NCBI GenBank assembly: GCA_010094025.1
Contig: ML991776.1
Location: 434,001 to 498,000 of the forward strand
Length of the DNA stretch: 64,000 nucleotides
Reading direction: 5' to 3'
From: Viridothelium virens
Taxonomy: Eukaryota > Ascomycota > Dothideomycetes > Trypetheliales > Trypetheliaceae
Below, one piece after another: positions 1 through 64,000 of the stretch. The translations under genes and the position numbers were made by a program. Below the pieces are notes generated by a model. The model saw only the letters and a program-made list of their open reading frames with translations. It was not told the DNA's origin and did no database searches. How positions within the stretch are numbered: position 1 is the stretch's first letter; each line of letters starts with the position of its first letter.

Positions 1-630
1 ATGATCTCAATGTTCAACTCATCCAAATCTTGATGGCTCAAGGAGCCTTTGAAGTATGGCGCCAAAGGCGTCTCAATCAGTACTGAGTTGTACAATTCCT
101 CGATGTTGGTCGCCACGCAGAGCACCGGCATTGTCTCGAACCAGCCGAGCGGATGGCATCGCTCGAGCAGCTCACGTGTGTCCCGTTCGTGGAGGGTACC
201 TGTGATGAGGAGCGCAACGTTGTCAATCATGTAGCCGTAAGTGAGGTAATCCATGAATTTCGAAAGAGTACCCGTAGCGTTGGACTGGAGGTACCGAAAC
301 TCGGCGACGAGCTTTTCAGTGGTCTTGTTTGCGAGTGCGGAGGTGGAGGGGTTGGGTGGGAGGGATGCAAGGAAGTCGCCATAGGCAGGGCCGAGCTGGA
401 GTTTGACATCTGTACAAGGTCAGATCATATTTTACACGAAGCATATGAAAGGCGCTTACCATCTATCGTCTCGCATTGTGTCAAGTTTCCGTAGTTTTGG
501 CTTGTTAAGAGAGCATTGCGGTATCCTCGTACTACGCCCTCGATGTAACTGCAGCAGGTCAGAAACCTCCTCAGTCGTCAGGTTTAGGAATAGCATACCC
601 ATTCTGTGCGTTGAAGAAAAGACCCTCCAT
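1..630 (-). CDS. VMA6: V-type proton ATPase subunit d (partial, 3' end off window)
   Basis: Subunit d sits at the V1-V0 interface of the vacuolar proton pump and couples the central rotor stalk to the proteolipid ring. The start is the ATG at 630. Three exons (630-599, 548-460, 409-1) read in one frame when the introns 598-549 and 459-410 are removed; both have GT-AG ends. The product begins [20 protein letters not shown] and contains [33 protein letters not shown] and RCHPLGWF, all hallmarks of the Vma6/ATP6V0D family as I recall it. About 175 of the usual 350 or so residues are in the window; the frame is still open at base 1. Nothing looks damaged. The family call is secure. Confidence 0.93.
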
Positions 631-1280
631 CGCTGCGAAAAGTGGGGAAGAATGCGCCGAACGGCCTTGAGTATGGATGAATGGTGAAGCTGTCCAAAGT
701 CTAGCTGCCAGCAACGAAAGCGGTGAGGGCGCGCTCGCGGCAGAATGCGATATTCGCCCGATAATGATATCAAGAAAGCAGATACTAGTGTAGGGAATTC
801 TCCAAAACCATGGTCACGAATGGAGTCATTCTCGAAGATTTTATACGCCTAGATGCATCTGTGCAAAACCAGCACAATAATTTAGACTCGTATTATGAAT
901 AACAAGTCTCAATCCGAGAACATTGTCATTGACAATCATTTGCGAAACTTCTACGGATTTCACTCTCAGATCTAGAAGAGTACTGTATGATCCGTCTCGT
1001 CCAGAAACTCTCTAACAGCATTCCCTACGGCAGAGATTCCAATTTCGACCTTCTTGTACTCAGAAAAGACTGAATAATTCAAGATTATTGTGATCTGGTA
1101 GACGCCCCAAGCGTCCTGGCCTCTTACTCGGATATTCTAGCCAACTCCATATATCCATAACTCCGAGATAGTGCCTGACCCTTAAGTATACACTTGTCGG
1201 CGCCAACCGTTCCATAAAAAAATTTATGGTCTTTGCCGGCCCTTCAGGCCCACAGCCCAGCCACAGTCCAGATACCCCAC
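631..1280. other. Intergenic, no gene seen
   Basis: This holds the upstream region of the V-ATPase subunit d gene and the downstream region of the small basic gene on the same strand. A 74-codon frame on the minus strand directly follows the stop of the small gene and looks like 3' untranslated sequence. I see no RNA gene or repeat. Confidence 0.5.
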
Positions 1281-1672
1281 TCATCGCTTGAGCTTGTATT
1301 TTAATCGACGTCGAACTTTCAATGCAATTGCTTCAACCGGTATATAGTTCGCACGATGCTGTAGTGTGACGCGATCCCCTCCACCGGTTTCTCTCGTTGA
1401 TGCTGCTGGACCTTCCTGAGTCTGCGCCTTGGTGTAGGATGGGTTGCCGGCACGAGAATGTGGCATTTGAAGTGATTTGTGTACAATCGCCGGGGCTCCT
1501 CCTTGATAGAGCCTTTCGTACATCCTGTATCTGTTAGAAGATTCCAGGTAGTCCTCGTGAATATTGAGTCTTACTTCACAGCTTGTGAAATTCGGAGATA
1601 CCGTTGCAGCATGCGTGAGATCCTAGGAGTTTTGAGGGCATTGACAGATATTCCGGCCGCATTCGTCGCCAT
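1281..1672 (-). CDS. Small basic protein of unknown function (113 aa, two exons)
   Basis: I do not recognise this product. Exon 1 runs 1672-1575 and exon 2 runs 1524-1281. The intron 1574-1525 has a strong GTAAG donor and a CAG acceptor, and removing it joins AA to G in frame, which is the main evidence for a real gene. The product starts MATNAAGISVNALKTPRISR, is rich in Arg and Lys, has few acidic residues in its first 35 positions and ends KVRRRLKYKLKR. The basic N-terminus would suit a mitochondrial or nucleic-acid-binding protein. Its start lies 363 bases from that of the rps3-like gene on the opposite strand, so the two may share a promoter. A mitochondrial role is inference only. Confidence 0.5.
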
Positions 1673-2035
1673 GATTGATTAGGCGCAGCTCGTGAGATGA
1701 GAAGAAAATGTTGGTAGAGGTTGATCAACATCAACTCCGTACGGAAGGCGGATGTGGTCCGAGCTTCGACGCAGATTCACCTCCACGAGCTCAGCCGATG
1801 GGCTACGAACTCATACGACCGACCGGAGGAATCAAAGACAAAATCCAAACACTTTAGATCGACTTCGTCAATCGGCCACAATTTACTAAGGGAATCGTCA
1901 GCTGCGCATTCACGAGGATCTGATCGACTCATATGCAAGCGAGAAAACTTGGCACGATATCATCCATCTCGCTCAAGAGCTCGATATGAGCTGACCCGAT
2001 AGACTCCCGCTGAAGTCGATAATATTTGATTCACA
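1673..2035. promoter_or_regulatory. Shared upstream region of a divergent gene pair
   Basis: The 363 bases separate the starts of the small basic gene (minus) and the rps3-like gene (plus). No clear TATA box or repeated operator is seen. A bidirectional promoter is inferred only from the arrangement. Confidence 0.35.
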
Positions 2036-3192
2036 ATGTTCAAGCCCACGCAAATTCTACAGAAGTCGCAGGCCCGTCTCCGCGGTCAACGTGGACCTGC
2101 GATTCGTATTCTACGAAAAGCCATCAGGACCATCAATCCCGACGCTATCATACCACCCAATCTCATGCCCGAGCATGCCACGCCACCTCCAAGAGCCTGG
2201 AAAGAGATGGGCATACCAATTCACAAGCTCATGCCAGAACATAATCAAAGAACAGAGTTACCCGAATTCTCTAGGAATCAAAGCCCTGAGCACCATGCAG
2301 GATTGATATCATGGCAAGACACGACCAGGAAAGATTTATCAGATTCAATAAAAAATGGGGAGGAACAACTTCCAGCTATTGTAGCCCGGAAAGGTGGTCG
2401 AATAGGTAAGTACTACATATCGCTAATATAATTGTCGACTCATGGCGTTGTTAGAGGTACCATTTGCATCTCAAGGCAAAGTGTCGGATAGCTATCCAGT
2501 CGGCTACAAACCACCAGCCCCTTTGTACTGGAATCATAGCATTTATGCGTACAACAAGAACACGATGCCAATCATACCTGCAACATCCGCCACTGCGAGG
2601 AGGATGATACGATTATACTACAACATGATACCTCGTGGTTTCAATGATGTGCTAGGTCGTCAGGTATTCGAGGACCATCTTCGAATCCTCTGTCATCGCT
2701 GACCTTCCTATGCTTAGTTGTCGAGACCAAGATATCTTTTGCGGTCAACCTTCCGAGCCTTTATTGCAGACCGCATGCACAATAAGATGCCTGTGGATTC
2801 TGACATCATGTCAAGGGTAAGGAAACTATACAAATTTGATTGTAGTGTTTCCCAGCTAAGAATTCCAGGTGCAACCTCGAAAAAAAGGAAGGATGGCATT
2901 CTGGCGCCCTTTAAGGAATTTATCCTCGAAACAACCCAACGTGCAATTTAAACATTATTCAGACAAAGTCAACATCGCAACATACGTATACGATCGACGG
3001 ATACAGGGCCTTAAGCACAGAATGGCTGTCCTTGGGAGAAGGCTTCAGCGCACTTTACGAATGAGCACAAGGACCGGTTGGGCCACTTTTGGCCGGTCCT
3101 GCGATTCCTGGGAGCATTGGAAGGCCAAGTCGGAAGAGGTACTGCCGGGAAGTAAATCAGGTAGGACGCGGCGAACGCGGCTTGTTGTATGA
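2036..3192 (+). CDS. Nuclear gene for a mitochondrial ribosomal protein uS3m (rps3)-like N-terminal region
   Basis: uS3m is a small-subunit mitoribosomal protein that most filamentous ascomycetes encode in mitochondrial DNA, often inside the large rRNA intron. Here exons 2036-2405, 2455-2663, 2718-2816 and 2869-3192 join in frame to about 333 codons. Residues about 149-158 read NHSIYAYNKN, and residues about 254-270 read KHYSDKVNIATYVYDRR. Fungal rps3/S5 proteins, as I recall them, have NSIYNYNKN and KHTSSKVIITLYVYN at the same spacing. The N-terminus is basic with no acidic residue in its first 30 or so positions, as in a mitochondrial presequence. Introns of 49-54 bases and unbiased codon use mark it as nuclear. 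The C-terminal half of uS3m is not found. An alternative last intron (3161-3199) would change only the tail. Confidence 0.55.
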
Positions 3193-3964
3193 TATTTAGA
3201 AACACGGCTTGTGCCCTGCGATAGAAATTGAATCGTGGAGACTTTGGTGCTTATTCGTCAACTACAGCTGTCCCCGATTTGGCCCTGTGATTCTGATACA
3301 CTCCTAGTGGATCCGTCATAAAAACTGGAAAGATCTACAGAAGTCTAGACTGCTGAGCTCAAGGACGGCGGACTCAAAGCATTTGTGATGAGTAATTAAT
3401 ATGAGGTACCCAACCTTGAACTTCTCGGGGCGGCAAGAAAGTCGCGCTAAACATCAGGCACCAGAATACCAGGCACCGACCCTTTCGAAATACGACCAAA
3501 GTGAGGCCTACATCTGCTCTTCCCCCACGTCTACCTTAATTTTCTGGGCAAACATGCTGGCCAAAAATACACTCAAAATCACCCTAGGATGACACTTTGG
3601 GTAGGTGCTCGGCAACGTGCATGAATTACAGGAGGTACTCTTGCCACGCTATTGGGCAGATACCCGCGTAGGATTTACAGCGCATCGAGATCACCCTCAC
3701 ACTTTGCGGCGGGTATCACGGTTGTGTCACATTTAGGCATCCGCGGTTCGTGCCTTGTGTAGGCAGATAGATGAGCGGGTGGTTTGACAAAATCTTGGTT
3801 CCTTTCTCCACTTGACAATTGATCCACGTCACGAAGCAACATTCTCTTTCAAAGGACCGTTTGTGCTTGCTATATGAATCGAATTCCGTATTACCCCAAG
3901 AATCTAACCCCATCTCCTCACCTTGTCCTTCTACATAACTTAATCTTAAGCTCTCGACGCAATC
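3193..3964. other. Intergenic; possible uS3m C-terminal remnant not established
   Basis: This stretch lies between the rps3-like gene and the VIT/VWA gene. A 63-codon frame (3401-3592) was compared with the uS3m C-terminus, but the resemblance is too weak to claim. The frames between are interrupted by stops. The last 200 bases are pyrimidine-rich and probably hold the VIT/VWA promoter. Confidence 0.4.
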
Positions 3965-6900
3965 ATGGTTCGGACATATCATATCTGTGGTTGTTACTAT
4001 ACAACAGGACCCCCTACTTCGGCTTGGGGTTACGCTCCTCGTACCTATTTGCCGCAAGTCGAGCTCAAGTCTCATTCAACCATTTTATCCACCAGCTCAC
4101 GTACGGTGCTCACTCAGACGTTCAGCAACCCGTCATCTACAAAGGGTATCAAGACTCTGCGGTATACCTTTCCTCTATATGATGGCGTCAGCGTTGTCGA
4201 CTTCGAGTGCACAATTGGCGATCGTAAAATCCATGGGGTTGTGAAGGAGAAGGAGAAGGCCCGGGCTGTATTCCAGGAAGCTGTTGATCAGGGACAACAG
4301 GCCGGCCTTCTTGAACAGCTACCTGATGCCTCCGATGTCTTCACCACAACTGTCGGGAACGTCCCACCAAGTGCTAAGATCGTCATCAACATCACTTACC
4401 TTGGCGAACTGAAAAATGACGCTGAAGTCGATGGCATTCGCTTCACCATTCCGACCAAAATCGCCCCTCGTTACGGCAGTTATCCTGGACAGCTCGCCTA
4501 CTCTGCTGCCGATGCGGCCCAAGCCAGCAAAGGGATGGAAATTATCGTGGATGCCTCAATGCCAGAGGGGTCTTTTATTAAGGCCATGCAATCTCCAAGC
4601 CACCGACTCGCTGTGTCCATTGGCACCCTCTCGTCGGCGCCGAACGCGGAACCGAGGCTCAACCAAGCCTCAGCAAGTCTCACACTGGGCTCTACAGAGT
4701 TGGACAGTGACTTTGTTCTTCAAGTTTTGAACAAGGATACTGGCAGCCCCAAGGCTATGCTTGAGAGACATCCAATGATACCTAACCAGCGTGCACTTGC
4801 GGTATCTCTTGTGCCCAGGTTCTCTCTTCCTCAAGCCCGACCTGAAATAGTATTTGTCGTCGATCGAAGCGGTAGTATGAGAGACAAAATCCCGACATTG
4901 GTCTCAGCCCTCAGAATCTTCCTCAAATCTCTTCCTGTAGGCGTTATGTTCAATATATGCTCTTTTGGTAGTTCGTATTCATTCCTCTGGCAAAAGAGCA
5001 AGACATATGATCAAAGTAGTTTGGACGTAGCCTTGGCCCATGTGCAGTCCTTCGGCTCCGACTATGGCGGGACGAATATGTACCAACCCATCGAAGCAAC
5101 TATCAACAATCGCTATGGAGATCTTCCATTGGAAGTTGTCTTCCTTACGGACGGTCAAGTAACGGACCAGGAGCTGCTCTTCAACCTGCTTAATCGGATG
5201 GTCGGAGAGAGCAAGGCACCAATCCGTTTCTTCACACTGGGAATTGGATCACAAACGTCGCATGCGCTTCTTGAAGGAGTAGCTCGAGCTGGCAACGGTT
5301 TTTCCCAGTCCGTTAAGGAAGGCGAGAAGCTTGATCGCAAGGTTGTACGAATGCTCAAAGGAGCCCTGACTCCCCACGTCAGTGATTACTCTCTCGAGGT
5401 TCGCTACAAAGAAGAGGAAGGTGAAGACTTTGAACTGGTGGACAAGATTGAAGAATGTCTTAACCTCGATGTGCTAGCTGCGCCATCCAAAGAAGACGAA
5501 GAGGACCGTCCCAATTCGCAACCTATATCACTATTCGATGCGAATGCAGATCCTGATAAGGACGAGAATCCAGGCAATGATGAAGATGGGCAGAAGCGGT
5601 ACAGCCACTTGCCGACTTTGTCCAGTCCCAAGATTCTACAAGCGCCTAATCGAATTCCGCCTCTATTTTCATTTATCCGGACCAGTGTCTATCTTCTTTT
5701 GTCCCCTGAGACAATCAAGAAAACTCCAAAGTCGGTGATTCTCAAGGCTTCGTCTCAGCACGGTCCTTTGCAGATTGAGATTCCGGTCCAAGTAATGGAA
5801 ACCCCTGGAGAAACCATACATCAACTCGCCGCTAAGAAGGCCGTTCAAGAGCTTGAAGAGGGCCGTGGCTGGATTTTCAGTGCTAAAGATCAGGCCACTG
5901 GTTCTCTTCTAAAGGATAAAATGCCCGGGCAATTCCCACAGATGGTCGAGCGCGAAGCCGTGAAACTGGGCGTCCAGTTCCAAGTCGGCGGAAAGTTCTG
6001 CTCGTTCGTTGCTGTCGAGGCGAATGATAAGAAAGCCGACAAAGAAGGCGATCTTGCGATGGAGGACACGCTAGGATATGAGTTCTTGGATGTGTCGAAT
6101 CAGACTATCAACGCAAAAACACCACACGACATGCCTTCCATCAGGGCGGCAAATGCGCAAAAGTCTCCTCCCAGATTTCAGATGATGTCAACTGCTAGTA
6201 CTCAATCCACGAACAACGATAGGCGATCATTTCCTCAACGCCATTCTACCCGGTCCCAACCGAGCTCAAACAATTTTGCAGTCCAATGGATGCCTCAGAG
6301 TGGGCAGGCTCAGCAAGTAGGAACATCTGGGGGATTCGGGAGCAGCTCTGGTAGCCTTTTCGGGAACGCACAGGCGAATCCGAGTTCCACTGGAGGGCTC
6401 TTTGGCAGTCAGGCCCCAAATCCAGGGAGCAGTGGACCTTTTGCGGGGGGAGCCTCAAGTCACGGTTCCAGCCTTTTCGGCAGCCAAGCCCAGACTCAGA
6501 GTTCCAGTGGGGGACTCTTCGGCGGCCAATCTGCAGTAACTAGCTTTGACGAAAATCGTTTCATGAGTTCGGACTGGACAGCTCATCCAACTGTTGAACC
6601 TACTGGGCATTTCAATATGGTGCAAAATTACACTTCTGCGCAAGATCCGCATCATGGAGCGAGTGGCAATTTCTGTGCAGAGAATCCTTCTGAGGTGTTG
6701 CAGGATGTCTCTTTCGACACTGTGACCAGTCCATTCTCTGCCTTCTCCAACGTCCCGCAGGACCAGCCAGTACCCTCACTCTTTGGACAGGTTCAAACGC
6801 CCCAGGTGGATTATTGTAGGAAACGTAATTCGGGGACATACCCGCGGGTCCCAACCCGCAAATTGAGGATTGGAAGCAAAGGTTCAGATCATAGTAATGA

Positions 6901-7261
6901 GCGCGTCGCTCATGGGGAGGAGGATGCTGCCAAGGACACAGCAGAGGAGCCCATGGAGGCTCTGATATCTCTTCAGACCTTTGAGGGACCTTGGGGATGG
7001 ACTCCAGAGCTTTTTGAGATCCTTGGCATCACTGAAGAAGCAGCGAGGCATGGCTTTGACAAAGCTGGAGTCGCAATGACTGAAAAGAATCTTTTGGCTA
7101 CTTCAATTGTGATTTGCTTCTTCCGGATCAAACTTGCTAGTGAAGAGGAGACATGGGAGCTCGTTCTCGACAAGGCGGTGAATTGGATTGAGAACCAGGC
7201 AGCTGAAGAGAGCCGCAGTGCCATGATGGCTACTGCCGAAAAGCTCGTCCAGAGCATTTGA
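3965..7261 (+). CDS. VIT and von Willebrand factor A domain protein with FG repeats
   Basis: This is a single uninterrupted frame of 1098 codons. Residues about 1-150 form a VIT (inter-alpha-trypsin inhibitor) domain, with FPLYDGVSVVDFECTIGDR and VFTTTVGNVPPSAKI. Residues about 290-460 form a VWA domain with a full metal-binding MIDAS: VDRSGSM, GGTNM and FLTDGQVTD. After a region resembling the post-VWA part of fungal homologues comes a low-complexity segment (about 790-860) with repeated GGLFG, SLFG and GGFG units like those of FG nucleoporins. The C-terminal 90 residues (GPWGWTPELFEILGI and on) resemble the end of animal PARP4-type VIT/VWA proteins. No signal peptide is evident, so a cytoplasmic or nuclear protein is likely. 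Its substrate or partner is unknown. The domain calls are firm. Confidence 0.88.
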   Translation: MVRTYHICGCYYTTGPPTSAWGYAPRTYLPQVELKSHSTILSTSSRTVLTQTFSNPSSTKGIKTLRYTFPLYDGVSVVDFECTIGDRKIHGVVKEKEKARAVFQEAVDQGQQAGLLEQLPDASDVFTTTVGNVPPSAKIVINITYLGELKNDAEVDGIRFTIPTKIAPRYGSYPGQLAYSAADAAQASKGMEIIVDASMPEGSFIKAMQSPSHRLAVSIGTLSSAPNAEPRLNQASASLTLGSTELDSDFVLQVLNKDTGSPKAMLERHPMIPNQRALAVSLVPRFSLPQARPEIVFVVDRSGSMRDKIPTLVSALRIFLKSLPVGVMFNICSFGSSYSFLWQKSKTYDQSSLDVALAHVQSFGSDYGGTNMYQPIEATINNRYGDLPLEVVFLTDGQVTDQELLFNLLNRMVGESKAPIRFFTLGIGSQTSHALLEGVARAGNGFSQSVKEGEKLDRKVVRMLKGALTPHVSDYSLEVRYKEEEGEDFELVDKIEECLNLDVLAAPSKEDEEDRPNSQPISLFDANADPDKDENPGNDEDGQKRYSHLPTLSSPKILQAPNRIPPLFSFIRTSVYLLLSPETIKKTPKSVILKASSQHGPLQIEIPVQVMETPGETIHQLAAKKAVQELEEGRGWIFSAKDQATGSLLKDKMPGQFPQMVEREAVKLGVQFQVGGKFCSFVAVEANDKKADKEGDLAMEDTLGYEFLDVSNQTINAKTPHDMPSIRAANAQKSPPRFQMMSTASTQSTNNDRRSFPQRHSTRSQPSSNNFAVQWMPQSGQAQQVGTSGGFGSSSGSLFGNAQANPSSTGGLFGSQAPNPGSSGPFAGGASSHGSSLFGSQAQTQSSSGGLFGGQSAVTSFDENRFMSSDWTAHPTVEPTGHFNMVQNYTSAQDPHHGASGNFCAENPSEVLQDVSFDTVTSPFSAFSNVPQDQPVPSLFGQVQTPQVDYCRKRNSGTYPRVPTRKLRIGSKGSDHSNERVAHGEEDAAKDTAEEPMEALISLQTFEGPWGWTPELFEILGITEEAARHGFDKAGVAMTEKNLLATSIVICFFRIKLASEEETWELVLDKAVNWIENQAAEESRSAMMATAEKLVQSI
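6331..6540 (+). repeat. FG/GLFG-type repeat block in the VIT/VWA gene
   Basis: About 70 codons carry imperfect 15-20 residue units rich in Gly, Ser and Gln. Each has an FG or GLFG core, including GGFGSSSGSLFG, GGLFGSQA, SSLFGSQA and GGLFGGQSA. The spacing resembles nucleoporin FG repeats. Confidence 0.8.
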
Positions 7262-7519
7262 GAAGGACATTTGTGTAGGGCTACAAAGTAGTCATCTAAA
7301 GGAGCAACATCAAGAAGTACTAGTGAGGACTTCGCAGAGATTTTCGAGATAATTTGGGAAGCTTCCAGGAGGGTTATTGCGAAGCACCTGAAGAACGAAC
7401 AATCCTTTCCAGAGCGCAGTAATACATACCTACCCAGTAGATAGCCCTAGCCTAGCACCCGCAAACCAATGCAACTAAGGTATATATCAATCCACAGCAT
7501 CTCCCGCTCAATAGCCCCC

Positions 7520-8308
7520 TCACTTCATCCCCATCGCCCCCAAAAACACCCGCCGCCTCCCCTCCCCCTCAATCCCCGCAACCACCTCCCCCATCCCCTC
7601 CACCTCCCTCACCCCCTCCCCATGCCCAAACGCCCACGCCCCTTCGCTCCCCGCCCCGTCCTCTTCCACCTCCTCATACCGCACCTGCCACGCCTGCCAG
7701 CGCTGCGCCTTCAGCGCTGCCACGTGCGCCTCGACGTCGTCGCGCGGGCCCGAGAAGACCATTACGCCTGGGTAGCCTGGCTTCGTGAGGCCCGCGATTG
7801 ACGAGGATGCCGGGTGGAGCGCGAGTTTGCGCTTGGAGGTGGCGAGGAGGTGGTGTAGCCAGATTATGACGGTGAGGGTTGGGGAGGGCGTTGTGGGGGA
7901 GGAGGAGGTGTGGGGTGGACTGGTGGGGTGGGCGGTTGTTGGGGAGGGGACGTCGGGGTTGGGCGTGGTGATTGAGGTTGAGGTGGATTCGAGGAGGTCG
8001 TTGAAAGTGGTGAGCATGGAGTCGAGGACGGGTTCGTTGGGGGAGAGGTGGATGGATTGGAGGGCCAATCGGTATTGGTTGCGGAGGTCGACTTTTTGGG
8101 GAGGGGCCCCGGTGACGGAGATGAGGTCGGGGAGGGATGAGGAGTTGGGGTAGGAGCTCGAGAGGCGGAGTTGGAGAGTTGCATGGGACAAAGTCGTGTA
8201 GGTTATTTCTTGAGTTTTGTTGTTGAAATGGAACTCGTCTGGGTACATTGCTTGGAGTAGAGAGATCTCATCTGATAGAGTTGATGTATCTTCGTCTAAT
8301 TCGTCCAT
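7520..8308 (-). CDS. RWD domain protein with Prp3-C/DUF1115-like domain
   Basis: The start is taken at the ATG at 8308; the frame stays open upstream to 8383 but without an ATG there. About 262 residues. The N-terminal RWD domain shows DEISLLQAMYPDEF and the following LRLSSSYPNSSSLPDLISV, which matches the RWD pattern of an acidic YP-containing start and a P-rich turn. The C-terminal part, VIIWLHHLLATSKRKLAL followed by GLTKPGYPGVMVFSG, matches the DUF1115 (Prp3 C-terminal) domain seen in RWDD2-type proteins. The role is unknown; RWD domains commonly bind other proteins. The last 40 residues are rich in Gly and Glu, and the gene is very GC-rich there. It converges on the VIT/VWA gene, with 258 bases between the stops. 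Confidence 0.8.
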   Translation of the reverse strand: MDELDEDTSTLSDEISLLQAMYPDEFHFNNKTQEITYTTLSHATLQLRLSSSYPNSSSLPDLISVTGAPPQKVDLRNQYRLALQSIHLSPNEPVLDSMLTTFNDLLESTSTSITTPNPDVPSPTTAHPTSPPHTSSSPTTPSPTLTVIIWLHHLLATSKRKLALHPASSSIAGLTKPGYPGVMVFSGPRDDVEAHVAALKAQRWQAWQVRYEEVEEDGAGSEGAWAFGHGEGVREVEGMGEVVAGIEGEGRRRVFLGAMGMK

Positions 8309-8901
8309 GATTTCAGGACTGTCTAGACCGAATTTAAGAGCTTGTCTGCTGTTTTCGTCAAGTACTGAGTCCTCGAGCACCACCGTCTAATCCGATAACA
8401 TAAAGGAATCTTTGATTCGGCGTCGAGATACCCCGAAAGTCGAGGAGCAGCTGAGATTCATCCATAGCGGAAATTTTTCCTCATTCTCGATTGTACCTTC
8501 AGACGAAGTTGTGAACCGCGATCTTCTATTCTACATTTGTTTCGTGAACATCAGTAATCCTCTGGAAGAAGCCAACATCCGGTTGAGCCAGGGTATTGAT
8601 GTACATACCAACCCATGGAGGTATCAACACCATGAGTGAAGGTCTCATGACAGTTAGGCTGCCAGGGCTTACTGCCCCACCAATCACCCCACTTCCATCC
8701 TCTTCGACCCCACTTGGTCGCCATCCGGCGTCTGCTACCTACCTTAGCTATTGATCAACCATAAAAGCGTCGCAATCGCCTCCCGGAATTCGTGCTGACA
8801 GCTAAAAGACCAATCCTCAGCAGAACTCAGATATCTTCAAATTCACACAAACAACTCCGAACTTTACAACAACTGTCAGGCAAACTTCGTGAGTCGTAAT
8901 C
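8309..8901. promoter_or_regulatory. Divergent upstream region, RWD gene and microprotein gene
   Basis: The 593 bases between two divergent starts contain the sequence tataaaagc-like run at about 8761 (ccataaaagcg), roughly 140 bases upstream of the microprotein ATG, which could serve as a TATA element. A 75-codon frame at 8412-8639 is not supported by any feature. Confidence 0.35.
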
Positions 8902-9044
8902 ATGTCTGGCCACTCAACCTGCCCGAAGTGCAATGCACAGATCTCTGGGAGCTCTAAGACGTGCGGTTCTTGTGGCGCGGTAAACTTCCTTTCCTTACTA
9001 GCAAAGGGCCCAAGCTGACCCTAGGGTAGTCTTGCCCTGCCTGA
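8902..9044 (+). CDS. Cys-rich zinc-ribbon microprotein (30 aa, two exons)
   Basis: Exon 1 is 8902-8979 and exon 2 is 9030-9044. The intron starts GTAAAC and ends with two possible acceptors, CCTAG and GGTAG. Using the second gives SCGASCPA and a stop, adding a last cysteine. The product is MSGHSTCPKCNAQI then SGSSKTCGSCGASCPA. It has a CPKC pair, a CGSC pair and a further Cys, the layout of a minimal zinc ribbon. I recall very small fungal proteins with the same KTC-SCG-TCP ending, but I cannot verify a family here. If the first acceptor is used, the tail is GSLALPESKPGTG instead. It is too small for most gene finders. The function is unknown; zinc binding is inference. Confidence 0.6.
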
Positions 9045-9451
9045 ATCCAAGCCCGGAACCGGATGAAGATGGAGCGGTGATGGATGACTTACGATAGCAG
9101 AGTATGAGATTTGACTTATGGGATGGGGACGAGGGATAGGGGCAACGGCTAGTGGCCACATTCACTAGAGATGATACAGAATCTATGAGATACTCGAGTC
9201 AAAGCCGCTGAGATTCAATGAGCATGTGGACTAATTGAGTATGCGGTAAATCTGACCCGATCGAGTTGTAGTGTAGCCGATAATCCTCCATCTAAGCCAA
9301 CTTTCCTTATTTCGTTGTCGTATTCGTGTCCATCACGTCAATGACCAATCGCACGATATCGCCTCCAATTCCACCGGCGTAGACCCAATCATAAAGCCGT
9401 CAGCAATTGAGCGCAGCACGGTACTGGAGATCGGAATGAGAAGCAACCGTA
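9045..9451. other. Intergenic between convergent genes
   Basis: These 407 bases hold the 3' regions of the microprotein gene and the zinc-finger gene. Nothing else is recognised. Confidence 0.4.
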
Positions 9452-10714
9452 TCAATAGTTGCGAATCCTCAAGCCGAGCGCTGCTGCTCGCATTGCATTA
9501 GCATCCGGGTTGCTCACAGCGCAACGTGGTTTTCCCAGTGGACGAACTCTATAGCATTCTTCTTCTTCCTCAGTATCGTCCTCAATATCGTCCTCAGTAT
9601 CGTCCTCAGTGGTATCTCCCGTCGGAGGTACCTTCGACTCATTCATCATAGACTTTCCCTTGCCTTTTTCTGACGCCTCTGAGTTGCCTGTTAAGACGAT
9701 CGGGTCATCATCGGAGAACTGGTATTCCCTGAGAGGTTTCTCAGCTTCTCGGGAAAATGCGAGAGAAACAGGCTCGGAGGAAACTGGAGTTGGAGAGACC
9801 CAGAAGGGATCGCGCGTCTCACGTTCCTTGGCTGCATCTACCTTTGCCTTTGCAGGTTCGCTCGCTTCGCCAGCTTCGGCCCATACGTCACGAGTCCGTT
9901 TAGGTGCTGGAGAGGGCGAATCAGATCTAGTATCTGACGAATCGTATGCATCGAATGGAAAAAAGGACCGATTTTCAGTAAGGGATTCTGAGTCAGCAGG
10001 GATGAAAAGACTTGACCCGATTACCACTGGGGTTTGTCCTCTTGCAAGCGCAGCAGCTTGTTCCTCAAGACACTGGCACGAAGGATGGCTGTCCCTGCAT
10101 GTCCCGTTTATTAGCAAATGTCTAGTTCAAATGACGTTCTCTGATTGTAACCAGACTAACCACAACTCGTACAATGGCCTTCCGTTCTTTTGCCAACATC
10201 CAAGCCCAACAACATCGTCCCCAAAAAAGTGCTGGCGCACTGCGTTTGGACGAGTAAAAGCTTGGTTGCAAAGAATACACCTATAGAAGCCGAGTGGTCG
10301 GATAAGGCAGTCTCGTTCTTCTACTGGGGTCCTGCCACGAAACCAGAACTTGTGCTTTTGCAGACGCTTTGGTGTAACTTTGTCATGCTCATTGGTAGTT
10401 TTCTGCATGCTAATAGCTGATCTTGGGAAACTATCGATGACCCGGAATAACGGAACGAAAAGACCAAGTTTAGGATGAGCCTGGGATGTTTAGATGTGTT
10501 CACTCTTCGTTGAGGGTTGGTCATACCTTGGCAAGTTCTTGATGGCCGCTTCGATCCATTTCTTACGTACGGCAGGAGCAAGGCGGCGCTTTTGATTTGG
10601 GCAAGAAGACTTCGAGCTCGGCGTACCAATCACCGTGCAAGGGCAAGACCTGGCAGATAAGCTAGCACAATTGAGCTGTGGATATTCGGTGTTATCGAAG
10701 CTATTCGAGGTGTG
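9452..10714 (-). CDS. Zinc-finger protein, 5' end unresolved
   Basis: Three exons join in frame: 10714-10527, 10409-10161 and 10094-9452 (introns 10526-10410 and 10160-10095, GT-AG), giving about 359 residues. The first of these follows a TTCTTAG acceptor, so at least one more exon must lie upstream, perhaps the ATG-led frame at 11131-10865. Residues in the middle exon read FYRCILCNQAFTRPNAVRQH, a C2H2-like finger (C-x2-C-x12-H), followed by a Cys. Before it is a basic stretch, NQKRRLAPAVRKKW. The C-terminal half is disordered and ends in a strongly acidic TEDD/EEEEE run before a conserved-looking tail. It is probably nuclear, but no family is recognised. The exon joins are supported by reading frame only. 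Confidence 0.5.
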
Positions 10715-11196
10715 CTAAGAAAAGTTCGTATTTCATCGGTTCAGCAAGAAAGGAGATCTGAGTTTTAACATCAGCACATTTTTCCACGAAGCAGGCAAAG
10801 TGAAAAAGGAGCCTCACACGAGCTTTCTCAAGACGAGCACGCTTCTATAGGGTTCCAGATGTTGCTAAGCTTCTTCTGGTAGATTTCGTGATAAAGGGTT
10901 CATTTTAGTGGATAACCCTGTGCTCTTAGGATAGATCGGAGCTGGTAGCCATAATAAGTATGTTTGACTATTCTCACTTGGCTGCAACGCAGGTGTTTTT
11001 AGGTGTGCGCGTAGCATGTCAACAATGGCAGGCACGGCGAATGACACGTAGCCACAGTGAATGCAGACTCTAGAAGTCTCGAAGCATCGTCTAGAAACGT
11101 GACGAACATCACTGCATATCTCGATTGGCATTCTCTCTGGATGGAGACGCTGGTCTGTTCACACAAGAACACAGCAGTTCAAACTCCCGTATTCCC
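10715..11196. other. Possible 5' exon region of the zinc-finger gene
   Basis: The minus strand holds an ATG-led frame (11131-10865) starting MPIEICSDVRHV with RVCIHCGYVSFAV and LRAHLKT, which could be a finger-like C-x2-C...H motif. I could not join it in phase to the exon starting at 10714 with convincing splice sites, so it is left as a candidate exon. Confidence 0.3.
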
Positions 11197-12726
11197 CTAT
11201 TCATCATGGGATGACGTCAGATAACCATTCTTGATCGCTTGCCTGGCATGACTAGGCTCATAGACAGCATGACTTATCGACCTGTAGGCCTTCCAAGCAT
11301 TATTCTTTTCCTTAAACAGAACAAAGTCGGCGGGCTCTCCAGGCTTCAGATCGAAAGTTGCGTGACTTCCTGAGGGATTGTAGCTAATAACTCGCTTCGC
11401 TCTTTGGGAAACACATTCCTGTTTTGTCTATCAGCACTTGAGATTACGATGTATGCTGGGACAAATTACATAGAGGAGTTCAGTGTCCTCTTTTGTCCCT
11501 GCCTGATAGGCTCCTACACCTAGGCATGCTACACTTAGTGGATCGCAATTGCCTTGAGGTGTGAAGGCATTCCCAACATTGTTCACACCGATTGCAGCCT
11601 CAAAGCTGTAGTTCTTGATGAGTTCTGGAATTGCAAGCGTTCCTCTCGTCTTACTTTTCGTACGCATCATATAAAGGTCAGATGTTGGAAGCCCGACGAA
11701 AGACACATTCATGCCGTCAATCGCTTCGCGGAGCTTTTTCCAATCCTCTTGACCAAAGTGCGTCAAGCGTGTGCAATGGCCCAATGCACACGTCTTGGGG
11801 TGGACGTTCGACCATTTCTTCGCTCTCAGAGTTTCAACCACAAACCACACCAGAGGCTCCTTCGCCTCGTCCAAATGATAGTCCAGATGAAAGTCAAGGT
11901 GTTTCATGTGAGCTTTAGAAAGCTCGACAGTCCACTCCACATTCAGCTTCATTTCTTTTATGTCATGTTCAACGTACGGGGTACTTCCAAGCACATCGAC
12001 CTCATTCCAGCTGGCCGCCTCCGTCATTAGTTCTCTATTTCTCTCACCTCGATCCGGACCCGAGAAAAGCGCATGCTGGGCAAAAGCACATATCTGAATG
12101 TCGCAATGATTCGCGAATTCACGTTTCAATGTCACAGCAGCCTCAAGGCAATTGAAGTGGACGACATCATCCACTTCAACAAATGCCCTCATAGCAGTGA
12201 CACCATAGCTGATGCTCTCCTTGATAAGACTGCGCCCTCTCCGCGTAAGATCGGAAACATCAAAGCGAGCCTTGGCTTTGGCCGTGACATCCATGGCCTC
12301 CTGAAAAGTTCCATCCACGACCTCTAGATCAGCGAATTGCGGATCTCGCAGGAGAAAGCATTTATCCAGGTGTACATGGACGTGACAGAGAGAAGGTGCA
12401 AGTAATTGGCCTTTACCATTCAGAATACCAGGGAGATGACGGACTTTCTCCGATGCAGTCAGGTCGTGATGGTCTACTGCTGCAATCTTGCCATCTTGAA
12501 TTGTGATATCCCACAAGGACTCGGCTGGTCTTTTGGGGAGACGAACGCCTAGGATTTTTGACAACCGGGTGTGGGGAAGATACGAAGCTTCATCTTTGGT
12601 GTCGCCAGGCAGATCCTGTCTACCGACTTGAATCCTTGCCATCTCTGCGTTCAAGTCTATGCCGTGAGAGGCAAGAAATTGTCCAGCCATTTTATGCTCG
12701 GTAGACCGGAGGAAAGATGAGATCAT
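11197..12726 (-). CDS. Amidohydrolase, cytosine-deaminase-like
   Basis: Members of this metal-dependent hydrolase superfamily deaminate or hydrolyse cyclic amides; cytosine deaminase CodA is the closest type by motif. Exon 1 (12726-11470) and exon 2 (11418-11197) join in phase 0 through the intron 11469-11419, giving about 492 residues. The metal-binding HxH is in CHVHVHLDKCF, further ligand candidates are in LDFHLDYHLDEA and LGHCTRLTHFG, and the typical C-terminal GEPADFVLFKE appears only after splicing. The frame is open upstream to 12888 without an ATG, and a GTAAGT at about 12806 suggests that a 5' exon may exist, so the start is uncertain. No signal peptide is seen. The substrate cannot be told from the sequence. 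It is divergent from SWP73. Confidence 0.8.
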
Positions 12727-13292
12727 CGGTCTCGGCAGAACGACTCCTTTTAGTGTAGAACAAAAGGCGGAGTACCGACTAGCATAAGATCTGGATGCAT
12801 TGCACTTACCGTCTATTGGGAGTTCACTGAATTCAGCGGTTGTGAATTGCTGAAGAGGTGAAGATGAGAGGAAATTGTCCTGCTCCAATCAGGCCTTGAG
12901 GGAGAAGCTGCAGCAACAATCCTACGAGATCTACCGAAATCGCAACCACCCATGCCTGTGTGCGAGTTGCTCATCACAGTCTTTCGCCCTCAACGCAGCT
13001 CTTACTCCCACTCACAGACATAGATGATGAAGTCCCGATGGCCGTAGAGATGTAGCACCTAGGAGCTGAAATTAAGTAGAAGCTCTCGTTCCAAAGGGGG
13101 GGGCCCTCTGCCCCTCCACACCCACCCAATTTCGGTTAGCTGCCCTGAAAGCGACAGCTACACGACTTTCTCACCCTGCACGCGTCGAGCTGGAGTCCAG
13201 CTGCATCACCTTCATCCCCAGTCCACCGCGCAGCGTTGTCAATCCATCGCATCGGAGGCCGCGGTTGTAGTCGCGAGCGCTATCAGAAGACG
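12727..13292. promoter_or_regulatory. Divergent upstream region, amidohydrolase and SWP73 genes
   Basis: These 566 bases lie between two divergent starts and include a G-tract at about 13096-13105. The first 160 bases read as coding-like on the minus strand and may include a 5' exon of the amidohydrolase gene. Confidence 0.35.
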
Positions 13293-15009
13293 ATGCAGCA
13301 GTATCGGAATTACCCGCAGGCGAACCAGCCATCACCTGCCGCACGGCGTGGTCCAGGTACCTTCCATTTCCTCGACTCACAATATTAGCGACAACTCTCC
13401 TGTTTCCGCGCCATGATTAAGTGGGCTGACTTAGATACGACTTTGCGTCGCGCAGGTCCCATGGTGCCAGCCCCTCATACAGCCCAATCCCTCAATCCCG
13501 CCCAACTCCAACAACAGCAAGCCGCCGAGGCGCAGAAGCGGGACCTTGGGAAACGACAGGCTAAGAAACCTACTGACAAAAATCTACCTGATGGAGTTGA
13601 ATCGGTTGTCATTGGCGATGGCGTGGAACGGTATAAAGCGCTGCGAGAGGTCGAGCGTAGACTCGATGCGGTCATGATGAAAAAGAGATTGGATATTCAA
13701 GATAGTGTGAACCGAAACGTACAGAAGCAGCGGACTTTGCGCATTTGGGTTAGCAATACCGTGGAGAACCAGCCATGGCAACAGAACGGAATGTCGGCAG
13801 ATGCCTTCGACTTTCAAGCCGACAACGCTGCTACTTACAAAGTCAAAATCGAGGGACGATTATTACCTGATGACGAAGAGCTTGATGATCCGGATGCGAA
13901 CAAGGAGAATGAGGGAAAGAGGGAAGAAGATAGCGATGCTATGGATCACGATGGACAAGATGGCACAAACAAGCCTAAGAAGCCTCAAATACCGGGCCAG
14001 CGAACAAAATTCTCACACTTCTTCAAATCCATAAAGGTCGAGTTTGACAAGAATCAAGACATGCAAGGAGAAACGCCTACATATATTGAATGGGCAAAGC
14101 CGGCGCAAAACCCCCGACAGAGTGTACCGTCCACCAACTCAAACGAGGCCAATTTTGACTGTCTCGAATTTGAGCGATCCAGCGACGAAAACGTCAACAT
14201 CACCATCAATCTCGTTCGCGACGAGTCGCCTGAGCGCTTCAAGCTCGATAAAGCTCTAGCGGATATCCTTGACACTGAGGAAGAGGACCGAGCGGGCGTC
14301 GTCATGGGCATCTGGGAATACGTGAAAGCGCGAGGCCTCCAAGAAGACGAGGAGAACCGCATGGTGCATTGCGACGATCGCCTCAAACAAGTACACAGCC
14401 CCATCTCTTCAAACCTCCTCTCCGCCCCTCCCTAGAACCAACAGCTACTAACACTTCCTCCACCAGGTCTTCAAGAAAGACACCGTCTTCTTCCCGCACA
14501 TCCCCTCGGACATCTTCCCGCACCTCTCTCCCCTCCCTCCGCACCGCATCTCCTACACCATCCGCGTCGACAAGCCCTACCACGACCACCCCACCCCGAC
14601 CATCTACGACATCCGCGTCCCCGTACACTCGCCCCTCCGCGCCGCCACCCTTGCCCTCACCCAGTCCCCAACCCACCTACACACGCTGCAGCGCATCGCC
14701 CAGCTCGACGATCAGCTCGCCATCACCGTCCAGGCGCTCGCGACCGAGAAGGCCAAGCACGGCTTCCTGACCAGCATGAGCCGCGACCCGGCAAGGTTCG
14801 TGCGTCGCTGGGTCAGCAGCCAGAAGCGCGATTTGGAGGTGCTGTTGGGTGAGGGCGTGAGGGGCGTGGGTGGTGGTGAGGATGGGAGCGCGGAGGAGTT
14901 TCGCAGGGGGGGCAGGGATGGCGTGTGGGGTGGGGAGTTGGCGCGCGAGAGTGTGGCGCTGTGGAGTTCGAGGCGGAGGGCGAGTCCGAGTCGGAGGGCG
15001 GCGGGGTGA
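13293..15009 (+). CDS. SWI/SNF chromatin-remodelling subunit SWP73/BAF60 (SWIB domain)
   Basis: This is a core accessory subunit of SWI/SNF- and RSC-type remodellers. Exons are 13293-13356, 13456-14390 and 14467-15009, joined by GT-AG introns in consistent phase, giving 513 residues. Splicing the first intron gives the start MQQYRNYPQANQPSPAARRG; the ATG inside that intron (13413) is not the start. The middle exon has the family region RTLRIWVSNT, then FSHFFKSIKVEFD, the SWIB-domain stretch VVMGIWEYVKARGLQED and MVHCDD. Exon 3 adds FFPHIPSDIFPHLSPLPPH and, near the C-terminus, MSRDPARFVRRWVSSQKRDL, which is strongly typical. The last 60 codons are very GC-rich. It acts in the nucleus. The call is secure. 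Confidence 0.92.
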
Positions 15010-15280
15010 GAGGGATGAGGTGGGGTGGGGATCTTGAGGGGGAAGGATTGGGAGAGTGAATAGAGTGCCGGAAGTCTTCTGGTTGTGGAGGACGGCGTTT
15101 TGGTTGCGGGAGCGCGGCCTGACGTGTATGGGTTCTGGCAGCACTTTGTCGACATGTGGCAAAAAGTATACCCGATTGGCTTTTGTTTTGCAATCTAATC
15201 CCTTCGACTCTACAAAAAGCATCGAACTAGGAGCTATATTCTCTAGATTTGGTGGAGGGTATCTTGCAAAGGACCCTATA

Positions 15281-15329
15281 CCTTACCGCGGCTGGGGGGG
15301 TTCCTCAATTGGTAATCAATACAATGTTA
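15281..15329 (+). repeat. Left terminal inverted repeat
   Basis: This is the 49-base left end of the element. It begins CCTTACCGCGG, contains a run of seven G and ends AATCAATACAATGTTA. It has one more G than the right end and about three substitutions. Confidence 0.8.
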
Positions 15330-15336
15330 CCTCAGT

Positions 15337-15930
15337 TTAATTCCATAGCCTATATGCCGGTCCCCAGAGAGGATCATTCTCAATGTGCTCGTGGTTGGGT
15401 CCCAGTCTATCAAAGTCAATATCGAGCTGGATTTTTTCTTGGGAAATTGGCGTGTTATAATCCGCTTGGAAGAGGAAGACTTCTGAGTATCTGACTGATT
15501 TCGTGTTCTCGTGGCGAGCTCTGTATGCTTTGTCAAATTGTTTCTTTCTTTCTGCATAAGTTGATTTGCACCATGGCCAGTTGTCGGTACCCTTCTGTGG
15601 ATAATGTCCTGGTGGCAGCATCAGCGGTTTATATTTCATAGCGAAGGCTTTTTCTCCGTAGAGTCCGTAAACACCCATAAACCAAACATGGTGAAGTTTC
15701 TTATTCTCATCATATCTCAGGTATAATCTACCCAAAGGATATTGTTGAGGGAGAGGATATCCTTCATTGTTTACCATATTCAGGAAATTTGCGACAAGGG
15801 AGCTGATGGGGAAGGTGCCATTGATATGCGTTTCGTACAATAGTTGGCCAAATGCGATTGACTCCAGCTGCACAAATGGGGGAGAGGGTTTGTATCTGGA
15901 TATTGGCGCCATGAGCATGAGCGTTAACAT
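15337..15930 (-). CDS. Unknown 197-residue protein carried by the inverted-repeat element
   Basis: I do not recognise this protein. It starts at the ATG at 15930 and stops eight bases inside the left repeat's inner edge, so it occupies almost the whole element. It is rich in Tyr, Pro and aromatic residues (YPLPQQYPLGRLYLRYDE, HVWFMGVYGLYGEKAFAMKY, DNWPWCKSTYAERKKQ) and ends DPLWGPAYRLWN. No transposase DDE/DDD pattern, helix-turn-helix, membrane segment or signal peptide is evident. The frame is intact. It may be an element-specific gene, or host sequence captured between inverted repeats. Composition is ordinary for the window. Expression is not supported by anything but the open frame. Confidence 0.45.
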   Translation of the reverse strand: MLTLMLMAPISRYKPSPPFVQLESIAFGQLLYETHINGTFPISSLVANFLNMVNNEGYPLPQQYPLGRLYLRYDENKKLHHVWFMGVYGLYGEKAFAMKYKPLMLPPGHYPQKGTDNWPWCKSTYAERKKQFDKAYRARHENTKSVRYSEVFLFQADYNTPISQEKIQLDIDFDRLGPNHEHIENDPLWGPAYRLWN

Positions 15931-15962
15931 GGGCCAACATGGTTATAACAGTAAAGTCGAAA

Positions 15963-16010
15963 TAACATTGTATTGATTATCAGTTGAGGAACCCCCCAAC
16001 CGCGGTAAGG
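15963..16010 (-). repeat. Right terminal inverted repeat
   Basis: This is the 48-base right end of the element, the reverse complement of the left end with about four differences. It ends CCGCGGTAAGG next to the TA duplication. Confidence 0.8.
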
Positions 16011-16597
16011 TAGGTATGCAAGGCTATGACTACTCCAGCAATCGAATCCATTCAAGCGTGAAAACTAGTAGGATGTCGATACTTGCGTCGAGCTTGCAGC
16101 CCATAATTATTATGACTATCTCCATCTATGTACTTCGATGAAATCTTCCTCAATTCGCGCATAGACGACCCATCATTCAAAGCCACCGAGAGTCTCACCT
16201 CTTCGGAATGCAAGCTCGAACAACTGGCCCAAACTATCGTCAGTGAGCATTGGTGTTATCAATGTGATTTCACTGTTTGAATCATTCGGCTCAGATTCAA
16301 GTGACAGGTCAGTCTCAGTAGCTTCTATGAGATCTCGAGTCTCAATATGGTCCGATGCGAGCAAGGAGAAATTGTTGTGGGCTTTCGTATCTCTGATTTC
16401 TTTTGGACGGCATAGCATGATGTATCGTCGTCCTGATCTTTGGGCTTGCCGCAATATTCGCATAGGTCAGTGTAGATCTTCGTCAAGCTCTACAGAGAAC
16501 TACAGGTACAGATCCAAGTCAAATGTGATGGTTGAAAAGCTGACTCTTTATAGGCAATGCAAGACCTCATTTCTGTAGTTATGGGATCGGGCACCCC
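16011..16597. other. Intergenic with a weak minus-strand frame
   Basis: A 96-codon ATG-led frame (16463-16173, minus) starts MRILRQAQRSGRRYIMLCRP and has a Ser/Glu/Asp-rich middle. It has no recognised family and no supporting splice structure. It could be a short gene or a 3' exon of the next gene. Otherwise nothing is seen. Confidence 0.3.
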
Positions 16598-18246
16598 TCA
16601 ACTGACTTTTCTTTTCTCGCCTCCCCCTTCCCACCACACCACTCCAATCTCACCTCCCCGCCGACATGCCTCCATCCACGCCTCCCAATACGACTCCCGG
16701 ATCCCCCGCCCCTCCATCAAGGGCACCCTCAACCCAGTTTGGAGCCGGATGTTCCTTGTTTGTCGTTCTCGCATTCCATGCTTTGCCTGCTCTGTAGGAT
16801 TAGCTGCTAAAGAAGACGGTCTTGACGACAACGATGTCGCGGTTTCTCCGAGTAGCTGTCCTCGCATCGGATCTGCACATGGTCGGGCGGTGCGACGGTA
16901 GGAAGAGGGAGCGGAAAACAGGCGCGAGGTCGATCCGTACTGGGCGCGGTGATGTGTTGGGCCTGCGCGGTGGGGAGATAAGGGAGGATGGGGATCACGC
17001 TCGCCATGCTGATAGGCAATGGCACTTGAGGCGGAGACAGATCTGTTTGCTCCTTGCGAACCTGATAGAGCATAGGACTGTGAGGCCCGTGGAGGGGGAT
17101 GGCGCAATAGGTCTACAGTGTCGGCCTCGATGGAGGACGATGTAGAAATATGCCGAGCGCGCTCTGAGTGCACGGTCTCGACGCCGGCCCAGGACTTGTA
17201 GATGCAATGGCTGGGAAAGGCGATGAGGTGCCATGGGATCTCGGACTTGGCAAGTGGCCGTGATCGACTATGTGAAAGGTTGAGAGTTGCGAAGCTGTTG
17301 AGGAAACTGGCACCCACATCAACAGCAGGCGTCTCGACACGGTAGTTGCGCATTGTGTCGTCAGCATGGCCAGGGTCGGGCCGCTCGACGAGCACAAAGA
17401 CGGTCCATTTCCCGTGTTGATAAGATGTATGTTCATTCTCCTGAAGTTTAGCCATATTGTCGTCCTTGTCTATAATCTCAGGGCCAAAGAGACCAGCGCC
17501 CGAAACTATGTTATGGGGGTCCTCAATAGAAAGTTCACCACTGGACGACCTATGGCTGTGAGGGCTTGTGTCGGGGATGTTGACTTCAAAGTGGATTGCC
17601 TCGTATAGCAAACTCTCTCTAAAATCAAGTCGTAATGATGCCTCACCGCGGTCACGGGTGTAGAACTTGATAGCACTGATATGAGTAACGCGAGGTCTAC
17701 TTTCTGCCCCAAGCCATCCCAGAAACGTGGTAAGTAGGCCCCGCCGGAAATTGGACAAATGAGCTGGATCGGTTTGGAGAAAGTTTGCGATCGGATTGAA
17801 CGTAGGCCGAGAATTTAGATACGCGAGTAATGCCCGGAAAGGAGAGTTTTTATCTGCGGTTAACGGCAAGAACTCTTCGGATGCAACGGCTGTAGTGCGA
17901 AGACAGCTGGTGTTAGTACCACTTGCCAGACTACTTGAGCGATTTCCAAGTGTTTGTGGTGCCGTGGAAATAACACGTCCTCTAGGAGCACGGCTGCCTT
18001 GCTGCTCCTTGTTAGTCATCTACCTTCTCTCTATAGAGAAGAGTGAAGAATGCTCACTAGCTTGCCTTCATTATCAACGCCAGGAGGAGGCGGCGGGCTC
18101 TCAAATGGAGTTCTCTGCAAGGTCGATTCAAAACCAGGGGCTTGCAGGATAAATTGCATATGGTCGTGAGCGGCATGCACATGGGGTAGAGATTGGGTAA
18201 AGAATTTTTTAATTCGGCGGCTTTCATTTCTCTTTTCGCGCTTCAT
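16598..18246 (-). CDS. Unrecognised protein (about 536 aa, two exons)
   Basis: I do not recognise this protein. Exon 1 (18246-18058) starts MKREKRNESRRIKKFFTQSL and joins in phase 0 to exon 2 (18019-16598). The 38-base intron is short for this genome, so the exact boundary may differ. The region from about residue 90 to 330 looks folded, for example FLGWLGAESRPRVTHISAIK, FRESLLYEAIHFEVNIPD, WTVFVLVERPDPG and EIPWHLIAFPSHCIYKSW. The N-terminus is basic, and the C-terminal 200 residues are disordered and rich in Ser, Arg and Pro. No signal peptide or membrane helix is seen. It may be nuclear, judged only from its basic composition. It lies just downstream of the aldose epimerase gene on the same strand. 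Confidence 0.55.
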
Positions 18247-18628
18247 GTTTGATGCTCGTTGGGGGGTTCCTTGAGGGAGACCCGGCGAAGTCGACAATGG
18301 GTGGACAGATGATCTATCAGAATTCTGTTGACGAAAGTAAACAAAAAAACAACGCGTGATAGCCAGAAGTGACTGGAGTGAATGCTCAAGCATGCACTTC
18401 TTGAATTTGTGTGTATGCCATTTGAGGAATAAACTTGGAATCACACTTGTTGTGAGTTGCGGCCAAGGAAAAACGCCACGTGAATGTGACTGCTTCTACT
18501 ATCTTAAAAAAAAAAAAACACCGTGCCTTGAAGATCGAGGAAGCCATTCTTTGAAATCGATTAATATCGTGGTAACAAGATGTATTGAGATTGATTACCG
18601 CTGCTGCATCATGCCATTGAGGGCCGAT
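18247..18628. other. Intergenic with an A-tract
   Basis: These 382 bases between two minus-strand genes include a run of 13 or so A at about 18505-18518. Nothing else is seen. Confidence 0.4.
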
Positions 18629-19937
18629 TCAAGGATTCGGCGATGTCTTGTTTACGGAAAACTTGTAAACAGCCTCCAACACGTATGGATCGTCTGCTGG
18701 ACCAAAAATTTGTTTCTTCTCACGACCCCACTCTGGCTGGTTGATGCCGTCAATCCAGTCTTCGACCTCCAGTACAACGCATCCATACTTTTGGACCGTC
18801 CGTGGGCGGCTGCCGTCCCGTAGACCCTGGGTTTCCTTGATGGTTTGGGTACCTGAGCAAAAGAATCAGTACAATTCACTTCCTGTAGCGAATCACAAAG
18901 CTTACCATTCTGATTGTTACACGAATACACTTGTAAAGCATCTTGATCAGTGAATACGTCAATTTGAATGCCGGACCACGGACTTGAAAGGGTCACAGCT
19001 GGGCCCTTTTCCCGCCAATCATAGGGACCATCTTGAGCACGATTAGTTATGAAGCAATTGTCGTAGCCGGAGCAGTTAAAGCCACAATTGCCGAGAATTT
19101 CAGGTGAAGTGATATTTGCGCCGAGCTGTTTCGGCGCCGACCAGAAGTCATTGGGTGAATACTGCTGAGCGGGCAAGATGGTACCATTGGGAATTTCAAT
19201 GCTGTCAATAGCGACGGTCTGTCCAGAGTATGGCATGTAGAGCGAATAGTTCAAGGCAAGTGGAGTCTGAGGGTTTTGGAATCCGTCGAGATTCCAGTAT
19301 GTCTAGCAATTCCTAATTAGCGGGGAACATCTACCTATGAGTGTACACATACGTGCGAGCTTAGCATTATGGGCGTTTTCTTGGTTAAAGATGTCGCTGT
19401 CATTTTGATATGCCATTGATAGGGCGTCAAGGTATACGTGACATAGGTAATGACCCTTCCAGGGAAGCCTTCCATACCATCCGGATCATCAAGAGAAAAC
19501 GTGATTGAATCAGTAGTATGCGAAACTACGGTCCAATTGCGCCAAGTCCAACCGTCGGGGCCTCCATGAAGCGTGTCATTGTTGTTGTTCTCATTGGGCA
19601 AAACATGGTAAGTGACGCCATCAATATCGAATGTTGAGTTTTTAATTCTGTTTGCGTAACGGCCTGGGACCGCGCCTAGGTAGGGATGTAGTTTCGAGAT
19701 GGAGTACCAGCTAGCATTGTCGAATCCAAGGACGATGTCTCGTTCAATGCTGCGGGTGTCGTTTAAAAAAAGATTGGAGATTGATGCGCCATATGGAATG
19801 AAATTAGCACGAATGCCTTCCGAGGCAATTTCATATTTTCCATTTGGCAAAGGGCCGATTATACCAGTGGAATTGCTCTGGGCCGTGACGGAAGAAAAGA
19901 GCACGGGAAGCACTGCAAGCAATCGGGGCAAACGCAT
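18629..19937 (-). CDS. Secreted aldose 1-epimerase (galactose mutarotase family)
   Basis: Aldose 1-epimerases interconvert the alpha and beta anomers of hexoses. Exons 19937-19353, 19302-18906 and 18852-18629 join in phase across GT-AG introns to about 401 residues. The start chosen gives a signal peptide, MRLPRLLAVLPVLFSSVTAQ, with cleavage likely after AQ. The upstream in-frame ATG at 20030 would place this inside the protein. Family motifs are FIPYGASISNLFL, LHPYLGAVPGRYANRI, NDTLHGGPDGW (His), SSHTYWNLDGF (created by splicing) and, in exon 3, LEVEDWIDGINQPEWGR with the catalytic Glu. Many N-glycosylation sites (NST, NDT, NWT) fit secretion. It probably acts on extracellular sugars. The call is firm. 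Confidence 0.9.
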
Positions 19938-20802
19938 CCTGAGAATAGCCTCGACAGTCTTCCAAACAAATTTCAGAAAGAAGGTATTAGGGTCTCGAAT
20001 CAAGAAAGAGCAACAAGAAAAAAAGGGCACAACCTGGGCTGTGCTGCTGAAGATAAATGAGCGTAAGCTATCCCTACCTCCAATTTTTCTAGTCAGGAAC
20101 GGCAGCTATACGATGATGCAGCGGGCACTCGCAGCCAATCATAGACTTCGTTTCTGCCCTTTAATCTGTCAGGGCATTGCTTTGCGGGGGAGTCCAACAA
20201 GCACGGCACCATGGCTGAACTGAATCCTGGTAGCAAATGTCGTGATCGGGTCTTTCCAGGCCCAAGCCTCTCAGCTAGCAGACACATCATGGCCCTTCCC
20301 AGGGGTCAGCGGCACACCCTGGGGCACACGATTAATGCGACGCCTCAAAGACATCATGCCGTTCCTCAAGCAGCGGATCCACCATCTAGGTTCTGATCCG
20401 GGTGGTCGATTATAGATTCAGCTGCGGTGGGTGGCTCGGGGTCTCGTCATCTAGGAAATGAGGAAGCGGAGGTTTCCGCTGAGCATAATACGGAATATCT
20501 TTGCTCCAAGTATTACCATAAGCACAAATCTACCATGCTAAACGCTTGCTTTAAGAGGATTCTAGATCTCAGTAACTGAATTCAATATCTATTTTAAAGC
20601 TTTAGTCAGAATGTAGCTCTAATTTGTATGTACACAAAATAAATACTCATTAATCGGCCAGCCTGATCATCATACAGCCAATATTATAGAATCGGATGAG
20701 AAGCAAGACAAGCTCGTGAAGACCGGCAATCTTAAGATGCTGAAGAAAGCCGCGCAATATACTTCCTAATGTGCCGTCTCTATTCATTATCGATGCACTT
20801 CT
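19938..20802. other. Intergenic between tandem minus-strand genes
   Basis: This is the upstream region of the aldose epimerase gene and the downstream region of the GH72 gene. It is AT-rich at about 20500-20700. No gene or RNA is recognised. Confidence 0.45.
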
Positions 20803-22146
20803 CTAAAGCCACAACATAGCAGCGAAAAGCAGACCAGACAACCCGGCACCCATACCGGTGATTTCTACGTTACCACTTGCGCCTCCCTTGCTTGTCGAGC
20901 TGGGTGTTGCTGATGCTGAAGCTGCAGCAGAGCCTCCAGTAATACTAGCCTGGATTTGCTGGTTGTAAGTTTGTCCAAGGGTGGGCAGGGCAACGTCGCC
21001 ATTCACTTCCCAATTCCCGGCAGTATAGGCCGGGCATGGGGGAGGCGTCAAACTCGGCGAATACGCGTTCTCGCTGACTGCAGCTGGAGATACAGTCGCC
21101 CATTGTTTCGACAAGTTGTCAAAGTCTGGAGATATGGGGGTGGGAGTGCCAGAGCGAGTGAAACCATCTGGCGGTGCGTTCGGGGCTGTAGGCGCAACCG
21201 AAGGGCCATAACTGATGAGACCATAGTTATTGGACTCTTGGATCCATTCATAAATAATCGCCCCGGACCAGGTTTTGCTCATATCTGACCCAAAAATGGC
21301 GGATTGATCATCGAAGGTACGGGGCTCAGGTTTATTGCACCCTGTCTCCGAGAAGAAAATCGGAATGTTGTAGCCCGTGGCATTTGCCTCGAGCTCGGAG
21401 TATCCGGATTGTTGGTAACCCGAGTTTCCGCACCATTCGTAAGCGTTGAGCGAATAGAAGTCGACCGCTTCCGAAGCGTTGGTCCCGCAGGCAAGGTAGT
21501 TTTGAAGCATAGGTCGAAGAGCTGGGATATCGGCAGCAGAGTAGCCGACTGGAATGTTGCGGTATCCCTTGGAGTTTCGATATGCCTTGATGTCTCTTGC
21601 AGCAGCTTTCACGTACGGAGCGGCCACGGAATTGTTGCCGGTCGTTAGGACCTCATTTCCAACAAGGAAGCCAGCTGTGTTGGGATACTTTTGAAATTCG
21701 TCCATCACCTTTTCGAAGAGGCTCAGTTGAGTCTGGTTCCATGAAGGCGTCGTCGGATCAATTTGGGTATCGAAAGTGTCCAAGTCTACAAAGAGGTAGA
21801 TGCCCGCATTGGCAAACGTGGTCATGCAGCTAGAGTGGTCTTGAGAGGCGTCGACGTGGTAGACACGAATGGTGTTGGCCCCAAGCTTCTGCATCAGGGC
21901 AGAATCGAGTTTACATTGGTTACCGTCCACAAGTGGATCATCGGAGGTGAGTTGGTAGGCCACACCTAGGAGAATCTATTAGCGCAATGGCCACAAGGCT
22001 CAATACCGTTAGAATGTACCCTTGATGTAATACTGTGTGCCATTGCTGAAAAAGAATTTGGAACCTTTGGCCGATATGGTGGGAACGTCGGCGCAAAGAG
22101 CATTGGCCGCCAAAGCAGCTACAGCGATGAGGCTTCTAAACAGCAT
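20803..22146 (-). CDS. GPI-anchored 1,3-beta-glucanosyltransferase (GH72, GAS/GEL family)
   Basis: These enzymes cut and rejoin beta-1,3-glucan chains in the cell wall. Exon 1 (22146-22020) and exon 2 (21965-20803) join through a 54-base intron, giving 429 residues. The N-terminal signal peptide is MLFRSLIAVAALAANALCA, followed by KGSKFFFSNGTQYYIKGVAY. The acid/base glutamate lies in FLVGNEVLT and the nucleophile in IFFSETGCNKPEP. Conserved NTIRVYHVD, FVDLDTF and DFYSLNAYEWCG are present. The C-terminus has a Ser/Ala-rich linker and a hydrophobic tail, GMGAGLSGLLFAAMLWL, typical of GPI attachment. There is no Cys-rich X8/CBM43 domain, so it belongs to the subgroup without it. It acts at the plasma membrane and cell wall. 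The call is secure. Confidence 0.94.
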
Positions 22147-23224
22147 GATGGAAGAGAACGATTGATTGATCTACAACAAACGAGTGATCTCCGAAGAGCA
22201 AAAGTAGAGAAGTGGAGCTCTCGAGGAATGGGTGGAGAAAACGAGAGTGGTGCCTCTGTAGAGCTGCTCCGATTAAATTGCTGTAACGAGAGCAAAGAAG
22301 GCAATGCAAATGAGCAACTGTACGGAGGAAACGACAAGAATCGCGGAGAGCTGATTCTCGTGATTAAGCAAGCGGGTGGAAAAGTGGCAGGGTGGACGAA
22401 GGCAAGGACGACCTTGCCTTAGATATCCATATCATCCTGCCCTACCCACCACTTCTCCATATCCACTTTTCCTGGCCGTCGATTGCAGCAAAACGTCCAA
22501 GCTTCTGCACCCGAGCAACTGCCATTTTGCCACTCTGGGGTTAGCTCCCCCAGTTACAGTGCGCCATCTACGCGTCCCCACCGCGTCCGAGAGGCCGTTT
22601 CTCCAATTGCCCCCGTTTCACGCACGTTTCTAAGATTGCTGGGCCAAGATCATTGGCTTTATGCTGGCTAGACTATCGCCCATTCTCGGTGGCGCGGCAG
22701 ATCAACCGCCGCCCAGTGTGCTTCTCGACACTCACCATCCTCACGATAGTTACGCAGGGTAGCGTTTCATGCCTCACCCTCTAATCAGTATCCTGGCCGA
22801 AGGATCAACGTGGCAACCAGTCTCACTGGACCGCATGAAAACCTGCTTGGGCCCCTAGCACTCTGAACAGGTTTATTATGAAAACAAGTCGTCAATTGCA
22901 GATGATTAGCTCCTATTCTGTTGGCGACAATCTTGGAGATGCGCGAGGACAATCGAAGCAAATCAGCTTCTCGTATGGGGAACTTGACGAGCCATGCGCG
23001 ACACGACAGCAATTCGCATTCAATCTCAGAAGCATCGAAGAAGGCCTTGAGGTAGCCTTGGCCTGTTCTTTCCACGTACAGGAACCACAATACTCTCAGT
23101 GTCAAGTTAAATGAAATACAGAATTGCAAGGTCACATTGACTATCAAAACAAAGAAACGGGTATGAACGATGGAGTGAACTAGACGATAGCCTACTCAAG
23201 ATTATCTACAACCAATGCGCTGCT
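22147..23224. other. Intergenic, upstream of the GH72 gene
   Basis: About 1.1 kb with no supported gene. Frames at 22785-23147 (minus) and 22376-22671 (plus) lack splice or family support. The stretch probably contains the GH72 promoter. Confidence 0.45.
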
Positions 23225-24274
23225 TCATTTCTTAACCATGCCGAGCTTCTCCAGACTCTCCGCAGTGGCCACAATGCACTCCTCGTTACTCCTTGGCTTC
23301 CAACCCAACTCTCTCTTCGCTTTCTCGTTACTTGCATTCTTGCTTTTCCCTAGCTCAGGAGTAATCATTCTGACCGTTGGGTCAAAGACACCAAGCAGCC
23401 TCACTAAGAAGTTCGGCACCACCCATGTTGGAACTCTCTTCGCCCTTTCCCCCAGTTTGTCCTTCAGTATCTTCGCAATATCAACGGACCACACAAACTT
23501 TTCCGCCACAGCGATGAACCGCTGCCCCTTCGCCTTCGGGTCTGTCATACAACGCACATGGAGATCCGCCACATCCCTCACATCTACCAATCCCAACTGC
23601 AGCTGCGGCAGCCCAGGTATCGAGCCATTCATCAATCGATAGACCAGCTCAATACTCGTCGCATAGTCCTTCCCCAACACCGGCCCATAGATGCCCACCG
23701 GATTCACCACCGCCAGCTCCATCCCTTCCCCCTCCTTCTCCACAAACTCCCACGCCGCCCGCTCCGCCAACGTCTTGCTCTTCGGATACGCCGCAATCTT
23801 CGGGTCTTTATCATCCGACCAATCCTCCTCCGTGAAATCCCTCCCAAGATCATCATGCCCATACGCGACCGCCGCAACACTACTCGTCACCACCACCCTC
23901 TTCACCGTGCCCGCCCTCTTCGCCGCCCGCAGCACTCTTAGCGTCCCCTCCCGCGCCGGCCGTACCAGCTCATCCTCATGCTTCGGCGCCGCGGCGGGGA
24001 ATGGGCTCGCAACGTGGTGCACGTAGGTGCAGTCCTTCACGGCGTCGTCCCAGCCGTCGTCCTTGAGAAGGTCGGCGGCCACGAATTCGACGCCTGCAGC
24101 GGCAGACTCGGAGGCGCCGCCGGAGACAAGCTGTTTCCGGACTTCGTCGGCGCGCGTGACGGAGCGGAGAGTGGAGCGGAGGCGGTAGCTGGAGGAGGGT
24201 TGGAGGAGGGCGAGGAGGGTGTGCGTGCCGACGAAGCCGGAGCCGCCGGTGACGAGGACGAGGGGTTGGGACAT
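23225..24274 (-). CDS. Extended short-chain dehydrogenase/reductase (NAD(P)-dependent epimerase-like)
   Basis: The start at 24274 gives MSQPLVLVTGGSGFVGTHTL, placing the nucleotide-binding TGGSGFVG at residues 9-16 as the family requires; the open frame continues upstream to 24460. About 349 residues. VHHVASPFP, VVVTSSVAAVAYG (Ser) and the catalytic AAYPKSKTLAE (Tyr-x3-Lys) are in order, and VVNPVGIYGPVLGKD and LGLVDVRDVADLHVRCM match the substrate-side motifs of the aldehyde reductase/dihydroflavonol-reductase-like extended SDRs. Such enzymes reduce carbonyl groups on small molecules with NAD(P)H in the cytosol. The substrate is unknown. The gene body is very GC-rich in the middle. Confidence 0.9.
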   Translation of the reverse strand: MSQPLVLVTGGSGFVGTHTLLALLQPSSSYRLRSTLRSVTRADEVRKQLVSGGASESAAAGVEFVAADLLKDDGWDDAVKDCTYVHHVASPFPAAAPKHEDELVRPAREGTLRVLRAAKRAGTVKRVVVTSSVAAVAYGHDDLGRDFTEEDWSDDKDPKIAAYPKSKTLAERAAWEFVEKEGEGMELAVVNPVGIYGPVLGKDYATSIELVYRLMNGSIPGLPQLQLGLVDVRDVADLHVRCMTDPKAKGQRFIAVAEKFVWSVDIAKILKDKLGERAKRVPTWVVPNFLVRLLGVFDPTVRMITPELGKSKNASNEKAKRELGWKPRSNEECIVATAESLEKLGMVKK

Positions 24275-25217
24275 GGTGGTTGGAACCGTGTGGGAGCGAC
24301 AGATAGCTGTAGTCGCTTTGTTATGGAAGCAGGGTGAGGCTTCTAGTAAGAAGGCTTTTGAGAGGAGAGAGCGTCGAATCGACGTTGCTGCTGGATAAGT
24401 GATGGGTTTTTTGATGACTTCAATTGATATATCTAGTACAATACCGAGCGACTGATGCACTCGTGCGTTGGAAAGGAGAGAAAAGGAAAGTTGCGTTGAG
24501 ACACTTAGACCTCGGAATCGTTTTGAATATGTACCTTGCTAAGGACCATCCCTCGGACCTTTCTTGAATGGGCCCCCTGGAGCACGCAATACCGCGTCGA
24601 ACGCATCATCTGTTCGGCTGCCTGGATCGTACTTTGCAATCCAATACTTCTTCTTGTGCTCATGACTTGGAGTGTCCCGCCGAGGTTCTACACACCTAGA
24701 ACGTTGTGTGGCTGTTTCGGGGAAATCTTTCGAGCCGACGCAGATCAGTCATCCCTGCATCGCCGCCTGCACGGCTGCAGCAACGATCACTTCAGAAGAA
24801 AAAGAACATGACGCTGGCAACATCCGTATTATGATCTTCTCAAAGAGACCAGTGCATGGCCAGTGCCTTTTATTGGATCAAGCATCGAAACAGATGCCCT
24901 TTAGCGCGATGCCCTTCAAGGTAACCTAATACAGCCATCCTTGCGTAAGTTCGAAGTTCACTACAGTTCTGAAGACAAGTTCGGCATAATCCAGCGATGT
25001 TCATTGTTGTTATTGTTACAGACCCCCAGAGATGTCCAAATTACTATGTTGCAAATCTCTTACACAGTGCGACTGCAGCTTTCATCGACTGTGCCACCCA
25101 TCACCTTGTAGAACCTGCTGCGTTCGATGTGTAAAGTACAAAAAAGCCGAAAGCCTCCCACCAAATCTAACGCCGGCCATTTTCCTGGGAAAGAACCACC
25201 CTGGAATCGTGAAAAAA
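24275..25217. other. Intergenic
   Basis: About 0.94 kb between two minus-strand genes. Frames of 85-130 codons on the plus strand have no recognised content. A TTGTTGTTATTGTTA run occurs at about 25003-25018. Confidence 0.4.
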
Positions 25218-26267
25218 TCAGTCAATGAACATGTCTCGTCCGTCGTTCACAAAGGCAGCGCCATTAACACCATGACCATCGAGCCCATTAGGAACAATAT
25301 CGTTTCCCGATTCAGTAGTACCGCTCAGAGAGTCAGTACTAATGCCATCCATCATCGAGGAATCAGGGACCATGTCTCCAGAGCCCACAGCAGCCATCGG
25401 AGGAGTCCTAGACGCAACTAGAATTTCATCGTTCGCGAAAGCAATTGGACGGGTTTGCAGACAGGCAGTCGCATGCTGGAAATCAAGAGCAAGCAATTGA
25501 CCACGCTTGAGATCATCTTCGAAAAGATAGAAGCCCGTCTGGCCTTCTCGGACAGCGCTAATGAGGTATGCTGGCATACCGCTGCTGTAGAGAAGGATCT
25601 CGACTGAGGCCAGGGGATAGTGGTTCTCAATGAACTTGGCATAAGCCTTGCTGGTGATCTCAAGCTGGGCATTATTACCGACAACGGTCCAGCCAATACC
25701 GAGAGCATGCGTCGCGTCGTCAACAGTTGGCTCGATGGGTGCCTCTTTGAACACGCTTGGAGCTTGCGCAAGGGCAATATCGTCAAGACCGGAAGCAGAC
25801 TTGTCGAGACGGGTAGACTTGCGGCAGGGGAGCGCGGGCCTGCGCACTTCTTCAGACGCTGGAGCTTTGTCCTCGGCCCAGGTTCCTGTCTGGGACGCTG
25901 CAGAAATGGCACTGAAGCCGGGGTCATCAGGATAGACGAGAGTCATGCCAGGTCCATAAATGGGCTCACCCCGCGGCTTGGGCGGTTCAATGGGTTGCAA
26001 CACAGATGCTCCATCTTCCTCATGCTGCTCATCCGGCTCAAGAATGTCTGCACGTGAACGCTTACGTCCAGCAATGGCTGGGCCTGGTGTCAAAGGCGAG
26101 GCGGCAGCGAATGAGAAGGTCGAAGAAGGTGGTTCAAAGGGCGAAGGATTGGAGAAAACTGATTGATTGGGAGTCCCACCGGCGCAGCCATGGTCTGCAA
26201 AATAATTGGAAGGCTGTTGAGGTTGGAGGACAACAGTGGGTGAAGATGTATAGAAGTCGCGCGCCAT
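25218..26267 (-). CDS. Unrecognised, probably nuclear protein (349 aa)
   Basis: I do not recognise this protein. The start is the ATG at 26267 (MARDFYTSSPTVVL). The N-terminal 90 residues are disordered and Pro/Ser-rich, then AGRKRSRADILEPDE looks like a nuclear localisation signal. A more ordered core, about residues 190-290, reads GIGWTVVGNNAQLEITSKAY, AKFIENHYPLASVEILLYS and GFYLFEDDLKRGQLLALDFQ. The C-terminal 60 residues are disordered and rich in Gly, Asp and Met. There is no membrane segment. It is divergent from CCT3 with 677 bases between the starts. The ordered core suggests a real, conserved gene, but no function is proposed. Confidence 0.7.
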   Translation of the reverse strand: MARDFYTSSPTVVLQPQQPSNYFADHGCAGGTPNQSVFSNPSPFEPPSSTFSFAAASPLTPGPAIAGRKRSRADILEPDEQHEEDGASVLQPIEPPKPRGEPIYGPGMTLVYPDDPGFSAISAASQTGTWAEDKAPASEEVRRPALPCRKSTRLDKSASGLDDIALAQAPSVFKEAPIEPTVDDATHALGIGWTVVGNNAQLEITSKAYAKFIENHYPLASVEILLYSSGMPAYLISAVREGQTGFYLFEDDLKRGQLLALDFQHATACLQTRPIAFANDEILVASRTPPMAAVGSGDMVPDSSMMDGISTDSLSGTTESGNDIVPNGLDGHGVNGAAFVNDGRDMFID

Positions 26268-26944
26268 TGTCACTAGATCTCTGGGACCCTGAAGGCAATG
26301 ATCTGCGACTAAAGCGTTGATTGGTGGAGGCGACGGGAGGGATCACGTGAAAGGTAGATGCTCAGAGGTTATACTCAGTTAAGAGATACTAAGAGCAGAG
26401 TGAGATTAAGGAGGAATTGAAATGGCGGAAAGTGAGAATGAGGCGTGGAGGTAAGGAAACAAAAGACAGGGCGCAGGCGACCGTTCTTAGCGTGCTGCGA
26501 GCAGTTGTGAAGTGATGGATTGAAAGTGAAGAGAGGACGAGGGACCAGCTTTAAGAAGCCTCGCTAAGCGGCGAATGATCCTGAGTGGCTGGAGTTTACT
26601 GCAGGTGTTGTTAGACCCTGGTCGAGCCTGCATTCTCTGCACTAGTCTCCTTCGAGAATCGATCACAATTTTATACAAGGCATATCTCAGGTGTCACGGG
26701 TATCTAGGCGCTCGGACAGCGTCTGCGCCTCTAATATACCGGGGATAGGCCGATTCGTCTGCGCGACTTTGACCAGTGCGAGCCTATCGAAGCCTGTGCA
26801 GAACGCGTCGAGCTCAGTAATTTTCATCGCAAAGCTCCATCTGAATTCTACACATTTTCGAATTCAAAGTTCGCACCAGAAAGCTCTTCTAATCTATAGC
26901 TTTACCACTTTCATATTCTCTTGGCCTTCGGGCTGCTTTGAAAG
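26268..26944. promoter_or_regulatory. Divergent upstream region of the unknown nuclear gene and CCT3
   Basis: These 677 bases lie between two divergent starts. A pyrimidine-rich stretch before the CCT3 ATG fits a fungal core promoter. No other element is recognised. Confidence 0.35.
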
Positions 26945-28781
26945 ATGCAGGCTCCGGTAGTGGTTCTAAGTAGGTGTACAGCGCAAGGTGCTTGTGAATC
27001 AGGCTGATTTTCCGGTAGACACACAAAATGGCGAACGACAATTCGGTCGCAAGGCCCAAATGTCGAACATCACAGCTGCTAAGACGTAAGAATACTGGTT
27101 ACGGATGATTTACGGAGTGTGGAGAGCTAATAGACTGTAGAGTGGCTGATATTATTCGATCATGTCTTGGGCCCAAAGCTATGTTGAAGATGCTACTTGA
27201 TCCCATGGGGGGAATAGTTCTTACCAATGATGGACATGCAATATTACGAGAAATCGAAGTGGCGCATCCTGCGGCCAAGAGCATGATCGAGTTGAGTCGA
27301 ACACAAGACGAGGAGGTCGGTGACGGAACAACAACGGTCATAATATTAGGTGAGGAGTATCTCAAATGGCTCACTGGTTACTGCTAAACACTATATTTCT
27401 AGCTGGCGAAATCCTCGCTCAAGCCCTTCCTCAACTCGAACGCAACATTCACCCTGTAGTTATCATCTCGGCCTTCAAGCGCGCCCTAGCGGATGCCCTC
27501 TCCATTATTGAGGAGATCTCATTACCGGTGGACATCAAAGACGACAAGGCCATGTACACGCTCATCTCTTCGTCGATCGGGACGAAATTTGTTTCAAGGT
27601 GGTCAGAGCTCATGTGCAATTTGGCGCTGAAGGCTGTGAGAACTGTAATGCATGATGCAGGCGGTGGTCGTAAGGAGGTCGATGTGAAGCGATATGCCAG
27701 GGTCGAAAAAATACCTGGGGGCGAGATTGAAGAAAGTACAGTCCTAGATGGAGTGATGCTTAACAAAGACATCACCCATCCGAAAATGAGACGGCGAATA
27801 GAGAACCCAAGAATAATACTTTTGGACTGCCCGTTAGAATACAAGAAGGGAGAGAGTCAAACCAATATTGAGATCAGCAAAGAGGAAGACTGGAATCGAA
27901 TATTACAAATCGAAGAAGAGCAGGTTAAAGAAATGTGCGATGCAATCCTCGCTCTGAAGCCCGATCTTGTCATTACAGAGAAAGGAGTATCGGGTATATC
28001 TTTTCTCATCCAATTCCCATCAACACCATTTTGCTGACTCTTCTTAGATCTCGCGCAGCACTACCTCGTTAAATCTAACGTCACCGCCCTACGTCGCGTC
28101 CGCAAAACCGATAACAACCGTATCGCCCGCGCTGTTGGCGCGACTATCGTCAACCGCGTCGCTGATCTCCAGCCGTCTGATGTTGGCACCATGTGCGGTC
28201 TCTTCGAGATCAGCAAGATCGGAGACGAATACTTCTCCTTCATGACCAAATGCAGAACTCCCAAAGCCTGCACAATTCTTCTCCGCGGCCCTTCCAAAGA
28301 TATCCTCAATGAGATCGAGCGAAATCTGCAAGACGCAATGGGTGTCGCGCGTAATGTGTGTTTCCATCCACGACTAGCACCTGGGGGCGGTGCCACGGAG
28401 ATGGCAGTCAGCGTGGGCCTGATGCAGAGATCGAAAGCTGTGGATGGTGTTGCGCAGTGGCCGTACCGTGCCGTCGCCGAGGCAATGGAGGTGATACCTC
28501 GAACATTGATCCAGAATGCAGGAAAGTCGCCTATTAGAGAGTTGACAAATCTAAGGGCGAAACATCAAGAAGGGGGAACGTCGTGGGGTGTTGATGGTGA
28601 CAAAGGTACGCCAGTAGACATGCGGGAATACGGTGTCTGGGAGCCAGAGGCGGTGAAGCTGCAAAGCATCAAGACAGCTATAGAAAGCGCGTGTCTCCTG
28701 CTTCGAGTGGATGATATTTGCGCAGCTAAGTCTGCGAAGCAGGCTGGCGGGCCTATTGGAGGAGGAGGTGAGGAAGATTAA
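26945..28781 (+). CDS. CCT3: T-complex protein 1 subunit gamma (chaperonin CCT3)
   Basis: CCT-gamma is one of eight subunits of the cytosolic chaperonin that folds actin and tubulin. Five exons (26945-26969, 27019-27085, 27141-27349, 27403-27993, 28048-28781) join in consistent phase to 541 residues, close to the yeast length. The start is MQAPVVVLNTQNGERQFGRK. ATP-site motifs are GPKAMLKMLLDPMGGIVLTN, DGHAILREIEVAHPAAKSM and EEVGDGTTTVIILAGE; APGGGATEMAVS and the C-terminal RVDDICAAKSAKQAGG are also present. All introns are 48-55 bases long with GT-AG ends. The stop is followed by the convergent NLR-type gene. The call is secure. Confidence 0.95.
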
Positions 28782-29252
28782 GATGTTATGTATGTACTAA
28801 GATACTTCCAGACTACATGATTCTGTGCGCAGTGTGGATTATCCGTCCAAGACACCATCATCGAAGCGTTCGAGCTTGCATATTCGAGCTCGTAACCACC
28901 CGTGCTGAAGTTCACCTATCGCTCTGTTCGCTGTTCATTCGTCCACTCCACTAGGCCGTTAAGATCATGCTGCTGTTCAGGCAAACCCCACGACACTGTT
29001 CAGTCCTTCTCTCACGCGTACTCAACAAATTCTCTAAGAATGCTCACTGCCCTGATCTGACACGGTTTATTTCATCCGTCATACTACGCAGCCCTCCGCC
29101 ACACCTCATCATCCTTGTTGAAGTCTTACTGCTTCTCCTACCGTCACTGATTGATAAAGCACCGAACCTTCTACGCCTGCCTGTCATAATCGCCTCGAAC
29201 ACCAGCGACATTCTCTTCTCACCCTTCTCTGCTCTTGCCGCCTGTCGCATCG
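28782..29252. other. Intergenic between convergent genes
   Basis: These 471 bases hold the 3' regions of CCT3 and the NLR-type gene. A 110-codon plus frame (28967-29299) overlaps the NLR coding end on the other strand and is not accepted. Confidence 0.4.
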
Positions 29253-32200
29253 TCACCGGTGATAATAAAAGACTAAGCTGTCCCAGTCTTGATCTGTGAG
29301 ATCCTCCACTGGACGGCGGTCGTCCGGCCTTAAATCGTGGCGTAACTGCATGGCCCGAGCCAAGAGAGCGTCGCCTTCGATCACGTTATCCATGGACTTG
29401 ACCAACAAACCCTTCTTCCACAGCGCGCGCGCTGCTTGTGGCTTGTGATAATCATCTGTGTACGTCGTAAGTGCTCCTTCCAATGCAGACCTAGAGAGGG
29501 CTTCATTATGATGCATCCTACACGGAGTTGTCCTGTCAGGTACTCACAAGGCTTTCATAAAGTCCTCCCGCCGCAAATAATCCTTTGCAACGGCGTATAA
29601 GCAGTCTCCAGTAAACTCATGCTTGTCTCCGTTGACTGCCCGCAGATTCTCCACAGCGCGTTCATGGAAGCGTAAACCCTCGTCATACCGTTCCTGCGCT
29701 ACTCGGAGATTTCCCATGGTGCGCCAAATTTGTCCGCTCCTGTAAGGTGTCAGACAGAGGTGACTCATTCCAGAGGTAAGTGAGGTTTGAGCTTACTCGA
29801 CTGTAGTCTTGTCATTCATTCCAAGTACGTCTTCGTGCTCGTCCAAAACAGGCACAAGAAGCTCCTCCGCCTCTGCAAGACGGCCCTCCTGAATCAACAC
29901 CAGCGCAAGATTCACCGCCGGCCAGGTCTCGCTAAACTGTGGGTAGTCTTTAACATTCTTAATCGTGTCATACGAAAGCCTCCAGCTCTTTATAGCGTCA
30001 TCTACCTCTTCTTTGCTTATGTAGCTAACAGCAAGTATGTTGTAGGCCATGCCTAGAGCCAGCGTATCTTCTTTCAGCTTGTACTTCCGGATGTTTTCGA
30101 ACAGGATTTGGATCCAGGTCTTGATGTCGTCCATGCCATCTCCCACTCCGCTCATGATCTTGGCGAGTGAGAGAGTATCGTGATCTTCACCAAGCCAGTG
30201 TGCCACTTCTCTATCGTTTCCATTGCCCGAGTCAATGGCTGCCTGCAGTATGATGGTTGAGAGCTCCGCAAAAATTATAGCCAGGCCATATGAGTTTCGT
30301 TCATAGAGATACCTGTCGAGATGGAGGCAGTGAGTGTCCAACATCAAGAAAATAGAATGCAAGGAGAGTACCTACCAGCCAAAGCTTGAAAACAATATTC
30401 CGCTATCTGTCGTCCCATCGTAAGACCGGAATCGAATGCTGTCCCCGAAAAGGTTCTCCAGTCGCACAATATGTGTAGTGTACTTTTCGGCGATCCGGTA
30501 ACGCCACGCTTGGTTCCTGGTTGGATCTGTCCCAGAAACATAGGGCCAAAGGCTCGAAAGCAAGACTACCGCAGCGGCAAAAATTGATCGCAGATCTTCT
30601 TCTGCCATAGTCTCCCTGACCACATCTTGTACCAATCGATGGAGACGCAGCTCACTGGTTGCCATGTTCCGCGCGACTAAAGATGTCTGAATGAGTTCAG
30701 TTCGCGCCTCAAAGTAGGCGGACTTGGTTTTTGGAAAATTTTCTAGGGAAACTTTATCTGCACCATCGGTCAAGACCTTTTCAGGGACGCGATCCGGGTC
30801 GACGACAGATAAGACTTTCAGGACTGCTAGTGCCGCTGGAGAAAGCTGTTCTACCGCCCATGTCGTCCAAACTGTCTGCTTATAGTTGCCAAGCGATCCA
30901 GGTATGCGCTGCCTGTGGAGATTCCTAGGATTTTCATTGTAGTATTCCTCGAATTCATTCAGTGAAAGGTGCTTCCGGCGAATGATGGCGCTCATTTGTG
31001 CAATCGCTAGCGGTAAACATCCGAGCCTTTGAACGATTCGAGTGCCGGCTTCCGTGGCATCCGGTTCGCCTGTTCTACCAGAGAACTTACAAAGCATCGC
31101 AGCGCCGACACTGGGTTCCAGCGGAGACAAATCCAATCCCATTGGAAGCCTATACGTGTTCTCTTTCATGTATGGATATCGAGTCGTGACAAGCATTGAA
31201 CCTGGACCTTCAGTAGGAAGCCAATCGTACATAATGTCAGGATTATCTGCATTGTCGAAAACCAGCAGCCACTTAAGCTGCGTATTCTTGGCAGGGTCTT
31301 CATGTAAATAGTGGCCCGTGGGATCTGAAAGCCAGAGTTTCACCATTTCACGAGCTGCAACCTCGTCCAGTTTTGAGTCTGTTCCTTTCAAGCCTAGCTC
31401 ACTTGCTATTGTAGAAAATTGAGCAGCGAGCTTCTGTGTAGTGTCTGCATAGACCCAAAAAACGGCGTCGAATTTGTGACGTCTTGAAAACAAGTATTCA
31501 ATCGCAACCTCAGTCTTGCCGATTCCTCCCATTCCACAGAGAACAAAGGATCTTGGAATGGCCGTGTTGTCTGTTGAAGATTCTGCTTGGTCTTGCGTAG
31601 TCTCTCGTGGGAAGAATTCTTGATCAATTTGATCAAGAACGTGTTCTTGGCCGAAGAAGTCCTTGTTTCGGCAAACCGTAGTAATGTGGGAGAATGGAAG
31701 CTGGACACCTGAATTTCTTTTCGACTTTTCCTCGACAAGCTCATAATCTACTCGCTCGCTCGTAGCATTAGTGGAAGTTGATGTCGTCCGACTATCAGCT
31801 GATTCGCTTGATTGAGTATCAGGAGTCAGGCCTACTCCAGAATCTGTCTCCCGAAAAGAGCTGATGCTGCTTTGTGCTCGTAATTGGAGGTTCATACGGT
31901 CATCCATTGATATTTTGCGAAAAGCTATTGCAATATGTGTGGGCGCGTTTTGAGCCAGTGATTTGAAAAATTCAACCAAGCGCCGGTAAAGTGGACCATC
32001 GACCTCTACGTTACATAGTTCAGCGTGAGTTGAGTCCAGCTTGAAGAGAGACTCATTTCGGCAATTGCATGTCGCAATTGCCTCAGTCACAAGCTGTCGT
32101 CGTCAGAAAGTTGATCTGCCTAAGTGGAAGCTGTTGCTTACTGTCAAGGAAGATTTAGAGCTTGCTCGAAAGGCCAAAAACGGATTCTCCCTAATTTTAC

Positions 32201-32996
32201 TCTCCCTCCCTTCAAAGACGGAAAGGATAGGGATATTTAGCTGAAGCTCCTGGAATCGCTTGCAGACTGTGATAAGGCTATCCCTGTCCTCTTCAGTCAG
32301 GTTTTGCTTTGAAATGTCCTTGCGATTGGCCCTCATTATCAATTTCAAGTTGTCCCATCCCTCGTCTCCCGTCGAGGTCAGGTGAGGCGTGCCCAGAAAA
32401 ATGATACCTGCTGTCACATCTTCGTAGATCCTTTGATATTGATGTGCTGATGTCAGAGCCTAGAAGAACTTAATTGACAATGAACGATAAATCAACGTTA
32501 GTTTCGTACCCTTTTAACGATGAGGCCTCCAAGACTATGACAGACAAACAATAATGGCCTTTGTTGGTACTTGTGGAAACGTTAGCTATTATTATCGCTA
32601 GCAGCGAGCAATTGAGTCATAATGGACAGGCTATCATCGAACAAAACCTACCCCAGCCTCACGACGATATTGTTCTAAACTATCTAAAAGGGCAGAACCC
32701 TGACTGAGCAGTTGTTGCCATAAAGAAGTACCGTCGAGGTTCAATTGATATGTGAATAAAAACACTCTGGTATCGATTGAAGTCGATGCAGCAAGTGGTT
32801 TAATCCAGGAACAAGTGTTTCTAAATGTGCCAAATGGATACTCGATCCATATTCCAGTGACTATCACAATACTATACTTGTTAGATGTCATTGGTACCGA
32901 TCGCAATAGAGGGACTTGCTCAATGCCCTCTTCAGGGGTTGTGAAATCCTCGATGCGGTATATCGGTCGAAGATTGCTGGGGCTTCTGAGTTGCAT
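29253..32996 (-). CDS. NLR-type protein: alpha/beta hydrolase, NB-ARC, TPR
   Basis: Seven exons (32996-32652, 32569-32510, 32459-32142, 32093-30376, 30312-29797, 29739-29548, 29490-29253) join in phase to about 1128 residues. The N-terminal 240 residues form a lipase-type alpha/beta hydrolase as in fungal SesB-like NLRs: YSIVIVTGIWIEYPFG, the nucleophile elbow CHSLGG (made by splicing) and IIFLGTPH. An NB-ARC ATPase follows, with the P-loop GMGGIGKT at about 428-435, Walker B LLVFDNAD at about 517-524 and GCLPLAIAQ. Residues from about 815 on are TPR-like helical repeats (GNLRVAQERYDEGLRFHERA) and end RPVEDLTDQDWDSLVFYYHR. Such STAND proteins act as signal-sensing switches in fungal non-self recognition. 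The start is the first in-frame ATG; a 5' exon is possible. Confidence 0.87.
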
Positions 32997-33670
32997 GACG
33001 ACAGGTCTTTTGCGGCAAGCTGACAACGTCTCAAACTCTCGCTCCAATTCAGTGCTGCCAAATTTTTCATTTCATACTCACATATATAACGAGGATCGAT
33101 CGTAGGTTTTGAAGGGGAAGGTCAATGATAAGCTAATTGCCGCGACCTGTCAATGGGGGTCCGGTGTTCAAATGGTCAGACACATCACTGGAATGAATTG
33201 CTTGTTTCGCGACTGATTTATGAGGCACTCGAATGCAAGCGGCCATAGAAAGTGCGTGTCAATGCGAGCCATCGACATTCACCGTCCAATCTGGGTCCGT
33301 CGTGTACCACCTTTCTTCCAGCGTGTAAGGTTGTCATTGGCGTGGGGCTGCGGGTTCTCTTCCGGTGCTTTTGCCCAGCAACAGCTGACATTTTGAGCGA
33401 CACACCTGGTTGCCTACATGCAACTATCCCACGTCAGTCTTATCGTCATTAGGTTGTACAACGTTTCCACACGCCAATCGCCTGTCAGCGGGGAAGCGGG
33501 AGATGTGCAACAATTAGCTGTAGCCACATCTCATTTCGAGGCTGCGGATCAGCGTGTTCAAGAATGAGGCTCTTTGTTGCCGGATTGAGACGATCTCATC
33601 AAGTGATTTTGCTCATGGAAGGCAGCATCAATCGTAACGTGGGCTGTGCGAAGCATATTTGGTATCGATA
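32997..33670. promoter_or_regulatory. Divergent upstream region, NLR and AsaB-like genes
   Basis: These 674 bases lie between two divergent starts. The coding-like minus frame continues about 50 bases past the chosen NLR ATG, to a TTG. No element is recognised. Confidence 0.3.
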
Positions 33671-34779
33671 ATGTCTGCTCGTCATGGTCCCGCGATCATC
33701 TCGTCTATTTGGCATCTCCAAGAGCTCGAACTGTATAAAACAGTCAAGCCGTATCATCTAGCGTTCGAGCCGGTCGAGGATATTCCAAGGTCCAACATTG
33801 AGCGACAAGAAACATCTGTTCGCATCTCGGATCTACGCTGCCTTGAGGAACCATTGTCATTCCATCGGAACGGTTTTGCTGTTTTCACACTAAGCGAAAT
33901 ACCCGCGATTAGCGACTGGGATAATGGAACGGAAGTACGCGAGTCGTACTATCCTGTCATTGAGAAGAGCATTGTTTCTATATTTCCAGGCGCAAGTTGC
34001 ATTGCATTAAATCATCAGGTCAGTGTGCTCCGTGCCTTAGAATTAAGGTGGCAGTAAGGCTCATCAAGGCTAATGACTGCAGCTAGATTCGCAAAAGAGA
34101 CCCGGCCTTTCCTGTTTCGACCGGGCAAAATTATAAACATTCGCAACCTGTCCGGGTAGCCCATGTTGGTATGGCACTCCCTTCGCGCTACAAGCCTCAG
34201 CACCAATTGATCGCCATGAAACCGTTGCAGATGTCACTTCATCCTCCGCAGAGCAAACAATCAGACAAGACCTGGGGCAGAATGCTGACCGTGTTTTCAA
34301 GCGGAGATACATCTATATGACGTTTTCAACCCCCTTGCCCCTGCTTTGCCGTAATTTCTCATCATCTCTCAGGTTTTGGCGTCCCATTCATGGACCTAAC
34401 CGAGATTGGCCGCTAGCCTTGTGCGATGCACAGACCGTCAATGTAAACCTCGACGGCGAAGTTTCAGACTATGTTACCCCTTTCAAGTCGAGAGAACACT
34501 GCGTGTTATACCACAGGGAGAACCACCGATGGTACTATCTCAGTGATCAAGAAATTGGAGAAGGCCTTTTATTCCGCCAATACGACTCCGGACTAGGTAA
34601 TGGCTCAGGTATGTCTGCAATCCCACTCTTCTATTAGTGCTCGACTTTCAGCCGTGACGGGACACCTTTCTCTGAGTGTGAAGCCAGGCACTCCACATGC
34701 TTCTTTCATGAACCCGAACGGCACCGGTACTGAGGCTCGACATAGCGTGGAAGCGAGACTTGTAGTGTTCTGGGATTGA
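33671..34779 (+). CDS. AsaB/CmcJ-like hydroxylase/desaturase family protein, possible frame break
   Basis: Fungal proteins of this family (annotated as GA4 desaturase, AsaB or 7-alpha-cephem-methoxylase P8-like) are thought to oxidise small molecules. The start MSARHGPAIISSIWHLQELE, KTVKPYHLAF, FHRNGFAVFTLSE, ESYYPVIEKSIVSIFPGA, FWRPIHGPNRDWPLALCDA and NHRWYYLSDQEIGEGLLFRQ match it in order, and the last exon supplies the SVEARLVVFWD end. Exons are 33671-34018, 34087-about 34168, about 34201-34321, 34373-34608 and 34652-34779. The join near 34169-34200 needs a 32-base GTATGG...CAG excision, shorter than any other intron here, so a frameshift is equally likely. With the excision the length is 304 residues, normal for the family. 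The 34322 donor is weak (GTTTTC). Confidence 0.7.
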
Positions 34780-36555
34780 TTCTCGGTTGCACGACTTATC
34801 GGGTATACTGGAGGCTGACGGTCCGGTCTTGCTTTGTAGATCGTAGGCCAGTGTTTGAGATCAACCCATGATACTTTCCTGGGTTATCTGAGGGGAAGTC
34901 TACAATGTTACGGTCACCTTAGCGTATAGTAGAGGACTTCACCAGCATAAAGAAGCGCAAATGCATTTAGCGAGGCTCTATTTGCACGTCATATTTTGTC
35001 TCTTTTGCCTCGTAGATTCGACATCACTTCATTGAACTTTCTCCCCTAACCTCCTCCCATCGTTGGCCTCACTAAGGGTTGCTTGCAGTGAGCAAAAGCT
35101 CGCCCGTTAGCGCACCGTGCGTCAACCCATATTGCGCGTCTGGCGCTACTTTCTGGTCGGTCGTGCAGCTTCTTCGAGCCTCAGGGATGCCTCCATTGTA
35201 GCTTCGCCACGGCTGGACTTTTGAGGTAGACGAGTTGTATATGCCGTCTGGCTCAATCGGAGCTGGTTGAAGATGCGGGCGTTCTCCGACTGGGTCCATA
35301 CTGGACTGCTGCGTACTGTCAAATCCGGGTGTCGAAAAACCTCGTATGCTAGCTTTAATTACCTTATCGCCATTACTCACGTTCCGCATGGTATAATCAC
35401 AGTCCTTCGCTCGAACCACAAACTTTGGAGAGGTCTGTAAATGTGAAAGAAGAATTGAAAGGCAACAGCGTTCATCGTCCTTCTTCTACCGGGAAAAGTA
35501 GCAAATAAGATTGCTCAGAAGTCACCATGTGATAACGTCCTTCCAAGTTCGTCGAGTGCAACATTTCCTGCATGCACAACCTGGTCGGGATTTCTGCACC
35601 TGGTAATGACTGTCTATCAGCTCGTTGCCTTATAATTGTTTTTCATCCGGGACGACAAATAGAAATGACTGAGGCTGAGGAGCATTACTGTACTACGTTC
35701 CGACAGCCAGAGTCTTGATCTCTCTTGGAGTGTTATTGCCTTCTCTACAACGGGCGAATTTCATGGATACACTTGAGTTCTACTACAATACAGCCACCGG
35801 ATGAAGATAGTAGATCCGTCAGTACCGGCTTCCAAGTCAAGTCTCCCCGATCCACTTTACACTAATGTTGCATTATTCATTCAGCTCTAAATGCATCCTT
35901 TACTTTGTGACCTCGGCCAGTCGGTAATCTGCAGCCTGCCGCCGAAGCGCCGTAAAGAGAGAATGCCCGCAGTCCACAATATTATCTTACATTAGGCCAG
36001 CTTACCATGTCTTTCCAATAAAGCCTAGTGTAGTAAGCAACAGCATGGTACTTAAGCGTGCTACAACTTTGGAAATTTGGCATCAGCATAAACCCTTCTG
36101 TTGCCAGGCTATGGATGAAGAGTTAGTTCTGCTTGGAGTTTCTTGAAAGAGGCTGAGCCAGCCAAGGTCCCCTGCACTGAATGCTCCAGCGTCTTTTCGA
36201 TTTAGAGCCTCGTGGGGATGTCAAAGCCGGATACGCTAGAAAACGGAAGCCCTCTGAATACTTTACACAAGCCCGTAACTTCAGCCTCGCGTAACATATC
36301 AAGCGTGAATCGTAAGTCACTGACGGAAGTTACTGAAAATCTCACAGACTGATTTACGCAGTCTCCCCACCTGAAGTATATGCACACAAAGTATTCACCT
36401 ACTCAAAGCTTGAAGCTCATGACTCCTATTTCTCTGGTGCACACTGCAGTAGATTGGGGAAGTTCTTGTTCTCCCCATATCAGACATATGGAGGAGGGTC
36501 AAGCGAGATCATTTCTAGCAAAGGACTTACGTTCGTAACGGTTTGCAACCTTGGG
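34780..36555. other. Long intergenic stretch without a confident gene
   Basis: About 1.8 kb. On the minus strand, a 115-codon frame (35419-35072, no ATG start) begins VRAKDCDYTMRNVSNGD, and another (36387-36202) contains DLRFTLDMLREAEVTGLCK. Both look protein-like locally and could be exon relics of a lost or poorly spliced gene, but no joins or family were found. Confidence 0.35.
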
Positions 36556-38124
36556 ATGGCAAGAGAGGACTCGGAAAGAACTAAACATTTCAAAGAGCCG
36601 GAAGACTTTGCTAAATATTTCGAGAAGTGTCAAAGGGAAACAACAGGCTCGTTGGAAAACACATCAGGAAGTTCATTCTTGAGAGTAGATTCACTCCCAC
36701 GCCAGGATTTACTCGGCCGTATGATATTCCTTCGAGGAGTCCCTTCACCTCAGTGGCTCAATCAGCTTGGCGCGTCATTAGATATCGACCCTGAGTTTTT
36801 CTACAGGCACATTGAAGTCTCACCTGCCTTTCTGCCACAGTCGGATAGCCTTCATCAATCATATTTGCCGCCTTCTCCAACAACCAGAAATATTTTTGAG
36901 CTCCGGATTTGTAACACAGGATCATGGGAACCCAATCACTCTCGAATTGCGCTATCTGAGCTCCGGCGGTCATCCCATGACAGCATGCATCAAAACCTGG
37001 AAAACTTTATCAACTGGCGACATGTCAGCCTTGGTGACTCAATAGTTCGGCGTTTCTCTGTTCATGACCTATACTGCTTTACGATCGAACAGAAGATTAC
37101 CGTTGAAGTCATCTTCCATACTCAACAGTGGGCTGGTGGGCAAAACGCAAACCCTGTCACATGACTGAGCTAACCATAGACAGCAATTGTATGGCTGGAC
37201 GCAGGAAATGATTTGGGAGTCTCTTCTGTTGGCCCATGGCTAGAGGGTTCAGCTAGCGCGACACATTCGATTAGACTGCATCCAATCTATCAGCATCGAG
37301 ATCGCATTGCACTATCATCCTATGTGCACACACAGGCCAATAACGAGGGAAGTCAAACTGACCAGAATGGAACATTGAAACTTCCTCAAACTGTTAACCA
37401 TCTTCATAACAACTATGGTAGGCTTCTTAAGTCCGACGTAATGGAGAAAGACGCATTCTATGCTTTGAACGAGTTATTCCACTTCTCAGCAGCTTCCGTG
37501 GATCAGTACCTAGCATTGCTTGAGGACAAGGTTGGACGAATAACGATAGATCAACCGGTATCAGGACTATCTGAATTGTTGATGGCCAAAGCTATCGTGG
37601 ATGACTATCGACGAAGCGTACGGGAGACTTTACATATCGTACGGTGCCGTGGCGCGTCGAATTGGCCTCGCGTCAAAGAAGAAAGATGGGCACAAAAGGC
37701 CGAGCGGTCCGCCAAAGAGCTCGAATCCAGGTACGAGCGACTTCTTCAGAGATGTGAAGATTTGTCAGAGCAATGCGGAAGTGGTATAACGCTTTTGGCC
37801 GACAACAGGGCAAAAGACCAGAGCCAACAAGCTATCGAGCAAACCGACAAAGTCGCGAAGCTCACATTCCTGGCGTACATATTTGTACCGCTATCATTCA
37901 CAGCTTCCTTTTTTGGGATGAATTTCAAGGAGCTTGGACAGCACCTAAGTCTGTACACTTTTTTCATTACATCCTCGACAGTCCTTTTTATTTCCCTAGT
38001 GGTCATGTATTGTGATCTTAAAAAATGCTTTGAGAAGTTATGGCATGCTCTTGCTCACCTGTGGCGTCTAGACATCGTCCGCCGGAGTACTACCAGGCAA
38101 ACGGACAAGTTATTTGAAGCATAA
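36556..38124 (+). CDS. CorA-like Mg2+ transporter family membrane protein
   Basis: Exons 36556-37135 and 37184-38124 join through a 48-base intron to about 506 residues. The start is the first in-frame ATG; the frame is open upstream to 36454. The C-terminus has the CorA arrangement: a long helical region rich in charged residues (ERWAQKAERSAKELESRYER), then a first membrane helix, LTFLAYIFVPLSFTASFF, ending in the signature GMN (FFGMNFKEL), then a second helix, FFITSSTVLFISLVVMY. The large N-terminal part is a soluble domain of the sort found in many fungal CorA-like proteins of unknown transport activity. It is expected in the plasma membrane or an organelle membrane. It converges on the OPT gene with 116 bases between. 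The metal is unknown. Confidence 0.82.
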
Positions 38125-38240
38125 TCTTCAATTTGATTTCCTCGATTCTGTCTTCCCACAATAATCAAGAGTTGCGTTGAGCCTGGAGATATCTGCGGAT
38201 CCCATATAAGTCTCATTTTCTGGATAGTGCATGCAGATCA

Positions 38241-40498
38241 CTAAAGGTGTGGGACTTTAAGCGCAACTAGCAACATTTCTACAATACTGAAAATGCCTTG
38301 TCCTAGAATAAGCCCGCTTGCACAGCACAGCAGAGAAAGTTCGCTGAACCAAGCCTGCTTCTGGCAAATGTAGAACATGAGACTGCCAAGAACTCGCGGT
38401 AATGTCAGACCGGGAGGAACATACATGCCTGATGTAGAATTCTGTGAGCTGATTGAATAAAAGAAGAGTGCTCTTTCCGTAGAGACTCACCCAGCGCAAG
38501 CGCAATCCCTGAGGGCACGAGATGTTGCCAGGATTGGTTTCTTCCGATGATGCGTAGTACGCCTAGAAGAATACCGGTGACGATGGTTCCGATTGCAAAG
38601 GCAAAAGCCATCGGCGGTAAGCCCCGTTGGTAGATCAACCTTGCGGTTATCAACCACATGTGGCCATCAGGAACGGTGAACTTGTCGCTAGGTATCTTCT
38701 CGACCGAGGTATACAATCGATACACGAATATGCTGACAATAGCACCAGAAAGTGAACCGATTATATGACCGTAAAAGATAGCCCGTGGCGGCGTCTTCGT
38801 CATATAGGCTGTCTTGAGGAGGGCCATTTGTTGTGAGGCTTGCCACGCTCCAGCTTCGACAACGCCTCCTATGGCGATGTTGTAGATGACGTGGCTCGCA
38901 CTCTGAGCCGTGATGAGTGGACGAAGAATGAGTTGGGATATTCGACCTGGTCTGTGTCAGCCCTCTTCTCAAACGGGAGAGTTGCAGGGCCAGTTCCGAG
39001 TGAAACACTGACTGATGGCGAGGGTATTCGCGGATTCAACTTGCCCCAAGGAGCGGATGGAGATTGCGCACGCTATTGGAACCAGAACGAAAGTTACCAC
39101 GATTGCAGATATTGGTGCATTTCCGTCGAACACGACAAGAATAGACGCTGAGCAAATGATGAACGCGATTGGGGATAACCAGAGAGCCATTGATTTGGTA
39201 TATAGGCTACAGCTGCGCCAAGGGTCATCCAGATGCTCCCAAGGCTGCATTTGATCTGTTCTGCGGGCCGAAAATAACGCGGAAGGATTAAGCAGCGAGA
39301 CTCTCTCGTCGAGACCCCCCCCGAGTGCATTGTCGATTCTCGGTGTTGCGAGATAGCTGAACAATCTTGCAGCCAGTGGTTCGAGGACCATCGAAGAAAG
39401 CTCTACGATCGAGTCCCCCACAACCAGACCTATGCCAACCCAAATAATCCAGCCTTGAGAGCCAGTATCCCAGTCTCGGACGGCACCCGGTGCCCAGCCG
39501 TTCAATTTAGCAAGAGGAGACAAGATAGCCCAGCCCACGATGGTTCCCAGGAATAAGTGTGCATTTGTACTGGGCTTGACAATCATTCCGAATCCGAAGT
39601 AGCCAGGCGATACGTTGAAAGTCCAAGCCCAACTCTTAGCGATCTGCGACCCGAATATTGGCAAATTGCGTAGGATAGGGACAAAGTAAGTGGCAAGACT
39701 CTTCGTTTGGTAGTAAAATCAGTAATGTGTTATAGCGGGGATCGAATGAGTACTCACAGTAGCAAAGGATGCTGCAAATGCAGTGAGTAGAAAGCGAATG
39801 CCACCCTTCTGCGTACGTTCTATGGACAAATGTTCATTATCATTCCTGTTCTGCGAAGCAAGCCTTGCAGTTTCTATTGAGACATCGTTGATGCTCCGAA
39901 GATGGCTATGGTCACGGCAAGGCGTAGAATTAGTATTGTAAGGACAGTTGTTCGCACGCTGTGTAACTGATTTGTCATTGAATAAAACACCAAGAAGGAT
40001 CCCGGTGGCGGTAGCAGAGGGGAAATGAAGCTGCTCACGTAGTAGAAAATACCGCCTTAGAGGAGCTGCGATTACTGGTCCTAGCAAACATATTCCGACG
40101 GCCCATAGCAATACCTTTGAGAAAGGAGAGATGATCGAAACGCCTTCTTCTTCACTCGCTAAGTATTCTATAGCTGGAAAGAATCCTGTGAAGCCTGCTG
40201 TAAATGGCAAAGCACCGAGACTGCTTGCAACAGCATCGATAAATGTGACCTCCGGGGGCGCCAAGGCGGAGCTGAGATAAGGTCGAAGGACACGTAGAAC
40301 AGCAACTCCAAGCAATGCTGCTTGCATGGGCATTGTGTTTACTAGCCCAGTTTGCAGGCCGAAATACATGTTTGCAAAGCATATCGCGCTTCCAATTGGA
40401 ATTGCAGCCAGGAGAGCACGCACGGTGACAGCATCCGAGATAGACGGTAACTTGGAACCAGCTGGTCCATTTGAGATGGAATTCGTACTTAATGACAT
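38241..40498 (-). CDS. Oligopeptide transporter (OPT) family protein
   Basis: OPT proteins are proton-coupled carriers of small peptides, glutathione or metal chelates. Four exons (to 39758, 39700-39013, 38946-38491, 38428-38241) join in phase across GT-AG introns. The start is set at the ATG at 40498; the frame is open to 40603 without an ATG, and a 5' exon may exist. About 690 residues with many hydrophobic segments. OPT motifs include FANMYFGLQTGLVNTMPMQA, LHFPSATATGILLGVLF, GYFGFGMIVKPSTNAHLFLG and, across the last splice, GIALALGMYVPPGLTLPRVL. The last helix region, SGLILGQGIFSIVEMLL, is typical. It resembles the YSL-like branch more than classical peptide carriers, but the substrate is unknown. 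Confidence 0.88.
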
Positions 40499-42151
40499 GT
40501 TTCCCTCGTCATCAGGCTCTTTGTCGATCGTGACTGTAAGTCCGTGGTCTTTGAGGCCAGCGCAGCAAGGAGTGCGGTATAGTGCTGCTCGTAAAGCAGT
40601 CACTCAATAAAATGGAATGGCGATTGTGAATCTTTGGAAACGGCGTTGAGAAAGCCGAAGCTTTGACCAATAGCAGCATAAGCATATGCAGGTGGCCCCA
40701 AATGTGTCATGTACTCCGTAGCACAAGTATCAGATCTTGGCAGGCATAGGTCAAAGCTCGGAGTATGGACTGTTTTCGGTAGGACTCACCTTTGAGGCAC
40801 AGTACACCTTGATTCTGGGCGTCGAAATAAGAAGCTATGAAGAATCCTGCCCTAATTGATCGAGACAGAGGCTGAAGTACGGAAAAAGACGGCAAGGCTG
40901 AAGGCGCAAGCCATGTAATCTGCACTGCGTATCAGAGAGCATGGGACCTCATGCAATTTTCTCCGCAGCGAGTGCATCTTGAAGGTCGGGTTTCCGTTCT
41001 CCACATAGCCTCACGAGGTCGCCAGGGACATTCCTAAGGATGATAGCAATGGTCTTCCTATTTGCCGAAATTCATATCTGGAGCACAGCCAGCAGCTCTA
41101 GGCTTCCTGCTTGTCGCCATACCTTCCACTGGTAGGGGATAGGCCCCAAGAGAACATGGCCTGATAAGCATTAAGAAATGAGTCAGTAGTGCGGCAGCAG
41201 TCCCAGTCATTCTTGTGGGCCTATCAATATTTTAGATAGAGCAATCATAGAACCCCGCTTCATTCCTCGCTTTATTCCTCAACCGCAAAGACTACAACCA
41301 CGTGTTCGAAGAGAATCGCTGATACTGACCTACTTGTAAAGCCACTCGGCGACATAATTCATGTTCTCATGATCGGACCAAGTGACAGTACGAAACTCCA
41401 TGGATCCACAAGTCTCCACAGGCGAGGCATTGGGCAATTGGCAGGATCGGTCGGAAACTTCCGCAAGCCTCCAGACTAGGCAAGCACAGCACAGAAGGCA
41501 GTGATAAGACGCTTGTCCGCAAACGCAAAAAGCAGCAAAAACCAAGTGCAAGTTCGTCAGGGGGACTGCGACAATATAAAGTGTCGTCTGCGAGATCGGC
41601 TCGGATCATACAGCGGCCCTGCGAGGATCGGCCCTACTCGGTGAGCACTCAATTAGCAGAGCTAAACTGGGCCTTAGGCACATGAGGCTAGCTTCAACAG
41701 TAGAGTGGCAAATGCAAAGAACCTCATACGGTCGAGGAGGCAACAGTCCAAGACTCCTTTTCAAAGCATCTGTAGTAAAGACTCATTCATTAAAGCGATC
41801 CGCATCGTAGGCACATGGGGCTAGCTCGAACAGATCATCACACTTAGTAGAAGGAAGCACAGCAATTATAAAAAATCATACATTCATTACATTTCTATAA
41901 ACAGGCCTCAAGCCGGCCAAGCCCACGAGCACCAAGTCATAATCCCCCAAGGGGATCCTCATGCCCCTATGGGCTCAAAAAAAAAAAACCGCCACAAAAC
42001 AGTACTCATACAAATATAAAAATAATCTAAAAACACAGACCGGACCACCGTTCCCCCAATTCCCCATCCCCCCCATTCCCCCCAATTTCCCCCCAAGCAC
42101 CCCCCAGCACATTCCCAGCACACCACCCAGCACCAACCAACCCCCCCCGGC
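40499..42151. other. Intergenic, no gene seen
   Basis: About 1.65 kb holding the upstream region of the OPT gene and the 3' region of the disordered-protein gene. It includes an A-run at about 41978-41989 and a C-rich stretch at 42050-42150 just beyond the stop. Minus-strand frames at 40707-40925 and 41330-41609 have no support. Confidence 0.4.
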
Positions 42152-45100
42152 TCACGCCGCCGACCCCACGTACGCCCGCACGAAGGACGTCTCCGTCCCC
42201 GTGCAGACCGCCGCGAACGCCGCCCGCGCCCTCCGCTTCTGCTCCGCCGACAACACGACCGGGCCCGACGGCAGCTCGGTCGCGTTGGGGAAGGCGAAGC
42301 GGCGGGGGACGGCGGCGGCGGCGGTGGGCGACGCGGCGGCCACGCTGCGCAGCCCCGACGGCCGGGCCGGCGTGTAGCGGGCGGCCTCGGCGCGGGCGCG
42401 AGCCACCGCGTGGTCGGGGAGGGGAGGCGGTCCCATGGTGGTGGTGGGAGCGGGCGTAGAAGTGGGAGTGCTGGGAGTGCTGACTGTTGGAGCTGGTGCT
42501 GGAGAGGACTCTGGGAGGGTCGCATGCGCTGGGGTTGGGCGAGGTGGTGGAGGCTGCGTCCAGGTGGGCTCAGTGGGAGCTTCGGTGGTGACGCTGGGAG
42601 TCTCGACGATAGCTGGGATAGGACTGGTGCTGCGAACGGGAGTGGGAGAAGGTGGTTCGGAGCTGGAGTCGGAGTCGTAGGTGAAGGTGTAGGTTATGGT
42701 AGGTCCGTTCGGGGCATACGTTGCAGCGTCAGTGCTATCATTATCTGCGATTTCTTCGCAGGTCGGCTGAAAGAGGTTCTCGCTCATGCGCGCTTTCTTG
42801 GAACGCGGCTCTTCTGGCTCTGGTTCCTCCTCCATAGTATCTCTCGGACGTTTGACCCCTACGTACTCGCCGGCACCTGCCCTGAGGACTGGACGTGGGC
42901 TGTCAGGATCAAGGAACTGGGGCACTTCGTGGCCATCTTCATCGTAAAGCGAGATCATGCGACGCTTGCTAGGCTGACCTTCCACGTCAATGTCACGCTC
43001 GTACAGTTCGACAACGTCTTCTTCTTCATCAGAATCGTAATTGAAGAATTCGTCGACCAGTGCAAATGTGCTGGATGGCTGGCTCCGACGCCTATGAGGA
43101 ATACTGACGAAGTCATCGATGCGATAGCGTTTTCTCTTTTCGCCAGCACGTTGTTCTACTTCCTCAGCCTTGAACTCCTCAATGCGCTTGCGATTTTCGT
43201 CAGAGTAGAACTGCCTCGTCACTCGATATCGCTTCGCGCGCTCTATATTTTGGAGGCGCTGTTGCTCTCTGTACCTCTCGTTTTTGGCTTGTTGCTCAGT
43301 GACTGTGTCACGGATCATTTGTTTTTGGCTGGCAGTAAGACGATCCATGTAATCTATCATCCAAAAATCTCCGTTAACAGGCGGAGCTGTACGTGGTTCC
43401 TGTTCCACGTTGATGGTCTGTTGGGAGACTGGTGTCACTGGTGCAGTAGTTTGTGCTTCAGCATCTCTACCACCGGCAGATGCACGGCGACGACCCCATG
43501 AGAAATAGTTCTTGATTCTGGAGAGGAAGCCCGTATTGGTGGTTCGAGGTGGTGTGTTAGGCTGTACATGAGTGGCCTGTTGGGGAGGAACTGGCGTGGT
43601 GGCGCCTTGTTGTGATGAATTCTGCCCCATTTGCGCGGCTTCTTGAATGGACGCAGCTGCTGGGCTCTGTGGTGGTGAAGTGTGTCCTGGATGACTAGAC
43701 TGTTGAGAGGACGTGGACGAGGCAGATCCAGTCGGGACTTGAATGAAGAAAGGATGCCCATCATCCGAAGATTGTTGTATCAATGGAGACGGAGTAGAGC
43801 TAGTAGGAGTATCTTGGATTGGCGTAGCGTGTCCAGCAGTAGAGCTAGTAGGAGTATCTTGAATTGGCGTAGCGTGTCCAGCACGCACGGCTTGCCACTT
43901 TGGCACATATGGCGCAGAGGCGGTGGAGCTTTGGATTGGGGATGAATCTCCAGCTTGTGCTGATTGTGCCGAAAACATAGATGTGGTGGTTGGTGGTGGC
44001 GAGGCATTCTCCATATACGAATGCTGTTTGGCAGAGGGTGGAGTGTTGGAGTGTTGGAGTAGTGCGGCTTGTCCTGCAGACTGTGCTTGTTCAGCAGGCT
44101 CTAACACCGATGGACTGGCATGCTGGTATAATGGTGATTGCACTGGATGAGTTTCGGTCGAGGCACCAACCGAAGCTGAAGGTGGCTGCCGCGGTGTGAT
44201 ACACGGAGCTGCTGGTGTGGGGGTGGACATTGAATAGAGCTCTGAGAGAGCACTGGTCTCTGCTGGAGACTGGTAATTACGAGGCGCAATGCGCGAAGCT
44301 ACTGGTGAAGGTGTGGACATTGATTCAAGTTCTGTGAGAGGACTGGTTGCAGGTGGAGATGGATTGGCCTTATGCTTAATCTGCATAACCGCCGGGGTGA
44401 TGAGGTGTTGGGTCGAGGAGGGTTTCTGGAGAGGGCCAGCTTGTGTAGCTGCTGGTGTCTCAGCGATTCCTGTCATAAGGGTATCCGCCGTAGTGGTCGT
44501 CTGTTGGACAGCCGGTGTATTGGTTTGCGGAATTGATGAGGTCTGCCCGGTAGGTGGTGTGAATAGAACAGATTGGTTCGGTGAGACATGCTGCTCCGAT
44601 GCGCTTTGAGGGTCAGGTGGAAGGGAACGATTCGTCGCGGACAATGATGCTGTGGTTGCTGTGTCCTTTGCGATTTCCGTTGCAGTGCGTGCAGTGCGTG
44701 CTGTACGTGCTGTGGTTGATGGTATGATTGATGCTGAAACTGATGCTGAAGCTGCTGCTGCTGAGTTCATTGCTGCAGTGACGTCATCTGCAATACTCGT
44801 GATTGAGTTTGTTGTTGTTGTTGTTATTGTTGACATCTCGGCATTCTGTCCGGCGCGGTCGGTGGGGTTGTTCTCGAGGGTGGGTGAAGTAGCATCTTCG
44901 GAAGAGCTGTTGAATGACAATGCATTGCTGCTTGACTCTGGCTGCGAGTCTGAAGTGGATTGGGTATTCTGCATGTGCTGATCGTCCTGGTCTTTCTTAG
45001 AATTGCGCGCCTGCCTGGTCGCTGCTGTTTCGCCGCTCTTGCTGCGGGCATTGCGCTTGCGACGCGGCGTTTCGAGGCCAGGGCGAAGAGGTGAGTCTGG

Positions 45101-45181
45101 ATTGGGGTGTGCACGAGTAGAACGTCGAAGATTGGCATCCGTGAGGGCGGAGGCTGTGCCTTTGCTACGTTTGGGAGCCAT
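42152..45181 (-). CDS. Large disordered, probably nuclear protein (1009 aa)
   Basis: I do not recognise this protein. It is one uninterrupted frame from the ATG at 45181, MAPKRSKGTASALTDANLRR. The first 560 residues are low-complexity and rich in Ser, Thr, Pro, Gln and Ala, with short internal repeats such as PLTELESMSTPSPVASRIAP and a similar copy about 50 residues later. A more structured segment follows: FWMIDYMDRLTASQKQMIRD, then a long charged helix QQAKNERYREQQRLQNIERA, then acidic and basic patches (VGVKRPRDTMEEEPE, RSKKARMSE). The C-terminus, VLSAEQKRRARAAFAAVCTG, looks ordered again. Several basic clusters suggest nuclear localisation. No domain is recognised, so no function is offered. 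Confidence 0.75.
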   Translation of the reverse strand: MAPKRSKGTASALTDANLRRSTRAHPNPDSPLRPGLETPRRKRNARSKSGETAATRQARNSKKDQDDQHMQNTQSTSDSQPESSSNALSFNSSSEDATSPTLENNPTDRAGQNAEMSTITTTTTNSITSIADDVTAAMNSAAAASASVSASIIPSTTARTARTARTATEIAKDTATTASLSATNRSLPPDPQSASEQHVSPNQSVLFTPPTGQTSSIPQTNTPAVQQTTTTADTLMTGIAETPAATQAGPLQKPSSTQHLITPAVMQIKHKANPSPPATSPLTELESMSTPSPVASRIAPRNYQSPAETSALSELYSMSTPTPAAPCITPRQPPSASVGASTETHPVQSPLYQHASPSVLEPAEQAQSAGQAALLQHSNTPPSAKQHSYMENASPPPTTTSMFSAQSAQAGDSSPIQSSTASAPYVPKWQAVRAGHATPIQDTPTSSTAGHATPIQDTPTSSTPSPLIQQSSDDGHPFFIQVPTGSASSTSSQQSSHPGHTSPPQSPAAASIQEAAQMGQNSSQQGATTPVPPQQATHVQPNTPPRTTNTGFLSRIKNYFSWGRRRASAGGRDAEAQTTAPVTPVSQQTINVEQEPRTAPPVNGDFWMIDYMDRLTASQKQMIRDTVTEQQAKNERYREQQRLQNIERAKRYRVTRQFYSDENRKRIEEFKAEEVEQRAGEKRKRYRIDDFVSIPHRRRSQPSSTFALVDEFFNYDSDEEEDVVELYERDIDVEGQPSKRRMISLYDEDGHEVPQFLDPDSPRPVLRAGAGEYVGVKRPRDTMEEEPEPEEPRSKKARMSENLFQPTCEEIADNDSTDAATYAPNGPTITYTFTYDSDSSSEPPSPTPVRSTSPIPAIVETPSVTTEAPTEPTWTQPPPPRPTPAHATLPESSPAPAPTVSTPSTPTSTPAPTTTMGPPPLPDHAVARARAEAARYTPARPSGLRSVAAASPTAAAAVPRRFAFPNATELPSGPVVLSAEQKRRARAAFAAVCTGTETSFVRAYVGSAA
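43793..43882 (-). repeat. Two tandem 45-base units in the disordered-protein gene
   Basis: Units 43793-43837 and 43838-43882 are identical except for one base. On the coding strand each encodes AGHATPIQDTPTSST. Near identity at the DNA level suggests a recent duplication. Confidence 0.9.
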
Positions 45182-45722
45182 GATGGCAGCTTAAGTGTGA
45201 ACGAAGCAAGAAGGTGGAGTGGACGTTCTTGGTGAAAATGGAGGGAGCTTCGATGGCTGTCAAAGAAGTTTAAGTTGTCGGTGATCGGTCACGTCGGGGT
45301 CCCTGATCGCGGCTTACCCAAAACAGCTATTGGCGTGTCGGTTTCCGGGCGCTAGTCCTGTCATAGTACCTGTGGCGCGACGCATCCGCCAGGTACCCCA
45401 CGTGGCTTTCTATATCCAGACGTGCAGAATCCAAATTAAATACGTGGGAGAAAGGGTGGGAAACAGACATAATAGTTTGATAATGACATAATGGCATTGC
45501 TTCCGCCCACATAGCTGCTGACGAGACCCGTCGTCCTCCCATATCCTAGCTTTATTTTTATTTTTATTTTTTCTATTGACTTTTGTGCCCTTTTCTGTCC
45601 TAAATGTAGACTAAGCCACCATACAACATGATGCCTCATGCGTGACCGATTCCCGCCCAAAACTCCTAGCATATGCATACACTGGAATGGCAGCAGAAAG
45701 CCACACGACTGCATACCCGTTT
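45182..45722. other. Intergenic with a T-rich tract
   Basis: These 541 bases lie between the starts and ends of two minus-strand genes. A TTTATTTTTATTTTTATTTT-like tract lies at about 45550-45572. It is otherwise unremarkable. Confidence 0.4.
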
Positions 45723-47194
45723 CTAGTCATACTGAAACAAGGCACTGATACTCTCCCCATGATGAACCCTTCGGATTGCCTGCCGAGCAGCTGTCAGTGC
45801 CTATGGGCAAATCCATGAGAGGGGACAAATTTACCTCAGCAAAAACATTGCCGACCTCTAATACCTCCAGCTTGGAGCATCTGCGCTTGTGGTCCGCTTG
45901 ATCAACGCTGTTCGTTACAACAACCTTGTCCAAGGCGCTAGCGTTGATTCGCTCAATCGCATCGCCGCTCAACACACCATGCGTTACCAAAGCATACACT
46001 GTGATCGCTCCAGCCCGCTTGAGAAGCTTTGCTGCTCGAGTGATGGTATTTGACGTATCCGCAAGGTCATCGATTAAGATGGCCGTTCGATCAGCAACGT
46101 CTCCCACTAGCATCATCGACGCATTTTGCCGATCATTGATTTGTGTAGGGCGACGCTCCTGCGAAAAGACGTTAAGATACAGACAGTGGAACGCACTGGT
46201 CTCGACATGCCTTGTGGATCAGCGCAAACTTCATGTCAAACGAGTCTGCAATTGCAGTGGCACGTTTTGCACCACCGGCATCTGGGCTGACTATGACAGC
46301 TTCCTGATAGTCTGGAATACTGTATTGGATGTACTTCCGCAATAACAATCGTCCATAGAGGTTATCCACGGGAATGTCAAAAAAGCCCTGATATTGCGGA
46401 TCATGAAGATCCATGGTGATTACATGGTCCGTCCCAGCGCAAGTCAGAAGATCGGCCACCAACTTTCCAGCCTGAGCAACCCATTGCTTGTAGCCTCGCC
46501 GAGGTTGAAAATCTGGTGTCTTTGATGAATGAGCAAGTGCGTCGTTTGCCTCCTGACGTCCATTGATAGCATCCACAGATGTTACACTGCCATTTCCGTC
46601 CAGGAAGTCAGATTTCTCCGATACGACGGACTCTATGGTAGATCGCCGCTTTGTAGCAAAGTCCTGGCTTTTTGGCTGATGATTTCCGTCATGGTGCCCA
46701 TTCCCGTTGCGATGATCGTTCATTTGCAAATTCGCCAGCTTGTGACTTAGGCCGTCCGGTACGCCATGTAGTGACGAATCCTCTTGGGAGCCGAGGTATG
46801 GAGTCTGAGGCACAGTTTCGAAAGTATACTGCTTCTCACGGCCAACACTGTTGGGCATGCGTGCAAGAGGAGCCCCGATCTTATTATATGGCAAATCGCT
46901 CTGTCGCGAATAAGGGAATAGAGGCAGAACGACGGTAACACGCTGTGCAGATGCAGTCTTGCATGCCGAAACCGTAATCAATAATTCCATAAGATGATCA
47001 TTGATGTTCCCACCACCAGATTGTACAATGAAGACATCTTTCCCACGGACCGACTCGCCGATTTCGACTCGCGTTTCTCCGACTGAAAATTTCCCCAGCA
47101 AGATCCTAGCTGGTGGAACAGCCAAATCATTGCATATTGTTTCTGTGAGCTGCGGATGAGAGCTGCCACCAAATATCACGATGTTTCGCACCAT
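45723..47194 (-). CDS. Ribose-phosphate pyrophosphokinase (PRPP synthetase) with long insertion
   Basis: PRPP synthetase makes phosphoribosyl pyrophosphate for purine, pyrimidine, histidine and tryptophan synthesis. The start is the ATG at 47194 (MVRNIVIFGGSSHPQLTETI). Exons 47194-46211, 46158-45835 and 45779-45723 give 454 residues. Motifs are VFIVQSGGGNINDHLMELLI, VLPLFPYSRQSDLPY, VITMDLHDPQYQGFFDIPVD, the PRPP loop region SPDAGGAKRA, ILIDDLADTSNTI and RRVHHGESISALF. The first intron (46210-46159) has a GC donor (AAG|GCATGT) with a CAG acceptor; only this join restores LIHKERRPTQINDRQNASMM. An insertion of about 100 residues, disordered and His/Asn/Gly-rich, sits after about residue 110, as in the yeast Prs1/Prs5 class with non-homologous regions. 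It is cytosolic and multimeric in yeast. Confidence 0.93.
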
Positions 47195-47536
47195 GCTTGA
47201 GGGGCGAAGAGAAGTTGGACGTGCGTAGGCGAAAAATCTTGTAGCAGAAAAGGTCAGAGGAATTTGGCCAGTAAGCAAGCTTGCAGGATGTTAGCAGGCG
47301 AGTGTCGAGCATCGAACAGTGACTCGACGCCTACCAGAGTCCCAGCAGAGGTCACACGAGCATACGCTTAGTCGCTTCATGGTGACAAACGAATAAAGAA
47401 GATGAATTTGCAATTTCCAGAATAAATGTCATGGTCGCGATTGGCGGGCCAAAGCTCCTCCACAGGGTCTGCAGGGATCTTCCGCGGGGCCATTCGGCCA
47501 CTTTTGACCCTTCTTCCGCCTCATTACACCAACACA
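47195..47536. promoter_or_regulatory. Divergent upstream region, PRPP synthetase and Rho-like gene
   Basis: The 342 bases between the two divergent starts are probably a shared promoter by position. No specific element is recognised. Confidence 0.35.
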
Positions 47537-48201
47537 ATGCCCGATCTCGGGCTTGATCCTCCAGAGCTCACGATTCTCTTGCTGGGTGACTCTGGTGTGG
47601 GAAAGTCGACTTTCTTGTCGTATGTGACAGTCCAATATGGCATGACTTTGTGTCAAGTCAATCCAGTTATCTAATCTTCGCTCCTTCGCATAGGCGTTTG
47701 ACATGCGGCAGCGCAAAAGATGCAACTACCCAACCGCTACCACAACTACGCGATCTCGATCAGCCTTTTGTATTTGATATTAGCCTATGGAATAGACCAT
47801 ATCGCTTCGAGTTTTACGACACTGCCTCTCCGACCTCCTATTCCTTGATCCGTCCCTCTGTCATCATACTCTGCTATTCTATCCCCCATCGAAGCTCCCT
47901 AACGAGCGTCCATACACGTTGGAAATATGAGGTCGAGACTCATTTTAACTATGACGAGTCGCTTCCAGTCATGCTGCTCGGATTGAAAAGAGATCTGAGG
48001 CGGGAAGGTGACCCAGAAATGGTCATTCCTCAGGAAGGACTTCGAGTAGCTCAGGAGATGAGGTGCGATAGGTATGCCGAGTGCAGTGCTGTAACAGGTG
48101 AGCTATGTCGGGAGGTCTTCGAGGATCTAGCAAAGACTGCAGCGATGACTACTACTGCCAAGGGCGGAAAGAGCGAGCCTACAAATTGCGTGCTGATGTA
48201 G
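47537..48201 (+). CDS. Rho-like small GTPase with altered G3 motif
   Basis: Exons 47537-47619 and 47694-48201 join to 196 residues. The P-loop is LLLGDSGVGKSTFLS. The G3 position reads FYDTASPTSYSLIRPSVIIL where typical Rho proteins have DTAGQEDYDRLRP, so the glycine and the catalytic glutamine are replaced by Ser and Pro. G4 is MLLGLKRDLR in place of TKxD, and G5 is YAECSAVTGE. The C-terminus CVLM is a CAAX box for prenylation, so membrane attachment is likely. The combination suggests a protein that binds nucleotide but hydrolyses GTP poorly. As I recall, DTASP-bearing Rho-like proteins occur across Pezizomycotina, so this may be a conserved subfamily and not decay. Biological role unknown. 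Confidence 0.85.
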
Positions 48202-54515
<6,314 letters not shown>

Positions 54516-56657
54516 ATGATTTACTCACCGCTCATCGAAGAGTCTCATCAGATCCGACTTGTCTCTATTTTACCCTGCATCAACTCTGCTGCAGAACGAG
54601 TTTCTTGTAAGTTGGAAACGGTATCACTGCTTGATCTCACCTCTACATATAAAGCATACATCATGGAGGCACCAAATTTAAGAAGAAAACGAAATCTTCT
54701 CAACAATTGGGTTGGTCTAGTAGCTCCCACTGAGCTCAGTAGTGCTGGGATACCTGTGCAATTTCCATCGGTCAAAGTCCATCGCTTTACGTGGGGAGAT
54801 TTTGCCACTTTGTCTTACACATGGGGTGTCACGAATGATACTACAAGCATAACCCTGAACGGTGTAGAGTGGCCGGTTACGCTGAGTCTAGAAGCTGCCC
54901 TACGGGCCCTGCGTGACTTGGGCTGCTTTCAAGATCGCTTTCGACTTTGGGTAGACGCCATCTGCATAAATCAGGAGGATCAGGACGAGCGCCGCTTTCA
55001 AGTTCCTAAGATGCGTGAGTTATATGATGGCTCATGGACGACTATTACATGGCTCGGAGGTGCAACAGAGGACAGCCACAAGACTCTTCAGCTACTTACA
55101 ACTTTAGCGCAATACGAAAGTCGGGAAGAGTCATCATTGCTCAAAGATAAATTACAGGAAGAACCAGACTATCTAGGCCGAGGCAAATGGATTGCTCTAC
55201 AATCTTTCCTCCAGCGTCGATACTGGTCACGACTTTGGATAATACAAGAACTGGCGCTTGCGCCCTTGAATATGCTCATGCTAACCGGGGATGGAATGAT
55301 CACGTGGCAAGAAGTCCAAGATGGATTGACATCCATCCATGTCTACCACTGGTTCGTTAAAGATGCTTGTTTACAGAGTGATTGGATAGCGGTCCTGAGA
55401 GATCAGGGGGAAGGGGATAGCACAGATTCTGGACTTTGGGACACTGAGAATCTCCACCATATTGACAAAGATATAGCCCATATAGCAAGGAAGGAATCGC
55501 ATGGAGAGGGATTTCTAAGTTTCGCCGAATTGCTCTACTTGGCTAATGCAGCTCATGCTTCCCGTCCCCTGGACAAAGTGTATGGACTGCTCGCGATTAT
55601 GGATCCCATCATCGCGCGAGAAATCATTCCAGACTACACAATCGAGCCTTCAGAGCTCTTCACAAGAGTTGCTAAGATATTCATCACCACCGGAAACCTT
55701 GAAACCATTTGTGAAGGAAATCCTTGGAGCTTTTCAGGCACGCCATCATGCGTCCCCGATTGGTTGCAGCAATCCCGGAACCGCGACAAGCATCGTCCCC
55801 CCCTTCCATATTCTGCAGATGCTAACAGTCCTCCCAAAATATTTTTTTCCGATAATCTATATCACCTTAGTGTTGACGCTATAATTGTTGATAGGGTGGA
55901 GGGACTTGGGGCTTGCCTCTCTAGTGATGCAGATGAAGTGCAGTTTGAATACTCCGCAGAGACTATATGTTATCCCGATGTCTTTGATAGTGCCTACGGC
56001 TCGGCCGATGCAACTCGTCTTGCACTTTTGCGGGCCCTGATAGGTGACCGGTGTGGCCTTCTCGGTGACTATCCCTTCCTTGATACATACCGATCTCTCG
56101 ACCTCTTCAAACTACCTATCTCTTTTCTGACGGCCAAAGCGGAGTTTCAGCGTCGAGGATGGAACGAATTTGCCCTCCAGGGGTTTCGTTATTTGCAATG
56201 GGAACACTGGTGGGAAGTACATGGCCAATTCTGGCTTGGCAAGGAGATTGGTAATTTATATGATATGTTCGCGGATGAAATTCCCGAAGATGCCGAAGAA
56301 CGAAACGCGCTTGAGATGTACAGAAGATTTCGAAATGTCATTAGTGGAAGACGCTTTGCTCCAACTAAAGGAGGAAGGTTTGCTTGGGTTCCAGACAACG
56401 TTGTCGGGGACAAGAGTGAGCAGGTTCAAAAGGATGATATGTTTGCTATAGTATCAGGATGTAGAGTGCCGCTTGTTATTCGATGCAATGGGGATGGACT
56501 TTATCAAGTACTAGGAGACGGTTACATTCAGGGGTTCATGGAAGGCGAGGCTTTAGAAATGGTAAAGAGGAAGACACTTGATTTCATTCAGATTACATTT
56601 CACTGGAAAACACTTTGTCTATTTCAGACAGTCTCGCAAGATACTTTAATTATCTAG
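54516..56657 (+). CDS. HET-domain (heterokaryon incompatibility) protein
   Basis: The HET domain is a TIR-related module that triggers cell death in fungal non-self recognition when activated. The start is the first in-frame ATG (MIYSPLIEESHQIRLVSI); the frame is open to 54462. About 713 residues in a single exon. HET motifs lie at about residues 100-260: FATLSYTWGV, FRLWVDAICINQEDQDER, MRELYDGSWTTITWLG and RRYWSRLWIIQELALA. The later DKVYGLLAIMDP is also standard for the family. The C-terminal 350 residues have no recognised domain; a stretch ending QKDDMFAIVSGCRVPLVIRC resembles the tail found in many HET proteins. No NACHT or WD repeats are attached, so any sensing must be done by this tail or a partner. 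The frame is intact. Confidence 0.92.
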   Translation: MIYSPLIEESHQIRLVSILPCINSAAERVSCKLETVSLLDLTSTYKAYIMEAPNLRRKRNLLNNWVGLVAPTELSSAGIPVQFPSVKVHRFTWGDFATLSYTWGVTNDTTSITLNGVEWPVTLSLEAALRALRDLGCFQDRFRLWVDAICINQEDQDERRFQVPKMRELYDGSWTTITWLGGATEDSHKTLQLLTTLAQYESREESSLLKDKLQEEPDYLGRGKWIALQSFLQRRYWSRLWIIQELALAPLNMLMLTGDGMITWQEVQDGLTSIHVYHWFVKDACLQSDWIAVLRDQGEGDSTDSGLWDTENLHHIDKDIAHIARKESHGEGFLSFAELLYLANAAHASRPLDKVYGLLAIMDPIIAREIIPDYTIEPSELFTRVAKIFITTGNLETICEGNPWSFSGTPSCVPDWLQQSRNRDKHRPPLPYSADANSPPKIFFSDNLYHLSVDAIIVDRVEGLGACLSSDADEVQFEYSAETICYPDVFDSAYGSADATRLALLRALIGDRCGLLGDYPFLDTYRSLDLFKLPISFLTAKAEFQRRGWNEFALQGFRYLQWEHWWEVHGQFWLGKEIGNLYDMFADEIPEDAEERNALEMYRRFRNVISGRRFAPTKGGRFAWVPDNVVGDKSEQVQKDDMFAIVSGCRVPLVIRCNGDGLYQVLGDGYIQGFMEGEALEMVKRKTLDFIQITFHWKTLCLFQTVSQDTLII

Positions 56658-57129
56658 AAAGTCTCGTTAATTCGATCGTACGCATTGTAGAATTATTTTC
56701 TCGAATTGTACAAGGCTGAGCTGTCAACAACAATACCGGTCTTCAAATTTGAACACAATTTATTGCGAATATCTCTATTTGTTTTAGCTATTTACCATAT
56801 TCGCTCTTCCTTGAGGATTCTCTCTCAGACTTACACTACGTTTACCGATGTTGCTCCGCCTACGGACTACGTACCATAGGCAGTACGGCGAGGTTACCAG
56901 GAGTTTTGTCCTACGTTATCTAATACATGCACCTCAGAATTCCTCATTTAGCTGCTAGTACCCTTTAAGAACAAAAGTAGGATTTCTCGCCTCATACCTT
57001 CTTTATGCCGGTTAGTAGAAACCTGCGATAGATCAACTGAAGAAATCGATACAAGACGCTCCATAACTAGTAAAATCCGATCCTTACGACGGATTCTGCC
57101 TAATACATTCGAGATATTCCAAGACATCT
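56658..57129. other. AT-rich intergenic stretch between convergent genes
   Basis: These 472 bases hold the 3' regions of the HET gene and the EAF gene. It is richer in A and T than most of the window. No repeat family is recognised. Confidence 0.4.
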
Positions 57130-58781
57130 TTATTCCTCCTCGCTCTCACTCTCACTCTCCTCCTGCACCATTCCTCCACCACCGACGGCGGGCCCTCCAT
57201 CCTGCACATTGCCGTCATCCTCGTCCGACGCAAGCGCCTGCAGCATCTCCGCCTCTAAATCTACATTCTCATCCTCTTCCATCTCATCCGGCGGACTCAG
57301 CGCCCGTGAGCCCCTCGTATCCGCCGCCGGACTCGGCAACTCCAACGCATCCACATCAGAATCACCTCCCCTTCCACTCGCAGCGCCTTCGTCCCTACCG
57401 CCATCATCATCATCATCATCCTCATCTTCATCCTCATCCCCATCATCAAACGTGTAGCTCGTGACCCCCTGCTCCTCCTCCGCATCCGGCACCTCGATCT
57501 CCAGCCCACCCATCTCGTCGCCCTCATCGCCATCAGCGTCTTCGTCGACAGCCACGGGTGTGCGGTTCGTCGCTCGCAGAGCCGGGCTGGCGAGACGCGA
57601 CCCGGGGCTGCTGGCGGCGCTGCGGAGCGAGATAGGACCGGACGAGGCGGCGGCGGCGGCGGCGAGACCAAACGCAGAAGGACGCTTGGAGGGGACAGTT
57701 GGGGAGTCGAAGTCGAGGACGAGGTCGTCGGCTTCGTCGTCTTCGTACTCGGCGAAATCGTTGTTGGTGGGTGAAGAGGTGTCCTCGTTCGATGGCTTGG
57801 ATTCTGGCTCCTCGGATCGGCTAGTAGGAGGGGGAATGCGCTCTTCGTCATTTGCTTTGGGGGGCTGGGGGCGTTTGGAGGGGCGGTCCTCGGTGTAGAT
57901 ATTGGGTACAGATGCCGGCGCAGACTTCTTCTCTTTCTTTGGTGCTGTAGTAGATGCCTTCCGTGAGGGTGTGACGAGGGGAGAGACCGCTTTCTTGCGG
58001 GTACTGAAGACATCTTTTGTTTTCGATGAGGTTGGTCCATTTTGGGATCGTGGCTGTGGTTTGGGCTTCGAGGGAACGGACGACTTAGCGCCTTCCGCGC
58101 TTAGAAGAGGAGTATTCTGAGCCGATAGGGCACCAAGTCCTGGCGTTCCACTTGCACGATCAGGACTAGAAGAGCGGCCACGGGGAACAAAATTGCGCCA
58201 GTCGAAGAAGCTGGCTTCGTTGTCCGACCCGTCGTCTGAAGGTTGATCTCTTGCGTCTCCATAGAGATCCTCTTCTCCGTCGGAGCTACCTCCGGTAGGC
58301 TCTTGTAGCTTGATCTGATCATATTGCTTCTGTAGCTTTGTGATATCCTTCTCCTTCGGAGTTGAGGTCAAGTTGAAGGTATATTGGGGATTGACGGGTG
58401 CCAAAACGCATTTTCTTGTTTGCGGGTCGAATAGAACGGCATATATGTCCTTCCCTGAGGATGACTGCCCCATGTATCTATACAACTCTTTGTTATCGCC
58501 TTCCACATTTGTGTCACGTATCAAAAGCTGTAGTTTGGTGGGGTCCTCAGAGGAGGCTTTCAATGTAGTCGTCCGCTTCTGACTGGCTTGTTGGGGCTTG
58601 TAATTATCTATTTGGTCATGATGTTAGAAGACATGTAGATGACGTACAGAGTTAACTTACACTGTACACTTGCATACGCTTCCGCCTTTCTCTTCTTGCC
58701 CGCAAACGACAGAGGGTACCGAGCTTGCTTGAAGGGATCCAGTGGCTGGAGGTTGCTCGTTGGACTGGCAGCGGAAGCCAT
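57130..58781 (-). CDS. ELL-associated factor (EAF) domain transcription-elongation protein
   Basis: EAF proteins bind ELL-type factors and stimulate RNA polymerase II elongation. Exons 58781-58661 and 58607-57130 join through a 54-base intron to 532 residues. The EAF N-terminal domain spans about residues 15-130: LDPFKQARYPLSFAGKKRKA, then LQLLIRDTNVEGDNKELYRY, DIYAVLFDPQTRKCVLAPVN and YTFNLTSTPKEKDITKLQKQ. The remainder is disordered: Ser/Pro-rich and basic in the middle and strongly acidic at the C-terminus (DDGDEDEDEDDDDDD and ESESESEEE), as in fungal and animal homologues with acidic activation-type tails. It is nuclear. It lies downstream of COG8 on the same strand, with 303 bases between. 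Confidence 0.85.
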
Positions 58782-59084
58782 TACCAAACTTTCAAGACAG
58801 GATTCGTTCAAGTTTGGAATTGCATGGTCAAGACAATTTTCAAAACGAGAGAGGCATGGGAAGAGTGGGATTGTTGGGCGAAAAGAAGAATCTCATTCCG
58901 GTCCTTTGTTCATCGGAAATGGGCCGAGCCGCGACGGAGTACTACACGAGCGACGTGATGGTGTGACCTATTCCTATTTTTGGGGCCATTTACTCATCAC
59001 CAAAAAGTATGCACATTACAGTAGAGTGTATACCTATGTATATACCAATAAATATCACAAAATTGACTGTGATACGCGGACTCG

Positions 59085-60563
59085 TCAAGAGCTTATAGGC
59101 GAGGAATTTTTCATTGCCGCGTTGGCATTTTTCCCACCGACTCCGCTGGCCAATAGCTCTAAGCGACTTGCCTGAACTCGATGCTTCTTCATGACCTCTA
59201 TCCATTCTACGTCACCGGCTTCACTATCGTCGTCTGACCGGAGTAGGGATAAAATCATCCCAAAGTCACCTCCAAGGCGGCCCAGACTTCCTGCACAGTA
59301 GAGGACCTGCGTAAGCAGACTATCTCGCGAACTCCGGTCTTGTACATTTGGAAGATACGTTTGCAGCGTATCCGTGAGCAACTCAACAAGATGCATAGTA
59401 AATGTAGAAAGAGCCGAGGGCAGTGGTTGAACAAGGTCATCTGGCAATTGGTTTTCGTCCATTCCAAAGCCCGACCTGTTTGGCGTCTTCAGCTTTACCC
59501 CAAGATCATCCTTGTCCTCGCTTGGCGTTGGGCCAGGAAGCGCCGATGGAAATATGCTCTTGTGCATTGAGATGATTGCGAAGCTTTGCTCTCGAAAGAT
59601 TTCAATGTACCTTTTGAGGTATCTCTCCGTTTGTTGACCACCTAATCTCTTATCCCTAGATTGGCTAGCGTCAAGTCGCCTTCGAGTCTCTTGGTCTGCT
59701 AGATCTTTCAAAGGCTCCAGCGCGTCTAACATTGACGTGAGATTGGCAAGTCGGCAACTCAGGAAAAGCACGCCTAAAGCCCCTTCACTGTTGCCCTTAC
59801 CAGGGATTCGCTGCTCGTCCAGTTCTGGAGCGACCCGTCGTAACCAGCCAATGGTGCGCATTGCTCCTGCGAGCTTGACGCCTTGTGTTTGTAGACTTGT
59901 GATCAATTGCCCTTTCATACTCTGCATTTCCTCCTCGGCTTGCGCAGCTATGGAATTGACCATGCTTAGGTTCGGATACAATGCGTGTAGACGCTTGATG
60001 TGGGCATGCAGGTCTAGAGCGGAGGCATAATTTCCTGTCGATGTAACGGCGCCGCTTACTGTGGGTTGATTTGCACCGCCCGAGGAGGAGGATATGGTAG
60101 ACGAAAGCAATGTTGGCATATCCAGAATGTCAGAAACCCGATCTACGTTCCTTGAAAGCATCAAAGCTTTTCTCCGCCTATCAAGTGCAGCATTCTCCAA
60201 GCTCTTGCTGAATTTTTGTGAGAAGCGCGAGGCTTCATTTTCCACCTCAGGTAGTCCCTCGCGGAGTTCTTGTATATTCGTGAACAGTGACGGCAACGTT
60301 GCTTCTAATGTTGACAAGTGATCAGCAGAGTTTACTATGGACTTGTAAGATCGCTTTGAAAGCGCCTGGAGAGCGCGGGCATTGGACTGTGACGAGTGTG
60401 AAAGGGACTGAGGTTCGCTGTCGGTGAGGTCTGAGAGGGCAAGAGTTGAGAGGCGGTTCAGGTAATTTATGGTGACTGCATCTTTGGGCGACGGTCGCAA
60501 TAGGTAAGTTGATGACTGCAAGTCGGAATAAGGTACAAGCAACTCGTACAGAGGTTCTGCCAT
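59085..60563 (-). CDS. COG8: Conserved oligomeric Golgi complex subunit 8 (Dor1-like)
   Basis: COG8 belongs to the COG tethering complex that directs retrograde vesicle traffic within the Golgi. It is one uninterrupted frame of 492 residues from the ATG at 60563. Family features are the N-terminal YLNRLSTLALSDL, then the long coiled-coil region ALSKRSYKSIVNSADHLSTL, then ENAALDRRRKALMLSRNVDR and VSDILDMPTLL, LYPNLSMVNSIAAQAEEEMQ, and FLSCRLANLTSMLDALEPLK followed by the Dor1-typical RYLKRYIEIFREQSFAIISM. It is slightly shorter than animal COG8 but normal for ascomycetes. It is peripheral on Golgi membranes. The call is firm. Confidence 0.92.
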   Translation of the reverse strand: MAEPLYELLVPYSDLQSSTYLLRPSPKDAVTINYLNRLSTLALSDLTDSEPQSLSHSSQSNARALQALSKRSYKSIVNSADHLSTLEATLPSLFTNIQELREGLPEVENEASRFSQKFSKSLENAALDRRRKALMLSRNVDRVSDILDMPTLLSSTISSSSGGANQPTVSGAVTSTGNYASALDLHAHIKRLHALYPNLSMVNSIAAQAEEEMQSMKGQLITSLQTQGVKLAGAMRTIGWLRRVAPELDEQRIPGKGNSEGALGVLFLSCRLANLTSMLDALEPLKDLADQETRRRLDASQSRDKRLGGQQTERYLKRYIEIFREQSFAIISMHKSIFPSALPGPTPSEDKDDLGVKLKTPNRSGFGMDENQLPDDLVQPLPSALSTFTMHLVELLTDTLQTYLPNVQDRSSRDSLLTQVLYCAGSLGRLGGDFGMILSLLRSDDDSEAGDVEWIEVMKKHRVQASRLELLASGVGGKNANAAMKNSSPISS

Positions 60564-60853
60564 ATCTCGTTCGGGTTGAGCTTCGCACCTGCAATCCGGC
60601 CTCCGTGTCCTTCACATGCGGGCAACTTTCTTTGAGCCTCATTCGTTTGTAGCCGCGCCTCATCAGGCTAACACTACCATACATGGACGTTACCTCGACC
60701 CACCTACCTTAAAGGCTGCACTTGACTAGGTACTACTTTGACCCCCGATTTCTCCACTGTCTGGTCCATTCACGCTTATTCTGAGCAAAGCTTAGATCTG
60801 CGACTCTATTCCACCTTCGAGTGCGCGCCGCGCCTCGCCCATCCACCACCTCT
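60564..60853. promoter_or_regulatory. Divergent promoter region, COG8 and UBE2O-like genes
   Basis: These 290 bases separate two divergent housekeeping starts. The shared promoter is inferred from position only. Confidence 0.4.
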
Positions 60854-63800
60854 ATGACTACGCAGAAAGTATGCCCTTGATCCGGCCGAACCTTTTATTA
60901 AAAGAGAAAAGCTGACCTGTCTCTAGTTTTGGACCGAAGATCTCTGCGTGCTCAAAAAAGACCCCACGCGCATCGGTGTGATAGAGCGAACTCACGGCGA
61001 CATCGAGACCCACAATCCCAGACCTGAACGCGATTTCCCTGGAGGCATCGATAAAGACAAGAGTGTCAAGCGGTCTGTGTTCAATGAGTTTCTGACATCA
61101 GGGGTCCCGCCTCCGGGACACTGCCTGGTAGTATGGAACATCGCGGGTCAGGTAGAACTGATCCGCGAAGACCGGCTGAAACTGCTCGACCGTTCTTTGC
61201 TGCTTGGTGATATTGTCAAGAAAGAGCCGAATAGCCCGATGAGTGGCACTGTCATCAGCACAAGTACGACAGTCGACATTGCCTCCCTTGGGCGGGTAGC
61301 AGATGATTTCATGGCAGGAAGGTTAACACCATGCGCAAGAGACGCAGCAACCCGTGGTGCCCTGGATACGCCATCTTTGCGCTTTCCATCTCAGAGACGC
61401 AGCTACATGCAGAATAAGGTTATGCGGAATATGCCGTTGGAAGAGTTGACGTCGATACATGATTATCTAGAAGGGGACATCGTCATATACGAGAATTGGG
61501 TCGGCAGGGTCGAGGAAGTAATGGACGAAGTGGCAATACGGCTTTCGAACGGCAGCGTTGTAGTTCCGGAAAATAGCGATGAGCTGGAGAAGAGCGATCT
61601 CATGGTGGACCGATTCAACGTAGGAGACATTGTCCGGACCAAGAAGGGCAATCTTCGGCGAGGCTGGTGGAAGTACGGTGCGTACGACGCAAATATTGAT
61701 CCTGTTGGGCTGGTCGTCGAAGTGCAAACAATTTCGCTTAGTGTGACCTGGCTTTGTCAACGAATTGACGTAACTGCGACCTTTCCTGAACCTCCTGAAT
61801 ATCTGGAAGAGGACGTACTCGAAAGTGGAAAGGTCCGCTTGTACGACCGAACACGTCGTCCACCATCAACTGACGGAGACTCCTCTCTCAAAGTCCAAGG
61901 AGCCAATATTCACGTTGGCGAAATTGTTAAGTTTAAAGACCTAGCTGGGGCTTGCGTCAAATATCAACCAAAATCAGAGGACGGACCTGGCATCGTAAAA
62001 GTTCCACGCACCAGTACTCTGGGGTATGATTTGAATGTCTTTGAAATCATCAGTGGACATACCGAGGTCGTAGTCCAATGGCAGGACATGACCGTGACAA
62101 AACATAGCAGCATTTCTCTCTTCCCGGATCTCGATCTTGACGATGAAAATTCTGCGTGGCCTGGCGAGATCATCTGCTCTAATGAAGGTAGATATCTCCG
62201 ACTCAATGGCGAAGATCCCCCATCACGTCACAATCCTGACAAAGTCGGCGTTGTGCAAAAAGTCAATGCAAGAGATCGCACCGCTCAAGTTCGTTGGTTT
62301 TCACATCCAAACGTCACCTTCACCTACTTTGAAGATGACCCAAAATCCCACCTGTTACCTGATTCAAAAACAGGCGTAGCAGAAGGTCCTGAAGAAGAGG
62401 TTAGTCTCTATGACGTTCAGAGCCCAACGGCTTTGAACAAGCGTCGAGGAGACCTTGTGCTTCTCAAGCACAGCGAGGATAGACCACTACCTGACGCTGA
62501 GCGACCTGATGACATCAAATGGGTTGGCGAGATCATTGAACAAGGTCTTGATGGTCTATCGACGATTCGACTGGGAGCTTTAGATACAGTTCAAGATGTC
62601 AAAGTCCACGTCGAGAACACGATTTTGGCGTACAGCAATGAAATGGATGACTTTGACTATGAAGATGACCTTTCTGAAGAGGATGAAGAAGACTCGGAAT
62701 ACCTAGAGGATGAGGAGGAGGATGCAGAAATGGACGATGTACTATCCCCATTCTGGTCACCCAGCGCTTTAAGCCATCCTATCGATGACGAACCACCCAT
62801 TGTAATTTCGGAAGAGACAATTGACATTGGGTACGACGAATTTCATAACAGAGTAGAAGATATATTACGCAGCAATCGCTTACTCGACAGTAATATGGAA
62901 GATGTAACCGAGGAGGATGAAACCAAGGAGGAAGAAGATGGTGAAGACGACGAAGAAGGCGAAGGGGAGTGGACTAGTACCGACGATTCTGACGATAACT
63001 CAAATGTGGATTCCGAGTCGGAAAAGAATGAAGAGAAAGTCGCCTCTACAAACAACGACACGCCCATGACCGATGTCGAGCCTAATGAAACCTTCCCGAA
63101 AAAGCCCGATCCCTCAAACCTAAGCTCCTACGTCTCTCCTCCTCAACCTCCCGCCACGCAACCCTCGTCCTCTACCTCGCAACCTACACTGTCCTCGACC
63201 CTGAATCTCGACTTCCCCTCCCTACCAAACGCACCCCCCTCCTTCGCCATCCTCTCCGAGTCCGTCCCCTCCACGCACCGCTACGCCAGCACCCCCAACG
63301 TCACAGCTGGGTCTATACGTCGCATCACGAAAGAACACGGTATACTCGCCTCCTCCCTCCCCTCCGGTATCTACGTCCGCACCTGGGAGTCCCGCCTCGA
63401 CCTCCTCCGCATCCTGCTCATCGGCCCCCTCGACACCCCCTACGAGCTCGCCCCCTTCGTCATCGACCTCTGGATGGGACCGACCTTTCCGACCCGCCCG
63501 CCCGAGATGTTTTTCCATTCCTGGTCGGTGGGCACGAGTACCAGCATCAGGCCGCCTGGCGGTGGTGGCAGTGATGGGGCTGGCAGTGGAGGAGGAGGAG
63601 GAGGAGGGGAAGGAGGAGGAGGAAAGGGAGGAATGGGAGGAGCCGGGGCTGGTTCACTAGCGGTGCCGGTGGCAGCGACGACGGTGACATCGACAACGAC
63701 GGGCGGACCGGGCGGTGCGGTGAACCCGAATCTGTACGAGAACGGGAAGATCTGTCTAAGCCTGCTCGGCACGTGGCATGCGGATTCGGGCGGGGAGGCC

Positions 63801-63879
63801 TGGTCGCCCGGGAAGAGCACGGTGTTGCAGATTTTGGTCAGCTTGCTGGGGTTGGTGCTCGTGCGGGAGCCGTACTATA
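60854..63879 (+). CDS. Giant ubiquitin-conjugating enzyme, UBE2O-like (partial, continues right)
   Basis: UBE2O-type enzymes combine E2 and E3 activity and ubiquitinate substrates such as unassembled ribosomal proteins. Exon 1 (60854-60868) encodes only MTTQK; exon 2 (60927-63879) follows a 58-base intron. A GTAAGT donor at 63880 begins the next intron, so the gene runs past the window. About 990 residues are present. The N-terminal 600 or so residues carry SH3-like beta segments with repeated GDIV(V/R) and VGEI motifs (EGDIVIYENWVGRVEEV, VGDIVRTKKGN, HVGEIVKFKDL). A highly acidic coil (DEEEDAEMDD) follows. The UBC core begins near SRLDLLRILLIGPLDTPYE, and the catalytic Cys (about residue 948) is in ENGKICLSLLGTWH. 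A Gly/Ser-rich insertion of about 50 residues lies inside the UBC fold. Confidence 0.9.
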
Positions 63880-64000
63880 GTAAGTTTCTGAGTCTAAGTT
63901 TACCAATTGGAGTTTTTTGCCCTTTTTGGCCTCTTTCCCCCCCACTTGCCCTGCCCCCTTTTCTCCTTCTCTGTGACCCTTTCCTTACTGTCCGTACATT

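Follow-up and report, generated by a model that had tools for sequence, protein, structure and literature searches.

Most filamentous ascomycetes keep rps3 in mitochondrial DNA. A spliced gene at 2036-3192 of the + strand in the window (the whole 64-kb stretch of DNA that was analysed) raises the question whether part of its product, the mitochondrial ribosomal protein uS3m, may be encoded here in the nucleus. Judging from the sequence comparisons described below, we consider it quite probable that this nuclear gene is of mitochondrial origin and encodes the N-terminal part of the small-subunit ribosomal protein uS3m.

Structure and nuclear setting of the gene

The gene runs from an ATG at 2036 to a TGA stop at 3190-3192, and its four exons give a protein of 333 residues with a pI of 11.2. 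Its parts are the following.

2036-2405, + strand: exon 1, with the ATG start, the basic leader and further residues without a recognised relative; no Pfam match above the cutoff
2406-2454, + strand: intron 1, 49 nt, GTAAGT...TAG; retention leads to a stop
2455-2663, + strand: exon 2, which carries block 1; its frame spans 2427-2699
2664-2717, + strand: intron 2, 54 nt, GTATTC...TAG; retention leads to a stop
2718-2816, + strand: exon 3, which belongs to the spliced model and follows intron 2
2817-2868, + strand: intron 3, 52 nt, GTAAGG...CAG; retention leads to a stop; it lies inside the extra stretch described below
2869-3192, + strand: exon 4, with block 2 followed by a basic tail (63 residues) and the TGA stop; its frame spans 2860-3189

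All three introns are of the GT...AG type and follow coding phases 1, 0 and 0, and in each of them a branch-site-like match is found 15-29 nt upstream of the acceptor. The open frame needs the removal of every one of the three, as keeping any single one brings in a stop. A nuclear, spliced gene had been predicted originally, and this is borne out by the four exons and the three short introns. In the spliced frame there are seven TGG codons and not a single in-frame TGA ahead of the stop, so that the standard code suffices to read it. The codon statistics were less informative: the frame gave 0.015 bits per codon, while control stretches reached up to 0.037 and exon 4 gave -0.08. Codon bias therefore gives no independent proof of coding, the gene not being separated from the control stretches.

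The surroundings resemble what is usual in the nuclear DNA of filamentous fungi. Pfam domains recognised in the neighbourhood (18 of the 44 open frames were scanned) are V-ATPase AC39 to the left, followed by VIT/VWA, SWIB, GH72, epimerase and NB-ARC, together with phosphoribosyl pyrophosphokinase, AROM domains, HET, EAF, Dor1 and a UBE2O-like domain. Neither a tRNA nor an Rfam match at the gathering score was found in the 64-kb window. Encoding in mtDNA is usual, if not essential, for the uS3m family; here the locus is of nuclear type, with short GT-AG introns and nuclear neighbours. Elsewhere in the window, NB-ARC/DUF7779 and HET-domain genes at 30375-32102 (- strand) and 54456-56654 (+ strand) belong to the usual fungal incompatibility or immune-type repertoire, and a stop-to-stop frame of 1012 residues at 42155-45190 (- strand) has no Pfam match at 1e-5.

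Decayed mitochondrial DNA copied into the nucleus (a NUMT) would explain why the protein is shortened and why coding is unsupported by codon statistics. Against such a copy stand three canonical introns, each of which keeps the frame open. Moreover, the coding GC is 48.5%, against mostly 24-32% (one 43%) for the fungal mtDNAs in the table of PMC6221350, no in-frame TGA precedes the stop, and a basic leader stands in front. We regard a NUMT as very improbable.

Similarity of two blocks to fungal mitochondrial uS3m

Direct identification by family searches failed. With the window protein no Pfam family reaches its cutoff, and NCBIfam and Rfam likewise gave no direct identification. A phmmer search of the whole protein against 177,635 distinct PDB sequences returned five matches, the best of which was mitochondrial S5 of Neurospora crassa (uS3m; PDB 6yw5 chain CC) at E 0.058, with residues 132-184 aligned to S5 39-91. 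Against 72,556 plasmid records, tblastn with the whole protein gave three matches at E up to 10; the best, at E 2 and including both blocks, was the rps3 of NZ_CP053901.1, and S5 as a query picks out the same place in that record. With E values no better than 0.058 and 2 for the whole protein, a gene of this kind could escape ordinary BLAST.

Because the PDB match to S5 was weak by itself, a second reference was sought. The letters of the S5 reference were recovered from alignments. Its C-terminal domain matches one of the 72,556 plasmid records, and this is again NZ_CP053901.1, a record of 26,385 bp filed in PLSDB as 'Proteus mirabilis plasmid pJPM35-3'. The stretch fetched from it (7145-15402, 8258 bases, here called L001) contains an LSU rRNA, nine tRNAs, a COX1 frame read in code 4 (Pfam E 3.7e-74) and rps3. 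Because of the LSU rRNA, the nine tRNAs and the code 4 COX1, the record looks like fungal mtDNA that was mis-filed. The rps3 of L001 lies downstream of the LSU rRNA, with its N part at 3160-3498 and its C part at 3962-4264, and does not lie in a single frame there, for which indels in the assembly may be responsible. L001 and S5 are 51% identical in the C-terminal domain and 35% in the N part.

Compared with the window protein alone, L001 rps3 gave 47.4 bits in BLASTP (E 6.6e-12 for this one comparison). A two-sequence profile of mitochondrial rps3 was then built from L001 rps3 and S5, and the window was cut in six frames into 1905 segments for comparison. The spliced model matched the profile at E 9.3e-11. 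Among the 1905 segments, the frame of exon 2 came first (E 3.1e-7) and that of exon 4 second (E 0.0073), and the next segment stood at E 4.2. In this check the match to uS3m that had been proposed from the letters held. The alignment by hhalign covers block 1 only (P 2.9e-6). Between residues 151 and 212 the alignment to L001 rps3 is free of gaps, and the similarity continues across the junction of exons 2 and 3. The two blocks are as follows.

2505-2627, + strand: block 1, residues 141-181, of the type SIY.YN.N ... LI..YFN; raw score 76 to S5 (next best of the 1905 segments, 40) and 71 to L001 rps3 (next best, 44)
2944-3000, + strand: block 2, residues 252-270, of the type KHT..K....Y..NR; raw score 69 to L001 rps3 (next best of the 1905 segments, 39)

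None of 10,000 shuffles reached the L001 score of block 1, and none of 10,000 that of block 2 (the shuffle maxima were 49 and 49). Block 2 was also found by tblastn against L001, with 63% identity over 19 residues (E 0.001). Against S5 it scores only 33, which was reached by 168 of 5000 shuffles and equalled or exceeded by at least seven other segments; block 2 against S5 alone is not significant. It can be seen that block 1 resembles fungal mitochondrial uS3m by the PDB search, the raw scores, hhalign and the profile, and that block 2 does so against L001, weakly against Pfam VAR1, and not significantly against S5 alone. The two rps3 blocks named at the outset, including NHSIYAYNKN, are indeed present, with a similarity above chance.

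The Pfam evidence for block 2 comes from fragments. The raw frame of exon 4 has one Pfam match, to PF05316 (VAR1), at E 0.097 and below the cutoff; a shorter fragment of block 2 matches VAR1 (E 0.029) and Snapin_Pallidin (E 0.08), both below the cutoff. With two overlapping fragments of block 2 the VAR1 scores were 14.8 and 13.1 bits, short of the gathering score of 33. The match sits where L001's own block 2 matches the VAR1 profile. No Pfam family was matched by the block 1 fragment alone. As controls, S5 and the two pieces of L001 were scored in the same way, and they also remained below 33 (30, 23.1 and 22.2 bits). Since true mitochondrial rps3 pieces fall below the cutoff as well, the failure to assign the window protein to a Pfam family does not count against it. 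Two other candidates were rejected: SAP18, whose 15.8 bits (E 0.018) fall short of the cutoff of 27, and Snapin_Pallidin, seen with the one fragment.

Further searches marked out the range of the similarity. When PDB was searched with a profile of L001 rps3, S5 and the window protein, the one related protein to come up was S5, a member of the profile; the remaining matches were unrelated and had E values of 0.31 or more. We have seen no apparent link in sequence to further structures of uS3. Searched alone, the C-terminal part of the window protein found no uS3m in PDB. Viral contigs scanned for relatives gave none that was confirmed, and none would be expected there.

The weak whole-protein searches (E 0.058 and 2), taken by themselves, would leave room for a chance similarity. 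Against this stand two blocks in the family's order, the absence of any shuffle in 10,000 that equalled either L001 score, and the first and second places among 1905 segments, so that chance is an extremely improbable explanation. Taken together, the comparisons indicate homology between fungal mitochondrial uS3m (rps3/S5/VAR1) and both blocks.

Spacing, leader and the S3 domain

The order of the blocks is kept as in the family, and the spacing is 39 residues longer than in L001 and S5. The difference is due to one feature.

2775-2943, + strand: 39 additional residues (213-251) that separate the blocks, present in neither mitochondrial reference; the stretch contains intron 3

The original prediction had placed the two blocks at the right spacing, which does not agree with these additional residues.

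Ahead of block 1 there are 140 residues without known relatives. The first 35 residues include nine K or R and no D or E, as in import leaders. The best hydrophobic moment over 18 residues is 0.64, and 134 of 2000 shuffles were as high. Of the basic, import-type extension described earlier, the basic and acid-free start is therefore confirmed, while its amphipathicity is not clearly above what the composition gives. Within the part that has no known relatives, the motif LMPEH occurs twice, at residues 43 and 65, which are 22 apart (window 2162-2242).

The protein ends 63 residues past block 2. For the C-terminal S3 domain (GxRLE..GRLTKR ... GAF.VKGWVSG) no convincing match was found in the protein or in the 64-kb window. 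The best scores of the S3-domain queries across the window were 44 (S5) and 50 (L001), where the same method gives 71 for block 1, and in the three + frames of 2901-4000 neither query scored above 35. The window-wide matches at 44-50 are taken as chance. The C-terminal domain of S5 likewise had no match in phage records. That only the N-terminal part is present, as the first reading of the letters had it, agrees with these searches of the protein and window; because the S3 domain was tested and not found, we do not class the gene as a complete uS3m but as a nuclear homologue of its N-terminal part.

C-terminal exons could have been missed downstream, or could have diverged, in which case this would be a full uS3m gene. 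There is space for them, about 770 bases between the stop and the ATG of the next gene at 3965, and there is one donor-like site at 3152, just 5' of the stop. However, the C-terminal domain is the better conserved one in the family (51% against 35%), and yet the + frames of 2901-4000 do not exceed 35. It seems improbable that the gene is complete in this way.

The protein might also have a new role, for example as an assembly factor or an accessory mitoribosomal protein, being a nuclear protein with an N-terminal domain derived from uS3m while the complete uS3m is made elsewhere. The 140 residues without known relatives, the 39-residue insertion and the missing S3 domain would fit such a protein. 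On the other hand, the two blocks still stand in the family's order, and with a pI of 11.2 the whole protein is basic, as expected of a ribosomal protein. We consider a new role unlikely, if somewhat less so than a full gene with undetected exons.

Preferably, the gene may have arisen by a functional transfer from the mitochondrion to the nucleus, which is the most likely account; its support lies in the homology and the gene structure. Nuclear introns and nuclear composition, expected of such a transfer, are both found. An organelle-to-nucleus transfer had been suggested originally; the homology, the nuclear introns and the composition speak for it, and the block spacing that had been cited in its support does not. 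A piece of mitochondrial rps3 would have become a nuclear gene, gaining introns and a leader. After splicing, its mRNA would be translated in the cytosol and the protein directed to mitochondria by its acid-free leader; once imported, the product would fill the place of the N-terminal part of uS3m in the small-subunit head. The C-terminal part might come from another gene, nuclear or mitochondrial, or might be dispensed with, other proteins compensating; a further option is that a full rps3 is retained in mtDNA and the window protein has a different role.

One form of this account is that uS3m is split, with the N-terminal part encoded in the nucleus here and the S3 domain by a gene of its own, in the nucleus or remaining in mtDNA. 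We put this forward tentatively, as a reading with rather less than an even chance. If it is true, gene fission would have preceded, or accompanied, the relocation to the nucleus, and a split could explain why rps3 is 'missing' from some Dothideomycete mtDNAs.

Reported absence of rps3 from other fungal mtDNAs and comparison with known systems

According to the available text of a 2017 study, its search for a nuclear counterpart of rps3 was unsuccessful in every Dothideomycete, though two Capnodiales mtDNAs are without rps3 (PMC5626475). In a table of 28 fungal mtDNAs, rps3/rps5 is absent from two, those of Zasmidium cellare and Zymoseptoria tritici, both Capnodiales (PMC6221350, part of the text). 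For Mycosphaerellaceae mtDNAs 14 conserved protein genes are given, and the accessible text has neither 'rps' nor 'ribosomal protein' (PMC7999263). Some Pleosporales are also described, in part of one paper, as being without rps3 (PMC11167856). The Capnodiales link comes from the literature only and not from the window sequence. In yeasts, rps3 is said in excerpted text to be patchy and hard to annotate (PMC10701893), and from the same source some absences from mtDNA may be failures of annotation.

A nuclear replacement has been considered before. A nuclear analogue or homologue may make up for the loss of rps3, as stated in the available portion of PMC10294050, citing Wai et al. 2019. Deletion of rps3 or its transfer to the nucleus is attributed to Korovesi et al. 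2018 in the text available of PMC11881002; a nuclear gene may thus already have been described in Korovesi et al. 2018, which we know through this citing paper. One statement in the partly accessible literature we read as referring to cytosolic RPS3; otherwise a nuclear copy would already be known. Among the matches listed, which cover titles and the openings of abstracts with subscription journals mostly outside, no sequenced nuclear gene for fungal mitochondrial uS3m is described. A diverged, intron-broken and shortened nuclear gene is the kind that ordinary BLAST could miss. If real, the present gene would offer a query with which to search the nuclear genomes of other fungi for missing rps3, and for a second gene with the S3 domain.

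The closest known systems include the two references. In S5 of N. crassa, as in the window protein, the region aligned to block 1 is followed by the KHT/KHY block, in the same order. S5 has 508 residues with a C-terminal S3 domain, whereas the window protein has no S3 domain and carries 140 residues ahead of block 1; S5 is encoded in an intron of an rRNA gene in mtDNA (PMC5626475, part of the text), in contrast to the nuclear, spliced window gene. The rps3 of L001 shares both blocks, block 2 being close (EFKHTNDKVNITLYVYNRQ / QFKHYSDKVNIATYVYDRR). It differs from the window gene in lying in mtDNA after the LSU rRNA, in its shorter spacing between the blocks and in having the S3 domain (in another frame).

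Among Dothideomycetes, the rps3-type sequence in the mtDNA of Bipolaris sorokiniana was assigned to two short genes, rps3 (399 bp) and rps5 (555 bp; PMC7225605, partial text), which the accessible text of PMC11277600 calls two rps3 homologues. In the later paper PMC11167856, one rps3 is given for each of five Bipolaris species and rps5 is never mentioned in the available part. Both genes of B. sorokiniana are mitochondrial, unlike the window gene. In the human mitoribosome uS3m is a protein of the head (PMC11452305, partial text). The uS3 of the ciliate mitoribosome consists, according to the available text of PMC8998825, of a mitochondrial uS3m together with the nucleus-encoded mS31 and mS92. 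The ciliates, an unrelated lineage likened here by description only, thus offer a precedent for pieces of uS3 that are separately encoded in two genomes.
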